58,916 nucleotides of DNA from a virus: positions 1 through 58,916 of IMG/VR virus record IMGVR_UViG_3300031227_000045. One strand, written 5' to 3'. Made by a program: the position numbers and the translations under genes. The notes under the pieces are model-generated. The model saw only the letters and a program-made list of their open reading frames with translations, had not been told where the DNA came from and made no database searches. Within the stretch, counting starts at the first letter, position 1, and every line of letters starts with the position of its first letter. Below are positions 1-58,916 of the stretch, one piece after another.

Positions 1-5
1 AGTCA

Positions 6-296
6 ATGCCATCTGAGTTATCTAATACGCAATTTGTAAAATGGTTGTTTCATAATGTCATTTATGAACCACACAAAGACTCTGGGTCACATGCTTTAGA
101 AATCCTAAGAGACTTAAATTATGGTGTTGCCCTAAAGGGTGGAGAATTAGTAGAAGTTAAACGTGAAGACATCTTTAAACAGTTTTGTGGTTATGCTCAA
201 AATAAAAACATCTGTGAGAAAAGTCGCTTTGCCAACTTAGACCAACCAGATTTTATTAAGTATGCACACATGAAAGAACAGAGTGGTAAACGATAA
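6..296 (+). CDS. Small hypothetical protein, possibly cut by window edge
   Basis: I do not recognise this 96-residue protein. It has no signal peptide, membrane segment or clear motif; the C-terminal half is Lys-rich with two Cys. An ATG lies five bases into the window, but the frame stays open to the edge, so the true start may lie upstream. Its TAA shares a base with the ATG of the next gene (TAATG), so it is translated with the glycosyltransferase cassette downstream. The coupling suggests a role in the same pathway, but nothing in the protein shows it. Confidence 0.6.
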   Translation: MPSELSNTQFVKWLFHNVIYEPHKDSGSHALEILRDLNYGVALKGGELVEVKREDIFKQFCGYAQNKNICEKSRFANLDQPDFIKYAHMKEQSGKR

Positions 297-1408
297 TGAA
301 AAATATTTTGTTCATTGGTCCGTACAGACAAACAGATGGGTGGGGGTTTGCCGCACGGGATTATATCCAAGCGTTAGCCCTAACTAAGCATAACATCAGT
401 GTTAAGCCAATATTTCTAGGACTGCCAAATGAAACAGGACTACCAGTATCTATTCTTCAACTGGAAAAAAAGGTCTTTGACACTAGACCAGATGTAGTTA
501 TACAAAATGTATTACCTCCATATATGGATTATCAACATGGTATGAAGAACATAGGGTTGTGTTTCTTAGAAACTGCCGGTCTAAGACATACTTCGTGGAT
601 GGACAAATTGAGCCTGATGGATGAAGTATGGGTAGCGTCAACCACAGAAAAGCACAACTTAGAAAACGATAGTTTAGATGTACCAGTACGTGTTGTACCC
701 ATGCCTGTTGATATGGAAGCAATCAAGAACTGTCATCAGCAGTGGCCGATAGCAGGCGATGAGGACTCTTTCGTTTTCTATGGCATATCTGAATATAGTG
801 AACGTAAGAACATACTAGCTTTGTTAGTAGCATTTTACAGCGAATTTCACCACACCGAGCCGGTACAACTGTTATTAAAGCTACATAAGCCTGGTGTGTC
901 TGAAACAGAGTTGTATCAATTAGTAGCAAAAGACCTTAGCACCCTTAAGAAAAGATTGCGTCTATACAACAACGGTTGGGGATATAATGACATATTATTA
1001 GTAGTACAAAATCTATCTCCACAAGATATGACTTCCATTCACAATAGATGTAATTGTTTTGTTATGCCTTCTCGTGGAGAATCTTTATGTCGCCCACTAA
1101 TGGATGCAATGTGTGTTGGTAACATGGTAATAGGCACTGGTAAAACTGGTATGGAGGACTTATTAACAGATGCGGCAAACGCCTGGATTGTAAAAAGTCA
1201 AACCACACCTGCCATGGCGGCACAACCACCATTGCCATATCTATATACTGGCCATGAAACCTGGGAAGAAGTAGACATATTACATCTTCGTAGTTGTATG
1301 AGAGAGGCATTTCTAAGGTGGAAAAAGAACCCAGACAAAACTAATCATCTCTGGTTACAAGGCTACAATTATAAGTCTATAGCTAATACCATGGAACAAA
1401 TACTATGA
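296..1408 (+). CDS. GT-B glycosyltransferase, family 4-like
   Basis: A 370-residue protein with the pattern of a retaining GT-B glycosyltransferase. The N-terminus (MKNILFIGPYRQTDGWGFA) is a Rossmann strand and glycine turn. The C-terminal donor-binding half carries PSRGESLCRPLMDAM followed by a hydrophobic strand and G-T-G, matching the family-4 motif around the E-x7-E pair, with Asp at the second acidic position. Family members move a sugar from a nucleotide donor to a glycan or lipid. Start and stop overlap both neighbours by 1-4 bases, so it is part of one translationally coupled cassette. Acceptor and donor cannot be told from sequence. Confidence 0.8.
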   Translation: MKNILFIGPYRQTDGWGFAARDYIQALALTKHNISVKPIFLGLPNETGLPVSILQLEKKVFDTRPDVVIQNVLPPYMDYQHGMKNIGLCFLETAGLRHTSWMDKLSLMDEVWVASTTEKHNLENDSLDVPVRVVPMPVDMEAIKNCHQQWPIAGDEDSFVFYGISEYSERKNILALLVAFYSEFHHTEPVQLLLKLHKPGVSETELYQLVAKDLSTLKKRLRLYNNGWGYNDILLVVQNLSPQDMTSIHNRCNCFVMPSRGESLCRPLMDAMCVGNMVIGTGKTGMEDLLTDAANAWIVKSQTTPAMAAQPPLPYLYTGHETWEEVDILHLRSCMREAFLRWKKNPDKTNHLWLQGYNYKSIANTMEQIL

Positions 1409-2376
1409 CACAAATACGTTCGTTAGTAAGAAAATCTACCAAGTCAGACAATTTCAAAGCATTTAGCCTGTTCTGGGATGGTGGATTTGACATAGACCTT
1501 ACATCTACAGGACTACAACTCTGTGGTGTACAAGATACTGCCGTCAGGGGATGGGAACCGATATCACCATCAGATAGTAGCGCTATACAGTTTGTGTCAA
1601 GCGATTTTACGCCGTATGGTCACGACCTAACATTTGATTTTATTATTTGCAACGATAGATTAAAGCAATTTGATGTTGCTAGACACCTATCTCACAAATT
1701 TCATTTACCATTAATCATTATAGACCACGCTACCCCTGGTGAATTAAATCTAACAGACATTGCGGTTGTTAATCAAAGTCGTGAATTTGCTATCAGTGTT
1801 GGTTGCCATCCTTTAATTAGTAAGGAATGGGACTGTGACTTTACTATACCATATGGTATAAATGTAGTAGATGACATTGAGCGAGACAGAACCAATGATG
1901 TATTAATACATGGTTCATTTTACCAACTGATTGAACAACAACAACCGCTTATTGAAAAAATTGTTAATGACACCAAGGCTAAGTTGTTTGGTCATAATAA
2001 GAAGCTTTCTAAACCATTCGCTTCATGGAGTCAATGTGAGACTGAACTATTAGACAGTAAAATTTATGTTAATCTATCAACAACACACTCACTTCCAAGA
2101 GGATTGTTATTAGCCATGGCTCATGGGTGTGCAGTAGTAACCAATTCTATTGATTTAACAGATGCAATCTTAGACAACAGACAAAATTGCATCATCATAA
2201 AAAACATTGAAGACATTACACCGTCTGTAAAGGAGCTATTAAACAACCCCATGTTGCGCACTAAACTGGCAACTAATGCTAGACAAACTATATTAGACAA
2301 TTTCCCAATGGACAAATTTGTTACTGAATGGAAGAATCTAATCAACACGTTTAAAGGAACATTATATTTACCATGA
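1405..2376 (+). CDS. GT-B-type glycosyltransferase
   Basis: A 323-residue protein whose C-terminal half resembles the GT-B donor domain: a strand-rich stretch (DVLIHGSFY), then a segment with SLPRGLLLAMAHGCAVVT near residues 230-250, where family members have the donor-ribose and phosphate binding loop, and a tail with helical ARQTILDNF. The N-terminal half is divergent. It probably transfers a sugar in the same pathway as its neighbours. Its ATG overlaps the previous stop by four bases and its stop overlaps the next ATG. The exact family is not clear. Confidence 0.65.
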   Translation: MTQIRSLVRKSTKSDNFKAFSLFWDGGFDIDLTSTGLQLCGVQDTAVRGWEPISPSDSSAIQFVSSDFTPYGHDLTFDFIICNDRLKQFDVARHLSHKFHLPLIIIDHATPGELNLTDIAVVNQSREFAISVGCHPLISKEWDCDFTIPYGINVVDDIERDRTNDVLIHGSFYQLIEQQQPLIEKIVNDTKAKLFGHNKKLSKPFASWSQCETELLDSKIYVNLSTTHSLPRGLLLAMAHGCAVVTNSIDLTDAILDNRQNCIIIKNIEDITPSVKELLNNPMLRTKLATNARQTILDNFPMDKFVTEWKNLINTFKGTLYLP

Positions 2377-2783
2377 CTAAACTTACAGTTGTACATACCG
2401 AACCACAAAGCGACAATGAAATTCACATTACACAAATAGACACCGTAGTAAAGAATGCCATTGACCACTTGGTTGTAGGAGATAGTTTAGATTATATTGA
2501 AAATAGACTGGCCGGTTTAAAATTGTTGGTTTCTAAATTGCGCTATGATGGCATAATAGAGGTATCTGGCGTAGATATTTTTGCCCTCGCTAGAACTATA
2601 CATATGGCCTCCCAATCGTTACCAATGATTAACCAAATACTGTATAGTGGCCGACAGTCTATAGACTCCCTCAGAGGAATATTAGATGTGTTTAAACAAT
2701 ACGGCCTAGAAATACAAATCAAACAATTAAACGATGACTATATTTATTACGTAAAGGCTAAACGATGCTTCCCCCAATCTTAA
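2373..2783 (+). CDS. Minimal methyltransferase-like protein
   Basis: A 136-residue protein that resembles only the C-terminal half of class I SAM-dependent methyltransferases: an acidic strand (ILYSGRQS region excepted), a helix ending in LKLLVSKLRYDGIIEVSGVD, as in the family's L-R-P-G-G strand, and a final beta hairpin (YGLEIQIKQLNDDYIYYVKAK). The N-terminal glycine-rich SAM-binding loop expected in a full enzyme (about 200 residues or more) is missing, so activity is doubtful. It may be a partner or scaffold for the glycosyltransferases. It overlaps both neighbours. Confidence 0.5.
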   Translation: MTKLTVVHTEPQSDNEIHITQIDTVVKNAIDHLVVGDSLDYIENRLAGLKLLVSKLRYDGIIEVSGVDIFALARTIHMASQSLPMINQILYSGRQSIDSLRGILDVFKQYGLEIQIKQLNDDYIYYVKAKRCFPQS

Positions 2784-3592
2784 CTTCATGTAAAGACTGC
2801 TGTTTCGCCACATATGTTGATAATACTCAGGTTGGCTGCCAGGTTAGTATGATTGACAGGTTTAAGGCTGTAAATACTGTTGTTGATGCTTACGACAAAG
2901 ACAAAGAGTTCTTCGTTATATTAAATCATCAATGTATGCTTAAGCGCAGCCATGTGTGGAAAGATGAAAATGTATCATCTCAAATGTTTTGTCATGTGTT
3001 ATATGATACCCCATTCCCATATCATGTTGTCATTCTAGGTGATGATAGCGCCACGGACATTGTAGATACCATTAACAACATGGAAGGACAAACTCTTCTT
3101 CCTGCTAAAATTTCTGTTATAAGACCGTTTGGTTCTACGTCAAATATTACAACTGTTAGAGTAGCATTAGCTGATGTTGCCTTTAAGTCTGGTATCAAAT
3201 GGAGACTAGAAAATATCTTAAATCCAGATATTAATTTACCTACTACAATGCAACAATTGGTACTTAACAACAACAAAATTCCATATGTGGTATTTATAGA
3301 TGCTGGTATATTGTTAAGTAAAACCACACTAGCAGAGATTAGAGAAAAAATCTACATAGACTTATTACAATTTTCAGCAATAGAGTATCACGGTGTAACC
3401 ATTATGCCATTCAACATTTGGAAATACTTTAAACTAACAAGTAATCCTCAACACTCTATTGTAGATAACATTAGACAAAGTAATATTGCAGAAGAAAAAG
3501 ACGAATACACTAACATACATCAATTAACCAAATTAGTACCACAATGCCTATTAAACCAAAAACTACTATCATATACGCCGGTTCTGAGCTAA
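2765..3592 (+). CDS. Cys-cluster protein with GT-A-like segment
   Basis: A 275-residue protein with two parts. The N-terminus has a Cys cluster (SCKDCCFATY...TQVGC, residues 8-25) that could bind a metal. The C-terminal part looks like a degenerate GT-A glycosyltransferase: a strand HVVILGDD, a helix, a second strand, and PYVVFIDAGILL around residues 175-190, where GT-A enzymes carry their D-x-D metal site. Here only single acidic residues are seen, so catalysis is uncertain. It overlaps the upstream gene by 19 bases and the downstream gene by 49. The Cys-cluster opening is, from memory, recurrent in large-phage genomes. Confidence 0.5.
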   Translation: MLPPILTSCKDCCFATYVDNTQVGCQVSMIDRFKAVNTVVDAYDKDKEFFVILNHQCMLKRSHVWKDENVSSQMFCHVLYDTPFPYHVVILGDDSATDIVDTINNMEGQTLLPAKISVIRPFGSTSNITTVRVALADVAFKSGIKWRLENILNPDINLPTTMQQLVLNNNKIPYVVFIDAGILLSKTTLAEIREKIYIDLLQFSAIEYHGVTIMPFNIWKYFKLTSNPQHSIVDNIRQSNIAEEKDEYTNIHQLTKLVPQCLLNQKLLSYTPVLS

Positions 3593-4125
3593 CTACACAG
3601 GACTATCCAAACCTAGAGGTTATCTGTGAAGAAACAGATAAGCCTGCTGAGCTATTTAATCGTCATATAGAACAGGGGTTCGGAGACAGTGTAGTAGTTG
3701 GCTTCATGGGGCGGGATTACGATTTCACTATGGATAATGCTGTGTCTCTGATGGTAGATAAACTGTCTGATGCGGCTATTATTGGTGCTGTATATGCTGA
3801 TTTGATAGTAGAAAATGTCATAGATGAATCATCCACTATGATGGCTAATCAATACTTACCAGCATTTCATGCCAATCTGTTAAGCGGACACATACCTATA
3901 ATGTCTCCGGTGTTTATAAAAACTAACTTACTTACACAACAGAGATTTCACCCTAAGTTAAAAAAGCTATATCATTGGTTATTTTTCTTAACCATTAGTC
4001 AAAACATCTTGAGCGCACATATACCACTACCGTTATTTAAACGTCATCAGGTATATGACGCTAATACTACAACAGCATCCGATTATAAATACATACAGCA
4101 ATGGCTAACGCAACAAGACACATAA
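3544..4125 (+). CDS. Degenerate GT-A-like protein
   Basis: A 193-residue protein with a short Rossmann-like N-terminus (TTIIYAGSELTTQDYPNLEV) and the segment VVGFMGRDYDFTMDNAVSLM, resembling the 'F-L-D-x-D-D' region of family 2 glycosyltransferases but without a full D-x-D triad. It is shorter than active family members (usually 230 residues or more). It overlaps the previous gene by 49 bases and the next by 25, typical of a compact cassette. It may be an accessory or inactive glycosyltransferase subunit; its function is an inference from position. Confidence 0.45.
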   Translation: MPIKPKTTIIYAGSELTTQDYPNLEVICEETDKPAELFNRHIEQGFGDSVVVGFMGRDYDFTMDNAVSLMVDKLSDAAIIGAVYADLIVENVIDESSTMMANQYLPAFHANLLSGHIPIMSPVFIKTNLLTQQRFHPKLKKLYHWLFFLTISQNILSAHIPLPLFKRHQVYDANTTTASDYKYIQQWLTQQDT

Positions 4126-4817
4126 CGGCTACTAAAGCCCCGCGCAAAACTAAAAAGTACAGCATTATTATACCTGCTGCTGGTGCGGGTACAAGAATGA
4201 TAACATATGGGGCTAAGTCATTAATCAAATTAACAACACACAAGACTGTATTAGATAGACAGATAAGTCTTGTTGATAAGGTGTTTGGTAAATATGAGAT
4301 TGTTTTAGTCACAGGATTTCAATCTGAGAGGGTAATGAATGCAGCACCACACCATCTTATTCAAGTGCAAAATCCACATTATCAAGAAACTAATGTAGCA
4401 TATAGTATAGGACTGGGTTTGAGGGCAGCAACAACCAACAATATAGTAATCCTTTATGGTGACTTAGTATTTAATGTTGAAGCACTGAGGGTGCCATTTG
4501 ATAGAGACTCAGCTTTAGTCGTGTGTAATACTATGAAGGAAGAAGAGGTAGGCTGTGTTCTTCATAAAAATATGGTTGAACAAATCTTCTATGGGTTGGA
4601 CAACAAATGGGCGCAAATTGCATACTTTACCGGTCAACCGTTAGAAATGCTTAGGACTCAAACGTGGGATAAAACCAACAACAAATGTTTTACATTTGAA
4701 GTTATCAATAATATTTTAGATGCGGGGCATCAAATTAAAGCTTTTATACCAAAAAATGCTCAAGCTATTGACATTGATACTTCCAAGGACATAGAAAGGG
4801 CAAAGAAAATCAAATGA
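4101..4817 (+). CDS. Sugar/alcohol-phosphate nucleotidyltransferase
   Basis: A 238-residue protein with the nucleotidyltransferase signature PAAGAGTRM...GAKSLIKL near residues 25-45 (glycine-rich NTP loop, Arg, then the catalytic-region Lys). Later come a strand with YGDLVFN (the acidic metal-site region) and NPHYQETNVAYSIGLGL, a pattern shared with LicC-type cytidylyltransferases and related enzymes. It should activate a sugar phosphate or phospho-alcohol as an NDP donor for the glycosyltransferases around it. The first 18 residues are basic and extra to the fold; a later start is possible but no better ribosome site is seen. Confidence 0.75.
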   Translation: MANATRHITATKAPRKTKKYSIIIPAAGAGTRMITYGAKSLIKLTTHKTVLDRQISLVDKVFGKYEIVLVTGFQSERVMNAAPHHLIQVQNPHYQETNVAYSIGLGLRAATTNNIVILYGDLVFNVEALRVPFDRDSALVVCNTMKEEEVGCVLHKNMVEQIFYGLDNKWAQIAYFTGQPLEMLRTQTWDKTNNKCFTFEVINNILDAGHQIKAFIPKNAQAIDIDTSKDIERAKKIK

Positions 4818-5695
4818 AGATAATGTTTTCGTCCAACTCTTTACAAGATGGCTATATGTATAGTATCAGTCATGCGTTTAAAGCTATCGGTGAAAAGATA
4901 GTACATTGGTCACCACAAGTTTCTGCATTTGATGCTTTAGACTTAGAAAAACCAGATGTAATATTTGTAACACACAAAAACCTAACCAGGGAAACCCTGC
5001 TAGCATTACATGAATATCCTGATATGCGTATTGTATTATATGGTATCAATCTACCACTTAAAATGACAGAGGGTTGTCCTCCATCACTAGTGATATTACC
5101 ACCGCACACACCCGAACATATCAGACAACACATTGAACATGATAATGTTATACATGCTAATTATGCGGCAGATATTGTAAACTTTACCAAGGGCTATTAT
5201 AGAGATAAAACTAAAAGTGATATTCTAATTATCACCGATGTAAATACTAGTATCGACATGATAGCTCTTGAACAAATTAACAGTTTATTAGCATATCCTG
5301 ATTTGTCTATTAAGTGTGCTGGATATAGAATACCAAGTGCTTTATATATTGGTAGTATGGATGCTCATACACTTACTTGTTTTATACAATCAACCAAAAT
5401 GGTAATTGTCTATTCTCTAGATATGTTATACAATTGTATTATCAATAGAACTTTTTGTGTCACACCTTATAAACAGGAGTTAATGCCACAGTTCTTAGAC
5501 AGTGACGGGTTAATAGAAAGCATAGAAAAATACTTAAATGAAAACAAACTAAAAAATAGTATGACTAAAAAGGCGGCTAAACAAGTTCGTAAAGAACATA
5601 CATATTTTCATCGAGTCATGGAACTTGGTGAAGCTTTAGACATCCCAGAATGGGTTAGCAAGGCCACCGATACATTACCAAGGTACATAACATGA
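4814..5695 (+). CDS. GT-B-like glycosyltransferase, divergent
   Basis: A 293-residue protein with an N-terminal Rossmann-like start (MKIMFSSNSLQDGYMYSISH), the segment DALDLEKPDVIFVTH as in GT-B acceptor domains, and a C-terminal half with strands and the stretch CFIQSTKMVIVYSLDMLYN, where GT-B enzymes select donor. The conserved Glu residues of family 4 are absent. It is coupled by four-base overlaps to the nucleotidyltransferase and the next gene. Best read as a divergent glycosyltransferase of this pathway. Confidence 0.5.
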   Translation: MKIMFSSNSLQDGYMYSISHAFKAIGEKIVHWSPQVSAFDALDLEKPDVIFVTHKNLTRETLLALHEYPDMRIVLYGINLPLKMTEGCPPSLVILPPHTPEHIRQHIEHDNVIHANYAADIVNFTKGYYRDKTKSDILIITDVNTSIDMIALEQINSLLAYPDLSIKCAGYRIPSALYIGSMDAHTLTCFIQSTKMVIVYSLDMLYNCIINRTFCVTPYKQELMPQFLDSDGLIESIEKYLNENKLKNSMTKKAAKQVRKEHTYFHRVMELGEALDIPEWVSKATDTLPRYIT

Positions 5696-6156
5696 AACTA
5701 GGATTTTTAGTACAAACACTCGGAACATCGCAATTAGGAACTTATCTTATATTAGAGGTAAATAAACTAATTCAACAATACCCCCATATAGATACCATGG
5801 TATTCTATGAAGAATATGATAAAATTCCAATACAACCACGATTTACATTGATGCAAAGTTATCATGTACAAAGTTTTACCGGTCCAGTAATTTCAACATG
5901 CTTACAAACAACACGATTACTCAAACACTTACATCAAGTAACACACAAATATTTTTATGTATGGAACCTAGAATGGGTTATTGCAGATTTTCCATTCAAT
6001 GTGTTATCTGACTTATATCAAGATGATGACATTAAATTAATAGCTCGTAGTGTTTATCATGCTGATATTATAACCAAACTATGGAAACAACCTACAATAA
6101 TACTAGAGGATTTTAATTATGAGACCCTTAACCAAATCGCTTCAAACAGCGTCTAA
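5692..6156 (+). CDS. Short GT-like protein, C-terminus overlapped by endonuclease
   Basis: A 154-residue protein beginning with a Rossmann-like strand (MKLGFLVQTLGTSQLGTYL) and containing YFYVWNLEWVIADFPF and a terminal DFNYETLN. It looks like one half of a glycosyltransferase. Its last 38 bases are overlapped by the following homing endonuclease gene, so the original 3' end may have been altered by that insertion, although short proteins with a similar ending appear, from memory, in other large phages. Function is inferred from the cassette only. Confidence 0.5.
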   Translation: MKLGFLVQTLGTSQLGTYLILEVNKLIQQYPHIDTMVFYEEYDKIPIQPRFTLMQSYHVQSFTGPVISTCLQTTRLLKHLHQVTHKYFYVWNLEWVIADFPFNVLSDLYQDDDIKLIARSVYHADIITKLWKQPTIILEDFNYETLNQIASNSV

Positions 6157-6949
6157 GAAATTAGACATATTATCATTAGACAAACTAACATGGTTTCTGA
6201 AAGAAACTTTTGAAACCAGAGAAATGAGTGTGCCCGCCATAGCTAAATTATGTGACACTTATCCTAATAGAATCAGAAGACTACTGAAAAAATGTGGTTT
6301 TACTACTCGTAGTAGGAGTGAGGCACAAGCACTAGCATTACAACAAGGACGACATCCACATCCCACTAAAGGAAAAAAGCGCTCACAGGAAACTAAGGTT
6401 GCCATTAGCGAAACAATGAGTGATGTTTGGAAAAATTTGACACCGGTTGAACAAGAGTATCGTTCACAAATAGGTAGAGACCATTGGAATTCGTTAACCG
6501 AACAAGAACAACAAGACCTACATAATAAAGCTAATGAGGGTATTAGAAAGGCTGTAAAAGAAGGCTCACAATTAGAAAGACATTTACTAAAAGAGTTATT
6601 GGTTGCTGGTTATCATGTTGATTTTCATAGAGACCAAGTAATAAAAAATGAACAACTTCAAATTGACTTGTTACTACCTGGGATTTCAGTCGCTATTGAA
6701 GTAGATGGTCCAAGTCATTTTCTACCAGTATGGGGTGAAGAAACCTTACAAAAAACACAGGCGGCAGACTCACAAAAAAACGGGCTATTACTAGACTTAG
6801 GCTATTGTGTTATAAGGGTACAACAACGAAAAAATCTTTCAAATAAGTACAAGCGAGATGTAGTTAACGCCGTATTGGCAACATTGGTTAAAATCCAAAC
6901 CAAATTTCCGAGTAGAAGTAACAGATACATTGTATTAGGAGACATTTAA
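6119..6949 (+). CDS. Vsr-like (PD-(D/E)XK) homing endonuclease
   Basis: A 276-residue nuclease. Residues 38-62 form a helix-turn-helix, residues 80-105 (HPTKGKKRSQETKVAISETM) look like a NUMOD3-type DNA-binding motif, and the C-terminal domain carries the Vsr/DUF559 core: Asp183 in QIDLLLPG, then Glu194, Asp196 and His200 in AIEVDGPSHF. This E-D-x-H pattern is known from the EDxHD homing endonucleases. Such enzymes cut a site in a sister genome and copy themselves in by repair. It interrupts the run between the sugar cassette and the recombination genes and overlaps both neighbours, which fits a mobile insertion. Confidence 0.8.
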   Translation: MRPLTKSLQTASKKLDILSLDKLTWFLKETFETREMSVPAIAKLCDTYPNRIRRLLKKCGFTTRSRSEAQALALQQGRHPHPTKGKKRSQETKVAISETMSDVWKNLTPVEQEYRSQIGRDHWNSLTEQEQQDLHNKANEGIRKAVKEGSQLERHLLKELLVAGYHVDFHRDQVIKNEQLQIDLLLPGISVAIEVDGPSHFLPVWGEETLQKTQAADSQKNGLLLDLGYCVIRVQQRKNLSNKYKRDVVNAVLATLVKIQTKFPSRSNRYIVLGDI

Positions 6950-7845
6950 TGAGCGATTTAGCAACCGGTAAAGTAACCGCTGAAGACATTAGGGTTGAAT
7001 TAGTAGAGCTAGGACTAACCAGAGAACAAGCTGATGCTATTAAGGGTAAGGCTAATCTTTCAGCTAAAAGAGATGGGTTGACAAAACAAGACGAAGACCT
7101 ACCAGATTTAGATGAGGCACAAATTGATATAGTAGAAGACGAAGTGCAAAAAACTGATACTATTGATATCATATCTATTGATGACCCAAAGTGGAACGAC
7201 TTTGTACTATCTCAGTTAACGACAGAAGAAAAGGTCAAGGATAATCCAACAGTAGATGGATTACGTAGGGTAGCCCAACAACTTATTGGACCTATTATCA
7301 ATATGCATACTCATATAGTACAAGCGCCAACTCCAGAAAATGAAAAAAGAGCAACTGTTACTGTTTATTTAAAATTTAACGTACAATCTCCACATTGTAA
7401 GTATTATGGTAATATCGAAGTTATGGGTAGCGCTGATTCATACTGGGGTAACACCGATAAGATATATCGTAATCACCCTACTGCGGTAGCAGAAACCAGA
7501 GCAGAAGGACGTGCCCTACGACGTATTCTTAGACTGCGCAAGGTTATAGCAGCAGAAGAACAGGCAGACGAAACTGAAATGGAAACTCTTGGTATGGAGA
7601 CAGTCGGCAAGATTACCCAACCACAGATTTCATATTTAGAAATTACCTGTCGAGATAAATTGGGTATAAATGTCAGGAATTTTATCAACAAAGAGCTACC
7701 AATGGTGAAGAATGTTATTAACATCTCCCATGCAGAAGCGCTGGGATTATTTAAGGTTTTGTCATCATATCAAGCTACTGGTGTTCCAGAAGATTTGCAA
7801 GGTTATGATGGCGCAGATTGGAAAACTAATTTAACAGGAGAGTAA
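6949..7845 (+). CDS. Putative recombination/ssDNA-annealing protein
   Basis: A 298-residue protein with an acidic linker (residues 45-75), a beta-rich core (ATVTVYLKFNVQSPHCKYYG) and the helix HPTAVAETRAEGRALRRIL, which recalls the Ala/Arg-rich helix of Rad52-type annealing proteins (A-x-x-x-R-A-x-x-R-A-L-R). A separate C-terminal domain follows ITQPQISYLEITCRDKLGI. I am not sure of the family: the match is a motif, not a full-length similarity. The pairing with a zinc-ribbon gene next door is, from memory, recurrent in phage genomes. A DNA-metabolism role is the best guess. Confidence 0.4.
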   Translation: MSDLATGKVTAEDIRVELVELGLTREQADAIKGKANLSAKRDGLTKQDEDLPDLDEAQIDIVEDEVQKTDTIDIISIDDPKWNDFVLSQLTTEEKVKDNPTVDGLRRVAQQLIGPIINMHTHIVQAPTPENEKRATVTVYLKFNVQSPHCKYYGNIEVMGSADSYWGNTDKIYRNHPTAVAETRAEGRALRRILRLRKVIAAEEQADETEMETLGMETVGKITQPQISYLEITCRDKLGINVRNFINKELPMVKNVINISHAEALGLFKVLSSYQATGVPEDLQGYDGADWKTNLTGE

Positions 7846-7848
7846 TTG

Positions 7849-8205
7849 ATGAAGGCATATTTTAGACCATCACCTAAACTAACTATAGAATTTGATGCTA
7901 GTGACCACAAAGAGTTATTTGAAAGACTGGCACAAGTACAAGAAATAGTAGTTCACCAATGTGGTAAGTGTAAGGCACAAGCTGACAACCTAATCTTTAA
8001 AGTACGAGTAGTAGATGATAATAAGTTCTACGAATTAAAGTGTGCTAAATGTGGTGCCATGTTAGTATTTGGCTCGCATAGGAAAGGTGGGACACTTTTC
8101 CCCAAGAGGTATGTTGAAGAGAATGGTAAGAAAAAGATACCAGTGGAGTGGTTGCCGCATAACGGCTGGACTAAGTGGGATGCTGAAAAAGGTATTCGTG
8201 TGTAG
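7849..8205 (+). CDS. Zinc-ribbon protein
   Basis: A 118-residue protein with a treble- or ribbon-type metal site: C38-G-K-C41 and C65-A-K-C68. The core VRVVDDNKFYELKCAKCGAML and the tail HRKGGTLFPKR...NGWTKWD are those of a small phage zinc-ribbon family seen beside DNA-annealing genes. An in-frame TTG lies three bases upstream, but the ATG at 7849 has the better spacing (9 bases) from AGGAG. It is the last gene of the left plus-strand run. Probable role: nucleic acid or protein contact in recombination; not shown. Confidence 0.6.
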   Translation: MKAYFRPSPKLTIEFDASDHKELFERLAQVQEIVVHQCGKCKAQADNLIFKVRVVDDNKFYELKCAKCGAMLVFGSHRKGGTLFPKRYVEENGKKKIPVEWLPHNGWTKWDAEKGIRV

Positions 8206-8237
8206 CCCACACTCTCTCAGATTTCGTTCATTTAAAA

Positions 8238-8266
8238 GGGTGGTACTCTCGGGTGCCACCCTTTTT
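8238..8266. terminator. Bidirectional rho-independent terminator
   Basis: A hairpin GGGTGGTAC / GTGCCACCC (with a G-T pair) is flanked by AAAA on the left and TTTTT on the right, so it can end transcripts from both sides. It lies exactly between the converging plus-strand cassette (ending 8205) and the minus-strand late operon (ending 8271). Confidence 0.85.
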
Positions 8267-8270
8267 CTAT

Positions 8271-9104
8271 TTAACCACCGCAACACCTGTGTTCAGACGC
8301 CGGAACCGTATGTTTAGCTGTTTCCTTAGCCACCACTTTATCAAGTTCGTCTGTGTTTAGCTCTGAGGTGTCCACTTTTACATCTGCTTCCCATTTTGAC
8401 ACTGGTAAAGTACAGCTTTCTGTAGCCCAAGCCAATTTATTCATTAGTAAAGTATCCCTTTTAATACGACATCCGCAAATACCGCAACTATCTGAATCAA
8501 ATGCTTCACATTGTGAACACACAGTATCATATAACTCTTGAACTCTTTCTAAAGTTCTAGTTGGCTTGCCCGCCTTAACCCACTTAGCTCTTGCATAGAT
8601 AAAACGTTTAACACGCTCTGTAAATGTGGATTTTCCTAACTCTTGAATCTTTCCAATTGATAGTGAGTTCAAATAATCAGGCAGATGAATAAAATCTAAT
8701 ATCTTTCTGGGAATATCAGCATCCGTAGAACATATACATAACAAATTATCGTTATTTATACAACCCATAACCGTATTATAATATTCACCATCTCCCTCTG
8801 TATAATTGTTCTCATTCTGTGTTACTAAAATAAACTTAGCCTCGGGAAATAAAGTTTGTATTCTATCCCAATCCCTATCAATAGTATATCCAGCTAAAAC
8901 TGGAAATCGACTAGCTAATGAATTGTAATCTGGTTTTTTACAATCTGGTTGATACATATTACGACCACTACCAATACCTAGTACTCTAAACACCTCTAGT
9001 ATTACTCTTTGGCTACCACTTGGTCGACTACCAATTAAAACTATAAGTGGTAATGTAAAAATCTCACCTGTTGCAGGAAGAATTAACCGTTTGTATTTGT
9101 TCAT
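8271..9104 (-). CDS. Sulfotransferase-like protein with C-terminal Cys domain
   Basis: A 277-residue two-domain protein. The N-terminal part has the strand-loop LIVLIGSRPSGSQRVILEVF and later LFPEAKFILVTQNE, the arrangement of the 5'-PSB loop and the 3'-PB strand in PAPS-dependent sulfotransferases. The C-terminal part has CSQC...DSDSCGICGCRI and a Lys-Leu-Ala-Trp-Ala-Thr-Glu-x-Cys stretch, a metal-binding-like module, from memory common at the ends of phage structural proteins. It is the last late gene, overlapping its neighbour by four bases. Whether the fold still binds PAPS cannot be told; the catalytic His/Lys are not obvious. Confidence 0.45.
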   Translation of the reverse strand: MNKYKRLILPATGEIFTLPLIVLIGSRPSGSQRVILEVFRVLGIGSGRNMYQPDCKKPDYNSLASRFPVLAGYTIDRDWDRIQTLFPEAKFILVTQNENNYTEGDGEYYNTVMGCINNDNLLCICSTDADIPRKILDFIHLPDYLNSLSIGKIQELGKSTFTERVKRFIYARAKWVKAGKPTRTLERVQELYDTVCSQCEAFDSDSCGICGCRIKRDTLLMNKLAWATESCTLPVSKWEADVKVDTSELNTDELDKVVAKETAKHTVPASEHRCCGG

Positions 9105-9835
9105 AAATGAACACCTAGATTGGTTGTTCCACCAAAGAAATAAACACCGGCTACGCCAGTAAATTGACCATCTTTATAAGATGCACTTGAACCAACACCA
9201 ACAGGATTGGGTGGAGACCATACAAAATTTGTAATTTGTTCAATAGGAACTTGTGAATTAGTACTAGCTATTTTGATATCTTTATCTCTACTGGTTATAC
9301 CAAGAGGAAAAGAGTTTAGTATATTTGTTTCTTGGGTTATGGGAGATTCCCATAACAACTCACCGTTGTGATACAAATCTAATCTTATTTCTTTTTCCCA
9401 TTCATATGTACCATCTGCTACTACCACATAACGAGCTTCTAATTGGCGCATTATCACAGATACCCAACTACCCACTGCGCCAAACCACACATCTACTAGT
9501 ATAGTTCCTTCTATCCATTGACTGTCAAAAAAGGCATAATTACTGTCATCTAAACCACATAGTCCTTCTTGAATGTCTTGTGTTTGATGTAACATAAAAC
9601 GCCCTTGGGTAACATACCAATTTAATTGTGGATAATTAGTTGGTAAACCAGATACCTTGGGATTAACCAAACAACATTCTTTATTGATGGGGCGGTTATG
9701 TAAAGATGTACCAAAGTCATCCATAAAATAATCAAACGCATGTTTAAACTCATGTCGTCCAAACATAATGCGCGCCTTAGTCGTTAATAATTTCGTTCTG
9801 TTTTTCTTAAGTTCCCCTATTACAATATCTGTCAT
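9101..9835 (-). CDS. Tail-tip-region protein, unknown
   Basis: A 244-residue protein I cannot name. It is rich in Trp, Gly and beta-strand patterns (GAVGSWVSVIMRQLEARYVV; KEIRLDLYHNGELLWESP), suggesting a beta-sandwich structural protein. It sits directly after the 1517-residue tail protein with a four-base ATGA overlap, so it is likely a tail-tip or fibre-associated component. Confidence 0.55.
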   Translation of the reverse strand: MTDIVIGELKKNRTKLLTTKARIMFGRHEFKHAFDYFMDDFGTSLHNRPINKECCLVNPKVSGLPTNYPQLNWYVTQGRFMLHQTQDIQEGLCGLDDSNYAFFDSQWIEGTILVDVWFGAVGSWVSVIMRQLEARYVVVADGTYEWEKEIRLDLYHNGELLWESPITQETNILNSFPLGITSRDKDIKIASTNSQVPIEQITNFVWSPPNPVGVGSSASYKDGQFTGVAGVYFFGGTTNLGVHL

Positions 9836-12800
9836 TTGCGCACCTTTAATAAATGTCCTTCTTCGTCGAATTCCATGTATCCCATTACAGGAATAAGTTC
9901 GTTACCCTTTTTATGTAATCTACTTACAAAGGAAACTACTTTACCTACCATTTTGTCTGCATCATCGCTTGCTAAAGCATCATATCTACCTTCTGGAGTC
10001 GCAAAACTAAGTCTACCAATTTTGTTACTACCAATTATCTCAACGCTCAAAGTGAAATCATCGGAAAATGCTAATGTATCAACTTCTGTTGTTTCGCCAC
10101 CCCATAATATTGCTTGTGGATATGAATCTTCAGCCTTAACGCTAAGTTTAATAGTACACTCATCTACTGATTCAGCATACAATGAGTTTTCATCAATTTG
10201 TATGGTTGATATATAATTATCAGCAACAGCACTACAACCGGTAGCCGCACCAGACGCACACTCAAAGTGTACCCCGGCTTGTACGGTTACTTCTCCGTCT
10301 CCATCATCGTTACCCATTAAACCAAGACCTAGGTTCATCTTAGTAACCCAGTCAACAGTCGCCATAGCAGCCGGTGCTAAACATGTATCATAAGTACTAA
10401 TTTCCATACCTGCACCTATTTCAACTGTACAACAGTCTTCACCAGTTCTAGCAGTTAAGCCATCTCCAAACTTTAAAAGATTAAATGGTATACCTTCTGT
10501 GGTACCAATACCTACAGCAGAATTTATCCAATCAGTACTATTCATAACTTGGGGAGCATGACCTTCTAACACTCTATAATCACATTTATATGGGTCGTAG
10601 TATACAGTTAGTTTTTCACCAGATTTATAACAGTTATTATGTAATTCTACTACGTCAACTATAGGTGTTGAAATTTCATCACCTTCCTCATCATAAAAAT
10701 CTGGGCTTCTACTAGTATCTACCTTAGCTTTTACAGTTTTACCTGAACATAAATCTTCACACAATTCTACCAATAAACGGCGACGTTCTGGAGGTGAAGT
10801 CCATACACCACGTTGTCTGTCCCAACGTAGGTCTAGTGGACCAACTGGCCAAGTGTGAGGTTTAGACATCCAACCATCTAAAAACTTACCTCGTAAAGCT
10901 GTTGTAGTAAATGTACCATTAGATGCATCTTCTGCATCATCCGCAAAATTTGGCATAGGCTTACCATCTAAATCATAACCCCACTGTTGAATTAAAATTG
11001 GACCTTTCCAGGCAAACACCCTATAGTCATTATGATAATCAGCATGATTAGTACCATCAAATCCAGCCCAGGTTGGCATAGATAAACCATCACTTGGAGG
11101 TGAACTTCCCCTACCAACAATATCAACATCGTGACCTATGGTAGTATCACTAGTAGATTTATCTCGTACAACACTACAACGACTAAAACCATCAGGATTA
11201 GAAAATGGGTTTAAGTAGTCTTGGTGAATTTGATTATAATGTTTATCATCCCCACCATAGTAAGGACCACCTTTGTCAGCGCACTCTGCATCACCCTTAT
11301 GTATAGGTGGAGTTGTTCCCTGTGATTGATAATCATCACAATTTCTTATATAGTTACCATAGCGAGGTAAACTACCACCACCATCCATAGACACAGGACG
11401 AATTAATCCGTCTAATGACATCAATGCAGTTTCATCATACTTATCACGACTGATTGTTACACTAGCATCCACCATACTTTCTGCTGTATTAATAGTACGA
11501 CTTAATGCTACACCATTTTTATCAAGAGGAAGTATTTGACCAACAAATACCTCCATAGGTGTTGCTGGTGCTTGTTTTTTAGCACCGAACACACGTCTTC
11601 TACGGTCGGTTTTTTGACCAGCTCTAACAGACATACGTATTTGCTTCAAAAACAAAGCGGCAAACTGCTTTTGTGTTCTAAGTTTACCACGTCCAACTGC
11701 CTTTAATCTCTCAGCATTATATTGACTAAAGCGTCCAAATTTAGGAGTGAATGTAGAGAAACTATATGATGTATTAGTCCCACCGGTTCCTACAGACACA
11801 CTAATACCAGTTACATTTGGTCCATATAAACCAGTCCATGAACCGCCATAGGAAAAGTAACCCCAGTTATATGTAGTAGAACCATCACTCACATGGTCAC
11901 CAGTATAACTATCACTAGTTGATGCTCTATTTTCTATAAGTTGTGTACCAGCACCAAAGAAACCTCCAGCATAAGCACCTAATTCTGCACCCAATGGAAT
12001 TTCAGGATAACCTGGCACATTAGCGCTACCCTTTTCACCATATTGCATGTTGGTTACACCTTCTGCTGACAAAGCCAGACCAGCAACATTCATAGCAGCA
12101 GAACCCCCATATTCCCAAGGGGTTAAACCAGATTCGTGAACAACTCTAACTTTACCTGCTGGACCAGCGTTACCCCAAGGACCATAAACATGGATATTAC
12201 TCTTAACACCAAATGAAATACCATCTGGGTCATTTACCTTATATGGTAATACTACATTCATGGTAACAACACCAGGAAGACTATGCCAATTAGGAATACT
12301 ACTAGCTAAACCAGCAAGTTTATCTAACAACCAGGTCAATCCTCTAACACCTTCAGGAATTTCATTACCAGCATCTAAGTCTTCAAATGATGGAAATTTA
12401 ATAGCCTGTTCTAAAACAACCACTGCTCTTGGATATAACCTATTTGAGTAATCTCCATAAATCCAGTCATCACCTTCTACAGAACTTTTCATATAAAGAA
12501 CACTGTCATAAACAATATAGTTGTTTTCTGACAGATTAGACCAGTTCATAATTTTATCACCAATGGTCATAGAACAGAAAGAATTATACTTACCATCTTC
12601 ACTTCTAAAGAATTGCATATAAGGACTAGAGGTTGGCAATCCTAATATATCTGATTCATCTGTCCAACCTTCGCTTTGAGGAACCTCAGAATTAGTAACT
12701 AAGGTACTTTCTCCATCAACTTGTGCGCAACTATACGGAACTCTAACGGCATACTTTTTACCATAAAAATCTGTAGCAAAGGTGTGTAACCATTCATAAA

Positions 12801-14385
12801 TCTTATCAATGTCTGTACACATTTTTCCCTCATCATCAGCAGTAGCAGTATCAACAGCGCTCTTACGGGTATTTATAAAATCTCTGGCAGCAACAGAGGC
12901 ACCCTTACCAGCCATAAAAGCAAGGACTCCTTTAAAGTTGTGTACGCCACCATTAAAAGCTGAGATTTGGTCGAATAACGCTTTTCCAATATCGTGTCCT
13001 ACACCAGCTTCTCCTGCATCTTCTTGTTCTGCGGCTAACATCTCATAAGATTCCCACTCATCAAATCCCGCAGCAGCAAACAATAGTTCCTTTTCATTAA
13101 TTGTAACTGTTGAGGGCATAGTTAATACTTGAAGTTGATAATTAAGAGCTTCGGTTTCTATATTAAACTCCCACCAACCATCATCATCTTTACAAGAGAC
13201 GATAAAGTTTTTATTACTATCTAATCCCCAATATGGTAAAACGATATCATCTTGGTCACAATTTGGGTCATTAGAACCAGTATTTTGATATATTGTTTCT
13301 TGATTACCACCAAAGTAGAATGTTGATGTAACTTCATTACGTAGTTCAAAACCTGCTGCACTATCTATTAATCCATCAGATGCAGCACCTTGTAATTTTG
13401 TTGATTCTCCATCAATGAATGAAGCAATGGCACCTACGGTGGGTGCTACAACTCTAGATACAGTACGGAATTTAATGAACTTAGCAACACCCGTGGTTGG
13501 GTCTAGTGTTGCATCTTGAACAGGAAGTAGTTCTACATAGTAGTCATAACCTGATTCTTCACAGAGTTGTGATATAGATTCTAATAAACCAACCGACGGT
13601 CCTTGTAGGCGATAATAACTAGGTGGAATAGGAAGTTCACTAATATCAACATAGTAATGATAACCTGGCATTAAACCATAGCCACCAACTGCTGCTGTAT
13701 TAGCATAGGAATAGCCACGATACTGGACAAGACCGCCACCCCAATTACCACCTATAGTACCACCGAAAGAGTTACACAAAATATTAAAACCTCGTGAAAT
13801 TTGATTCCATGCCATACCATTATTATTACGACCAGAACCACCGTAACCACCGGCTAATGTACCAAAGGTAGCACCAGCGAAAGTTGTTAGAGGACATGCT
13901 ATTCCAAAAGATTCCATAAAACCAAATGGGTTATATAGATTGGTAACTACAGAGGTCGCACCGCTATATTCTCCTACAATTAATTGAACACCTTCTAGAA
14001 TTAATTGAGGGCTAACTATTTTGACTGTATATACAGGACGACCACTTGATGAACTATGTGCTTCATAATCTTGTAGTAAACCACTAAATTCAAAGTCGGC
14101 AACCCTAAAGTACATAGGGGCACCAATCATTTCTTTAGTCCCAATAAAGCCTGGGTCAACAGCAGTTGTAGTTTGAGCGTTTAAGTCTTCGTCCCAATAA
14201 TGTTTTGGAGATGCTACTGGAGCAACACACGGGTCTTCTACAAGCTGTACTGTTACTTCAGAAATTTGTTCGTTCCAACCCACTGAGGCCGAAAACGACA
14301 TAACGCTACAACCCATGAACAATGTATGGTTAAATCCACCGTATATATTACTAGGCGAACAGATATTTTTAACTGGTTGAGTCAT
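9832..14385 (-). CDS. Large tail-tip/hub protein (Tal-like position)
   Basis: A 1517-residue protein, the second largest in the window. The N-terminus (NHTLFMGCSVMSFSASVGWN; MYFRVADFEFSGLLQDYEAH; a Tyr-Thr-Val-Lys-Ile strand) looks like a hub or distal-tail domain. The middle is very Gly-, Tyr- and Ser-rich (GSWTGLYGPNVTGISVSVG), the C-terminal third is Cys- and Asp-rich beta structure. No peptidase or glycosidase motif is evident. It is two genes downstream of the tape measure, where siphoviruses place the tail-associated lysin/host-contact protein. Function is inferred from size, order and composition. Confidence 0.6.
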   Translation of the reverse strand: MTQPVKNICSPSNIYGGFNHTLFMGCSVMSFSASVGWNEQISEVTVQLVEDPCVAPVASPKHYWDEDLNAQTTTAVDPGFIGTKEMIGAPMYFRVADFEFSGLLQDYEAHSSSSGRPVYTVKIVSPQLILEGVQLIVGEYSGATSVVTNLYNPFGFMESFGIACPLTTFAGATFGTLAGGYGGSGRNNNGMAWNQISRGFNILCNSFGGTIGGNWGGGLVQYRGYSYANTAAVGGYGLMPGYHYYVDISELPIPPSYYRLQGPSVGLLESISQLCEESGYDYYVELLPVQDATLDPTTGVAKFIKFRTVSRVVAPTVGAIASFIDGESTKLQGAASDGLIDSAAGFELRNEVTSTFYFGGNQETIYQNTGSNDPNCDQDDIVLPYWGLDSNKNFIVSCKDDDGWWEFNIETEALNYQLQVLTMPSTVTINEKELLFAAAGFDEWESYEMLAAEQEDAGEAGVGHDIGKALFDQISAFNGGVHNFKGVLAFMAGKGASVAARDFINTRKSAVDTATADDEGKMCTDIDKIYEWLHTFATDFYGKKYAVRVPYSCAQVDGESTLVTNSEVPQSEGWTDESDILGLPTSSPYMQFFRSEDGKYNSFCSMTIGDKIMNWSNLSENNYIVYDSVLYMKSSVEGDDWIYGDYSNRLYPRAVVVLEQAIKFPSFEDLDAGNEIPEGVRGLTWLLDKLAGLASSIPNWHSLPGVVTMNVVLPYKVNDPDGISFGVKSNIHVYGPWGNAGPAGKVRVVHESGLTPWEYGGSAAMNVAGLALSAEGVTNMQYGEKGSANVPGYPEIPLGAELGAYAGGFFGAGTQLIENRASTSDSYTGDHVSDGSTTYNWGYFSYGGSWTGLYGPNVTGISVSVGTGGTNTSYSFSTFTPKFGRFSQYNAERLKAVGRGKLRTQKQFAALFLKQIRMSVRAGQKTDRRRRVFGAKKQAPATPMEVFVGQILPLDKNGVALSRTINTAESMVDASVTISRDKYDETALMSLDGLIRPVSMDGGGSLPRYGNYIRNCDDYQSQGTTPPIHKGDAECADKGGPYYGGDDKHYNQIHQDYLNPFSNPDGFSRCSVVRDKSTSDTTIGHDVDIVGRGSSPPSDGLSMPTWAGFDGTNHADYHNDYRVFAWKGPILIQQWGYDLDGKPMPNFADDAEDASNGTFTTTALRGKFLDGWMSKPHTWPVGPLDLRWDRQRGVWTSPPERRRLLVELCEDLCSGKTVKAKVDTSRSPDFYDEEGDEISTPIVDVVELHNNCYKSGEKLTVYYDPYKCDYRVLEGHAPQVMNSTDWINSAVGIGTTEGIPFNLLKFGDGLTARTGEDCCTVEIGAGMEISTYDTCLAPAAMATVDWVTKMNLGLGLMGNDDGDGEVTVQAGVHFECASGAATGCSAVADNYISTIQIDENSLYAESVDECTIKLSVKAEDSYPQAILWGGETTEVDTLAFSDDFTLSVEIIGSNKIGRLSFATPEGRYDALASDDADKMVGKVVSFVSRLHKKGNELIPVMGYMEFDEEGHLLKVRK

Positions 14386-14397
14386 CCTCTATTTCCT

Positions 14398-15915
14398 TTA
14401 TGTACATGACATTGAAGTTCCGATAGCATCACCGGTACAGATACCCATAGTCCACGATACATTACGAGAATATCTTCCGGTCTTTGGACTCCACGATTCA
14501 CCATCACTGGTTTTAAAAACTTGGTCATAAGCTGCTGTTAAACTATCTTCTACGGTTTTTAGTAAACATTCTACTGTACTAGTTGGGGCGCCTGCAATAG
14601 CTGCGGCAAAATCAGAACACCCCGTCATTGGTGGCATTACTGCTTCAATACTCACATCTTTAGTTGGTGATGTAACGGTATCAATAGATTGTAATACTGG
14701 TCCCTTAGCTCTACCTAGTACTGCTAGGGATGCAAAAATATCAGTAGGATGAGTTTCATTGATTTGTATTAGTTCTGATAAGGCACCAGAAATATAATTA
14801 CATGGTCTATCATCAAATTCCCATGTATATTTTAATGAACCCTGGGCTAAAGTATGAGCTAAACTTTGTAATAATGGAGTGATATGTAGTGACCTAATGG
14901 CGATACCATTACTGGCTTGTACAGCCCTATTGTATAAACGCCCACTAATAGTAGGCCATGCGCTTACAGCCTCTTCATACTTGGTGGTTGAAATAGTAAA
15001 CTCTCCAGGGTCATCACCATAACTACGAGTTTCTAATCCCTGAATACTACCATCTACAGATACACTTGTTAAATCGCTATCTATATTACTTTTGCGCACA
15101 CTGACATTAAAATCTTCAGTTACATTACCAGGCTGACCAGTAACCGTAGTATCTAAGATAAGCCAGTTTTCAGTAACTTGAAAGTTACCCGCAGTTTCAT
15201 CAACGATTTTACTACGCATGTGGTTAAACCTGGAAAAGCCTCCAGTGGTCATATTCAATACACCGTGACTAGCCATCATGGCGTCACCACCGACACCACC
15301 ATACCAACCTAGGCGACCAGTAACCCACTCTTCTGCCTGTTCCCATGCCTCTTTTATTATGCCCCCAGATTGAAAAACATGCTTACCTGTAGCGGAAATA
15401 TTTCTTGATACACGCATAAGAATACTATTAGCATCCGTAGTACCATTTGCACTCCAAGAAAACTTACTAACATTATCTTGAAATTCAACAGTCCATGAGT
15501 CATTAACATTTTTAACATAGGGCGCTATGGAATCACCATCACTATCTGATAGTTGGGTTTCATCCCACTCTAAAGAAATAGTGAAGGTAGATGTTAAGGT
15601 CCAATTGTTACTTGTTGGCGCAAATGATATATTAACTACCCTAGGATATTTATCAATTAATGTATCACTACCACACTTAACCACAAAATGTTGACCATCA
15701 TCATCCATAGCTGCTCTAAGTTCATCTTGTAAAGTAATGATTTGGTCTAATCCACTATCATTTGCTGGTAGCGGTGTTAGAGTACCGGTTAAAGTTGCGC
15801 TAACAGTAGTACCTAACATAGTATCATCACCACGTTTGTCAAACGGTTCTGATAAAGTTAACATTGGTACTGGAGAAAAACTATATGCTCCATATGTCAT
15901 TGTAGTAGCAGACAT
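14398..15915 (-). CDS. Tail protein downstream of tape measure (Dit-like position)
   Basis: A 505-residue beta-rich protein, Thr- and Ser-rich, with repeated immunoglobulin-like strand patterns (TLTSTFTISLEWDET; SFAPTSNNW). It lies between the tape measure (15 bases upstream) and the giant tail-tip protein (12 bases downstream), the position of the distal tail protein in siphoviruses. No sequence motif confirms the family, and it is longer than most Dit proteins. Confidence 0.55.
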   Translation of the reverse strand: MSATTMTYGAYSFSPVPMLTLSEPFDKRGDDTMLGTTVSATLTGTLTPLPANDSGLDQIITLQDELRAAMDDDGQHFVVKCGSDTLIDKYPRVVNISFAPTSNNWTLTSTFTISLEWDETQLSDSDGDSIAPYVKNVNDSWTVEFQDNVSKFSWSANGTTDANSILMRVSRNISATGKHVFQSGGIIKEAWEQAEEWVTGRLGWYGGVGGDAMMASHGVLNMTTGGFSRFNHMRSKIVDETAGNFQVTENWLILDTTVTGQPGNVTEDFNVSVRKSNIDSDLTSVSVDGSIQGLETRSYGDDPGEFTISTTKYEEAVSAWPTISGRLYNRAVQASNGIAIRSLHITPLLQSLAHTLAQGSLKYTWEFDDRPCNYISGALSELIQINETHPTDIFASLAVLGRAKGPVLQSIDTVTSPTKDVSIEAVMPPMTGCSDFAAAIAGAPTSTVECLLKTVEDSLTAAYDQVFKTSDGESWSPKTGRYSRNVSWTMGICTGDAIGTSMSCT

Positions 15916-15930
15916 TATTGTTCTTTCTTA

Positions 15931-18900
15931 TTAAGCATTATATGTTGGATTTACCCTTAGTTCAGTAGTAAGTGGGTCTATCCATCCCTTTATCTGATTA
16001 TTAACAACCTCTTCCATCTGTGCTTTAAGACCTCCCTCTAAACCACCTAAACCATTAACATTAACATCAAAGGTATGTCTACATACCATTTCAATCTTGT
16101 CAGGTGTTTGTATACTAGCACCTTGACCTGATTCAGGCCCACCTCTTGCAGCATCTAAGAAATCTTTCTCAAATTGTGCCTGTGGCGTCAAAGGAGGTGG
16201 TGCTTGCTGTAAACCAGGTGGAGCAATTGGGTTTTGAGGCAATATATTTTGTTGAGATGGTCTGCTCACAGGAATATTAGAACCCATCATAACAGCATTT
16301 TGTTCAGCTAATCTTTGTTCAACCTTCTCTAAAACATTAGGTAATCTGTCTAGTTTAAATAATGCCTCAGCTAACTGTGTTTGTGACCTTACTAAATTTC
16401 TAGCTTCATCTTGTTTAATACGAGCAGCATCAACTCCTAAATCCATACCTATACGTCCAGCTTCAGTGCCACCCCATCCCTGAGCGTTTAATCGTTCTTT
16501 TCTTGCTTGTTCAGCAGGATTTTCTCTAATACGAGCTTTTACGTGCTCTGGTAAAGGTCTATCTCTTAAATATTCTTCAACCCCTGCTGGACCACTACCC
16601 AATAATTGAAAATTTCTTTGGGCACCAGCTTGAGCAGCAGTACTCATATTATTACGAGGTATACCCAATCTACTAGCATATCCTGCTGTAGTTGCCATAG
16701 CTTTAAAACTACCAATGACATTATTGATTTCATTTTCTCTACCCGGATGTACCGTACTTGCCATAGGTCTTATTTCTTCCATTCCTTTGACAGCTTGAGC
16801 TTGCTGTTTTTCACTCATACCCTTACCACCAGTTTGTATAAATTTACCAATCAGATTTATCTTTTGTTGAAATTTAGCCCTATCTTTAAAACCGCCAGAC
16901 ATTAAATCTAACATACTCTTATTACCCTCATCTCTTCTCTTGTTTATTTGGGCAATTTCTGACTGTATTGTTGATAACCGTACAGTATCTTTAGACAGGG
17001 TATCCAAGGCCATTCTGTTAGCTTGTAATTGGAAATTTACTCCAGCAAGCTCTCTAATCATTATAGCTTCTTCTTTCCACTTACCTTGTTCTGCAAAATA
17101 CTTACCTGCTGCTGTAAGATTAGTCTTTCTACCCTCTAGGCTTTGCATTTTTCGTTCAATTTCTTGCTGATTTGTAGTTCCACCAGCAATACCACCGGAT
17201 TTTGTTAGCCCTCTCATGCGAGCTACAAAAGGTTCAAGTTGCTGAGTGCTAGAAAGAACTATACCAAATGATTTAGATAATTGATTTTGTTTAGTTATAC
17301 CATCACTTTGTATAGCTGCCATCTTAGCGCGTTGTTTAAGCTCTCGTGTAGCTTCTACTGCATAATCAGTTATAAACTTTTCACGCATACCCATTTCTAC
17401 ATCAACATTCTTAGCTAACATATCCTGGGCAGCCTGTTTGGCCGGTGCTACGACCTTTGACAAATTACCCTGATTAAATATATCCTTAAAATCTACATTA
17501 CCCTTATTAGAGTTTACTTGTTTTTTAATATTGGTAATAACAATATCTAAAATTTCTTTTGGTACACTACCACTAAAGTTGTTAGTAATAGCTTCAATAA
17601 CTAAACCCTCTGGATTTTCACCTGCCAACGGTGGACCTCCTGCCTCTATTTTCGCTAATACTTCACCAATAATTTTTTCAAGACCATCTTGTAATCTTTT
17701 ACCACCCTGAGCAATCTCTACGGCTTGGCTCGTACTACCTCCAGGACCACCCATTCTAGTAATTAAACGTTGTGATGCATCATCATATTGACCAGGAGTA
17801 AAAGCTCGTGGATTAGCAAAAACATTTTGTTGACCCGCTGCGAAATTTCTTACACCCACACCCCCACTACGTTGAGCATTCATTAATCTGATATCTTCTG
17901 TTGCACCACCACCAGCGGCGGCTGCTCTATCCATAATAGCAGACATAGTTTCAAAACGAGTAACAAGTGCATCTAAAACTTTGATATTGGCTTGCATTGC
18001 TGTATCTAGTTTCTTACGTAAGGCTGTTTCCTCCAAAATCTTCCCCATATTTTTTTCACCCTCACCTCTCAAGAATCGACCCAATTTAGTCAACTTACCC
18101 AACTCATCTGTTATTTCCCAAGTACCAAAATCTTTAACAGCTTTAGCAATATTGGCTGTCTTTAGACCTAATGCAGCCAAGGCTTTATCCTTTTTTAACC
18201 CTTCTTCTCCTAGGGTAGTCTCGCCACGTAAACTAAGTGCTTTTTCAACAGCTCCAGTTGAACCAGCTAAATTTTGTTTCAGATTTTCCAGACGAAGTGC
18301 ATTACCAGCATCTTTCCTATTTCTAACATTAGTCTGCAAATCTGCTGCGGCATTTTTTCCCATTGTATTAAAATCTAATCCAGTACCACCAAATTTAGTG
18401 ACAATTTTTTTTGCACCTCTGAACATATCCCCTATATAAGTCAAACCCATTTTATCAGGAAGTGTTTCTGGACTTAACGCAGTAGTTACTACCGCTTGAC
18501 CATAAGTAAATCTATCAATATCTTCTGTACCCTCACCTATCTTTTTACCAAACATCGAACCATACGAAGTCTGACTAGCTTCTGAAACAGCCTTTTCTTG
18601 GGTCTGAATAACCTTACCTAAACCACCAAATGAAGTTTGTAATTCCTCTATACTACCTGTTGCTAAAAGTTTTTCAAAAGCCGCGTTTAATGCCTTCGTA
18701 GTTCTTGCTAATATCATTTCTGCTTTAGATGTAGCCCTAGCAGTTCTAGCTCCTTTAATACCTGTTGCCGCTCCCATAATACCACCGGCTACAGCCCCCA
18801 TTGGACCCAAACCTAACATAGATGCCATACCACCAGTACCAATACCACCACCAAAAGCTTGTGTGATTGAACTTTCTCCCTTTGGGTCAAACTGTGAAGC

Positions 18901-21900
18901 TAGCATTGGTGCGGCAAATGTAGCGACACCACCTATTCTATCAGTAAACTTATTCAGCGCAACGCTAGTACCTGATTTACCTGACAAAAATCTATTTTTT
19001 AGAGCATGTAATTTACTACCCCTACTTGTTTTTTTAGTATATTCTTTTTCTGCCTGTATCGCTGCTTGTCTACCCTTATTTAATGCATCTGTTAAGGCAC
19101 CTTCTTTTTGTACTTTATTAGTAGTATCTTTTAACTTTCGTACAAAAGCGTGCATTCCTGCCTGATAAGCCTTATCGCTTATATTCATCTTACCTAATAC
19201 ATCTCTACCAACGGCTACAGATTTATGTCCCTGAAATGGAAGAGCGGCAGCTTGTTGTTGAGTTTTAGCTCTTAACTCTTGTGGTCCTATTCTGCCTTGT
19301 GTAGGCATCATTATTGCATTTCTAGGAGCGGGTGCAGGGGGTGGCATCTGATGAGGTGGACTAGTACTTGGTACTACACCACGAGAACCAGGTGGCATAA
19401 TAGGAGGCGGACTAGTACTTGATACCCTACCCCCGGGTGGTAAATGAGTACTTGGATGTGGTGGTCTAGTTGAAGCTACCCTTCTAACTGGAGGTGGTGA
19501 AGGTGCCGCTCCTTTATTAGCAGCTTGTCTTCTGTTAAAGTCATCTGTCCATTGTTGTTGACCATAATTTACTGGAACATGATGAATATCGCTAACCGAA
19601 ACAGAACGCGGACGCTCCGCTTTTTGATATCTCTCTACACCCTTTTCTACATCTTTACTCCCCCATCTTTTTGCAAGTTCTTTCTGTCTATTCGCTCTTT
19701 TTGCGTTAGCTAATCGTGCTTGTCTTTGAGCTTCTTTATTAGTAATAGGTTGTGCTCTTTTTGCCTTTTCAGCTTTAATCTTTTCAAGTGCAGCATATAT
19801 AGCATTAGGAGGAAGATTTTGTACAATATTATCTATTCTCTCTCTTCGACCACCATCTGTATATCCCACAAGCCCACCATCATGAAACTTATGAACATTA
19901 TTCAAATCATCCATAAATGATTTACCCAATTTGCCCGCTGGGCCACTACCCATAACATATTCACCCTTAGTCAATAAGGCATTGACACTACCACCAGTAC
20001 TTGCTCTAATAAACTTTGGAGGTTTACCTAGACGTTTTAGTCGAGCATTTGTGACATCTTCGCTTTTAATTCTAATTGCTTTAGCTCTAGCGGATTCCGC
20101 CTTGGGTATATTGCCACCCATTGTTCCACGTTTTTCATTATGAGACTTTTCAAAGTTAAGTTGGTTTTCTATCTTTTTTTGAAATTCACCAGGCTTAGCA
20201 GAGTTCATAGAATATTTAGCATCAATATATTTAATAGACTTAAGCTTATTAAAATATGTGCCAAGTTTACCCTGTGAGGAAAAGAAATTACCGGTAAAGT
20301 CAAAATTACCAGGATTTTCGTCATTAGCCCCAGAGTCAAAAATACCTTGTTGTCCTACAGTTCTTAACATACCTTCAAATAGATGACCCCCTAAAGAATC
20401 AATATCTAATGATTTAATAAGTCCTACATCAGTACCAATTTTAGTAGATAATTCAGTACCGGCAAAAGATTTAGCTGCATCTTTAACACTTGCTACTACA
20501 CCCTTTGAAAAAATTCCATGGGTTGATTCAGCAATACTCTTAGGAATACCAGCTCGTACTAAACGATAGGTTTTATTTTCACCATTTAAATAAGAAACGT
20601 TCTGAGCGCGAGCGGTAACCGTATTATCTGTTGGAGATGGCGGCTTTAACAACGCACCACCAACCATCCTTTCCTTCATAAGCGGTCTATCTATTTTTGG
20701 TCCTATAGCCGCACGTCTCTTAGCACCAGCCTTTACGGGTATATTAGGTTTTGTCTCACCACCTACACCATAACGATTCAATGCCTCTAAATAAGGACGA
20801 CCAACAGCACTAACTGCCTTTTGTTGAATAACATATTCACCCTTACCAAGCTTAGCAGGAACATCATCTCTCATACCGCTACCACTAGATACATAACCAC
20901 CACCCTTAAATCCCTTGGGACTACCAGGAACTTCCGTACCCTTTAAACCAGAAGGAAAACCCCTTCTACTTAAGAACATCTTTGAGATACCAATACCTTT
21001 AACTAAAGCAAACGCAGTAATTAGAGGTAGCAATCCCTTAAAAGCCTCAGCAAACTGTACCAACTGACGAGTGGCCTGAATGATGCCGCTAATTAATACA
21101 CTGAAAGTTTGAGTATTAGAAATTTCACGAACAAGAGCTATAAACTCTTCCTTGACTCTCTTTAACTGAATCTCCCAAGCTTCTTGTGCTGTTAAACTAT
21201 CTCTAGTTAAAGAATTATAACCCTGTTGGGCAACTGCTAAAGCCTTCATACGAGTTTCAGTTTGTTGAATCAAAGGAATAACCTTAGAAATTTGACGGAA
21301 ACCACCAAGCTGTTCAGCGATTTTAGAGAATCTTGACTCTCTAGGGTCTAGACTCTTTAATTCATTACCTAGAATATTGATAGCGTCATAAGCTCCTACA
21401 AATTTGCCTTCTACATCAGTTAAGGTAATACCCATCTTCTCTAGGTTTCTGATAGTAGAACCACGCTGAATACGTGTAAAAACAGTACGTAAACCTGTAG
21501 CAATAGATTCAGCACTTTCACGAGTAGTAGCTCTTACTGACGTAAATGTAGCAATAAACTGTTCGAGAGATTTTTGTCCTTTATCTGATTCTTTAGTAGC
21601 GGCAGCGAATACACCACCAGCACGTCGAATAGCAGCAATAATATCATCGGATTCAACAGCAAATTTACCAGCAACAGCATTAATAGAACTTAAAGATTTT
21701 TCCAAGCCCTCAGTTCCAATTTTAAATTGACGCATAAGAGCGACAGCACCTTCTGCTGTTTTTTCTATACTTGAAAATGTTGGTGCTAAATCAGATTTAG
21801 CTAGAGCCTCTAGGGCTACTTTAGTTTCTGATGCAGACAGACCTGTCTGAGATAGAATGCGAGATACGCCAATCAATTGTGAAGATGAAACACCAAGAGA

Positions 21901-22467
21901 TGTAGATAGGTGCGTAATTTCTTTTCGTAGGCCACTTAAAGCCCCAATGGATGTTCCAGTAACCTGAGATACTCTAACAAGTTCTCGTTGGAATTTAATA
22001 GCCTCTCCAACAGCACCGGAAATACTACGCAGTAAACCAAACACAACAGTAGTAGCAATAGTGAATCCAGCGAATCTACGAATAGCCAAACCAGATACAC
22101 GACCGAATTCTTCAATTTCATTTTTAGCTACTTTGGCAGCCTTACCGGTAGCTTTCAAACCACTAGCTGCTTTCTTAGCAGTAGTAGCTGTTTTAGCTAA
22201 TGGTGTAGTAGCGGTATGTACAGAAGCACCAAGTGCTTTTAGAGCCGCAGAAACTTTTGTTACTGAACTAGCAGTAGTCGCCAAAGTGGTATTAAATGAT
22301 GTAAAGGTTGTATCTAACTTTTTGATACTAGCACTGGCATTAGTATCGACCTTAATGGAAACAACACCTTTAACACCATTAATTTTACTTCTTAAGAGAC
22401 TAATTTGGCTATCAACATTGCCTAGTTTAGCATTGATTTGTGCTGTAAGATTAAAATTTGCTGCCAT
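15931..22467 (-). CDS. Tail tape measure protein with embedded nuclease-like domain
   Basis: A 2178-residue protein that sets tail length. Residues about 120-480 form the TP901-type tape-measure core, with a hydrophobic segment at 131-150 (FAGFTIATTVVFGLLRSIS) and the motif EQLGGFRQISKVIPLIQQ. Two glycine-rich 'KGEYV' elements follow (about 520-560 and 825-850). Between them, residues about 610-780 hold LFEGM (Glu698), FDF (Asp723) and YIDAKYS (Asp749, Lys751), in the order of a PD-(D/E)XK nuclease core. A Pro-rich stretch comes near residues 1000-1070, then long coiled or helical regions. Translation starts at ATG 22467, preceded by a terminator hairpin. Confidence 0.9.
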   Translation of the reverse strand: MAANFNLTAQINAKLGNVDSQISLLRSKINGVKGVVSIKVDTNASASIKKLDTTFTSFNTTLATTASSVTKVSAALKALGASVHTATTPLAKTATTAKKAASGLKATGKAAKVAKNEIEEFGRVSGLAIRRFAGFTIATTVVFGLLRSISGAVGEAIKFQRELVRVSQVTGTSIGALSGLRKEITHLSTSLGVSSSQLIGVSRILSQTGLSASETKVALEALAKSDLAPTFSSIEKTAEGAVALMRQFKIGTEGLEKSLSSINAVAGKFAVESDDIIAAIRRAGGVFAAATKESDKGQKSLEQFIATFTSVRATTRESAESIATGLRTVFTRIQRGSTIRNLEKMGITLTDVEGKFVGAYDAINILGNELKSLDPRESRFSKIAEQLGGFRQISKVIPLIQQTETRMKALAVAQQGYNSLTRDSLTAQEAWEIQLKRVKEEFIALVREISNTQTFSVLISGIIQATRQLVQFAEAFKGLLPLITAFALVKGIGISKMFLSRRGFPSGLKGTEVPGSPKGFKGGGYVSSGSGMRDDVPAKLGKGEYVIQQKAVSAVGRPYLEALNRYGVGGETKPNIPVKAGAKRRAAIGPKIDRPLMKERMVGGALLKPPSPTDNTVTARAQNVSYLNGENKTYRLVRAGIPKSIAESTHGIFSKGVVASVKDAAKSFAGTELSTKIGTDVGLIKSLDIDSLGGHLFEGMLRTVGQQGIFDSGANDENPGNFDFTGNFFSSQGKLGTYFNKLKSIKYIDAKYSMNSAKPGEFQKKIENQLNFEKSHNEKRGTMGGNIPKAESARAKAIRIKSEDVTNARLKRLGKPPKFIRASTGGSVNALLTKGEYVMGSGPAGKLGKSFMDDLNNVHKFHDGGLVGYTDGGRRERIDNIVQNLPPNAIYAALEKIKAEKAKRAQPITNKEAQRQARLANAKRANRQKELAKRWGSKDVEKGVERYQKAERPRSVSVSDIHHVPVNYGQQQWTDDFNRRQAANKGAAPSPPPVRRVASTRPPHPSTHLPPGGRVSSTSPPPIMPPGSRGVVPSTSPPHQMPPPAPAPRNAIMMPTQGRIGPQELRAKTQQQAAALPFQGHKSVAVGRDVLGKMNISDKAYQAGMHAFVRKLKDTTNKVQKEGALTDALNKGRQAAIQAEKEYTKKTSRGSKLHALKNRFLSGKSGTSVALNKFTDRIGGVATFAAPMLASQFDPKGESSITQAFGGGIGTGGMASMLGLGPMGAVAGGIMGAATGIKGARTARATSKAEMILARTTKALNAAFEKLLATGSIEELQTSFGGLGKVIQTQEKAVSEASQTSYGSMFGKKIGEGTEDIDRFTYGQAVVTTALSPETLPDKMGLTYIGDMFRGAKKIVTKFGGTGLDFNTMGKNAAADLQTNVRNRKDAGNALRLENLKQNLAGSTGAVEKALSLRGETTLGEEGLKKDKALAALGLKTANIAKAVKDFGTWEITDELGKLTKLGRFLRGEGEKNMGKILEETALRKKLDTAMQANIKVLDALVTRFETMSAIMDRAAAAGGGATEDIRLMNAQRSGGVGVRNFAAGQQNVFANPRAFTPGQYDDASQRLITRMGGPGGSTSQAVEIAQGGKRLQDGLEKIIGEVLAKIEAGGPPLAGENPEGLVIEAITNNFSGSVPKEILDIVITNIKKQVNSNKGNVDFKDIFNQGNLSKVVAPAKQAAQDMLAKNVDVEMGMREKFITDYAVEATRELKQRAKMAAIQSDGITKQNQLSKSFGIVLSSTQQLEPFVARMRGLTKSGGIAGGTTNQQEIERKMQSLEGRKTNLTAAGKYFAEQGKWKEEAIMIRELAGVNFQLQANRMALDTLSKDTVRLSTIQSEIAQINKRRDEGNKSMLDLMSGGFKDRAKFQQKINLIGKFIQTGGKGMSEKQQAQAVKGMEEIRPMASTVHPGRENEINNVIGSFKAMATTAGYASRLGIPRNNMSTAAQAGAQRNFQLLGSGPAGVEEYLRDRPLPEHVKARIRENPAEQARKERLNAQGWGGTEAGRIGMDLGVDAARIKQDEARNLVRSQTQLAEALFKLDRLPNVLEKVEQRLAEQNAVMMGSNIPVSRPSQQNILPQNPIAPPGLQQAPPPLTPQAQFEKDFLDAARGGPESGQGASIQTPDKIEMVCRHTFDVNVNGLGGLEGGLKAQMEEVVNNQIKGWIDPLTTELRVNPTYNA

Positions 22468-22480
22468 ATTATATACCTAG

Positions 22481-22525
22481 AAAAAAAGGTTATACCGGTA
22501 GAACGCTAATTCTTCCGGTATAACC
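22481..22525 (-). terminator. Terminator between chaperone-position gene and tape measure
   Basis: On the minus strand a near-perfect stem AGGTTATACCGG / CCGGTATAACCT is followed by seven T. It lies 13 bases past the stop of the 290-residue gene and just before the tape-measure start, so it should reduce tape-measure transcription relative to upstream tail genes. Confidence 0.85.
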
Positions 22526-22537
22526 TATGTCCACGAT

Positions 22538-23410
22538 TTATTCAGATTGAGATGCTTCTTCAGAAACATCACTTGGTGCAGGAGAAATGTCAACAACAAC
22601 AGGATTACCGTCTTCATCTAAGAATGGTAAAGATTCATCAACTACTAATCTACCATCATCATTTAGGATATTACCATCTTCATCAATACGACAATTATCT
22701 TCATTAACTAAATTACCCTCTTCGTTAATTAGTTTTCCGTCTATATCAACGTATCTACCATCTTTGCGAATCAAACGGAGATTTTTATCCACAAACTTAA
22801 AGGTTTTCAAAAAGGCATTTTCAGGCAACTTTTCTTCAAAATTGTCTTCCACTCCCCATTTAATAGTCGCATACTTCATAGATGCGGCCATGGCAATTGC
22901 GGGAATGTCAGGATTTAAGTATTCACCTATATCCTTCCAGACCCTTTCTCCAGTATCATTATACACCGTACACCCTGCAATCAAATAATTATACCTTGCT
23001 TCTTCTGCCTGAGATTCAGCAGTCATATTTTCCAACTGGGTTTCAATGGTGAGCAATTCTCTTAATTCATACCGCCACTTTCTCATTTCAATAGCTAGGG
23101 AACGAGCTTCAGCTAAAGAAAAGCCTCCTTTTGCCAGTTTAACTTCGGCACCATGTAAATTGGCGCGTAATTCTGTAACCTTAGCTTCTTTATTGTCGTC
23201 CCATAACCCTTCGTCTTTAACAAAATCTGCCAACTTGAGATGCAGAATAGCACCACTTTTGCGCGCTGTATTCCAAGTACGGTTATAGATAGCCTTTGCT
23301 TCTTCCAACTGTTCCACTGAAGGGTTTACAATCTTACACACTATCTGATGTTCTACCTTCTCACTATCGGTATATGTAGTTTCAAATGTGCGCTTTAATT
23401 CCTTAGTCAT
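22538..23410 (-). CDS. Tail assembly protein with Asp-Gly repeats
   Basis: A 290-residue protein in the place of the tail assembly chaperone, right before the tape measure. The first two thirds are helical and charged (EEAKAIYNRTWNTARKSGA; ARSLAIEMRKWRYELREL). Residues about 230-275 are a run of 7-8 residue units built on D-G or E-G (KDGRYVD, IDGKLIN, EEGNLVN, EDGNILN, DDGRLVV), and the tail is acidic. A strong AAAGGAGAG ribosome site precedes ATG 23410. Function is from position; the repeat run is unusual for a chaperone. Confidence 0.6.
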   Translation of the reverse strand: MTKELKRTFETTYTDSEKVEHQIVCKIVNPSVEQLEEAKAIYNRTWNTARKSGAILHLKLADFVKDEGLWDDNKEAKVTELRANLHGAEVKLAKGGFSLAEARSLAIEMRKWRYELRELLTIETQLENMTAESQAEEARYNYLIAGCTVYNDTGERVWKDIGEYLNPDIPAIAMAASMKYATIKWGVEDNFEEKLPENAFLKTFKFVDKNLRLIRKDGRYVDIDGKLINEEGNLVNEDNCRIDEDGNILNDDGRLVVDESLPFLDEDGNPVVVDISPAPSDVSEEASQSE

Positions 23411-23412
23411 AA

Positions 23413-23778
23413 TTACTCTCCTTTTTGCTTAATAATAAAATCAGTTTTGTATTTATTAAATGTAATAGTGTAGTTAGCAACTTCCTCTAATGCAGACCTC
23501 TTCTGTACATTTCCTTTGTCTAATATGGTTGTTCGTAATTCCAACCACAAGGCATACATTTGTTTTTCATCATCTGTTTTATCTTCTAGGGGCTTGTCGT
23601 GTCCCCACAAAAATCCAAACACATCTTCACATGCGGAAATGGCTCCTATCATGGAAGTTTGCATTTTTTTGCCTATAGTATTCATAAGGCGTTTGCGCGA
23701 ATATAAAATAGCGCGCTCTGCATTCAAACGTTTCGCCTCATCATGTATACGTTGTAATGATACGTGATTATCCGACAT
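23413..23778 (-). CDS. Small tail-module protein
   Basis: A 121-residue helical protein with the segment MIGAISACEDVFGFLWGHDKP followed by a charged helix and VANYTITFNKYKTDF. From memory this pattern recurs in tail modules of large phages, but I know no function. It starts two bases before the next gene's ribosome site region ends, overlaps the upstream stop by one base, and is probably made with the assembly protein after it. Confidence 0.6.
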   Translation of the reverse strand: MSDNHVSLQRIHDEAKRLNAERAILYSRKRLMNTIGKKMQTSMIGAISACEDVFGFLWGHDKPLEDKTDDEKQMYALWLELRTTILDKGNVQKRSALEEVANYTITFNKYKTDFIIKQKGE

Positions 23779-24821
23779 TATTGTTTTCCTTTCTGCTTAA
23801 TAGCTTCACTAGCTTGACGCTGTGCTTGCATTGAAATATCTCGTTTAGTATCTGGCATATCCATTTCACTAATCTCACCTTGTCTCTGAATATGCTCGGT
23901 GCGCAATCTGTGTTTAGCTCTTGCCTCTAATGTATTTTGTGCAAAAATTTTATTAGCATCTTCTTGGGTTTTTGCTGGAATACCTATTTCTCCAGCTCCC
24001 CTCTTACCAATTGTAGACATAGTTTTTTCTTTTTGCTGTTGTTCAGATTCTTTTCTTTGTGATATTATCCATCCATCTAAGATGTCGTCATCATTAATAA
24101 TGTCATCTGTAGGACATTCAGGATTTTTATGAATATTATCATAAAACTTACTGTATGATATGATATGGTCTAATAATTCACCACCAACATGGGGTGTAAT
24201 TGTATTTTTGTATGCTGTCCAATATGACACCCAAGGAGTAGTACGAGCTAGTTCTCTATATTGTTTTTCAGTAACCGTCTGAAGCATATAGGAATGTGCA
24301 ATATGTTCTAATAAATAGCTGTCGCAATCTTTCGGATTCTGCCATAACAAATCGTGATTACTATCACATATAGTACGAACATATATAAAATAGTTACGCA
24401 TGTGTTCGGCCAACCCCTCTAATGTATAAGTATCAAGTTGATAACGACGCGCATACATTTCATTTTGTTTCTTCTTCGTCATCTCTAATTGTTTGCGCAA
24501 TTTTTGATGTTTTTTGTTATCGCCAAAAATAGTATTATACAACTGTAATTTTAAATTATCAATAGATTCATTTATAGTATCGAAGTTTTTATCACCACCT
24601 AATGTCCATAAACCATTGCTAACCAATAACAATAAAGCTCTATGTTTAGTTAGACAGTCATCATATTTATGTTTATCTATAATGGTATTATAAAATTCGT
24701 ATGATTGATATAATACAGACTGGCTTGGTTCTTGAACAAGATATTGTGTGCCGTCTACAGTACAAATCGTATAATGAGACAAAATACGATGTACTATATT
24801 AGCTCTCTGATGTGTTTCCAT
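23778..24821 (-). CDS. Tail-module protein, helical
   Basis: A 347-residue, strongly helical protein. Its distinctive part is CPTDDIINDDDILDGWIIS near residues 240-260, followed by a Lys/Gln-rich helical tail. From memory, the acidic D-D-x-x-D-G-W block recurs in the tail modules of other large phages. The start overlaps the upstream 64-residue gene by 23 bases. A role in tail assembly is inferred from order only. Confidence 0.55.
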   Translation of the reverse strand: METHQRANIVHRILSHYTICTVDGTQYLVQEPSQSVLYQSYEFYNTIIDKHKYDDCLTKHRALLLLVSNGLWTLGGDKNFDTINESIDNLKLQLYNTIFGDNKKHQKLRKQLEMTKKKQNEMYARRYQLDTYTLEGLAEHMRNYFIYVRTICDSNHDLLWQNPKDCDSYLLEHIAHSYMLQTVTEKQYRELARTTPWVSYWTAYKNTITPHVGGELLDHIISYSKFYDNIHKNPECPTDDIINDDDILDGWIISQRKESEQQQKEKTMSTIGKRGAGEIGIPAKTQEDANKIFAQNTLEARAKHRLRTEHIQRQGEISEMDMPDTKRDISMQAQRQASEAIKQKGKQ

Positions 24822-24993
24822 CGGCTTTATTATCTTTAGAAAAATCCAAAATTTTGCCTTCTAACTCCTTGATTTTTTCGTCCTTGGTAACAATAAGTTG
24901 CTGTAAATGATTAAGCATTTGTGTACCGTTATAACCTTCTACATATAATTGTCCTATAACTTCATACAATTGTTTAGCGCGTTGTGGTTCCAT
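24799..24993 (-). CDS. Small coiled-coil protein
   Basis: A 64-residue protein with a helical N-terminus (QRAKQLYEVIGQLYVEGYNG) and a charged coil (VTKDEKIKELEGKILDF). AGGAG lies 6 bases upstream of ATG 24993. It is the first gene after a triple-hairpin intergenic region and overlaps the next gene by 23 bases. Possibly a small tail assembly factor. Confidence 0.65.
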   Translation of the reverse strand: MEPQRAKQLYEVIGQLYVEGYNGTQMLNHLQQLIVTKDEKIKELEGKILDFSKDNKADGNTSES

Positions 24994-25011
24994 GTTTTTC
25001 TCCTAAGTAAT

Positions 25012-25110
25012 AAAAAAAGGTCAGAAGTTATACTCGACTGCCTGCCAAGGAAGCCTATCGCATTTCTTCTGACCCAGAGATTAATTTAACAGAGATGTAC
25101 ATAATCTCTG
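25012..25110 (-). ncRNA. Two stacked hairpins, possible small RNA or second terminator
   Basis: On the minus strand, a 9-bp stem CAGAGATTA / TAATCTCTG (25075-25110) is followed by a 9-bp stem GGTCAGAAG / CTTCTGACC with a 38-base loop (25019-25074) and then seven T (25012-25018). Together with the terminator at 25136-25162 it makes three hairpins in 150 bases. It may be a backup terminator or a small structured RNA released after the tail tube gene. Confidence 0.4.
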
Positions 25111-25135
25111 AGTCCTAAAAACTCGTCCTAAATTG

Positions 25136-25162
25136 AAAAAGGGGCACAGTTACCTGTACCCC
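25136..25162 (-). terminator. Terminator after tail tube gene
   Basis: On the minus strand GGGGTACAG TTAC-type loop CTGTGCCCC is followed by TTTTT (25136-25140). It lies 10 bases after the tail tube stop and fits a need for more tail tube than downstream products. Confidence 0.85.
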
Positions 25163-25171
25163 TTAATCGAA

Positions 25172-26329
25172 TTATCCGCCTAAGTAAGTTGCTCTATCGG
25201 TCCACCATGCACTACCGGATGCATTGGGGTCACCGCTATGAACTACAGTAAAGTCATTAAACGTAGTAAATGAGTATGTTACTGCCACATTACCACCACC
25301 AGCATCACCACCAGAGTAATTTACAGATGCCAACTTGTTCTTAGTACCCAAGTAAATTCGAGTACCTTCGCAAGTTGCAATACGAATAGTGCGGTCAACC
25401 AGATTGCTCTTTTCAGCGCAAACTCCTGTACCGGTTCCGTAAATACCTGCTTCGGTTGCTGAGACCATATCACCAGAGATAGAAGTAACTTCAATCTCAG
25501 TAGTAACTTCCACTGGGAATGTTACAACACGGTGATAAGGACCACGACGACCCAACTCATTAATTTGTTCACGACCAAAATCTACAGATATAGTAATGCT
25601 ACTCATGTGAGCACCATATACATCTGTAGCTGCATCTAGTTCATTAGTTCCAGAAGAGCTAATACCATATACATCTGGTGGGAACAAACAAAAATCGACT
25701 GTACCATTAGTACCGTCAAAAGTTAAGTCTTGTCGTCTATTGACACCGCCTGTACCTATTGGGGAATCGTTATTGCCGTCAAGTTGACCAGCCATATCAA
25801 TGTTGTCCCAATCTAAGGTATCATCAGTGTTAGTCAGATGGACGTTGCCAGCTTTCCATAATTTATGATTACCAACCAAAGTACACTCTTCAGTAAAGTT
25901 ATCATCTAGTGGAAAGGAATAGGTTACTGAACCAATATACATACCAGAACATGCTAGTACTGAATTAGGAACAGTGGTTGATGCAGCACTGGTTTCGGTA
26001 TCCGGCCAAATACCTAAACCAAATTTACATTTAGCGTTTGAACGTCCAGCTAGTGTTGGCAATACAGCATCTACTGTAGACAAATGAAACATTAAAGGAC
26101 TACCATCAAGTAGCTTACTTAAAGATACTTCAACATCTGGTAATTCTTCAATATTTTCATAAATTGCTTGCTGCCCAAGCTGGAAAGCTTGAGTCAAGTT
26201 ATAATTGGTGCTTACAGAAGCATTTTGAAGTCCCTTAACCACTGCATTCGCAGTATCAAAGTCCCAATCGCCGCCGTCGCCTTCAATCATAGCTTGTTGA
26301 ACAGCATAATAAATGCGTTTATTAGCCAT
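25172..26329 (-). CDS. Major tail tube protein
   Basis: A 385-residue protein in the place of the tail tube gene, between neck proteins and tail assembly genes. It has the tube-like opening (EELPDVEVSLSKLLDGSPLM near residue 60), beta-rich body with GRRGPYHRVVTFPVEVT near 255-275, and Gly/Ser-rich loops. A candidate promoter lies about 50 bases upstream and a strong terminator directly downstream, as expected for an abundant virion protein. AAAGGAG sits 13 bases before the start. Confidence 0.75.
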   Translation of the reverse strand: MANKRIYYAVQQAMIEGDGGDWDFDTANAVVKGLQNASVSTNYNLTQAFQLGQQAIYENIEELPDVEVSLSKLLDGSPLMFHLSTVDAVLPTLAGRSNAKCKFGLGIWPDTETSAASTTVPNSVLACSGMYIGSVTYSFPLDDNFTEECTLVGNHKLWKAGNVHLTNTDDTLDWDNIDMAGQLDGNNDSPIGTGGVNRRQDLTFDGTNGTVDFCLFPPDVYGISSSGTNELDAATDVYGAHMSSITISVDFGREQINELGRRGPYHRVVTFPVEVTTEIEVTSISGDMVSATEAGIYGTGTGVCAEKSNLVDRTIRIATCEGTRIYLGTKNKLASVNYSGGDAGGGNVAVTYSFTTFNDFTVVHSGDPNASGSAWWTDRATYLGG

Positions 26330-26374
26330 TGTAAAAAAGTCTCCTTTAAAGGATTAAAATCTTTGCTGATGTAC

Positions 26375-26387
26375 ATCATTATACACC
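26375..26387 (-). promoter_or_regulatory. Candidate late promoter motif GGTGTATAATGAT
   Basis: The minus strand reads GGTGTATAATGAT 46 bases before the tail tube start, in the gap after the upstream stop. It shares GTGTAT with four other minus-strand gene-upstream sites. It has a TATAAT-like core but no -35 box. Experimental start mapping is lacking. Confidence 0.4.
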
Positions 26388-26393
26388 GTTAGC

Positions 26394-27368
26394 CTATGAA
26401 CCGCCTAAAACTATCTCCATCGTCATGCGTACAACACCTTCGAAAAGCTTAGGGTATAATGTATCTATTTCTGAAACGACTGCATTTCGCATATAACACT
26501 GATTCCATTGATATCCACCATTTGTAATAGTGTCCACTAGGTCAGTATACATTTTTGTACCAACTAATGCCCCATCCATATCTAGCGGCCATCCACTACC
26601 AGCATTAACCAAGTTGGTATCAAACAACCAAATAGCCCTATCAGATTGTTGTCGTATAATATCTACAATATTATTGCGCGAATATCTACTATCTGATACC
26701 ACATGAAATAACACATCCTGTTGGATAACCAAAGAGCCACTACCCATTTCAAATGCCCTAGACGTACCTCTTGAAACACCCTCAATAATAACAACTGGTA
26801 GCTGTACCCTATGTTGTCCACCTATAGACCATTCTCCACTATCAGTTTCAGAGATTTGAACATCATCACTTCTATATGACCTAAACTGTAATTCTCTAAA
26901 CCATGGCACATCATCTGCTACATAAACTTGTACATTTCTATATGCATGAGTAGTCTTAACTGTTGAGGTAGTTGCAATAGCAGTATCAAATACAATGCGC
27001 CCCAATGGATAATTGATTGAATATGACTCAGCAGTAGCTACACCACCAACTGTTGGAGTTCCAACACCGGACGGATTTTGAGTAGCACTATCTACATCAG
27101 AATAATTAACACCTGTTTCCCATACCCAGTCTTTGCGCATACCCTGCCAAACCTGTCCATCAGTGTATGATGGGTCTTCAACCATTCTAAGTTGACTAGT
27201 ATCTCCATCCCATATATCTGCCTGTGTATTAGAGATGTCTACCCAGCCGCCTATTTTTAGCATAGACCAATCAAGATATGACTTAAGATTAACCTCAAGC
27301 ATATTGATTAACTGGTCATTACCAAAGTGTGTTACACCTTTGAAATCAGTAGCAGTTGTAGTAGACAT
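26394..27368 (-). CDS. Neck/tail completion-type structural protein
   Basis: A 324-residue beta-rich protein. The central segment HRVQLPVVIIEGVSRGTSRA, then a Val-Ile-Gln-Gln-Asp-Val-Leu-Phe-His strand and RAIWLFD near residue 245 are, from memory, recurrent in connector genes of large phages. It lies between head-tail genes and the tube, so it probably caps or joins the tail. AAGGA precedes ATG 27368. Confidence 0.6.
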   Translation of the reverse strand: MSTTTATDFKGVTHFGNDQLINMLEVNLKSYLDWSMLKIGGWVDISNTQADIWDGDTSQLRMVEDPSYTDGQVWQGMRKDWVWETGVNYSDVDSATQNPSGVGTPTVGGVATAESYSINYPLGRIVFDTAIATTSTVKTTHAYRNVQVYVADDVPWFRELQFRSYRSDDVQISETDSGEWSIGGQHRVQLPVVIIEGVSRGTSRAFEMGSGSLVIQQDVLFHVVSDSRYSRNNIVDIIRQQSDRAIWLFDTNLVNAGSGWPLDMDGALVGTKMYTDLVDTITNGGYQWNQCYMRNAVVSEIDTLYPKLFEGVVRMTMEIVLGGS

Positions 27369-27376
27369 ATGAATCC

Positions 27377-28015
27377 TTAAAATGCTTTGGCGAATAATTG
27401 ATTTAATTTATCATTGGCAGATTTGATAGCTCTAGTAGTCCAATTGTTTTCTTCGTTACCTCTATATTGACTAGGTACACTCCATCTACCAGACTTTTTA
27501 CTTCTCATTATCTTAGTACCAGCACGTCCATGAAAAAGACCACCTTCAACAATAATGTAATCTTTAATAATAATTGCATCACCAGCTAATAATAACCAAT
27601 GTAACCAATGTAAGTCTTCGCCCTTTTCAGTTATTTGATAAGCTTCTGTTAAACTCATAACATCTCTAAAGTCAGACCTTATAGCTTGAACTGTCAATCC
27701 ACCAGTAATATTACCACCTACATATTTAAACTTCTTAGTTGTTATCATAATGGTATCAAGCCATTTGTCGAGAATAACACTAAGTTTCCAAACCCCATCT
27801 GGAATACCAAAGTGTTCGCGCAAGTCACCACCTACAATAGAGTTATATTCATCTTGATTAGTTAAGGCTACCCTAAGAACAGCGGGAAGATTCTGCTTGA
27901 TGTATATAGCAGCCTTGGCTAATTTTATATTCAACTCTACTAATAAAGCTTTCATTATCTGCTGTTTAATTTGGGCAGGTGTTTCAAGAAGAGTTACTGT
28001 TATTCCTAATGACAT
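27377..28015 (-). CDS. Head-tail joining protein (gp10-like position)
   Basis: A 212-residue protein with an N-terminal helical part and the beta segment WLLLAGDAIIIKDYIIVEGG near residue 145, then a basic SKKSGRWSVPSQYRGNEEN tail. Position between the zinc-finger connector protein and the tail completion protein matches the HK97 gp10-like slot. The sequence itself does not prove the family. Confidence 0.55.
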   Translation of the reverse strand: MSLGITVTLLETPAQIKQQIMKALLVELNIKLAKAAIYIKQNLPAVLRVALTNQDEYNSIVGGDLREHFGIPDGVWKLSVILDKWLDTIMITTKKFKYVGGNITGGLTVQAIRSDFRDVMSLTEAYQITEKGEDLHWLHWLLLAGDAIIIKDYIIVEGGLFHGRAGTKIMRSKKSGRWSVPSQYRGNEENNWTTRAIKSANDKLNQLFAKAF

Positions 28016-28016
28016 A

Positions 28017-28568
28017 TTATGAGCTTCGTTTCCACATGGCTACAACAAAATTACTTGCGCCCAAACCACATGGTTGAGGCTCTCCTATTCTAGTAAATCT
28101 TAATTCAACACTAGTTTCAACATCAGTGTCAAAAATAATCTCGTTAGCTCTACGCAACTTATCATATGTAGTTGAAAATTTACTAAGTGTTTGGGCAAAC
28201 GAATCTTTGGTGTTAGATGATGCAGATGCTACTGATGAACCAATACCACCCAATTTCATCCACAGTTTCATATCCCAAATGACTGCTAAATATACTTCTT
28301 CTGTTTGTTCGTCTTGTGTACGACCCTTACCATGACAATATGGACACATTTGACCATTGGGAAATGCTACTGGGCCACCAGCAGTATATCTATTTGAAGA
28401 CTTACCTCCCATAACATCAAAGTCACAGTTAGGGCAGTCTGTCCACTTAGTTTCACCATAGTATAGGCGACAGGGCACAGTAAGAGCAGTGTCCTCTAAG
28501 AGTGCGTCTATAGCATCTTTATGGAGGTCTTTAAAACTAGATGTAATAATACCGTCAAATAAACCCAT
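28017..28568 (-). CDS. Zinc-finger connector protein
   Basis: A 183-residue protein with a four-Cys site: TDCPNCDF near residues 43-50 and MCPYCHGKGR near 74-83, the second like a DnaJ-type C-x-x-C-x-G-x-G. Between them lies NRYTAGGPVAFPNG. A neck or head-completion role is inferred from its place in the head-tail genes. It ends one base before the next gene. Confidence 0.55.
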   Translation of the reverse strand: MGLFDGIITSSFKDLHKDAIDALLEDTALTVPCRLYYGETKWTDCPNCDFDVMGGKSSNRYTAGGPVAFPNGQMCPYCHGKGRTQDEQTEEVYLAVIWDMKLWMKLGGIGSSVASASSNTKDSFAQTLSKFSTTYDKLRRANEIIFDTDVETSVELRFTRIGEPQPCGLGASNFVVAMWKRSS

Positions 28569-28586
28569 TATTTTATACCTTCGCTA

Positions 28587-28790
28587 TTATGCATCAGTAT
28601 CACCCTGATAATAACGTGGGTCGTCAAAACGAGCGTCCCAAGTAGTAGTATAGGTTGCATTACTAATAGTTGTTCCCTTATCAATAGTTTTATACACTCC
28701 ACCACCTGGACCCTGTGCGTTAACCACTACAGTACCACGTTTTTGTGTACCGCTAGCATTGCCCGCACAATCAAATATATCATTAGCCAT
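28587..28790 (-). CDS. Small virion-module protein
   Basis: A 67-residue Gly- and Thr-rich protein with no recognised motif (ends with Trp-Asp-Ala-Arg-Phe-Asp-Asp-Pro-Arg). It starts 6 bases before the end of the upstream gene's spacing and ends 18 bases before the zinc-finger gene. It may be a small decoration or connector part. Confidence 0.55.
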   Translation of the reverse strand: MANDIFDCAGNASGTQKRGTVVVNAQGPGGGVYKTIDKGTTISNATYTTTWDARFDDPRYYQGDTDA

Positions 28791-28796
28791 TATTAA

Positions 28797-29309
28797 TTAT
28801 CTCCCGTTATAGTATGTACCGATATTAGAAAGTGATTGTGGGCTAAAGTTATTTCCAACAAATGGACTTAAAATAGCTCTACAAATGTTTCCGCTACCAA
28901 AATTATAATCATATCGCATGACCTCGTATGCTGCACAAGGCCCCTTATTTAACAGGTCTTTAAAACCTGGTAGTCTATCTACAGTTTCTAATATAGCCGG
29001 ACCACATCTTGCCTTAATACCCGCTCGCAGAGCCTCTGTTCTAAATGTAGATTGGTCCATTAAACATGCGGCCTTCATTACCACAAAGTTCATATATGTA
29101 GTATCAGAGCCATCCACTGGGTCAGGGGTAATAGAGCAGGAAGAAATACTCACAGTATACGAATTACCATAAGACACATCCATAGGGAATAAATGGGCGG
29201 CGACTATGAGCATTTTTTCTAGGCGACCATCTGAGTATGTTGGAGTCTCACCCAGGTCGCTTATAAGAGCCCTTAAAATGGGCACCATTTCATCTTGCCA
29301 ACTTGCCAT
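28797..29309 (-). CDS. Head-tail connector-type protein
   Basis: A 170-residue protein: helical N-terminus (MVPILRALISDLGETPTYSD), beta segment SISSCSITPDPVDGSDTTYM, then helices with DRLPGFKDLL and GPCAAYEVMRYDYN. The size and order (after capsid genes, before neck proteins) match head-tail adaptors, which bind the portal and extend the neck. Family membership is an inference. Confidence 0.55.
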   Translation of the reverse strand: MASWQDEMVPILRALISDLGETPTYSDGRLEKMLIVAAHLFPMDVSYGNSYTVSISSCSITPDPVDGSDTTYMNFVVMKAACLMDQSTFRTEALRAGIKARCGPAILETVDRLPGFKDLLNKGPCAAYEVMRYDYNFGSGNICRAILSPFVGNNFSPQSLSNIGTYYNGR

Positions 29310-29310
29310 A

Positions 29311-29616
29311 TTATTTATCCGATAGTTTGAGAATGCCGTCGCCCTCTATGATTGCGCCGGTGCTTGTTGTTACCTTAACTTCAACTCTATAGCGATTACA
29401 TGCTGTACCACCGGCAATCCACATTGTCACCGTTTGGGCAACAATAGTGGGACTGGTGATAGTAAGGTCTGTGGTTCCGCCACCTAGCATTTCAGATGTT
29501 AGGGTTGTTATTGATGCAATGGTTTCTCCGGTGACCATAAGGTTCTGGAAATTTAAGGTATATTGTCGAACCTCCGAGGGTTGTTTCATTAGTTGCTTGG
29601 TAGCTTCTACACTCAT
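29311..29616 (-). CDS. Ig-like virion surface protein
   Basis: A 101-residue beta protein: strand repeats TVTMWIAGGTACNRYRVEVK and a final IIEGDGILKLSDK. The first is typical of small immunoglobulin-like phage decoration domains. It overlaps the upstream homing endonuclease stop by four bases and the following gene is one base away. Confidence 0.55.
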   Translation of the reverse strand: MSVEATKQLMKQPSEVRQYTLNFQNLMVTGETIASITTLTSEMLGGGTTDLTITSPTIVAQTVTMWIAGGTACNRYRVEVKVTTSTGAIIEGDGILKLSDK

Positions 29617-30401
29617 GATTGTGTCCTATTATCATTAGATTGAAATTCAATAAATTGTTTTTTTGTATTATGTTTAATACCATATATGCTATGAAATTTG
29701 CGATGACAACTATTACATAAAGTAATACCATTATTTATATCTGTACGTTTTTCTTTACACCAATGAAAACCATCTAAATGATGTACAACAATCTTTCTAT
29801 TACTGTTACATAAAATACATTTATAATTATCTCTTTTCATAGTATTATGAATAAATTCTGGATAACCTTCAATAGAAATGCTCCTATGCTCTTGTGCTTT
29901 AAATCTATCTTTTTTGGTTAAATCATGATTATAATTATGGTGGGCTTTGCCATATTTCCAAACTTTATGTTTCAAAGTACATATTTTACATAAACCATAT
30001 TTTCTTTTAGTCTTGGATAAAATTTCAGTTGTAGTAGCCGTGAATATCATCTGGCATTTTGGACACCTACAATTCCAATAAGTTGCAGCAAATTTTTTGG
30101 TTTTTTCCTCATTTTTATCAATAACAATCGCCCCGTCTCCAAATATTACCCCGGTGACATCTTTTCTTTTTCTTATTTTATTCGCACAAATTCTACATCC
30201 ATTTTGTTGTTTAATAGCATGTGTTCTCAATTTAAAGGTTTGACCACATTTACATTCTGCTAACCACATAGCACAATTAGAATTACCAGAACCTAAATAT
30301 GCAATAATTACACATCCATCACCAAATTTAGTACCAATTTTATTTTTAGTATGTTTACTCTTGGGAATATATGATTTGGCCATCATTACTTCATCTAACA
30401 T
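29613..30401 (-). CDS. HNH homing endonuclease
   Basis: A 262-residue protein with zinc-binding modules (ECKCGQTF...CRICAN; CRCPKCQMIF...CKICTL) and a C-terminal HNH domain: CILCNSN, then VVHHLDGFHW, then NNGITLCNSCHRKFH. HNH enzymes nick or cut DNA and spread by homing. It lies in the head-tail gene run and has a different, AT-richer composition than its neighbours. AGGAC lies 9 bases before ATG 30401. Confidence 0.85.
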   Translation of the reverse strand: MLDEVMMAKSYIPKSKHTKNKIGTKFGDGCVIIAYLGSGNSNCAMWLAECKCGQTFKLRTHAIKQQNGCRICANKIRKRKDVTGVIFGDGAIVIDKNEEKTKKFAATYWNCRCPKCQMIFTATTTEILSKTKRKYGLCKICTLKHKVWKYGKAHHNYNHDLTKKDRFKAQEHRSISIEGYPEFIHNTMKRDNYKCILCNSNRKIVVHHLDGFHWCKEKRTDINNGITLCNSCHRKFHSIYGIKHNTKKQFIEFQSNDNRTQS

Positions 30402-30427
30402 ATTATTGTCCTATCTAATATAGCCCC

Positions 30428-31192
30428 TTAAGTAGTCGAGCCTTCACTATTCATTGTCCATGTAGATTTGCCAGCAGCAGCCCCGGCCGTGAGTGACATT
30501 TTTAACCAAATTCCGCACGCACTACCTGGAGCTATATCAGTACCGGGAACATTCTTATCATCATCACTAAATGCTTCGGAAATTCCAGTTGGCGCAGTAT
30601 CTAGGCGCGAGGCTACAATTTCATCATCATCTTGAGCATCTTCTAGAGTAAAACTAATAATACCAGTTGGGTCGGCATTTTCTTTAATAATGGCGCTAAG
30701 TAAAGCGTTAACAGCATTGGTATTTTTCATAAAGAGTTTTTCATAAAAGTCTCTACTAGAACCACCGGCTGCATCAGCGGACACATCATAGAATGGACGA
30801 CGCACTTGTAGCACACCAGATTCCATATCTACCATTGTAGTAGTTGTACCATTATCAGTTACATTAACTACACCAGCATGAGCGGCATCACATACGACCT
30901 TAAGAATTCTCTCAAAGGTTACAGCCCCAGCTTGAGAATTAACTCCAGCTAAAGTAAAAGCTTCACTAGTAATAACGCCCGTAGATGAGCGACCAGTCAC
31001 AGTAACAGTTTGAGTAGTATCGGCAGCACTACCGCTAACTACATCAACTGTATCATTTAAAGTATTGGCGAGAGTTGAGTCATCAAACACATAGCGAACC
31101 CCTGTGTCAATACCTCCACCTTGAGCAGTAGTATTATCTTCTGCTATTCCGGTTGCGCCATAAACGATTAACTCACTTGCTATAACAGACAT
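30428..31192 (-). CDS. Virion structural protein, Ala/Thr-rich
   Basis: A 254-residue beta-rich, Ala-, Asp- and Thr-rich protein with repeated strand patterns (VTVTGRSSTGVITSEAFTLA; SACGIWLKMSLTAGAAAGKS). It has no catalytic motif. TAGGAGAC precedes ATG 31192. It is between the repeat protein and the HNH insertion, so it is likely a head surface or fibre component. Confidence 0.6.
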   Translation of the reverse strand: MSVIASELIVYGATGIAEDNTTAQGGGIDTGVRYVFDDSTLANTLNDTVDVVSGSAADTTQTVTVTGRSSTGVITSEAFTLAGVNSQAGAVTFERILKVVCDAAHAGVVNVTDNGTTTTMVDMESGVLQVRRPFYDVSADAAGGSSRDFYEKLFMKNTNAVNALLSAIIKENADPTGIISFTLEDAQDDDEIVASRLDTAPTGISEAFSDDDKNVPGTDIAPGSACGIWLKMSLTAGAAAGKSTWTMNSEGSTT

Positions 31193-31216
31193 ATAAGTCT
31201 CCTAATTATTTGAACA

Positions 31217-33352
31217 TTACCTAGATGGTAAGGTCCATGTAGTATTTCTTGTTAGTAAGGTCCATGTTAAACCAGGTATAGTAGAATTGAATCCATACAT
31301 CCAGTCTAATAGTAATATACACGAAATGGCTAGGTTTAGATGGTTATCAAAGGGAATAGTATCGCTTTGAGAAATATCCGCCAGCCAACTTAAATTAAAT
31401 GTATCCGTAGCACTAATAGATGTATAAGCTGCCCCACCCCATCCCAATAATAAATCTTGATTAATGCCCAATTTTGCTAAGTATGCTAAGTTGACCACTT
31501 TTTCACTGCTCAAATTAGTACGCCAATCATAGTTAATAATGTCATTTGTAGATAATTCGCTTCTTAATGAGATTGGAATGATGCTCGTCGGGGATAAACC
31601 ACGTAACCATGATAATGGTACAGTGGTAGAACTTGGGATTAAGTTTAGTATCCAAGACAGTGGCATAGTATTAGAAGTGGCTAAACTACCTCTCCAATCC
31701 AATGGAACAATACTTTCAACATCTAGATTATTTTTCCACCCTAGCAATAAGATGTCTAAAGCACTTACTGAAATGTTGGTTGCTTGCCATCCCAATGTAA
31801 ATATATTTGATAAGGCCAAACTTTGTAACCATGATAACGATGTTATATTTGATAATGCTAAACCCTGTAACCACGATATGGGTATCTCACCAGATAATAC
31901 CAAAGCCCCCAAATATGATAATGGTGTTATGTTTTCTCTGCTCAAATTAGTACGCCAACCATAATTGACAATATCATTTGTAGATAATTCACCCCTTAGT
32001 GAGATTGGAATGATGCTCGTTGGGGATAAGCCGTGTAACCATGATAGTGGTAATTGATGAGAACCAGATATTCCACCTAACCAAGACGATGGTAATTCAG
32101 AAGATGTAGCTAATTGGGTTAACCATTCTAAAGTTAATATACTTGAGGCAGTTATAGGTGTAGTGCTACCATCACCCTTCCAGCCTAAGTTCAGAATATC
32201 TAAAGAAGAAATTCCTTGTAACCAATCTGGATTAGTTATTGTACCACTAGAGATTTTTTGTAACCATTCTAAGTTTAGTATTTGAGACCTGAGTAGGTTT
32301 AGTCTCCAGTCTAAGTTTAAGATACTAGGTAAAGATAAACCTGTTAACCACGATGATGGTAATGTACTAGAATTAGATATATTTTGTAACCATGACAAAG
32401 CTAATATTTTAGATGTTACTAGGTTTAACCTCCAGTCTAGGTCTAAAATATTTGATGGAGATAAATTAACTAATGAATCAATGTTAATAATACTAGATTG
32501 TGACAAACCTTGCAACCACGTTAATGCTAGTATTTGAGATTTGACTAAATTAAGCCTCCAGTCTAAGTTTAAAGCACTTGATAAAGACAAATTAACCTGT
32601 GGGTCAATATCAATAATATCAGATTTAGATAGACCTTGTAACCATGACAAAGCTAATATTTTAGACGTTGCTAATTTTAATCTCCAATCTAAATCAACAA
32701 CATCAGATTTAGACAAACCTTGTAACCATTCTAAAGGTAACAATTGAGATTTAACAAGATTTAATTGCCAGTCTTCATTTAAGATATTATCTAATGATAA
32801 TTGGGTCTTCCAAGAAACATTTATAATAACCCCAGGTGATATGGTAGAATTCCAATCTACATTCATAACACCTAAGTTGGCTATTACTCCACACCATGAA
32901 ATTGGTATTGTACTACTTTGAGCAGCAGTGTACGCAGCAAAAGTTATAAAATCACGCTTGCGTCTTGGATAACTTTCTTTTAGAATTGTGCGAGGATATA
33001 TTCTACCCAGTCTATGGTAACCCATAGCACCGGTAACACTACACTGTCTGTTTTTTTTACCCGATATTACAATAACAGTAGCGGTGCCGGTCAGGCCACT
33101 CGGCACCGCCCCCACGGTAGCCGTGCCGGCATAGGTGACTGGGGCATATTCGCCAGTTATGCCGTCAGCACGAGCCCAGCACAAGCCAACCGTGCCTTTT
33201 ACAACGCTGATGTACCAGCCTCCGAAAATTGAGAAAATCCAGTACGCCCCATCTCCCCGCTCGTATGCCGTCTTGCCGTTGTACGTGCCGTTCGCAGTAT
33301 AGGTACCCGTGGCGTCGGGGTCTAGGGTTCCGGTGACGCGATAGGCAGACAC
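31217..33352 (-). CDS. 14-residue-repeat virion protein with GC-rich N-terminal domain
   Basis: A 711-residue protein starting at GTG 33352 behind a perfect AGGAGG. Residues 1-98 form a Gly/Tyr/Trp-rich domain (TGTYTANGTYNGKTAYERGD) encoded in GC-rich DNA. Residues about 145-700 are roughly 35 tandem 14-residue units of the pattern L-x-x-S-x-I-x-x-L-x-W-L-x-x (for example LSKSDVVDLDWRLK), encoded in AT-rich DNA, so a repetitive beta structure is likely. The sharp base change at about 33050 marks a fusion of unlike parts. It is probably a virion surface or fibre protein; its position is between capsid genes and neck genes. Confidence 0.65.
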   Translation of the reverse strand: MSAYRVTGTLDPDATGTYTANGTYNGKTAYERGDGAYWIFSIFGGWYISVVKGTVGLCWARADGITGEYAPVTYAGTATVGAVPSGLTGTATVIVISGKKNRQCSVTGAMGYHRLGRIYPRTILKESYPRRKRDFITFAAYTAAQSSTIPISWCGVIANLGVMNVDWNSTISPGVIINVSWKTQLSLDNILNEDWQLNLVKSQLLPLEWLQGLSKSDVVDLDWRLKLATSKILALSWLQGLSKSDIIDIDPQVNLSLSSALNLDWRLNLVKSQILALTWLQGLSQSSIINIDSLVNLSPSNILDLDWRLNLVTSKILALSWLQNISNSSTLPSSWLTGLSLPSILNLDWRLNLLRSQILNLEWLQKISSGTITNPDWLQGISSLDILNLGWKGDGSTTPITASSILTLEWLTQLATSSELPSSWLGGISGSHQLPLSWLHGLSPTSIIPISLRGELSTNDIVNYGWRTNLSRENITPLSYLGALVLSGEIPISWLQGLALSNITSLSWLQSLALSNIFTLGWQATNISVSALDILLLGWKNNLDVESIVPLDWRGSLATSNTMPLSWILNLIPSSTTVPLSWLRGLSPTSIIPISLRSELSTNDIINYDWRTNLSSEKVVNLAYLAKLGINQDLLLGWGGAAYTSISATDTFNLSWLADISQSDTIPFDNHLNLAISCILLLDWMYGFNSTIPGLTWTLLTRNTTWTLPSR
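31253..32920 (-). repeat. Tandem 42-bp-period coding repeats
   Basis: The 14-residue units of the 711-residue protein repeat at 42 bases. Neighbouring units are often similar in DNA as well (L-D-W-R-L-N and L-x-W-L-Q-G units alternate), so unequal recombination can change copy number. Some units carry insertions of a few residues (for example near 32150). Confidence 0.75.
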
Positions 33353-33354
33353 AA

Positions 33355-33813
33355 TTAACCTCCTATTTCTCTAAATACGACCTGCATATTTAAAGTGTGC
33401 GATGCACTTGGTGCAGTAAGAAGTCTAAGTCCTACCGCTCCACTTGGACTAATAACTGGGCGCTCTTCGGGAATTGGGTCATAGCGATAACCAGCTAGGT
33501 TATTGAAACCTTGTTGGTCAAAGGCTAAAGTATCATAAGTATCGGGCTCAGTTTCTAAGTGGGCGGTTGCGGTAACCGTACTAGCCACATCGCCGTTTTC
33601 ATGTTTTTGGGGCGTGACTTCAGTACCACTGGGGGCACCAATAGAATTAACACGATATAGTCCACAGTGAAGTTGTTCACTGGTATCTACATCTTGATTT
33701 GTTATTGATGCGCCAAGAATCTCCAAAGCCATATCTGATGGTACTTCTAGTAACATCAAAGTTTCTACACCTGTAACGGCGATATCATGTTCAGCCGTAT
33801 ATACACCTCTCAT
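33355..33813 (-). CDS. Virion protein, beta-rich
   Basis: A 152-residue beta-rich protein with the opening MRGVYTAEHDIAVTGVETLM and a late SHTLNMQVVFREIGG. No enzyme motif. It is normal AT-rich DNA, flanked on both sides by GC-rich DNA, and stops two bases before the repeat-protein start. Probably a small capsid or fibre part. Confidence 0.55.
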   Translation of the reverse strand: MRGVYTAEHDIAVTGVETLMLLEVPSDMALEILGASITNQDVDTSEQLHCGLYRVNSIGAPSGTEVTPQKHENGDVASTVTATAHLETEPDTYDTLAFDQQGFNNLAGYRYDPIPEERPVISPSGAVGLRLLTAPSASHTLNMQVVFREIGG

Positions 33814-33816
33814 TAT

Positions 33817-34983
33817 TTATCTCCGATATATTGATTTACGTCTTTTTTGAAAAATAGCAATCAGGTAGGCAGGAGCCACCGCCGCCACCGTGTACGTCGC
33901 GTAGATCGACCAGAGATTGGTACTATCGGCACTCCAACCCCATCCGGGGAAGGTACTGGGAAACGAGTAGCCGCAGGGGTATGTCGCTGTTGCGGACCGC
34001 CCCCACTTCCGTGAGGCTCCGCCCGTGTCATAGCCAATCCCGATCGCAGGCCATTCGTGGTTGAATCCCAGGTAATGCGTGCCCGGGCTAAATGCACCAC
34101 CGCTCTCGATGTTCTGTGTCCACAAACTTACGTAATTGATAATTACTTCCCACTCGTTAGATTGCCCCTTGAGAGCATCTGGCGTGGTAGAGGTACCATC
34201 ATAGCAGCAGAAACGTCCCGCGATTGTTGAATCACTGTCTCGGCCCATGTAGGCGGACAAACTGGTTATCGTTCCACCTACGCCAACATCACCGATGCAA
34301 AACAGCCAGACATAATTTCTTGTCAGGTTGCCATATTTGGACGCACCATGCGACGTGTACCCGAACGTCGGATCGACGACGACCGGGTACGCCGACTTGG
34401 CCAGCGTCTTGAGCCACTTAACTAGCCCCGGCACCACGACCAGCCGCCCAAAGTGCCCGTGCTGCTGAACCTGGAGCCTAAACCACTTCACCTCGCCGGC
34501 TGCCGTCTCGGCCCTGGCCGCCGGGATGTGCCCGATCTTGCAGCCCGTCCCGTCGAATACGGCGTAGCTGCCAACACACCAATCGGGGCGGACGCAGCCC
34601 TTGGCGACCTCCTCCGCGGTCAAGGCCGGCTGATAGTGAAGTTGGCAGCCGGCCGGCAGTTCCAGTTGTGAGCGGTACTGGCCGAACTTCGGTACGCCGT
34701 CGAAAATCACCGTCTCTTTGAACCCGCCGCCCTCGGACGGGAAGCCGGGATAAAGCTTTTCGATGTCGGTCGCGTGCTCCCATTGCAAGAGCGTCTTGGT
34801 GTCCAGGGCGAACTCCCGACCACGGTCCAGCGGCCGATTGTGCGTCAAGCTGCCGTCGACGAACCGCTTCGTAACCGGCACACCCCAGCAATCCAACAGT
34901 GCCGTAGGTGTAGAGGCGATGCGGTCGATGGTCCGCGTGGACCACCGTTTCGACTCCCATCGTGCTGTCGTGCAAAACGCCAT
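33817..34983 (-). CDS. GC-rich cargo protein, unknown structural
   Basis: A 388-residue protein in GC-rich DNA except for its last 15 or so residues. The N-terminal half is mixed alpha/beta (KETVIFDGVPKFGQYRSQLE), the middle has PVVVDPTFGYTSHGASKYGN, and the C-terminal half is a beta-rich Trp/Gly domain (RFCCYDGTSTTPDALKGQSN). The mature C-terminus ends in basic FQKRRKSIYRR in AT-rich bases. It starts at ATG 34983, which overlaps the upstream stop by one base. It belongs to an imported block with the two small genes upstream. No function is assigned. Confidence 0.6.
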   Translation of the reverse strand: MAFCTTARWESKRWSTRTIDRIASTPTALLDCWGVPVTKRFVDGSLTHNRPLDRGREFALDTKTLLQWEHATDIEKLYPGFPSEGGGFKETVIFDGVPKFGQYRSQLELPAGCQLHYQPALTAEEVAKGCVRPDWCVGSYAVFDGTGCKIGHIPAARAETAAGEVKWFRLQVQQHGHFGRLVVVPGLVKWLKTLAKSAYPVVVDPTFGYTSHGASKYGNLTRNYVWLFCIGDVGVGGTITSLSAYMGRDSDSTIAGRFCCYDGTSTTPDALKGQSNEWEVIINYVSLWTQNIESGGAFSPGTHYLGFNHEWPAIGIGYDTGGASRKWGRSATATYPCGYSFPSTFPGWGWSADSTNLWSIYATYTVAAVAPAYLIAIFQKRRKSIYRR

Positions 34984-35165
34984 TAGGCTGCCATTGGGTC
35001 TTTGAAAAACGGGCCGCCGCCGCCGAGGCCGTTGAGGCTGCCGCTTTGGCGGAAGAGTCCGCCTGCCACCGGCCCCGCCACCTTCGGCGTCAGCGCGTCG
35101 AGCTTGTCCACGAGGGCATCGGCATCTTTGAGCCTCGCCCGCTCTTGTGTCAGGTCTCTTGGCAT
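34983..35165 (-). CDS. Small GC-rich protein
   Basis: A 60-residue protein with a charged helix (DLTQERARLKDADALVDKLD) and a Gly-rich end. It begins four bases after the stop of the 32-residue gene and overlaps the next start, so it is part of the same GC-rich set. The ribosome site is the weak AGGGAAA run. Unknown. Confidence 0.55.
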   Translation of the reverse strand: MPRDLTQERARLKDADALVDKLDALTPKVAGPVAGGLFRQSGSLNGLGGGGPFFKDPMAA

Positions 35166-35169
35166 TTCC

Positions 35170-35268
35170 CTATCCTTTCATTGCTGCGAATACCACGCGG
35201 GTGTTGTACATCCGCACCTGTTTTTCGTCGACAGTCGGCTCGATGATGGTTTGAATTTGATTTGCCAT
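35170..35268 (-). CDS. 32-residue peptide at head of GC-rich block
   Basis: ATG 35268 is preceded by AAGGAAATTCTT, a good ribosome site. The product begins MANQIQTIIEPTVDEKQVRM and ends in AAMKG before TAG. No known family. It is the first gene of the GC-rich insertion and lies about 60 bases below a candidate promoter motif, four bases before the 60-residue gene. Confidence 0.55.
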   Translation of the reverse strand: MANQIQTIIEPTVDEKQVRMYNTRVVFAAMKG

Positions 35269-35324
35269 AAGAATTTCCTTGTATTAAAAAAAACATTATT
35301 GAGAATGTGGGATATATTTGTTAA

Positions 35325-35340
35325 CATACTATAATACACT
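35325..35340 (-). promoter_or_regulatory. Candidate late promoter motif AGTGTATTATAGTATG
   Basis: The minus strand has AGTGTATTATAGTATG between the homing endonuclease stop and the 32-residue gene, with the shared GTGTAT start and a TATTATAG core. It could drive the GC-rich block and following genes. There is no -35 box. Confidence 0.35.
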
Positions 35341-35376
35341 AAATTAAAGTTTTTCTACTCTAAGTCAATAGTGGTC

Positions 35377-36975
35377 CTATACCTCAAAGCAATATTTCGC
35401 CTGTCCGCAATCCCAAATCTTAACTAGACCCTTATCGTAACCAGTATTACTGGGAAATTTACTTCTGTGAAATACCTCATATTGTCCATTTGTCCACTTA
35501 AAACTAGGATGTTCTCCAACATACTTAAAACCCAAGTTGGTAAGATATGACCCATTTCCATACCTTAAGTCTATAAAAGTTGTTATAGATGTAGGCTTTA
35601 ACTGTCCCACAGCATATTTTAGCAACCTAGAAAATCCTCCACGCACACTACAATTTAATAGTGGGCAAAAGCGAGAAATCTCATATGTAGAATCTTCAAC
35701 ACAACACACCCTCATCAAACATACGATTTCATCATTAAGTATTAATGCGTAGGATGTACCCCTACCATTACCCATTAAATGATTCTTCTGTAAGAAATCC
35801 TTAGAAGTAGTCTTGTCCACCGTTTGAATTTTACATTCTCTAGCGTTTAACTTGCGCGCACCACCAAACTTATTAGATATGATAGACTTTACAATATCAA
35901 ATTTATTATTGATTTCATCCTCTCTGAAAAATAGCGGAGTATATTCATTTTTAATATAAAGTTTGCGTTTGTTAACATGATAATTGTTATCTTTCACTAC
36001 TGCATCTGAATGCCAATAAAGACCATCACACTCTATGATTAAGTTATGAGAGGGAATAAAGAAGTCTGCAATTTTTCCTTCTACACGAAATTGTTTTTGA
36101 TATGGGATAGATAAGGTGTTGAACCATTCTCGCATAGTTACCTCTAAAGAACTTTCTTGTGGAGTTAATGTAATAGCTTTTTCTATACCATATTTAACTA
36201 CCAAAGTATAAAAATGAGAGCGCGAAAACCCAACCTGCTCAGCAATAGTAGGATATGTTTGGTCTTTATATAGTTTGACATCTCCGTTTGCAATTCTTGT
36301 TAAAAGCCCTTTATGCACTGCATCCTTAGCAACATTAGATATCTTCATATGATGAGTAACTCCACGCTTTTGAATATGGGTTGCGCGGATTTTGGCCTTT
36401 ATCCCTTCATCCTGAAAGGCGTTATCTACGCCAAATTTAGTTTGACACCCATCTTTCATAAGCTCTTTTCCTGCATCACTTTGAGAAGCATAAGCAGTAC
36501 CAAATCGCTCTTTACAAGTCTCCATTCTTTTTTGTTTAACATCTTCTAAGAGAGAGGGGTTATCTACGCCATATTTATCAATAAATACTTGTTTTTGATG
36601 TTCCTTTACATCGTCGTTTTGTATAGCATGTTCACAACCATATTTTTTTAGATTGGTTTGTTTAACTTGCTCTTTAAATTCATCTGATTGGAGACGGTCT
36701 ATATTAGCATCTCTAATCTTATCTTTTACATCCTTTAACTGAGATACATTTTTCACTCCGTACTTAGCCATATTTACATCCGACATCTTTTCATAGCGAC
36801 AAGCTTTACAAGAATCCTTATCAACCAGGACATTTGATTTAGTTCGTCGTTTTGGAGTCGTGTCATAAATCCTATCACAATAATCACACTGAACTTTAAC
36901 CTTTTTATTTGAGCCACTACTTAAGCTTGCAGGATAATAACTATAGGTCTCTAAAGTTTGTTGTACTAATAACAT
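35377..36975 (-). CDS. Large Vsr-like homing endonuclease with repeated DNA-binding modules
   Basis: A 532-residue protein. Residues 30-60 have a C-x-x-C...C-x-x-C zinc module. Residues about 65-215 hold five repeats of the K-Y-G-V-x-N-x-x-Q type (DUF7487-like). Residues 300-325 hold the EDxHD core: Asp304 in KIADFFIPSH, Glu315, Asp317 and His322 in IIECDGLYWHSD. The C-terminal part (LNARECKIQ...NHLMGNGRG) is, from memory, shared with other phage homing enzymes. It sits between the capsid gene and the GC-rich block. Mobile-element role is well supported by domain order; the cleavage site is not known. Confidence 0.85.
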   Translation of the reverse strand: MLLVQQTLETYSYYPASLSSGSNKKVKVQCDYCDRIYDTTPKRRTKSNVLVDKDSCKACRYEKMSDVNMAKYGVKNVSQLKDVKDKIRDANIDRLQSDEFKEQVKQTNLKKYGCEHAIQNDDVKEHQKQVFIDKYGVDNPSLLEDVKQKRMETCKERFGTAYASQSDAGKELMKDGCQTKFGVDNAFQDEGIKAKIRATHIQKRGVTHHMKISNVAKDAVHKGLLTRIANGDVKLYKDQTYPTIAEQVGFSRSHFYTLVVKYGIEKAITLTPQESSLEVTMREWFNTLSIPYQKQFRVEGKIADFFIPSHNLIIECDGLYWHSDAVVKDNNYHVNKRKLYIKNEYTPLFFREDEINNKFDIVKSIISNKFGGARKLNARECKIQTVDKTTSKDFLQKNHLMGNGRGTSYALILNDEIVCLMRVCCVEDSTYEISRFCPLLNCSVRGGFSRLLKYAVGQLKPTSITTFIDLRYGNGSYLTNLGFKYVGEHPSFKWTNGQYEVFHRSKFPSNTGYDKGLVKIWDCGQAKYCFEV

Positions 36976-37063
36976 ATTAAACCCCTAAAAAAGAAATATT
37001 AGAATACATAAATAATTATGGTACGATACCGTGTTCGGTGTATCCGATTTATCCCTTTTTGAC

Positions 37064-37096
37064 AAAAAAATAACCGGAAGATTGCTTCCGGTTATT
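37064..37096 (-). terminator. Terminator after major capsid gene
   Basis: On the minus strand a perfect 12-bp stem AATAACCGGAAG / CTTCCGGTTATT with a four-base loop is followed by seven T. It lies 25 bases after the capsid gene and should keep capsid transcripts more abundant than those of the next genes. Confidence 0.9.
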
Positions 37097-37121
37097 CTTG
37101 TTTATTAGTAACTTAAATTAC

Positions 37122-38132
37122 TTATAAGGAACCTAGGATGGCTCTTCGGTTGTCTAATACTGCGAACCCTTGTTCAGACCATCCGTAAACGCCAGCCCGC
37201 TTCTGGCGATGCAATGCATCATCAGGGAACACACTTGGCTGTTCACGTAGGGGCATAACGAAAGAGTCACGACGGTCTAGGTCTAAACCAACTACTAGTT
37301 CAACGTCGCCAGTTGGCATAGTGCCAGATAGTTCGTTGTCGTAGAATAGCTGATATTCTTGACCTTCACCTAGTTCATCTAGGTCGTGTAGATTTACACC
37401 AAAGATACGAGAAAGTGCATTATCACCTTCTGCAATCATAATTTGTCTACGGGTTACATCATCAACTTGGTCAACATTCCAGTTACGGATGTCTTCCATA
37501 GCTTCTGGGGACAAGTACAGGTCGGTTAGTTTGCCGCGGTTTACAGAAGTGGAGTTACCACCACCGTTACGACGCATAACAACCTTTAGAAGAGATACTA
37601 GTCTCTTGGTAAATTGTCCAGCAGCAGCATCACTGTCGGTAACCACTACGTTACGGTCATAAGCTGCGGATAGAAGGGTATGCCAACCGTCATCGTTCAA
37701 TTTCTTGACGAATCCAGCTTGGTATACTTCCATGGCGCGACCAATGATATCCCAACGTGCATCGCGGGCGTACTTCAGATTCCAATCAATTGCGTTACCA
37801 CAATCGTAAGTAGGAACCATGACGTAATCACCTTCAACACTACGCTGTGGAATGTAACCATGATTAGGAATAGTATATGCTACGTGGTCTTTTTCCGTTC
37901 CTGGTGCCAATAGGTCCAGAGGAAATTCAGGTGTTGCACTCTGAGCTAGTTTAATTACCTCAAAGATACCATCTAGAATATCCCCATTCAGGACGCCTTG
38001 ACGTAGAGGTAGTTCTAGAGCCTTAGCTAGTTCGACTAGCGCAGCTAAAGATTCCTCTTTTTTGTATGAACCGGAAGCTACAAGAATCTGAGTTTCTTTT
38101 TTGCCTGGTTCAAACGCTTTTGTCTTAGCCAT
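37122..38132 (-). CDS. Major capsid protein (HK97-fold)
   Basis: A 336-residue protein with the HK97-type capsid pattern: a helical N-arm, an E-loop-like GYIPQRSVEGDYVMVPTYDC, and a P/A-domain segment LTDLYLSPEAMEDIRNWNVD followed by TRRQI and FGVNLHDLDELGEGQEYQL. It lies after portal, protease-scaffold and decoration genes and before a strong terminator. The match to long-known phage capsid sequences is good. No cleavage site is certain, but an N-terminal extension of about 40 residues could be removed by the protease. Confidence 0.85.
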   Translation of the reverse strand: MAKTKAFEPGKKETQILVASGSYKKEESLAALVELAKALELPLRQGVLNGDILDGIFEVIKLAQSATPEFPLDLLAPGTEKDHVAYTIPNHGYIPQRSVEGDYVMVPTYDCGNAIDWNLKYARDARWDIIGRAMEVYQAGFVKKLNDDGWHTLLSAAYDRNVVVTDSDAAAGQFTKRLVSLLKVVMRRNGGGNSTSVNRGKLTDLYLSPEAMEDIRNWNVDQVDDVTRRQIMIAEGDNALSRIFGVNLHDLDELGEGQEYQLFYDNELSGTMPTGDVELVVGLDLDRRDSFVMPLREQPSVFPDDALHRQKRAGVYGWSEQGFAVLDNRRAILGSL

Positions 38133-38148
38133 TATTTATTTACTCCGA

Positions 38149-38613
38149 TTATAGGGGGATATTAATTGCTACTTTAGCATAGCCATCACTGTCTGCACCA
38201 GATAGGAACTTGCCTACCTGATAGTATCCACCGGTGACTGTTAGTTCACCAGATGTGGAATAATACGCAGGGCTGCCAGCCACAGGGGTCTGACCACTCA
38301 CAATGGAATCGGTAACTACCCAACCATCTACTAGAAGTGTTACCTTGCCACCTAACTGGATTTCATCCTTGTGCCAATTAATATGTTGGCGAGTTAGGTC
38401 TAGGTTAACAACGTCGTTCAATAGCAAGCCAGCAGGTACACCATCGCCTGTACCAGTAGGAACCTTAACAGTAGCATTAGCGTCATCCATAGCAGCACCG
38501 ACACCTGTGGTGTCTGTATCATGGGTAACGATAATACCTCTGGTAGCAGTTTCGTTCATGAAGAAACTGATTTCGCTTCCTATACCAATTTTACGGTCTG
38601 GTTTTAAAGCCAT
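38149..38613 (-). CDS. Capsid decoration/stabilisation protein
   Basis: A 154-residue beta protein with Gly/Thr-rich strands and an N-terminal MALKPDRKIGIGSEISFFMN. It sits directly upstream of the capsid gene, 16 bases away, in the usual place of lambda gpD-type decoration proteins. The sequence has no other clue. Confidence 0.65.
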   Translation of the reverse strand: MALKPDRKIGIGSEISFFMNETATRGIIVTHDTDTTGVGAAMDDANATVKVPTGTGDGVPAGLLLNDVVNLDLTRQHINWHKDEIQLGGKVTLLVDGWVVTDSIVSGQTPVAGSPAYYSTSGELTVTGGYYQVGKFLSGADSDGYAKVAINIPL

Positions 38614-38635
38614 TAGTTATTGTCTCCTTTAGAGA

Positions 38636-39355
38636 TTATTCTTCAGATGAATCCGCAGATTTCATCTTTTTACCTAAACGATGTGATACAAATGCAGCTA
38701 ATGCCTGACGAGTTTCAACTAGTTCATCTGCTTCAGTATCTACAGCAGCAGCACCAGCACCTTCGACATCATCAGTTTCTACATTTTCTAAAGTGTCAGT
38801 AGAAGCATTGCTATCATTTTTATCTGTTTCCTTATCGGAAATCACAGACTCGGCAGCTTTTGCTTCCTTATCTTTCTTTGCTTTCTTTGTTTTCTCATCA
38901 TCTTCGCTTGGTTTCTTAGCAGCATTAATAAGTTCAGTAGCCAGAACTTCAAATTGCTCATCAGTTAAATTACTGAATGTTTCAACCTTAGATTCTGCCT
39001 CACTCTTATCAATATCGCCATCAACCAATGTAGAGATGCGACTCGCACGAACTTTCTGAGCTTCAACATCAGCTACTTCTTGAGTCAAGCCGGCGTTAGC
39101 CTTAGTTAACTCTTCGATTTTAGCTTCTAGTTGTGTAATCTTTTCGCTGAGTTGAGCGACTTGCTCACTATCAGCTTGAGCCTTTTCACCAGCGGTCTTT
39201 ACTGCGACTTCTAGAGTATCAATCTTGGTTTCATACTGGGCAATTCCAGCACTAGTAACCTTCTTCTCTAGTTCGGTCTTAGCGTCCGACACGGCTTGCA
39301 AAGCCTCTTTAGTTTCAGATAGCTGTGACTTTAGAAGTTCAATTTCTGAACTCAT
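38636..39355 (-). CDS. Internal-start scaffold protein
   Basis: Inside the protease-scaffold gene, ATG 39355 (residues MSSEIELLKSQ) is preceded by AAGAGGAGA at 39364-39372, with an 8-base gap: the strongest ribosome site in this gene. It would give a 239-residue coiled-coil scaffold in the same frame, without the protease. This copies lambda's Nu3 inside C. A GTGTAT motif lies about 60 bases upstream at 39411-39424. Confidence 0.7.
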   Translation of the reverse strand: MSSEIELLKSQLSETKEALQAVSDAKTELEKKVTSAGIAQYETKIDTLEVAVKTAGEKAQADSEQVAQLSEKITQLEAKIEELTKANAGLTQEVADVEAQKVRASRISTLVDGDIDKSEAESKVETFSNLTDEQFEVLATELINAAKKPSEDDEKTKKAKKDKEAKAAESVISDKETDKNDSNASTDTLENVETDDVEGAGAAAVDTEADELVETRQALAAFVSHRLGKKMKSADSSEE

Positions 39356-40237
39356 ATTATTAGTCTCCTCTTGGGATTTTTCTAAATTAGCAGCAACAAG
39401 CTGCTCGTTATTTAAGTATACACCAGCACTATCTTTAAGCGAGGTTTCATAGACGGCAGTTTTAAAATTGACCGATTTTACGCTACCCTTACTGAATATT
39501 ATACTATCTGGATTAGCAGGTTCATCAACGTACCCCTTACCAGAAAACACAAAATTCCGCAAATATCTACATACTCGCTTGTCGTTATATACACCCGAAC
39601 CTCCATAGACTCTAAGATGTTTGGTTAAAAATGCAGTTGTTGCATTTCTAGTTATCACTTCTAACTTATTGTCACTGTCAATCATGGCATAGTCAAACAT
39701 TGCAAATAGGCATTCCATACTTACATATTTCTTACCTGCCTCAATCTCTTCAATTAAAGTATCCACCTGTTCTTGAAGTTCATCCTTACTCCAATTGGTG
39801 TAGATTACCGAAGCATTACACACATGAAATAAGTCTGGTAAATCTTCAACTGTATCAATAGAGGATTCATCTAACACCTCTCCAGCGTCATCAATAATCC
39901 AACTACGAACCATATGACCAACGATTCGTTCTTCGTTATGGTCTAGATTATCTGGCTTATTAACAGGCGTACTTCTAGCCTGATAAGTATCCCATTGAGG
40001 AAACATATCATCATTGAGATTGCAAATGGTACTAGCTAGTAATGATTCGGTGGGATACAAATCTTGGATGGTTAAAGAAGAGGCGCTGGACGCAACGATA
40101 CCATCAATAACCTTTTGATGTTTCTTTGGGTCAGCGGGTTTTAGCTGTGTAACATATGAAATTGACCTATTAGCTCTAATCTTGTTGGCCAATCCCTCTA
40201 TGTCAGCTTCGGCTTTAAAAATAGGAATATCAAGCAT
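38636..40237 (-). CDS. Prohead protease fused to scaffold
   Basis: A 533-residue protein that begins with a protease-like domain (residues about 1-260) and ends in an acidic, Lys/Glu-rich coiled-coil scaffold (about 290-533). In the protease part, His100 in NLDHNEERIVGH and Ser173 in YVSMECLF fit the His/Ser catalytic residues of S78-like prohead proteases. The better start is ATG 40237, which has GGAG six bases upstream; an ATG 12 bases earlier lacks one. Protease plus scaffold in one frame is known from other phages (C/Nu3 of lambda). A second start inside the gene makes scaffold alone (see 38636-39355). Confidence 0.8.
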   Translation of the reverse strand: MLDIPIFKAEADIEGLANKIRANRSISYVTQLKPADPKKHQKVIDGIVASSASSLTIQDLYPTESLLASTICNLNDDMFPQWDTYQARSTPVNKPDNLDHNEERIVGHMVRSWIIDDAGEVLDESSIDTVEDLPDLFHVCNASVIYTNWSKDELQEQVDTLIEEIEAGKKYVSMECLFAMFDYAMIDSDNKLEVITRNATTAFLTKHLRVYGGSGVYNDKRVCRYLRNFVFSGKGYVDEPANPDSIIFSKGSVKSVNFKTAVYETSLKDSAGVYLNNEQLVAANLEKSQEETNNMSSEIELLKSQLSETKEALQAVSDAKTELEKKVTSAGIAQYETKIDTLEVAVKTAGEKAQADSEQVAQLSEKITQLEAKIEELTKANAGLTQEVADVEAQKVRASRISTLVDGDIDKSEAESKVETFSNLTDEQFEVLATELINAAKKPSEDDEKTKKAKKDKEAKAAESVISDKETDKNDSNASTDTLENVETDDVEGAGAAAVDTEADELVETRQALAAFVSHRLGKKMKSADSSEE

Positions 40238-40251
40238 TGTTAGCTCCATAA

Positions 40252-40262
40252 ATTAATACACC
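40252..40262 (-). promoter_or_regulatory. Candidate late promoter motif GGTGTATTAAT
   Basis: The minus strand carries GGTGTATTAAT 14 bases before the protease-scaffold start, between genes. It shares GTGTAT with the other late sites but is so close to the start that the leader would be very short. Lowest confidence of the set. Confidence 0.2.
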
Positions 40263-40266
40263 ACTA

Positions 40267-40614
40267 TTAAGATTTACTTGGTAAAAGCGCCTTGGCTAGA
40301 CTCTCAGAAAGCTCTTGTTGCTTTGCCGGGTCATTAGACACCTCACGAAAACCACCTAGATTTTCTACAATTTGCGAAGCCACAGCTTTCACTTGTTCAT
40401 CCCATACTTCACCATCTTTTGAAGCCATAGTACGAATAACTGTAACAGTATCATCTTTTTCATTACGGGTCACTTGAGAAACCTCAAGAGAAAATTTACC
40501 ATCATCATCCCACTTGGGATATACATAAATACCAGATACATCTTCTAAGACAGTTGCACCCATCTTAACCGACATAGTCTTTTCGGTGGTATCATAATTA
40601 ATTGTTATTTTCAT
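40267..40614 (-). CDS. Small conserved late protein
   Basis: A 115-residue protein beginning MKITINYDTTEKTMSVKMGA, with mixed alpha/beta and an Asn-Leu-Gly-Gly tail region. ATG 40614 is six bases after CAGGAG; an earlier ATG would touch that site and is worse. The start overlaps the portal stop by 17 bases. Unknown function in the portal-protease interval. Confidence 0.6.
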   Translation of the reverse strand: MKITINYDTTEKTMSVKMGATVLEDVSGIYVYPKWDDDGKFSLEVSQVTRNEKDDTVTVIRTMASKDGEVWDEQVKAVASQIVENLGGFREVSNDPAKQQELSESLAKALLPSKS

Positions 40615-42769
40615 ATTCATCTCCTGATAAGTGTATACAAACACTTGTCTGAACTTTTCTAAGTTCATCTAAGGTTAGTTTTCTGTCCATTTGACTAGCT
40701 ATCTCACCTGACCACTCCTTACACAAAGCAACTGCCTGTTGGCTTACAGGTAATTGTAGAGCAGCAGAAATAGTAGTCTCGCTTACTTCACTCAATGGTT
40801 CAATATTACATAAAACACCAAATTTAACATTTTCAGCCATTCCCAACTGCTTGGCGGTTAGACTGCGCATATTCTTTTTTTGGTAATGCTCAATAAAGCC
40901 TTCATTCAATACCTCTGAAATTGCTGATTGCGCAAAATCTGCCCAAATCTCCATTACAGCTTTAGACTTAGGGGTAAATGTCTTCTTCTTGCGCGGCGTA
41001 GAGTCTTTCTTATTCTTGGGGCGACCCTGTCCAGGGGCACCTTTCTTCTTAGTCGTGGTAGTACCACCTGGCGGCACCTTCATTTTTAGTGCTGGTTGTT
41101 CGCCGGATGGCTTGGGGTCTAACTTTAAACCTACTTGACCTGGAGTAACAGCGCCGGTTTGTAAAGCAACTTTCTTGAGTGCCAACATAAACTGAGGGTC
41201 ATAGAATGCGCCAGCTTTAGGAGGCAAGGAACCATTCTCACGACCTCTATGTTCTCTTCTAATTCTAATGTTTTCCATTTCTTCATCATGTCCAAAGTAA
41301 CGTTGAAACAACTCGTCAGAAATTAGATTGCGGTCTACCATTTGAATTAACAATGCTTTTTCGGCAGCCTCATCACCTAGAGAGGTCCAAGTAAATTCTA
41401 ACCTAGCCGGAAAACGAAAACCCATAGCTTCTTGAACTAATTTGAATTCGTTATTCCAGAACTCTTCTAATACTTCACGACCATACTCTAGGCGCTGTAC
41501 TAAGGTTTTGATAGAAATAAAGTTGTTGGTTGTGCCAGCAGCGCCAAATGTACCAGTAAGAGTTGGGGGAATACCTAGACCAGCATAGATATTATTAAGA
41601 GTAGGCTTGTACTTGTCTTCACCTAAGAATTGATGGACGGTAGTTTTACTTTCTACTAATTCAATATCTGGACCCCATATTAGGTCCATAGTACCAGCAC
41701 CCATATGGTTTTCAAGAATCTCACCTAGGCGAGCAGCAGCAGTTCTAGTAGGGGCAATTTTATGTTCCAAACTACCTAACTTGAAAATACGAATGTTAGA
41801 TATTGCACCATCTAAAGCTGCCGTATCAGCCAACTTGAGTTTCTGTAAAAGGTTAATATCTTCCATGATAGAATAAATCATGGGATTAGCCCAAGTTTGC
41901 CAGTCATCTTTTTTGTAATGATAAACGATGGTTTTATCTGGTGGTAATAAAACAGGTTTATTAGTTCGAGCGGCCTCTTTGATTTCAGGTGGTAATTCTT
42001 TAACTAATTCTATTTCTTCTGGTGTTTGAGGATTGGTAATCATCCTACGTAAATGAGCTGGTATAATTAAAGAATATAAACTTTTACCAACAAAAGAAGA
42101 TAGTTCCTTACCAACTACATCTATTGTAATAGGATTGAGGAATGTATACCTCCAAGGAATTTCTCTTTTATGAACTACATCTTTGACCATCTTAGTATCA
42201 GGTTTAGCCTGAGCCTTCTTGGTCATTTCTGTTTGGTCTTTAACGCTAATACGCGCAGTTTGCTTACGTATTACAACATTTCCTAAGCGATACAAATGAT
42301 TCAAAAATCTTTCTGAACGTTCTTTCCCATGTACCTTCTTCCACCAACTACGCATAAAGCGTTGGATTTTAGGATTAGGATGAACAACACGTACTCCTTG
42401 GCAGGCAAAATCTCCCATTAAATCAATAATATTCTTTATTAAACCGACCTTTTGATATGACCTATCAGACATGAACATAATAGCTTTATGGTCACCAATC
42501 TGAGGAATAGCCTCATTGGGTCTAAAAGCATCATAACCATCACGACCTAGTCCTGGTCTACTAGATACATTAGTAGCTAAATCAGAATAGTCTTGTCCGT
42601 ATGGGGCACTATAATAACCGTTGTATGAACCAACCGCTTTACCCATTTCGACAAAAGCCTTATCTCGTTGAACAGCACTACCAGCCCACGAAATAAACAT
42701 AGGACCATCATCATGGGATGCTTCTGGCACCCCTTTGATTTCAGCAGCACTTCTACGTCTCTTAGCCAT
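40598..42769 (-). CDS. Portal protein
   Basis: A 723-residue protein. The body carries the portal pattern: EWFWNNEFKLV-like helix (LEEFWNNEFKLVQEAMGFRF), the NIYAGLGIPPTLTGTFGA stretch and the long wing/stem helices, with a basic C-terminal region (GRPKNKKDSTPRKKK near 620-640). The start is ATG 42769 (MAKRRRSAAEIK); an upstream extension of 27 residues has no ribosome site and is hydrophobic, hence unlikely. AAAGGTA lies 11 bases upstream. It follows the large terminase and precedes protease and capsid genes, the usual order. Confidence 0.8.
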   Translation of the reverse strand: MAKRRRSAAEIKGVPEASHDDGPMFISWAGSAVQRDKAFVEMGKAVGSYNGYYSAPYGQDYSDLATNVSSRPGLGRDGYDAFRPNEAIPQIGDHKAIMFMSDRSYQKVGLIKNIIDLMGDFACQGVRVVHPNPKIQRFMRSWWKKVHGKERSERFLNHLYRLGNVVIRKQTARISVKDQTEMTKKAQAKPDTKMVKDVVHKREIPWRYTFLNPITIDVVGKELSSFVGKSLYSLIIPAHLRRMITNPQTPEEIELVKELPPEIKEAARTNKPVLLPPDKTIVYHYKKDDWQTWANPMIYSIMEDINLLQKLKLADTAALDGAISNIRIFKLGSLEHKIAPTRTAAARLGEILENHMGAGTMDLIWGPDIELVESKTTVHQFLGEDKYKPTLNNIYAGLGIPPTLTGTFGAAGTTNNFISIKTLVQRLEYGREVLEEFWNNEFKLVQEAMGFRFPARLEFTWTSLGDEAAEKALLIQMVDRNLISDELFQRYFGHDEEMENIRIRREHRGRENGSLPPKAGAFYDPQFMLALKKVALQTGAVTPGQVGLKLDPKPSGEQPALKMKVPPGGTTTTKKKGAPGQGRPKNKKDSTPRKKKTFTPKSKAVMEIWADFAQSAISEVLNEGFIEHYQKKNMRSLTAKQLGMAENVKFGVLCNIEPLSEVSETTISAALQLPVSQQAVALCKEWSGEIASQMDRKLTLDELRKVQTSVCIHLSGDEYENNN

Positions 42770-42834
42770 AATAAAGTATACCTTTGTTATAATAGAATTC
42801 AGTATAACTACAATACTATTGTAATAGCATTGTG

Positions 42835-42848
42835 TAATACTATACACC
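42835..42848 (-). promoter_or_regulatory. Candidate late promoter motif GGTGTATAGTATTA
   Basis: The minus strand reads GGTGTATAGTATTA between the large terminase stop and the portal start, about 65 bases before the portal ATG. It has the shared GTGTAT start and an AT-rich core. Confidence 0.4.
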
Positions 42849-42853
42849 AACCG

Positions 42854-45800
42854 TTATTTTTTACGCACAGCGAACCCAGAAAAAGTATCTGTTCCCTTAG
42901 TAAACCATTCTGGGCCATTATACATACGCTCTCCCTCTTTGGGTGGACCCATCTGACCAACAAAACCCCCAATAGCCTCATACTCTATAACTGGTAAACG
43001 ACGTTGAATTTGACGAGCTACCATATTTGCAATCACCAGCGCAGAATAACGGTCTTTACGTAAGTGGCCCTTTCTACCCGTTTCGGTTTTAACCTCTGGG
43101 GTGTCCCAACGGTCTCGACCTTGTGTGCCAGTACCGGTTCTAGTCATAACAATTGTAGTTAATTCATTCTTCAGTTCTTCTATTTCTAACACAGCATCTT
43201 CTAATGAATCATATATAGTCAATTCCTTACCATGTTTTTTACGAAATGCATCAACCCTCTCTCCATCATCAATAGCGGATAACTCTAAGGTAACAGGGTC
43301 AAACTGAGGAAACAATAATACCTTATCTTCCATATCTTTACGTAAACCATGGTTTGCCTCACTGGTCCAATCAAACTTAGCAAATTGTACTAAATCTACT
43401 ATGTGAGAACCTGGTAAATCATCAGTATCTTTTTCCTTATCAGGGTCAATAATGGGCCACAGAGAAATTTCACCCGGATGTATTTTATCTGGGTCATGTA
43501 GTGCTTCCATAACAGCAATACCACCGCCCTGGGCATCCATACCTATTGAAGCACCCTTCGGGTGTCCTATAGCAGGAGGAAATACAACCATTAAGTCTCT
43601 AATCTTGCGCGCACAAAAACCGTAGAAATCAGCAGTTTCAGTAAGCCCTGCTCTTTGGCGCTTTTTGAAATCACCTCGGTTTGTGGTCCAACAATAAACC
43701 ACACGTTGATGTTCGGGGTGAATTTCTAGAACGACAATAGAAAAATTATCAGCTTCAGAGGCGGGGTCTATACCATAAGCATATTGTGCCGTAGGATTAC
43801 CGCGAGTCATAGTGTTATATGGTTGATTGCACCATACAGGGAAATGGCCCGAGTTAATGTTTTTTTCGACAGCAACACATGACTCAATCAGAGACCTCTT
43901 AAAGAATCCATCACTATCAGCAGTAAAACAATTATGGGTAGTAGCATTAAGGGTTGAATATGAACTATCCTCTTCAACTTCTAGGTTATATACTAAACCA
44001 TCATAATCTATTTCTTCTTTTTCTAAAATTGGCAAAATAGTCATATTATTAATATTGCGAATAAAACCACATCCAATATCAATATGTATTTTCTTATAAA
44101 ATTCAGCTAAAAATTTACGATGATTATTTCCAGACATAGTTAAGCTAACAGTACCATCTGCTTTATCTAATAATGAAGAAGAAATTTCAAAATAAGATAA
44201 TCCAATTCTAATTTGATTCAACAAACTTTGATTAATACAATGGGCATCAGAACAATCTTTATCATAACTAATATAACCATCACCATTCCAATACCCTTCA
44301 ATAATACCCTTAAGACATTCTTCATTAGCAAACATTATATTATGTTTAATTAACTTATCATGAGATATCCCAGGACAAATATGTTTCATAATTTCCGCAA
44401 CCAGTCTACTATTAACACATATCTCAACAGTATTTTTTTTCTTAACATATCTTTTACCCTGAAAACCAAAAACTTTTTGAATAGCTTGTAATAACTGTTT
44501 TTGATACTCTGTATCTTTATGTTCATCTAATGCAAAACTAACTTGTCTGCCATCAGCTCCTACACTGCCCTCTGCTGCATAGTAACCAATAATCAAACCA
44601 AAATTATAATCTAGCGAAACCGTTTTTATAATTGAGGTCTTTGGTTTCCTGTTGTCATTTTCAATATAGGATATAGCCGTTTGCCCTATACCAAACTCTT
44701 TGGATAATGAGACTTGGGTTCGACTACCCTGTCTTATATACCGTTGTTGTTCTAAATTTATTTTAGACTGAGAACTTTGAGGATAAATGTATTTTTCATC
44801 TAAGGTTTCTAAGTAATTAGTACATACATCTTCTATATTAAGTATATTTATGTTTGCTAATTCATTTAAGTTAGTTAAACATGTTTGTTCTTTTAGTGGT
44901 TCAAATAGATTGTTACCATACCAGAACGGATGGTCTACTGTTATCCCAATTTGTTTACTATAACCAAAAGTTTTATATTGATATATTTTACCCACATAAT
45001 GTCTATATGTTCTTTTAGTAACTGGTCTAAAACGACCTTGGTGTGTAAGCACTAAATCACCAAGCTGTACATTTTGAATAAACTTAACACCATTATTAGT
45101 AGTGATACTAGTGTTTTTACATTCGCACGCCCCATATTCCATTTGGTAAATACCACTATGTACTGTAGCCCTAGCTCTAGCCACAACTTTGTCATCCATG
45201 AAGCCTTGAGGGATTAATTTGTAAGGTATGCGAATAACACAGTAGTCTGAACTGTGAAAGTGTTCACCCATTTCATCTACAGTAAAACCCTGTTCTCTTA
45301 ATGCTGTAGCATTATTCTCAGCCCTAACAAAAGCGCAATATCTTTTCCAATAATCGGCATAGTGTTTAAAATCATAATCGGCAGTACCAGAAATAATAAT
45401 TTGGTTTCCATGCTTAGTTTGAAAGTCTGTTTCTTGTATCTCTGTCCATGTACCAACTCTCTTGCGGTGCTCTCTACTAGCAAATGCTTTTACATTATCA
45501 ATAGGGTCTGCGGACACAGCGGCGAAACCCTGAACAACAGTTTCGTAAATAGAGGGAGGAATAGAACCAAATTCGTCAGCAATAATGATAGTAGCACGCA
45601 AACCACGAATCTTAGAACCATCACCAAGAGGTACGGCAATTGTCCAATTTTCATTAACGCGCATAGTACAACGGTCAGTGTCTTTACGAGGGCCACTTTC
45701 GCTATCAACTAAGTCTCTATAGATAGGAGCATTGCGCCACAACGTTTCCATGTATTCAAAGATAACCTTAGATTGACGGAAGGCCGCACCAACAATAACA

Positions 45801-46171
45801 ATTTTACAACCAGCTCCACCAGACAAAGCGCTGGGAGTTAATATCATTCTTAACATACAATATACAGCCATTAACCACGATTTACCAAAACCACGACTTG
45901 CCACGAACATTGGGAAGGGACGAGTCCACATTTTATACAACACCACAGCTTGTTCGGGTAGCAATTCAATGTTCAAGAGTATCTTACATGCAAATGACAG
46001 ATACCATGGGTTGCGCATCAACTTTAATTCATAGTACCCAGGTGGTTTATGAATCCAGTCTTTTGGTCTCTTTAACGGATTTTTAAGAGTGCGGCGTCTA
46101 TGTTTTTTTAAATCTAGGTCTAACCATGCCCTAGATTGGTCTTCTAAATATTGTTTATATTGATTATCCAT
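42854..46171 (-). CDS. Terminase large subunit interrupted by an intein
   Basis: A 1105-residue reading frame that reads as a 706-residue packaging motor plus a 399-residue intein. The N-terminal ATPase has Walker A FVASRGFGKSW (near 90-100) and Walker B IIIADEFGSIP (near 196-206). The C-terminal nuclease domain has YGIDPASEADNFS, IGMDAQGGG and KDRYSALVIAN. The intein cuts between the two, after MEYGA. The start is ATG 46171 rather than TTG 46183, and it overlaps the ERCC4-type gene's stop by eight bases. Confidence 0.9.
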   Translation of the reverse strand: MDNQYKQYLEDQSRAWLDLDLKKHRRRTLKNPLKRPKDWIHKPPGYYELKLMRNPWYLSFACKILLNIELLPEQAVVLYKMWTRPFPMFVASRGFGKSWLMAVYCMLRMILTPSALSGGAGCKIVIVGAAFRQSKVIFEYMETLWRNAPIYRDLVDSESGPRKDTDRCTMRVNENWTIAVPLGDGSKIRGLRATIIIADEFGSIPPSIYETVVQGFAAVSADPIDNVKAFASREHRKRVGTWTEIQETDFQTKHGNQIIISGTADYDFKHYADYWKRYCAFVRAENNATALREQGFTVDEMGEHFHSSDYCVIRIPYKLIPQGFMDDKVVARARATVHSGIYQMEYGACECKNTSITTNNGVKFIQNVQLGDLVLTHQGRFRPVTKRTYRHYVGKIYQYKTFGYSKQIGITVDHPFWYGNNLFEPLKEQTCLTNLNELANINILNIEDVCTNYLETLDEKYIYPQSSQSKINLEQQRYIRQGSRTQVSLSKEFGIGQTAISYIENDNRKPKTSIIKTVSLDYNFGLIIGYYAAEGSVGADGRQVSFALDEHKDTEYQKQLLQAIQKVFGFQGKRYVKKKNTVEICVNSRLVAEIMKHICPGISHDKLIKHNIMFANEECLKGIIEGYWNGDGYISYDKDCSDAHCINQSLLNQIRIGLSYFEISSSLLDKADGTVSLTMSGNNHRKFLAEFYKKIHIDIGCGFIRNINNMTILPILEKEEIDYDGLVYNLEVEEDSSYSTLNATTHNCFTADSDGFFKRSLIESCVAVEKNINSGHFPVWCNQPYNTMTRGNPTAQYAYGIDPASEADNFSIVVLEIHPEHQRVVYCWTTNRGDFKKRQRAGLTETADFYGFCARKIRDLMVVFPPAIGHPKGASIGMDAQGGGIAVMEALHDPDKIHPGEISLWPIIDPDKEKDTDDLPGSHIVDLVQFAKFDWTSEANHGLRKDMEDKVLLFPQFDPVTLELSAIDDGERVDAFRKKHGKELTIYDSLEDAVLEIEELKNELTTIVMTRTGTGTQGRDRWDTPEVKTETGRKGHLRKDRYSALVIANMVARQIQRRLPVIEYEAIGGFVGQMGPPKEGERMYNGPEWFTKGTDTFSGFAVRKK
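43931..45127 (-). other. LAGLIDADG intein in large terminase
   Basis: A 399-residue in-frame element from Cys1 (CECKNTSITTNNG) to His-Asn (NATTHN) followed by Cys+1. It has block B (GITVDHPFW), two LAGLIDADG motifs (IIGYYAAEGSV and IIEGYWNGDGYI, with Glu and Asp as the acid residues), block F (VYNLEVEEDSSY) and block G. A helix-turn-helix (SLSKEFGIGQTAISYIEN) lies before the nuclease. All splicing residues are present, so it should splice and restore MEYGA-CFTADSDGF. Confidence 0.9.
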
Positions 46172-46619
46172 ATTTCTCAGCAACTCTTTTCATAATACTA
46201 GTAGCTATACTAACTGCGTTTATTGTAGTACCAGCTAAAATAATTGGTATTCTATCATTAATCATAATTTCCGACATTCTTTTATGTATATACGGACCCT
46301 TCACCTTTAGTTTTCTCCACATCTTTTTAGGCACACCAGAACCCATAGGATAAGCATTGATTTCTTCTAAGCCAAATTCAAAGATGAGAAACGCATATGG
46401 AAACTGTGCCATCCTTTTAAGCTCTCTCTCAAAGCGTGCTTCAGTAGCATTGGTAGCAAATTCTGCTACATTTCTTTTGCGCTCAATACATAACTCATCT
46501 TCTAAACCCTCTATAGTATAATCCCCGGTAGGTAATTTATGACGAATAGTACGCGCTACAGCCACACTTGTAAATTGCCACGGAAGCTGTTCTTTGGTAT
46601 CAATAATAACATTAAACAT
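46164..46619 (-). CDS. ERCC4-type nuclease
   Basis: A 151-residue nuclease. It has the XPF/ERCC4 core: N-terminal VIIDTKEQLPW (Asp7), then LPTGDYTIEG (Asp33) and IERKRNVAEF with E46-R47-K48, the G-D-x-n-E-R-K pattern. XPF-type nucleases cut branched or flapped DNA. The start is ATG 46619 (MFNVIID); an upstream 27-residue extension overlaps the HNH gene. It overlaps the large terminase start. In phages such genes may trim packaging or recombination intermediates. Confidence 0.8.
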   Translation of the reverse strand: MFNVIIDTKEQLPWQFTSVAVARTIRHKLPTGDYTIEGLEDELCIERKRNVAEFATNATEARFERELKRMAQFPYAFLIFEFGLEEINAYPMGSGVPKKMWRKLKVKGPYIHKRMSEIMINDRIPIILAGTTINAVSIATSIMKRVAEKYG

Positions 46620-46921
46620 TAGGTAGTTCCTACAATAGTAATTAAAAGAGGTGCATATGTTTCTTCTGCACCAGTAACCTGTTTGTGATGTGCCCAACAT
46701 AGCGTAACCCCATTATTTACGTCATAGCGCAAGAATGGATTACTTGACCATTTTTGAATATGATGCGCAGATAATCTACGCTTACATTTACATCCAGGCC
46801 ACCTACATTGATATTTATCCCTTTTATAAACCGCCGTACGCCACTGTTTATACTGTGGGTCCAATGTTTGCTCAGGGCGATTTGGGTTAAACCAAAATTT
46901 CTTTTTATATCTTCTTCGCAT
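46619..46921 (-). CDS. HNH protein next to terminase
   Basis: A 100-residue HNH protein: YQCRWPGCKCKRRLSAHHIQ, then NNGVTLCWAHHKQVTG with zinc Cys and the catalytic His-His. It is compact and lacks extra DNA-binding modules, so it may be a packaging partner of the terminase (as in HK97-like phages) rather than a homing enzyme. It overlaps gmd by 17 bases and the ERCC4 gene by one. Confidence 0.75.
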   Translation of the reverse strand: MRRRYKKKFWFNPNRPEQTLDPQYKQWRTAVYKRDKYQCRWPGCKCKRRLSAHHIQKWSSNPFLRYDVNNGVTLCWAHHKQVTGAEETYAPLLITIVGTT

Positions 46922-47996
46922 GTTCTATATCGCTAAATACCATTCTTTTAACTAAATCTTTAAAGTTAACAGTGGGTTCCCAGCCTAATCTCTTTTTAGC
47001 TTTAGCAGCATAACCGCATAAATATTGCACATCAGAAGGACGATAAAATTTAGGGTCTATAACAACTAAATTTTTCCAATCATCTATATGGGCTAATTTA
47101 AAAGCTAAATCTAAGAACTCTCTAATTGTATGTACTTTACCAGTAGCAACAACATAGTCACCTGGTTCATCAGCATTAACCATCATCCACATCATACGAA
47201 CATAATCTTCAGCGTGGCCCCAGTCTCTAGCAGCCTCTATATTACCTAGTCTTAGTTTTAAAAATGAATGTTCTTTTCCATGATATTTAAGATTGAGTGT
47301 ATAAATTTCGTTTTCATTAGGTATTAACCTAGACTTGTCAATATGGAAATAATTACACCATGCTACAAATTCCCCAATCCACTTAGTAATCTTACGTGTT
47401 ATAAAATTCTCACCACGACGCTCACTTTCATGATTAAATAGAATACCTGCGGATGCATGTATACCATATGCATTACGATACATGCTAACTAAATGGTGGG
47501 CCGCAGTTTTAGCAATAGCATAAGGAGAAGTCGGCATTAATGGAACAGTTTCATCTTGATAAGCTGTGTTTATATCAACACCTTGTACATCTCGTTTAAA
47601 ATTATTTCCAAACATCTCCGAGGTTGACGCTTGATAAAAATGCGTATCAGGACTACACACTCGAATTGCCTCTAGGATATTTAGAACACCACCAGCACAC
47701 ACATCTAATGTATAACAAGGCTGTTGAAAACTAGTACCTACGTGTGATTGTGCCGCAAGATTATAACATTCATCGGGTTTATATTCAGAAATTATACCTG
47801 TTACGGATGGCATATCTGTGACATCACCCTGAACTAACGTAAAGTTGTCATTGGACAACACATTCAATAATCTCTCTGTGTTATTAACACTTGAACGCCT
47901 TGCAACCCCTATAACCTTATATCCTTTCCATAATAAGAGTTCACTTAAATACGAACCATCTTGTCCGGTAACTCCAAAAATTACTGCATTCCTCAT
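46905..47996 (-). CDS. gmd: GDP-mannose 4,6-dehydratase
   Basis: A 363-residue short-chain dehydrogenase-fold enzyme. It makes GDP-4-keto-6-deoxymannose, the precursor of GDP-fucose or GDP-rhamnose. Motifs: NADP loop GVTGQDGSYL (residues 8-17), T125-S126-E127 in ASTSEMFG, and Y159-x3-K163 in SPYAIAKTAAH, plus NHESERRGENFITRKI near 188-203. Full family length. It lies in the terminase operon and may feed the glycosyltransferase cassette at the left end. AAGGATG is 8 bases upstream of ATG 47996. Confidence 0.92.
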   Translation of the reverse strand: MRNAVIFGVTGQDGSYLSELLLWKGYKVIGVARRSSVNNTERLLNVLSNDNFTLVQGDVTDMPSVTGIISEYKPDECYNLAAQSHVGTSFQQPCYTLDVCAGGVLNILEAIRVCSPDTHFYQASTSEMFGNNFKRDVQGVDINTAYQDETVPLMPTSPYAIAKTAAHHLVSMYRNAYGIHASAGILFNHESERRGENFITRKITKWIGEFVAWCNYFHIDKSRLIPNENEIYTLNLKYHGKEHSFLKLRLGNIEAARDWGHAEDYVRMMWMMVNADEPGDYVVATGKVHTIREFLDLAFKLAHIDDWKNLVVIDPKFYRPSDVQYLCGYAAKAKKRLGWEPTVNFKDLVKRMVFSDIEHAKKI

Positions 47997-48008
47997 GATA
48001 TCATCCTT

Positions 48009-48473
48009 TTAAGCGTGTCGTGTTTTAGTAGGGTCATTAATTGATTTACCTGGGTTGGGAATAAATACTCCGGTTCTACTACCAGGAATTGATTTGAGTG
48101 GTTGAGTAGGCACAACTGAATGATTACGTTGTGTTGGACCAGCTATCACTGGGACATTCTTACCATGCGCACGCGAAACATTATGGACGTTTCTAACTGC
48201 TTTAACAGTTTCATCAGATAAACTCTTATCATATGCATCTGGTTTAGCAGGAGAAGATATAGGTTTCATTGGTCTTGCTTCAACAATAGACTTTACGGGT
48301 ACTTCTTCGTCTACAGCAAAACCTTTTAGGGGTGCTGTATACTTTGCTAATGCCGCTAGTTCTTTTTCTTTTCTTAATAGGGTTTCCTTTAATCTATTTG
48401 CTGCATCTTGCATAATACCATCGTCATCAGATGGTACTGATTGTAAACTCTCTTCTTTATTCGTCTTATTCAT
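48009..48473 (-). CDS. Disordered terminase-region protein
   Basis: A 154-residue protein, mostly polar and low-complexity (Lys-, Asp- and Pro-rich) with a short helix (MQDAANRLKETLLRKEKEL). The start is ATG 48473 rather than one six residues earlier. It overlaps the small terminase-like gene by eight bases. No function can be told. Confidence 0.6.
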   Translation of the reverse strand: MNKTNKEESLQSVPSDDDGIMQDAANRLKETLLRKEKELAALAKYTAPLKGFAVDEEVPVKSIVEARPMKPISSPAKPDAYDKSLSDETVKAVRNVHNVSRAHGKNVPVIAGPTQRNHSVVPTQPLKSIPGSRTGVFIPNPGKSINDPTKTRHA

Positions 48474-49275
48474 CTTGTAAATACTCCACATCTAGTAAGG
48501 GTTGGTCTACTTTTCCGTCTTCATACTCGTGAAACTCTGCTAATTTTTTAGCTTTCTGTTCTGCCGCAATCTTAAAGAGTTCAGCTTCTTCTCCCATGTC
48601 TGAGCGCCTCTCTTCGTCTTCTAACATTCTCAATAATCCTTGCCAGCTAGTCTTACTATCTTCGACCCTTTTAATACGGTCATCTCTACTAGCTTTAAGC
48701 GCCTTGGTAAGGTATTTAGATACATCTGATAATTTAGCATATTCAGTAGTGTATGCCATTACGGATGCGCGAGATGCAGCAATCTGAGTGGATAAATTAG
48801 CCATCAAATCTTTATCTCTATCTCCAGGCTTTGCTTTATACTCTTTATCAAGCTGTTGTTGTAAGTCTTCAGCGCCCATTTGATTTTGTCGTCTATCTCT
48901 CATGGCGCGATTCATAGAGATTTCTATGGTAAGATATTGTTTGAGTTGCATCTCTTCAGATGGAAGCATATCTTCCTTAAACTGCAACTGCATATCAGTC
49001 CACTGTTCTTCAAAATATCTCAATTCTGTATCAGTAAATTGTTGTTCAACAATAGGCCAATATTTCTTTTCGTGTAACGTTTGCTTTAAACGTATACGAG
49101 TAGCGCTTGCCTCCTGGTCTATTTGAGGGCGCAAACTCTTTAATTTTACAAATTTAGCAATTGTTTCAACTGTTCTATTAAGTTGCTGGGCTATGTCCTC
49201 ATCAGACATTTCAGCAACATTACGTCGAATAAAGTTAATGTCGTTGTTACTAAATTTCCCACGCTTCTTTGGCAT
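48466..49275 (-). CDS. Terminase small subunit-like protein
   Basis: A 269-residue protein with an N-terminal helix-turn-helix (KFSNNDINFIRRNVAEMSDEDIAQQLNR) and long helical coils (ENQFTDTELRYFEEQW-like; LLRMLEDEERRSD). It ends in EYEDGKVDQPLLDVE. The layout, DNA-binding head plus coiled oligomer core, and place two genes before the large terminase fit a small terminase subunit, although no motif proves it. It overlaps the sigma-like gene by 26 bases. Confidence 0.6.
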   Translation of the reverse strand: MPKKRGKFSNNDINFIRRNVAEMSDEDIAQQLNRTVETIAKFVKLKSLRPQIDQEASATRIRLKQTLHEKKYWPIVEQQFTDTELRYFEEQWTDMQLQFKEDMLPSEEMQLKQYLTIEISMNRAMRDRRQNQMGAEDLQQQLDKEYKAKPGDRDKDLMANLSTQIAASRASVMAYTTEYAKLSDVSKYLTKALKASRDDRIKRVEDSKTSWQGLLRMLEDEERRSDMGEEAELFKIAAEQKAKKLAEFHEYEDGKVDQPLLDVEYLQDE

Positions 49276-49879
49276 TGATACCTGCCTCCTCTAATATAAC
49301 TAATATCGCTTGTTGTAATTTGATTCTATGATTTTTTGGTATGTGAACATCTTTTTTACACAGTAACCAATCTTTACGTAAAGTCACAGGTAGTTTTTCA
49401 TCTATAATATCTATCAACTCTTTATACATAAGTGTCTTAACAATATTATCGAAGTGTTTGGTTGATGATTCTTCCTCATCATTGATGCCCGATAAATCCA
49501 ATGGTTTCATTAGGTTCTTTTTAGCATCATTGCGCCTAACCCAATTTGTGTGCAATGGACAATCTTTAATGATATCATACACAGAGCATTCACCATTGAC
49601 AAGCTTGCTACATGAATCACATGGGGTATTAGGGCGTTCGAAATTATCTCGCTTAAAATTAAATAATCTATTATGAACATGAGTCCATAAAAAGTTTTCG
49701 AGTGGACGCTTGCCATCATATTTACCAGATGCCAAAGCTTTTATAGCCAATAGGCGTCCCTGTTGTTTCATATCGTCTATGTCATGATATCCAAAACGAA
49801 ACTTATATGCCAATCTATAAACTACTTTGTTAATGATTTGTACGACCTCATTCTCGGTCATTCCCTTGGGTATGTTCAT
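49250..49879 (-). CDS. Sigma factor-like protein
   Basis: A 209-residue protein. Residues 20-80 (AYKFRFGYHDIDDMKQQGRL; ENFLWTHVHNRLFNFKRDNF) match sigma-70 region 2, the part that melts the -10 element, including the D-D-M-x-Q-x-G and R-x-L-x-N-F-x-R patterns. A C-x-x-C...C-x6-C cluster follows (CDSCSKLVNGECSVYDIIKDC). It lacks a clear region 4, as in T4 gp55-type late sigmas. It leads the late operon, so it may direct host polymerase to the late promoters. Confidence 0.65.
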   Translation of the reverse strand: MNIPKGMTENEVVQIINKVVYRLAYKFRFGYHDIDDMKQQGRLLAIKALASGKYDGKRPLENFLWTHVHNRLFNFKRDNFERPNTPCDSCSKLVNGECSVYDIIKDCPLHTNWVRRNDAKKNLMKPLDLSGINDEEESSTKHFDNIVKTLMYKELIDIIDEKLPVTLRKDWLLCKKDVHIPKNHRIKLQQAILVILEEAGINAKEAWEI

Positions 49880-50000
49880 TAGCTTTTATGATTGCCTCTG
49901 CTTTTTCTGGTGATGGGTCTGGAACCTTTAACTCTTCAGCGACAGCCTTATTGAGCGAACCAGTGGATTGTATGATTACCTCGGATGGAACAAATGTCAT
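49848..50000 (-). CDS. Leading 50-residue protein of late operon
   Basis: ATG 50000 has GGAG eight bases upstream. The product MTFVPSEVIIQSTGSLNKAV... ends in NEHTQGNDRE. The DNA is coding-like, and its last 32 bases overlap the sigma-like gene start. It has no recognised family; being the first late gene next to a sigma it may act with it. Confidence 0.6.
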   Translation of the reverse strand: MTFVPSEVIIQSTGSLNKAVAEELKVPDPSPEKAEAIIKANEHTQGNDRE

Positions 50001-50019
50001 GATTTTCTCCAAAAAGTGG

Positions 50020-50048
50020 TTGACAGAATTATAAAACTAGCCTATAAT
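50020..50048 (+). promoter_or_regulatory. Consensus sigma-70 promoter
   Basis: TTGACA (50020-50025), 17 bases, TATAAT (50043-50048): an exact consensus. It faces the plus strand and drives the HTH gene and lipoprotein gene starting at 50114, on the divergent side of the late operon. Confidence 0.9.
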
Positions 50049-50058
50049 AGTATACACT
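50044..50058 (-). promoter_or_regulatory. Candidate late promoter motif AGTGTATACTATTAT
   Basis: The minus strand reads AGTGTATACTATTAT, 44 bases before the leading late gene, overlapping the -10 of the divergent early promoter. It matches the GTGTAT late set. The overlap means that the two promoters could exclude each other. Confidence 0.4.
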
Positions 50059-50113
50059 GTAAGTGTGGCGTATGACACCAAGAAATGTGGATATTTCAAG
50101 AAATAGGAGCAAA

Positions 50114-50380
50114 ATGATGAATAAAATATGGTCAGACGTAGATAAACAGTTCGTTAAGGACAACGCTGGTAAGATGAAGGATAGTAAGATAGCAGAAGAA
50201 TTGACTAAGCGTAACAATAGAAAGGTCAGTTTACAAGCTGTACGTAAACAACGCCAAAAGCTAGGTTTAAACAAAAAACCTGGCAGAGGTATATGTGCGC
50301 TAGTAGAGCAGGAAAAAATTCAACAACCAATGGCGGCACCAACCCCATCATCGGGTGTCCCCGCTAATGTAGCTTTATAA
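50114..50380 (+). CDS. HTH DNA-binding protein
   Basis: An 88-residue protein, starting at ATG 50114 (or the next ATG at 50117) after AGGAG. It has a Myb-like or small-terminase-like helix-turn-helix: WSDVDKQFVKDNAGKMKDSK, then ELTKRNNRKVSLQAVRKQRQ, then KKPGRGICALV. The late TerS-like protein has a similar N-terminal pattern. It likely binds DNA as an early regulator. A longer start at 50063 would reach over the promoter -10 downstream region and has no ribosome site. Confidence 0.65.
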   Translation: MMNKIWSDVDKQFVKDNAGKMKDSKIAEELTKRNNRKVSLQAVRKQRQKLGLNKKPGRGICALVEQEKIQQPMAAPTPSSGVPANVAL

Positions 50381-50391
50381 GGAGGCTTAAA

Positions 50392-50874
50392 ATGAAGACT
50401 AAAGTACTGAGTATAGTTAGTCTGATATTCTTGTGTGGGTGTTTATTAACATCAGAGACTATGGGACAAGAACGCATACCTTACCATCCATATGTTCATT
50501 CACCTAATTTGTCTAAGATTATACCACAAATGGTACAGTATAACGTAACATTATACACAGACCATAAGGACACTAATGGTATTTCCTTTCTGCAACACAT
50601 ACGTATCTATGCGAATCCAGAATCAACATTAGCCTATCGTGCCGTGTACAAAGATGTGTTCAACACTCTGGTTGTGATACCTTTAGAAACCGGTGGGGTG
50701 CTGTTCGTTCCCCAACCATCTATTAAGGGAATTAAGATTGTCCACTCTCCCAAAAAGCAAAAAACCACGCTAAGCATGACGAAACCCACAAATTATTTGA
50801 CAGAAATTCCAAATGGTCCAACAGTTCGGCTTGACAAACTGCCGACTTATGATATAATGCCGATGCCGCAGTAG
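50392..50874 (+). CDS. Secreted or lipoprotein-like protein
   Basis: A 160-residue protein with an N-terminal signal: basic MKTK, hydrophobic VLSIVSLIFLCGCLL and a Leu-Cys-Gly-Cys lipobox-like end at residue 17, then a polar body with beta strands. A strong AAGGAGG precedes ATG 50392. As a lipoprotein it would be anchored on the outer or inner membrane; superinfection exclusion is a common role of such phage proteins but this is inference. The lipobox Cys-2 is unusual, so plain secretion is possible. Confidence 0.6.
   Translation: MKTKVLSIVSLIFLCGCLLTSETMGQERIPYHPYVHSPNLSKIIPQMVQYNVTLYTDHKDTNGISFLQHIRIYANPESTLAYRAVYKDVFNTLVVIPLETGGVLFVPQPSIKGIKIVHSPKKQKTTLSMTKPTNYLTEIPNGPTVRLDKLPTYDIMPMPQ
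50831..50858 (+). promoter_or_regulatory. Consensus sigma-70 promoter for nadV
   Basis: TTGACA (50831-50836), 16 bases, TATAAT (50853-50858), inside the end of the lipoprotein gene and about 60 bases before nadV. Exact hexamers and near-ideal spacing make it a strong promoter. Confidence 0.85.
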
Positions 50875-50919
50875 GATGGCGAGGTTTCAAAGACATTTTC
50901 AAATTTTGAGGAGTAAGGT

Positions 50920-52344
50920 ATGATACTAGGTTATAATGAGAACATTATGCTGTTGACTGACTCGTACAAGACAAGTCACTACAAACAATATCCCCCAAAG
51001 ACAACCAATGTCTATTCTTATTTTGAGAGTAGGGGCGCCCCTTATGATATTTGTTTCTTCGGTTTACAATACATCCTTGAGCGATATTTAGCTGGCGTAC
51101 AAGTTACACCTGATAAAATACGACAAGCTAGAGACCTTGTTAATGAACACATGGGCGGCGATGTTTTCAATACTGATGGTTGGAACTATATTCTCCACAA
51201 CTATCAAGGACGCTTACCCGTGCGCATTAAAGCAGTTCCCGAAGGTACTGTGGTTTCCCCACACAATGTTCTGATGACTATTGAGAACACTGACCCAAAT
51301 TGCTACTGGCTGACTAACTATCTTGAAACACTCTTAGTTCAAGCATGGTATCCTACTACGGTAGCCTCTCAAAGTCGCGCCATGAAACAAATCATACAAA
51401 GACACGCCGATGTAACCAGCGAAGACACAAATGTAGATTTTAAACTTCATGACTTTGGTTTTCGGGGTTCTACCTCTGTTGAGAGCGCTGCATTGGGTGG
51501 GGCCGCACACCTTTTAAACTTCAGGGGCACTGATACAATAGCCGCCCTCTCATTACTAAAGCAGTATTATGGAGCAGATGATGTAGCGGGATTTTCTATT
51601 CCAGCATCGGAACACAGCACTATGACGGCGTGGGGTCAGGACCGTGAACTTGATGCCATGCGCAATATGCTTGAACAGTATCCTACTGGTCTAGTTGCAT
51701 GTGTTAGTGATTCATTTGATATTTATCAAGCATGTGAAAAATACTGGGGCACATTACTAAAAGACCGAGTATTGGCGCGAGATGGTATATTAGTAGTGCG
51801 TCCTGATAGCGGTGACCCACCAACAGTAGTCAGAAAGGTTTTAACAATCCTTGGTAAACAATTTGGATATACTGTTAATAGTAAGGGGTATAAAGTACTA
51901 AATCCCAAGGTAAGAGTTATCCAAGGTGACGGTATTGACATTAAAATGTTAAAGGAAATTCTTTATCATATACAAGTAACAGGTCAGTGGGCCTCAGAGA
52001 ATGTTGCATTTGGGTCTGGTGGTGGTTTATTACAAAAGGTTGATAAAGACACTTGTAAATTTGCCTTTAAGTGTTCTAGCGTGGTTGTAGATGGCGAAAA
52101 AAGAGATGTTTGGAAAAAGCCCATAACTGACTCTGGTAAGGACAGTAAAAGAGGGCGATTGTCATTAATTCGCAGTGATGCTAATTTTATTAGGCGTCAT
52201 AAAGATGAATTTATAACTGTAGCAGAAAATCGTAATAAAAACTACGATGAACTTCAAACTGTCTTTCTGAATGGAGCAATAGTAAGAAGAGATTCTTTGA
52301 CAGCTATTAGAAAGAGAGTAACTAGCCCACCAGTCGGTGTATAG
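50920..52344 (+). CDS. nadV: Nicotinamide phosphoribosyltransferase
   Basis: A 474-residue enzyme that joins nicotinamide and PRPP to make NMN for NAD+ salvage. It matches NAMPT: DSYKTSHYKQYP near residue 13, FGLQYIL, DFGFRGSTSVESAALGGAAH near 180, PASEHSTM (His being the catalytic one in the family), SDSFDIYQ, RPDSGDP, IQGDGIDI and FGSGGGLLQKVDKDT. Full length. GAGGAG lies before ATG 50920. In phages it can rebuild host NAD+ during infection or after NAD+-consuming defence systems act. A partner NMN adenylyltransferase is not in this window. Confidence 0.93.
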   Translation: MILGYNENIMLLTDSYKTSHYKQYPPKTTNVYSYFESRGAPYDICFFGLQYILERYLAGVQVTPDKIRQARDLVNEHMGGDVFNTDGWNYILHNYQGRLPVRIKAVPEGTVVSPHNVLMTIENTDPNCYWLTNYLETLLVQAWYPTTVASQSRAMKQIIQRHADVTSEDTNVDFKLHDFGFRGSTSVESAALGGAAHLLNFRGTDTIAALSLLKQYYGADDVAGFSIPASEHSTMTAWGQDRELDAMRNMLEQYPTGLVACVSDSFDIYQACEKYWGTLLKDRVLARDGILVVRPDSGDPPTVVRKVLTILGKQFGYTVNSKGYKVLNPKVRVIQGDGIDIKMLKEILYHIQVTGQWASENVAFGSGGGLLQKVDKDTCKFAFKCSSVVVDGEKRDVWKKPITDSGKDSKRGRLSLIRSDANFIRRHKDEFITVAENRNKNYDELQTVFLNGAIVRRDSLTAIRKRVTSPPVGV

Positions 52345-52414
52345 TAATGTGGTGGGACGCACTTTTTGTTGCCCCTTAACTATTCTAGGTTTTAAGAAAA
52401 GGAGGAGACACTCG

Positions 52415-52441
52415 ATGTACTTCACTTCAATTCTAGCATAG
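52415..52441 (+). CDS. Eight-residue leader peptide candidate
   Basis: ATG 52415 opens an eight-codon frame (MYFTSILA, then TAG) right after a perfect GGAGGAG at 52401-52407. A tiny frame with such a strong ribosome site upstream of a terminator hairpin (52491-52523) looks like a transcription-attenuation leader for the MCL pair. It could also be chance. Confidence 0.35.
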   Translation: MYFTSILA

Positions 52442-52490
52442 GGAGGGGGTGGTCATATCTCGGTGTGTCTTGCCGTATCATAGACAACAT

Positions 52491-52523
52491 GAGGGTCGCA
52501 TCAATTGGTGCGACCCTCTTTAT
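52491..52523 (+). terminator. Terminator/attenuator before MCL pair
   Basis: A perfect 10-bp stem GAGGGTCGCA / TGCGACCCTC with an 8-base loop, then TTTAT. It lies between nadV and the MCL pair and 50 bases downstream of the leader-peptide candidate. The T run is short, so ending may be partial. Confidence 0.65.
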
Positions 52524-52542
52524 ATTGAAAGGAATACTTAAA

Positions 52543-52929
52543 ATGTGTTTGGTTAAAAGTAAGGTTCATACTAAAGAATTTCGTAAAGAAGCACCTAAAA
52601 TTGTTACTGTATGGAAAGTTCTATTGGTAAGGAATGATAGGTGGTTTAGTCCATATAGATGTACGGATAATGCTATTAAACCAGGCGAGTGGTTACTTTC
52701 TAATAGACGCTGGTATCACCGCTGGCAAGAACGATTAGGAACAGTCCATAATGGAATTCATGTTTATCTAGACGAAAACTGGGCTAGGTGTTATGCTATT
52801 GGTAATTCTACAAACCTAATTCTTGTAGAATGTACCGCCAGAAGAAAAGATTTTGTTAGTTGTTGTTATTCCAAACGACATGCAGTTTTTACTAAGATTC
52901 TTATACCAAAGCAACCAGACTGGCAGTAA
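52543..52929 (+). CDS. MCL-family small protein, copy 1
   Basis: A 128-residue protein beginning Met-Cys-Leu-Val, with the blocks IVTVWKV, RRWYHRW, NGIHVYLDE and KRHAVFTKILIPK. The next gene begins Met-Cys-Leu-Ile and shares all four, so this is a tandem duplicate. The start MCL... is, from memory, seen in small phage proteins. Met removal would expose Cys, which may matter chemically, but no enzyme motif is seen. AAAGGA lies before ATG 52543. Confidence 0.65.
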   Translation: MCLVKSKVHTKEFRKEAPKIVTVWKVLLVRNDRWFSPYRCTDNAIKPGEWLLSNRRWYHRWQERLGTVHNGIHVYLDENWARCYAIGNSTNLILVECTARRKDFVSCCYSKRHAVFTKILIPKQPDWQ

Positions 52930-52962
52930 CTAGAAAAGAAGATACAAAAAGGATAACAAAAT

Positions 52963-53367
52963 ATGTGTTTAATCGCTGAACCTGTTAATACTCAACGTCT
53001 ATTAGAAAAATTACATCCAATTGTTACAGTATGGAAAGTAGTAAAAAGAATACCCAATAGTATACAATCACCACATTATTACACACCATATTATTGCAAA
53101 CGAATTAAACAAAAGGGTTGGATGCGCTCTAATAGAAGGTGGTACACACCTACTATAGAAAGATTTTTTTCACTTCCTCACCCATACTATAGTGTACGCA
53201 AAGGCATTCATGTGTATTTAGACAAACGCACAGCAGTTGGAATGAGTCATATACTTCAAGGTGATGTAGTAAGATGTAGAGCCTTAAGAAGTGATTTAGT
53301 TGCTTGTGATGGATTACAAAGCCATGCTGTATTTACTAAGATTTATGTACCAAAGTTAGACATATGA
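52963..53367 (+). CDS. MCL-family small protein, copy 2
   Basis: A 134-residue paralogue of the protein just upstream: MCLIAEP, then IVTVWKV, SNRRWYTP, KGIHVYLDK and SHAVFTKIYVPK. AAGGA lies before ATG 52963. Identity is moderate, so the duplication is not recent. Function unknown. Confidence 0.65.
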   Translation: MCLIAEPVNTQRLLEKLHPIVTVWKVVKRIPNSIQSPHYYTPYYCKRIKQKGWMRSNRRWYTPTIERFFSLPHPYYSVRKGIHVYLDKRTAVGMSHILQGDVVRCRALRSDLVACDGLQSHAVFTKIYVPKLDI

Positions 53368-53888
53368 ACAATATAGCAGAACATATAATTGTCGTTAACC
53401 ATGCTTTAAAAAATAACCTACCTATTTACTGGCATCAAGACGATAACTTTCAATGTGAGTTCGATGACATCTTTGATAACCAACAATTAGACATAGTTAA
53501 TGAGCCTATTCCTCTTACATATCCAAGTGTATTACCAGGAATAAACAAGGTAATGTTCAAACCCTCTATAATTTGTCGCGCAGAAGAAATGTCACAACAA
53601 CTTAATGTGGGCGAATGTATGGGGGTTGAAATGGATAGTATTGGGGTAAAGGATGATGGACTGCCTTTGTTCTTGAGTGTGCGCAATAGACAGGAGATAA
53701 TTGAGGGGCGCAGGAAATGGGGCGAGAGAATCACATATTATAATAGGTCTGTATGGGGCTACCATAGGAAGGACGGGGTCGTAGAAGGGGTTATAAACTT
53801 TCTTCTGTTCGTTATGTGTGGTCAAATTAATACCTCAACGTATAATGGCTTTTTAGCTCAGCGTTTTAGTGGGGCCGTTAATGTATAA
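53364..53888 (+). CDS. Hypothetical protein
   Basis: A 174-residue protein, mostly polar with Tyr/Trp-rich stretches (ITYYNRSVWGYHRKDGVVEG) and a hydrophobic GVINFLLFVMCGQI. No motif recognised. The start overlaps the preceding stop by four bases and the end overlaps the peptidase start by eight. Unknown. Confidence 0.5.
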   Translation: MNNIAEHIIVVNHALKNNLPIYWHQDDNFQCEFDDIFDNQQLDIVNEPIPLTYPSVLPGINKVMFKPSIICRAEEMSQQLNVGECMGVEMDSIGVKDDGLPLFLSVRNRQEIIEGRRKWGERITYYNRSVWGYHRKDGVVEGVINFLLFVMCGQINTSTYNGFLAQRFSGAVNV

Positions 53889-54303
53889 ACACCAACACGC
53901 CAATACAACGATTTGCGGGCCTATAGCCTTGGCTAACCTACAGATATGGGAGGGAGGCACCACCTATACCTTGAAACAACTCAAGCAAATGTGTCATTGT
54001 ACTAATGGGAGGGGCTCTCCTATGATTTGGTTTGCAAGGAGTCTTTGTGAGATGGGTAGTACATACGGGTGGCAAATAGAGGCCGTGAATCGTTTAGAAT
54101 TGGTTGTGGCGCAAGATACAATAATGGTCGGGCATTTTCGCAATGAAGAATTTCCGCGCGGGCATTATATGTTAATCACAGGTGGTCACGGTAGTGTTTT
54201 TTGCTGCATAAATTGGAGGAGGAGAGTAGAGCATGTGGCTTTGGAGGAGCTGTTGAAACTAAACATTTCGAAGACGTGGATTGTGAGGAAAGGTGTTAAA
54301 TAA
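53881..54303 (+). CDS. C39-like cysteine peptidase
   Basis: A 140-residue protein with the papain-like C39 layout: Cys12 in NTTICGPIALANLQIW (as in C-G-P-x-A-L), His95 in FPRGHYMLITGG and Asn111 in CCINW as the third residue. C39 peptidases cut double-glycine leader peptides, but phage homologues are mostly not characterised. The start at ATG 53881 overlaps the upstream stop; a GTG four codons earlier is possible. The role in infection is unknown; a protein-processing or host-takeover role is inference. Confidence 0.65.
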   Translation: MYKHQHANTTICGPIALANLQIWEGGTTYTLKQLKQMCHCTNGRGSPMIWFARSLCEMGSTYGWQIEAVNRLELVVAQDTIMVGHFRNEEFPRGHYMLITGGHGSVFCCINWRRRVEHVALEELLKLNISKTWIVRKGVK

Positions 54304-54374
54304 AAGTGACTGTTTGTTAATATGGTGTATTTGATAAAGGTGGTATATTTCACATTTTTGAATGAGGCGTAGAT

Positions 54375-55790
54375 ATGGGAAGACCAGCAGGTTCTTTAGA
54401 TAAGAAAAGACGTAAAACTAAAACACAATGGACTACTAGTGAAGTAGAGTTGCTTAAACAAAACTTATGTGATTTAACAATAGTAGAATTAGCAATATTA
54501 TTACATAAGTCTAAAAGTTCCATACGTAATAAATTAAAACAATTAAGGCTAATTAAACCTAACATTTTAAAAACATGTACTTTAGATAAATCTATAGAAT
54601 GGTCTTTTGCTGGTGTTTATGGTTTATTAAACATTAAAACTAATTGTATCTATATAGGTAGTAGTGCGAATATTGCTAATAGAATACAAAATCATTTAAG
54701 TCGCTTAAGGGTTGATTCACATTGTACTAAAAAACTACAATCTAATTGGAATAAATCAGATTTTGTAGTTGCGTTATTATTTGTGTGTGATAAATACAAA
54801 ACTGAGTTATATGAACAAAGATTTACAAGGTCGTGGCCTGAAGACAAATTGTATAATTCTCCCCCGATACAACATACTAAATTACGTTTACTACCACTAG
54901 AGAGACAAAAGATATTAGATTTAATAGATAAAAAAGGGGACGATGAATGTTGGAATTGGAAAGGGCCATTAGATAGTAATGGCAAATATGGCAGAATAAG
55001 GTTTGACAATAAGCAGTATACGCCTCATCGCCTGGCAGTGTTTTTAGATGGACGAGACCCATTTGGTTATGCAGTTTGTCATTTATGTAATAACCCATTA
55101 TGTTGTAACCCCAAACATTTGCAACTAGGAACCGCTATAATTAATAATGGGCATAAACCCCACCCTTTGGATATCTATAAAGATGAAATGATTAAATTAT
55201 ACAATAGTGGTATGACTTACAATAGTCTAGGTAAAAAATACAATAGAGACGGTGTAAGTATTAAAAGGTATTTACAACAACATGTTACATTAAGGCCCGC
55301 ACAACGCAAGAGGACATATGTAGCCTTTGGAGAGTATAAATCTTTATCCGAGTGGGTTTTAGATAACAGGTGTATTATTACACTATTTAGACTAAAACAA
55401 AGAGTCAAAACAACAAACTTAAATGATAATAATATTGAAAAAATTATTACAACCCCATTCATAAGAAAAACCCCGTTTTCTACAAAAACATTTGAAGCTT
55501 TTGGAGAACAAAAAACAGTGCGAGAATGGCTATTAGATAAAAGATGTGTAGCATCAGAATCAACCCTAAAGGTTAGGTTATTTACTATTGGTTATGATGT
55601 AGAAAAAGCTTTAACAATCCCATCTAAACCTGTATTTAAAATATCTCAATTAGAATATCCTAAGATTATTGAAGCGGCTGCAAAAGGTGAAACATACAAA
55701 ACTATTGCCGAAAGATACAATGTTTCTATAACAACGATTAGACTCATTTGTGTCTATAGATATTCATCGGATGTGTATACATTGCCGTAA
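54375..55790 (+). CDS. GIY-YIG plus HNH double-nuclease homing endonuclease
   Basis: A 471-residue protein with two nuclease cores in one chain. Residues 1-60: basic Myb-like helix-turn-helix. Residues 79-155: GIY-YIG (GVYGLLN, CIYIGSS with Arg103 after it). Residues 190-253: HNH (ECWNWKG, then HRLAVFLDG, CHLCNNPLCCNPKHLQLGT). Residues 316-418: two F-G-E-x-x-S/T-x-x-E-W modules (FGEYKSLSEWVLDNRC; FGEQKTVREWLLDKRC). Residues 430-456: second HTH. Such repeated modules bind DNA in homing enzymes. Fusion of two nuclease families in one protein is uncommon. GAGG lies before ATG 54375. Confidence 0.85.
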   Translation: MGRPAGSLDKKRRKTKTQWTTSEVELLKQNLCDLTIVELAILLHKSKSSIRNKLKQLRLIKPNILKTCTLDKSIEWSFAGVYGLLNIKTNCIYIGSSANIANRIQNHLSRLRVDSHCTKKLQSNWNKSDFVVALLFVCDKYKTELYEQRFTRSWPEDKLYNSPPIQHTKLRLLPLERQKILDLIDKKGDDECWNWKGPLDSNGKYGRIRFDNKQYTPHRLAVFLDGRDPFGYAVCHLCNNPLCCNPKHLQLGTAIINNGHKPHPLDIYKDEMIKLYNSGMTYNSLGKKYNRDGVSIKRYLQQHVTLRPAQRKRTYVAFGEYKSLSEWVLDNRCIITLFRLKQRVKTTNLNDNNIEKIITTPFIRKTPFSTKTFEAFGEQKTVREWLLDKRCVASESTLKVRLFTIGYDVEKALTIPSKPVFKISQLEYPKIIEAAAKGETYKTIAERYNVSITTIRLICVYRYSSDVYTLP

Positions 55791-55920
55791 AAGTGGCCAT
55801 TTCAATAAATAGGTGGGGGTATTTATGATAAATGAGGCTCACCACTTAGCCTGAACCCCTGCCAGAAATCTTACCTAAAGTACCTACCCTTTTTACATTG
55901 AAAAAACCCCCTGGGTTCAT

Positions 55921-55960
55921 CGGGTACAGCGAGTGTGCTTCGGGTACAGCGAGTGTGCTT
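55921..55960. repeat. Perfect 20-bp tandem duplication
   Basis: CGGGTACAGCGAGTGTGCTT occurs twice head to tail (55921-55940 and 55941-55960), inside a larger GGGTTC / GAACCC stem at 55913-55969. It marks the AT/GC junction and could be a protein-binding site or a trace of insertion. Confidence 0.9.
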
Positions 55961-56057
55961 CGGGGAACCCCTTGACAATCCCCTCAATCTACTGTATGTC
56001 AACCATGCAAACCGGCACCGATTATCCCCCTCGAATAGAAAATAAAGTATTTTCAAT

Positions 56058-56092
56058 CGACGTAACCTATTGCTATCAAAGGGATTACATCG
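56058..56092. repeat. Hairpin repeat R, copy 1
   Basis: CGACGTAACC pairs with GG-x-x-TTACATCG around loop TATTGCTATCAAA. The GCTATCAAAGG core recurs at 57352 and, inverted, at 58890, with a degenerate stem copy at 57702. Role unknown. Confidence 0.6.
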
Positions 56093-56210
56093 GGGGGTGT
56101 GGCCCAATTCACAATGGGTACAATGGGGTATTTTTCGACGTAAATTGTTGGTGTGTAACTACTTAAGTATTACCCCACCTTTGGTGGTAAACTGTAGGGT
56201 AGAGGGACAC

Positions 56211-56351
56211 ATGAAACACAAACAACAACGCCCCGACGGTAGCAAACGGCCCCGACGTAACGGGGAACGGGGTATTGCAAGGCAAAGCTATTATGCAAAG
56301 TATCGGGCAAAAAGGTTTGCGGCCCGATTCTTCCCTTCTGAAAAGGAGTAG
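56211..56351 (+). CDS. Small basic protein
   Basis: A 46-residue, very basic protein (MKHKQQRPDGSKRPRRNGER, then RQSYYAKYRAKRFAARFF). AGAGGG is five bases before ATG 56211. Its charge fits nucleic acid binding. It is the first of the GC-rich small-gene string; its stop is inside the next gene's ribosome site AAGGAG. Confidence 0.55.
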   Translation: MKHKQQRPDGSKRPRRNGERGIARQSYYAKYRAKRFAARFFPSEKE

Positions 56352-56356
56352 CGACA

Positions 56357-56626
56357 ATGGGAGCCCTGCCACTTAGCTTGAAACGTTTCGAGGGAGCGAC
56401 GCCGGGTTGTATCGCGTTCAGCCATAGGGACAAGAACGGCACCGTTACCTACCACAGTTGGAGTCTGAACCATGAGGGGGCCAGGGTATACCTCCGGCGT
56501 GGGGTGCTGGTCGTCAAGGGATACGACTACAATGCCCCCGCCCGCTACGGGTGTGGTTTGGGCGATTGGAGAACCCTTGAGCTAGCCCGCATGTTCACCC
56601 GACATTCTGACATAGTGGTCGGATGA
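56357..56626 (+). CDS. Small GC-rich gene product
   Basis: An 89-residue protein (MGALPLSLKRFEGATPGCIA; DYNAPARYGCGLGDWRTLEL) of unknown family, with mixed beta strands. A strong AAGGAG lies before ATG 56357, and it is followed by the double hairpin at 56637. It is a member of the small-gene string. Confidence 0.6.
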   Translation: MGALPLSLKRFEGATPGCIAFSHRDKNGTVTYHSWSLNHEGARVYLRRGVLVVKGYDYNAPARYGCGLGDWRTLELARMFTRHSDIVVG

Positions 56627-56636
56627 TAACCAGGGG

Positions 56637-56695
56637 CTCCCCTCGCAAGAGGGGAGTCGCCGCCTGCCCCCTCGCTGGAGGGGGTGGGTGGCGGC
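56637..56695 (+). repeat. Double hairpin H, copy 1
   Basis: Stem A CTCCCCTC-GCAA-GAGGGGAG (8 bp, GNRA loop) is followed by stem B GCCGCC...GGCGGC (56659-56695) with inner CCCCCT/AGGGGG. No T run follows, so it is not a standard terminator. The same design is at 56951-57009 and, simpler, at 58231-58275, always between small genes. Confidence 0.8.
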
Positions 56696-56726
56696 TAACT
56701 ACAATCCTCTTTTTTGGAGAGTCGGA

Positions 56727-56939
56727 ATGCATTACAGCCCCTATGAGACAAGTTTGTTTATCGCCATGTTGGACCAAGCACCCATTCGCGTCAACGGATT
56801 CACCCCAGCGAGGGACTGGATTCGTATTATGGCAGTCGTCTTAAAGCTGGAAGTTAAAAAGGACGGCCTTGGTGAGTTAATTGCCACAGTCGAGGACAAC
56901 AAGGGTTGTGTTCTGGTTGTCGAAATAGCCGATGGTTAA
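56727..56939 (+). CDS. Small GC-rich gene product
   Basis: A 70-residue protein beginning MHYSPYETSLFIAMLDQAPI and ending VLVVEIADG, with alternating strand pattern. GGAGAG is 6 bases before ATG 56727, just after hairpin H copy 1. It is followed by H copy 2. Family unknown. Confidence 0.6.
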   Translation: MHYSPYETSLFIAMLDQAPIRVNGFTPARDWIRIMAVVLKLEVKKDGLGELIATVEDNKGCVLVVEIADG

Positions 56940-56950
56940 CCAGCACCAGG

Positions 56951-57009
56951 CTCCCCTTCGTAAGAGGGGGAGTCGCCGCCTGCCCCCTGCTAAGGGGGTA
57001 GACGGCGGC
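56951..57009 (+). repeat. Double hairpin H, copy 2
   Basis: Stem A CTCCCC...GGGGAG (56951-56972, imperfect) and stem B GCCGCC...GGCGGC (56975-57009) with inner CCCCCT-GCTA-AGGGGG. The stems match copy 1 while loops differ, which points to kept RNA structure. Confidence 0.8.
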
Positions 57010-57041
57010 TGAAACCCTTACTTTTACTTGGAGTGGTTACC

Positions 57042-57236
57042 ATGCAAACAATGAATCTCAGCTTGCAAGTGGTTACAAGAGACGGAGAAACGGTCGTCAA
57101 GGCTAGAGTCGGACGTGGTATGTCAGTCATGGAAAAAGACTTCTCGATTGTGGAGTGGAAAAGTCTGGCTAGTGACATTGCACAAGAGATTAGAGAGATT
57201 GAATTGGCACAATGGGCGGAGTGTTTCTGCCCCTAG
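57042..57236 (+). CDS. Small GC-rich gene product
   Basis: A 64-residue protein beginning MQTMNLSLQVVTRDGETVVK, with a helical end (SLASDIAQEIREIELAQW). GGAG lies eight bases upstream of ATG 57042. It is followed by the strong stem at 57246. Unknown function. Confidence 0.6.
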   Translation: MQTMNLSLQVVTRDGETVVKARVGRGMSVMEKDFSIVEWKSLASDIAQEIREIELAQWAECFCP

Positions 57237-57245
57237 GGTAGCGTA

Positions 57246-57271
57246 CCCTCCCCCTCACTTGAGGGGGAGGG
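57246..57271 (+). terminator. Perfect 11-bp stem-loop, terminator-like
   Basis: CCCTCCCCCTC-ACTT-GAGGGGGAGGG is followed by CCTTTTGCTTTT. It could terminate the first four-gene set. The T run is broken, so ending may be partial. Confidence 0.6.
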
Positions 57272-57339
57272 CCTTTTGCTTTTGGTATTCATCGTAAGTT
57301 GTTATTACATAAGGACTTACAACTCGTACTGCGTGACGT

Positions 57340-57373
57340 GACTTAACCTCTTGCTATCAAAGGCTTTACGTCG
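57340..57373. repeat. Hairpin repeat R, copy 2
   Basis: GACTTAACC pairs with GG-x-TTTACGTC (one stem mismatch) around CTCTTGCTATCAAA. The loop is nearly the same as in copy 1. Confidence 0.65.
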
Positions 57374-57462
57374 AATCGTCCTTAAGTGGGGGTTACATAG
57401 AGGGGTGAGTATCCCAGAGTACCCAGCTTATCTATACTACTCAAACAGCACACCTTGCCCAG

Positions 57463-57520
57463 TTGTCCCAGCTTAACTAGCTTCGTCCGCCGGGGGGTAT
57501 GTGCCCCTGCTAGCGAAGTA
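57463..57520. repeat. Repeat S, copy 1
   Basis: Shares TTGTCCCAGCTTAACT, CCGGGGGG and AGCGAA with 58744-58800 over about 57 bases. It can fold as CTAGC / GCTAG with inner GGGG / CCCC. Confidence 0.7.
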
Positions 57521-57795
57521 CCTCTAATTATTTTTTGGAATCCCCATAGGTGGCAACCCCCTCTGAGGTAGTACAAATGGTAAGATGGGTAAGCTGCGCT
57601 AGATAGGTATGTTACTATGGGGTGTTTGGGTACATTAGGTTGACCTACCCCCCCGTACCGGAAACGGAAGTGTCCTTTACACCCGTTTGGGGGGGTGACG
57701 TGACGTAACCCCTTATGGCATAACGACTTACGACTACCCCTCCTATGGGTGGCATAGGCTAACCCTTGACTACCCCTGTATAATACTATAGAGGG

Positions 57796-57837
57796 GTTCG
57801 GGGGAGGCAGGGGGGTGAGTAAACCCCCCACCCGAAC
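57796..57837 (+). promoter_or_regulatory. Nested hairpin in 5' leader
   Basis: GTTCGGG / CCCGAAC encloses GGGGGGT / ACCCCCC. It is 15 bases after TATAAT and ends 15 bases before AGAGGAG of the next gene. It should affect mRNA stability or translation of that gene. Confidence 0.55.
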
Positions 57838-57866
57838 TACGGCACCCCACTAGAGGAGTACTCATT

Positions 57867-58208
57867 ATGGCGGAAACCCAGACCTGGAAGAGTGGGCAAG
57901 CTACGCAAGATACGCAAGCTCCGCGGTTCTGCGGCACTGCGTCGATTAGTCAAGCCATAGAATGTGGCGGGTATGGGAAAACCTGGGGGTTTTGGTACTT
58001 TGGGAAGAAAGACCAAGCCCCGCGATATAGGTGGGCTACGGTCCACCCCCCGACTGGGGACAAGCCCACCCTCGTGAGTGGTAGTCACTTCGTGGGGTAC
58101 GACCCCCACGCGAAAGATAGGAAGACTGGGGCGATTGGGGGGTTTAGGTTCTTCTACTTCGGAAAGATGGACGACCTTAGTCCTGTGGAGGGGTACTTCA
58201 CCCCCTAG
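57867..58208 (+). CDS. Small GC-rich gene product
   Basis: A 113-residue aromatic and Gly-rich protein (TWGFWYFGKKDQAPRYRWAT; GFRFFYFGKMDD), possibly two related W/Y-F-G-K repeats. A perfect AGAGGAG is 8 bases before ATG 57867. It is followed by hairpin H copy 3. No known family. Confidence 0.65.
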   Translation: MAETQTWKSGQATQDTQAPRFCGTASISQAIECGGYGKTWGFWYFGKKDQAPRYRWATVHPPTGDKPTLVSGSHFVGYDPHAKDRKTGAIGGFRFFYFGKMDDLSPVEGYFTP

Positions 58209-58230
58209 ACTGAGTAGTCCAAGTGGGGTG

Positions 58231-58275
58231 CCCCTCGCAAGAGGGGTGCCTCTCCCTGCCCCCCAGAGTAAGGGG
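58231..58275 (+). repeat. Double hairpin H, copy 3
   Basis: Stem A CCCCTC-GCAA-GAGGGG (58231-58246) matches copy 1 exactly in stem core and loop; stem B is the simpler CCCC / GGGG at 58261-58275. Again between two small genes. Confidence 0.7.
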
Positions 58276-58316
58276 TCAAAGAGAGTCAACAACACCCCCA
58301 CAAGAGGAGCATACAG

Positions 58317-58688
58317 ATGTTCAGCAACTCCGAGTTCGCCCAAATTACCGGCATCCCCCAAGATGCCATGGGTGCCCTGCCCCCCTTGGGTGCCCACCTT
58401 TGCAGGGAGCTGTCATTTGCCGAGTTTGCCCTATTTACCATCCCGGTGGTTGAGGTAAACGGGGCAACCCACGACCTCTGGGCTGTTAAGCGACAGTCGG
58501 CAACCCGCATGGGCCTGGATGCTCGCGGGGAAGAGGCAAGCTGGGCAAAAGAGGAAGAACGGAGAAGGAAGGAAAACCTTGCACACTACATCGAGTTGGC
58601 TGAAAAGGGGTTCTGCGACGGTGAGGAAGTCGAGGAACTTGAGGTAAGCCTGACCGACTGTGCCCTTCATAGGAAAGGGGAAGGTTAG
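58317..58688 (+). CDS. Small GC-rich gene product, helical
   Basis: A 123-residue protein. The N-terminal part is hydrophobic and mixed (AQITGIPQDAMGALPPLGAH), the C-terminal half is a charged helix (EEERRRKENLAHYIELAEKG). AGAGGAG is 7 bases before ATG 58317. It is followed by a strong terminator. Family unknown. Confidence 0.65.
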   Translation: MFSNSEFAQITGIPQDAMGALPPLGAHLCRELSFAEFALFTIPVVEVNGATHDLWAVKRQSATRMGLDARGEEASWAKEEERRRKENLAHYIELAEKGFCDGEEVEELEVSLTDCALHRKGEG

Positions 58689-58704
58689 GCTAGTTGGGTA
58701 AGTC

Positions 58705-58728
58705 GCCCCCCGAAAGGGGGGCTTTTTT
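58705..58728 (+). terminator. Strong rho-independent terminator
   Basis: GCCCCCC-GAAA-GGGGGGC (7 bp, GNRA loop) followed by six T. It ends the second small-gene set. Confidence 0.95.
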
Positions 58729-58743
58729 ATGTAGTCATCCTAT

Positions 58744-58800
58744 TTGTCCCAGCTTAACTTGCTTCTTCCACCGGGGGGTGCGCCACCCTGCCAGCGAACT
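58744..58800. repeat. Repeat S, copy 2
   Basis: Second copy of the 57-base repeat at 57463-57520, with changed loop (GGGTGCGCCACCC) that itself is a small hairpin. It precedes the palindrome cluster. Confidence 0.7.
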
Positions 58801-58809
58801 AGGGTGAGC

Positions 58810-58868
58810 ACACTTAGTGAAAATACACTAGGTGTGTTAGCACTACCGTAGTGTAGTAACACTTAGTG
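58810..58868. repeat. Cluster of short palindromes
   Basis: ACACTTAGTG twice (58810-58819 and 58859-58868), ACACTAGGTG (58825-58834) and the perfect 13-bp palindrome CACTACCGTAGTG (58841-58853) lie in 59 bases, and GTTAGCAC occurs twice. It resembles operators or iterons of a replication or partition site. Confidence 0.7.
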
Positions 58869-58889
58869 CGTTAGCACCTTGAGTCGCCA

Positions 58890-58905
58890 TAAGCCCTTTG
58901 ATAGC
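58890..58905 (-). repeat. Hairpin repeat R, copy 4 (inverted)
   Basis: The minus strand reads GCTATCAAAGGGCTTA, the loop core of repeat R, in opposite orientation at the window end. Confidence 0.6.
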
Positions 58906-58916
58906 CTAGACTTAGG

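Follow-up and report, generated by a model that had tools for sequence, protein, structure and literature searches.

What is the function of the double hairpins that recur between small genes at one end of an uncultivated phage contig? The contig is an IMG/VR record of 58,916 bases, classed as linear, i.e. without end repeats, and was analysed at its full length (the window). Its gene content includes terminase, portal, tail, NAMPT and HNH endonuclease genes. A first-pass annotation had proposed that the hairpins are RNA processing or stability elements or, alternatively, boundaries of exchangeable gene cassettes.

Between the early genes of bacteriophage T7, the mRNA is cut at RNase III sites, the hairpin protects the upstream message at its 3' end, and the gene that follows is left with a short leader. 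A substrate of RNase III consists of about two helical turns of double-stranded RNA, or of an upper and a lower stem with an internal loop. The put RNAs of HK022 type are approximately 70 nt long, form two stem-loops, act without a dedicated protein and are located downstream of early promoters (PMC9378689). Their stems rely on bulges and on a G-A contact between the stems (PMC9378689). Moreover, the excerpted account of the SPO1 host-takeover module describes a genome segment with a cluster of small genes, which possess promoters of their own and strong ribosome sites (PMC6873191).

In this study, we describe three homologous double hairpins, E1 to E3, and weigh what they may do. Hereby a dyad module is identified, which is apparently widespread and undescribed.

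Results

The GC-rich end of the contig

The GC content is about 38% in the body of the contig and about 52% in the last 3 kb, beyond the HNH gene, where six small genes form two operon-like units (Table 1). The step is abrupt (35-40% to about 52%, 55800-58916), adjoins the HNH endonuclease gene and may result from acquisition or assembly chimerism. Another GC-rich island, reaching 66%, is located at 33000-35250 and spans two minus-strand ORFs (33355-33813 and 33817-34983), both without a PHROGs match.

As the first-pass annotation had stated, all six small genes lie on the plus strand and have good ribosome sites, of the GGAG/GAGG type. Operon 1 has the order g1-g2-E1-g3-E2-g4-terminator (57246), and operon 2 the order promoter-g5-E3-g6-terminator (58705). 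The hairpins were said to separate the small genes. They do so in the g2-g3, g3-g4 and g5-g6 gaps, but not between g1 and g2, which are 5 nt apart, nor between g4 and g5, where a terminator and other repeats are found. These other repeats include one copy (57458-57520) of a second family of 63 nt with an inner GGGG/CCCC dyad; the other copy, 81% identical, lies beyond the last terminator (58739-58801). The two copies are 1281 apart, which is the same spacing as that of the repeat pair 56059/57340.

The genes g1 and g6 are considered real since they have relatives in other phage contigs, and both are common to a small-gene module of the phage contig G004. Relatives of g1 are found in about five or six other phage contigs (G004, L183 and the four further contigs L208-L211), and the g1-like small basic protein is, as far as these sequences indicate, a widespread unnamed phage family. 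L208-L211 are phage contigs of 30-390 kb that encode the g1-like protein (at 5001) with the pattern DGxKRxRRNG...WYAxxR...RF; the 6-10 kb around this gene contain no array of the dyads described below, and at most one weak site. Relatives of g2 and g5 were searched for and none were found.

Table 1. Coordinates of genes, RNA elements and dyads at the GC-rich end of the window
Feature	Position	Strand	Remarks
11-7-11 dyad	56061..56089	+	degenerate, score 11.7; upstream of g1
11-7-11 dyad	56139..56167	+	score 17.1; upstream of g1
g1	56211..56351	+	46-aa basic protein; relatives 50-62% over 32-36 aa
g2	56357..56626	+	89-aa ORF; GGAG ribosome site
E1 double hairpin	56635..56696	+	stem A GGCUCCCCUC-GCAA-GAGGGGAGUC, then stem B, loop GCUG
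g3 ribosome site GGAG	56716..56719	+	starts 20 nt after E1
g3	56727..56939	+	70-aa ORF
E2 double hairpin	56949..57010	+	stem A 11 bp, GUAA loop; stem B GCCGCC/GGCGGC, 3-nt bulge
g4 ribosome site GGAG	57030..57033	+	starts 20 nt after E2
g4	57042..57236	+	64-aa ORF
Intrinsic-terminator-like hairpin, end of operon 1	57246..57271	+	11 bp, then CCTTTTGCTT
11-7-11 dyad	57293..57321	+	score 29.6
11-7-11 dyad	57342..57370	+	score 19.3; 49 bp from dyad 57293
11-7-11 dyad	57704..57732	+	exact consensus; upstream of g5 promoter
Promoter of operon 2	57766..57789	+	TTGACT...TATAAT-like; by eye, absent from promoter scan list
g5	57867..58208	+	113-aa ORF
E3 double hairpin	58227..58286	+	stem A GCAA loop with compensatory changes; stem B UCUC/GAGA
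g6 ribosome site GGAG	58306..58309	+	starts 20 nt after E3
g6	58317..58688	+	123-aa ORF; relative at 35% within G004 small-gene module
Intrinsic terminator, end of operon 2	58705..58722	+	7 G-C pairs, GAAA loop, T6
11-7-11 dyad	58888..58916	+	score 18.4

Structure and conservation of the double hairpins

The recurrence of double hairpins, noted earlier near 56637, 56951 and 58231, was borne out, all three being on the plus strand. Each element is 60-62 nt long and consists of two abutting stem-loops. Stem A is an uninterrupted helix of 10-11 bp, and in all three elements its GNRA loop is closed by a C-G pair. Stem B comprises 15-19 bp in E1 and 14 bp with a bulge in E2, and is weak in E3 (4+2+4 pairs). 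Predicted minimum free energies are -55.4, -49.8 and -33.4 kcal/mol for E1, E2 and E3, respectively, corresponding to z-scores of -5.4, -5.4 and -2.6 against shuffled sequences; none of 200 shuffles folded equally well for E1 or E2, and five of 200 did for E3. When 1,338 intergenic strands from the window and from the phage loci with dyads were ranked by stability, E1 and E2 took the first two places.

The elements are homologous, with blastn E-values within the region of 9e-11 (E1/E2) and 3e-4 (E1/E3) and with 86% identity between E1 and E2 over 64 columns. Between E1 and E3, four pairs are altered on both sides, the three outer ones in stem B and one in stem A. All 14 tested pairs are kept, which was matched by none of 20,000 shuffled 3' strands. 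This compensatory divergence argues for selection on the pairing. The description of kept stems with changed loops is thus correct for the stems, in E3 by way of the compensatory changes, whereas the loop of stem A differs by one base only (GCAA, GUAA, GCAA). A stem B of the GCCGCC/GGCGGC type, which had been ascribed to all elements, does not extend to E3. Four G-U pairs in E1 and three in E2 are found, which can form in the plus-strand RNA only, and the plus strand of these elements is predicted to be 10-13 kcal/mol more stable than the minus strand; E3 does not have this strand bias (minus strand -34.4, plus strand -32.9).

Position relative to ribosome sites

In all three cases the GGAG of the next gene starts exactly 20 nt after the element (19 nt between), and the start codon follows the element at 30 (E1), 31 (E2) and 30 nt (E3), with unrelated letters in the linker, a spacing of limited statistical weight as it rests on three copies, two of them close. 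On the other side, the interval between the preceding stop codon and the element varies (8, 9 and 18 nt for E1, E2 and E3). The constant downstream and variable upstream distances indicate that the elements are positioned relative to the ribosome site of the next gene.

A U-tract directly after the stem is absent in all three elements, whose tails read AACTACAATCC, GAAACCCTTAC and CAACAACACCC. The first-pass annotation had found two elements lacking a T run and concluded that they are not plain terminators; this applies to E2 and E3, which have none, and the T6 of E1 sits 13 nt past the stem. It is instead the operon ends that carry terminator-like hairpins with T runs (57246, 58705).

Search for the hairpin family in other genomes

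A covariance model (R2) was built from an imperfect alignment of three rows, E1-E3 themselves, so that its scores for these elements are not independent evidence. Over the rest of the 58.9-kb contig, R2 found nothing comparable to E1-E3, and over 43 phage records (the window's own included) and the retrieved loci it found no second genome with a double element. DNA BLAST against INPHARED with the whole region or with E1 alone gave no match. Rfam gave none at the gathering score, the only weak matches being at chance level and outside E1-E3. The terminase-based relatives L045-L047 have no match to the hairpin region. A generic scan for tandem hairpins was too crude, as it missed E1-E3 themselves. 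IMG/VR as a whole was scanned for exact patterns, which diverged relatives could escape. The pattern GGGGNGNCNCYNCCTGCCCC occurred in 42 stretches, none of which was preceded by a GNRA hairpin on inspection, and these occurrences are attributed to chance. The stem A pattern returned nine loci, all of them single hairpins or terminators and none a double element. The top weak covariance match among the dyad-bearing records (G011/L215, E-value 0.003) carries a T run and represents a terminator.

Single GNRA hairpins without a T run stand a few nucleotides before a gene in L186, L188 and L191. They resemble stem A (CCCCUC-GNAA-GAGGGG), but consist of one hairpin only and belong to unrelated, high-GC phages; they are probably convergent. 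In L192-L194 and L215, a GNRA loop on a GC-rich stem is part of a plain terminator. An undescribed system had been suspected, to be checked by covariance model matches beyond this genome; no second genome with the double hairpin emerged from the above searches, and the family is so far private to one contig.

A paired dyad in a small-gene segment of large phages

The g6 relative in G004, a 172-kb contig, led to a dyad of 29 nt composed of CGTAARYSCTT, seven free bases and the inverse (11-7-11). A weight matrix trained without the window detected 975 sites in 1.25 Mb of motif-selected loci versus two in shuffles, and none in 578,585 bases of control loci; the pattern read backwards did not occur in 26 records. 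Among neighbouring sites at most 130 bp apart, 392 are separated by exactly 53 bp, that is five helical turns. The pairs have a GC-rich spacer and are mostly intergenic. In same-strand gaps, a TTGACA/TATAAT-like promoter follows the pair in about half of the cases, its -35 box mostly 20-40 nt past the second dyad. These figures derive from rough predictions of genes and promoters, and of 368 pairs, 98 overlapped a predicted ORF.

In G004 (L057), all 19 sites fall within 12 kb (6075-18326), and clusters in other genomes are similar; the loci with dyads are the window, L057 and L066-L185, and the dyads gather in a single segment of these large uncultivated phages. In the window, six dyads are present, all from 56,061 to the contig end, and the rest of the window has none as strong. 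The window belongs to the module less clearly than the other phages do, since its dyads are degenerate and have spacings of 78 and 49 bp. A dyad copy makes up the final 29 bases, so that the contig ends exactly where the dyad ends. This suggests an assembly break in a repeat, with more of the module beyond.

BLAST of one 116-nt dyad pair against INPHARED gave no match, and a literature search with a dyad 10-mer retrieved only unrelated papers. In L183 (9540-10200), dyad pairs form a noncoding array with units of about 280-330 nt and similar flanks. Dyad arrays are also present in MAG contigs that were assigned to bacteria (Gammaproteobacteria, Planctomycetaceae), L195 and L198 among them, which are possibly mis-binned phage.

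The complementarity of the central 7-mers of partner sites was not above the control, and the 7-mers are only slightly more alike (2.16 versus 1.89 of 7). Tyrosine recombinase PF00589 was over the cut-off in none of 21 dyad-bearing records, which may be fragments. Core sites of a tyrosine recombinase are disfavoured, as there is neither a shared overlap region nor a recombinase over the cut-off. The simplest reading is that a phage regulator would bind the two dyads cooperatively, as operator or activator sites.

Discussion

We tentatively regard E1-E3 as intercistronic RNA processing or stability signals similar to the RNase III sites of T7, a reading to which we assign somewhat less than an even chance. 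The transcript of each element would fold into a pair of adjoining hairpins, first stem A, capped by its GNRA loop, and then stem B. An endonuclease, for instance the RNase III of the host, would cleave within stem B, the long one, whereupon stem A would shield the upstream message at its 3' end and the next gene would retain a short defined leader of about 30-45 nt. A polycistronic mRNA would in this way be divided or trimmed at the element; co-transcription, cleavage, stabilisation and the enzyme are what we infer here. The earlier proposal of RNA processing or stability elements is consistent with the sense-strand pairing in E1 and E2, the compensatory changes, the 20-nt spacing to the Shine-Dalgarno sequence (SD), the lack of an adjacent U-tract and the position inside operon-like units.

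The T7 sites (R0.3, R0.5, R1, R1.1 and R1.3) are likewise hairpins in gaps between small early genes, shortly before the next ribosome site. When folded, R1.1 (GGUCAUUC-GCAA-GAGUGGCC) and R0.3 (UAUC-GCAA-GGUG) both present C(GCAA)G loops, and thereby share with E1-E3 a GNRA loop closed by a C-G pair. At what we take to be the cut positions, four of the five T7 cuts fall 26-34 nt upstream of the start codon that follows, and E1-E3 would provide for a short leader of this type; the analogy is one of layout, not of homology. T7 sites consist of one hairpin with an internal loop, in contrast to the two abutting GC-rich hairpins of E1-E3. The weak stem B of E3 would hardly be a substrate of RNase III. 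Further points against the processing reading are the use of a GNRA loop on a GC-rich stem in the plain terminators mentioned above, the restriction to three copies on one contig, and the roughly equal folding of E3 on the minus strand.

The main rival, which we consider unlikely though worth serious attention, is a translational insulator or ribosome platform that shields the ribosome site of the next gene from upstream pairing and sets a 30-nt leader without any cleavage. It would explain why the spacing follows the SD and start codon instead of the upstream stop, and the predicted accessibility from SD to start is higher with the element than without it (0.53 versus 0.40 for E1, 0.23 versus 0.20 for E2, 0.47 versus 0.41 for E3). 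This gain is small, however, and for g4 not above that given by shuffled elements; moreover, g1, g2 and g5 do without an element. Improbable in our view is put-like antitermination, in which the nascent two-stem RNA would bind RNA polymerase and let it pass the terminators at 57246 and 58705. HK022 put and E1-E3 agree in a length of about 60-70 nt, in two adjacent stem-loops and in their location in a phage operon. Yet the pairing of stem A is perfect, its loop is of the GNRA type, and the stems abut, which departs from the bulged stem I and inter-stem G-A contact of put; besides, the elements immediately precede later operon genes, and their position follows the next SD, for which put has no need, and not a promoter.

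Similarly improbable are weak or decayed intrinsic terminators that would produce a falling gradient of expression along the operon. Strong GC-rich hairpins after stop codons and the T6 near E1 fit such terminators, but no U-tract adjoins any stem, and both operons already end in U-tract terminators. We see just as little prospect for a mobile or recombining repeat (REP/MITE or cassette border), the hairpins having spread as DNA and marking gene joints. The presence of three homologous copies, two of them close, agrees with this; against it stand the single orientation and the fixed SD distance of every copy, the absence of a further copy from the 58.9-kb contig, the absence of a Y1 transposase (PF01797) from the contig and of the attC core words GTTRRRY / RYYYAAC from the three gaps, and the compensatory divergence, which favours selection on pairing. 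The suggestion that the hairpins bound exchangeable cassettes could not be upheld, because the elements lie inside operons and the unit borders consist of a terminator and an 11-7-11 dyad. That units bounded by dyads are themselves exchangeable cassettes of a phage-wide array, moved by a putative recombinase, with the hairpins making the inserted genes separately expressible, seems very improbable.

Like the SPO1 host-takeover module in its excerpted account, the contig end is a small-gene cluster with its own promoters and good ribosome sites in one phage segment; that excerpt mentions neither paired 53-bp dyads nor double hairpins. If the processing reading of E1-E3 is true, an unrelated phage would have reached the solution of T7, in which hairpins at a fixed distance ahead of each gene split one message into several that are tuned separately. 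Of the two findings, the dyad module is the more novel. Hundreds of paired sites with a near-invariant spacing of 53 bp, placed in one segment of many large uncultivated phages, suggest that these phages share a regulator of small genes, possibly for host takeover, and the dyad offers a sequence handle for locating such genes.
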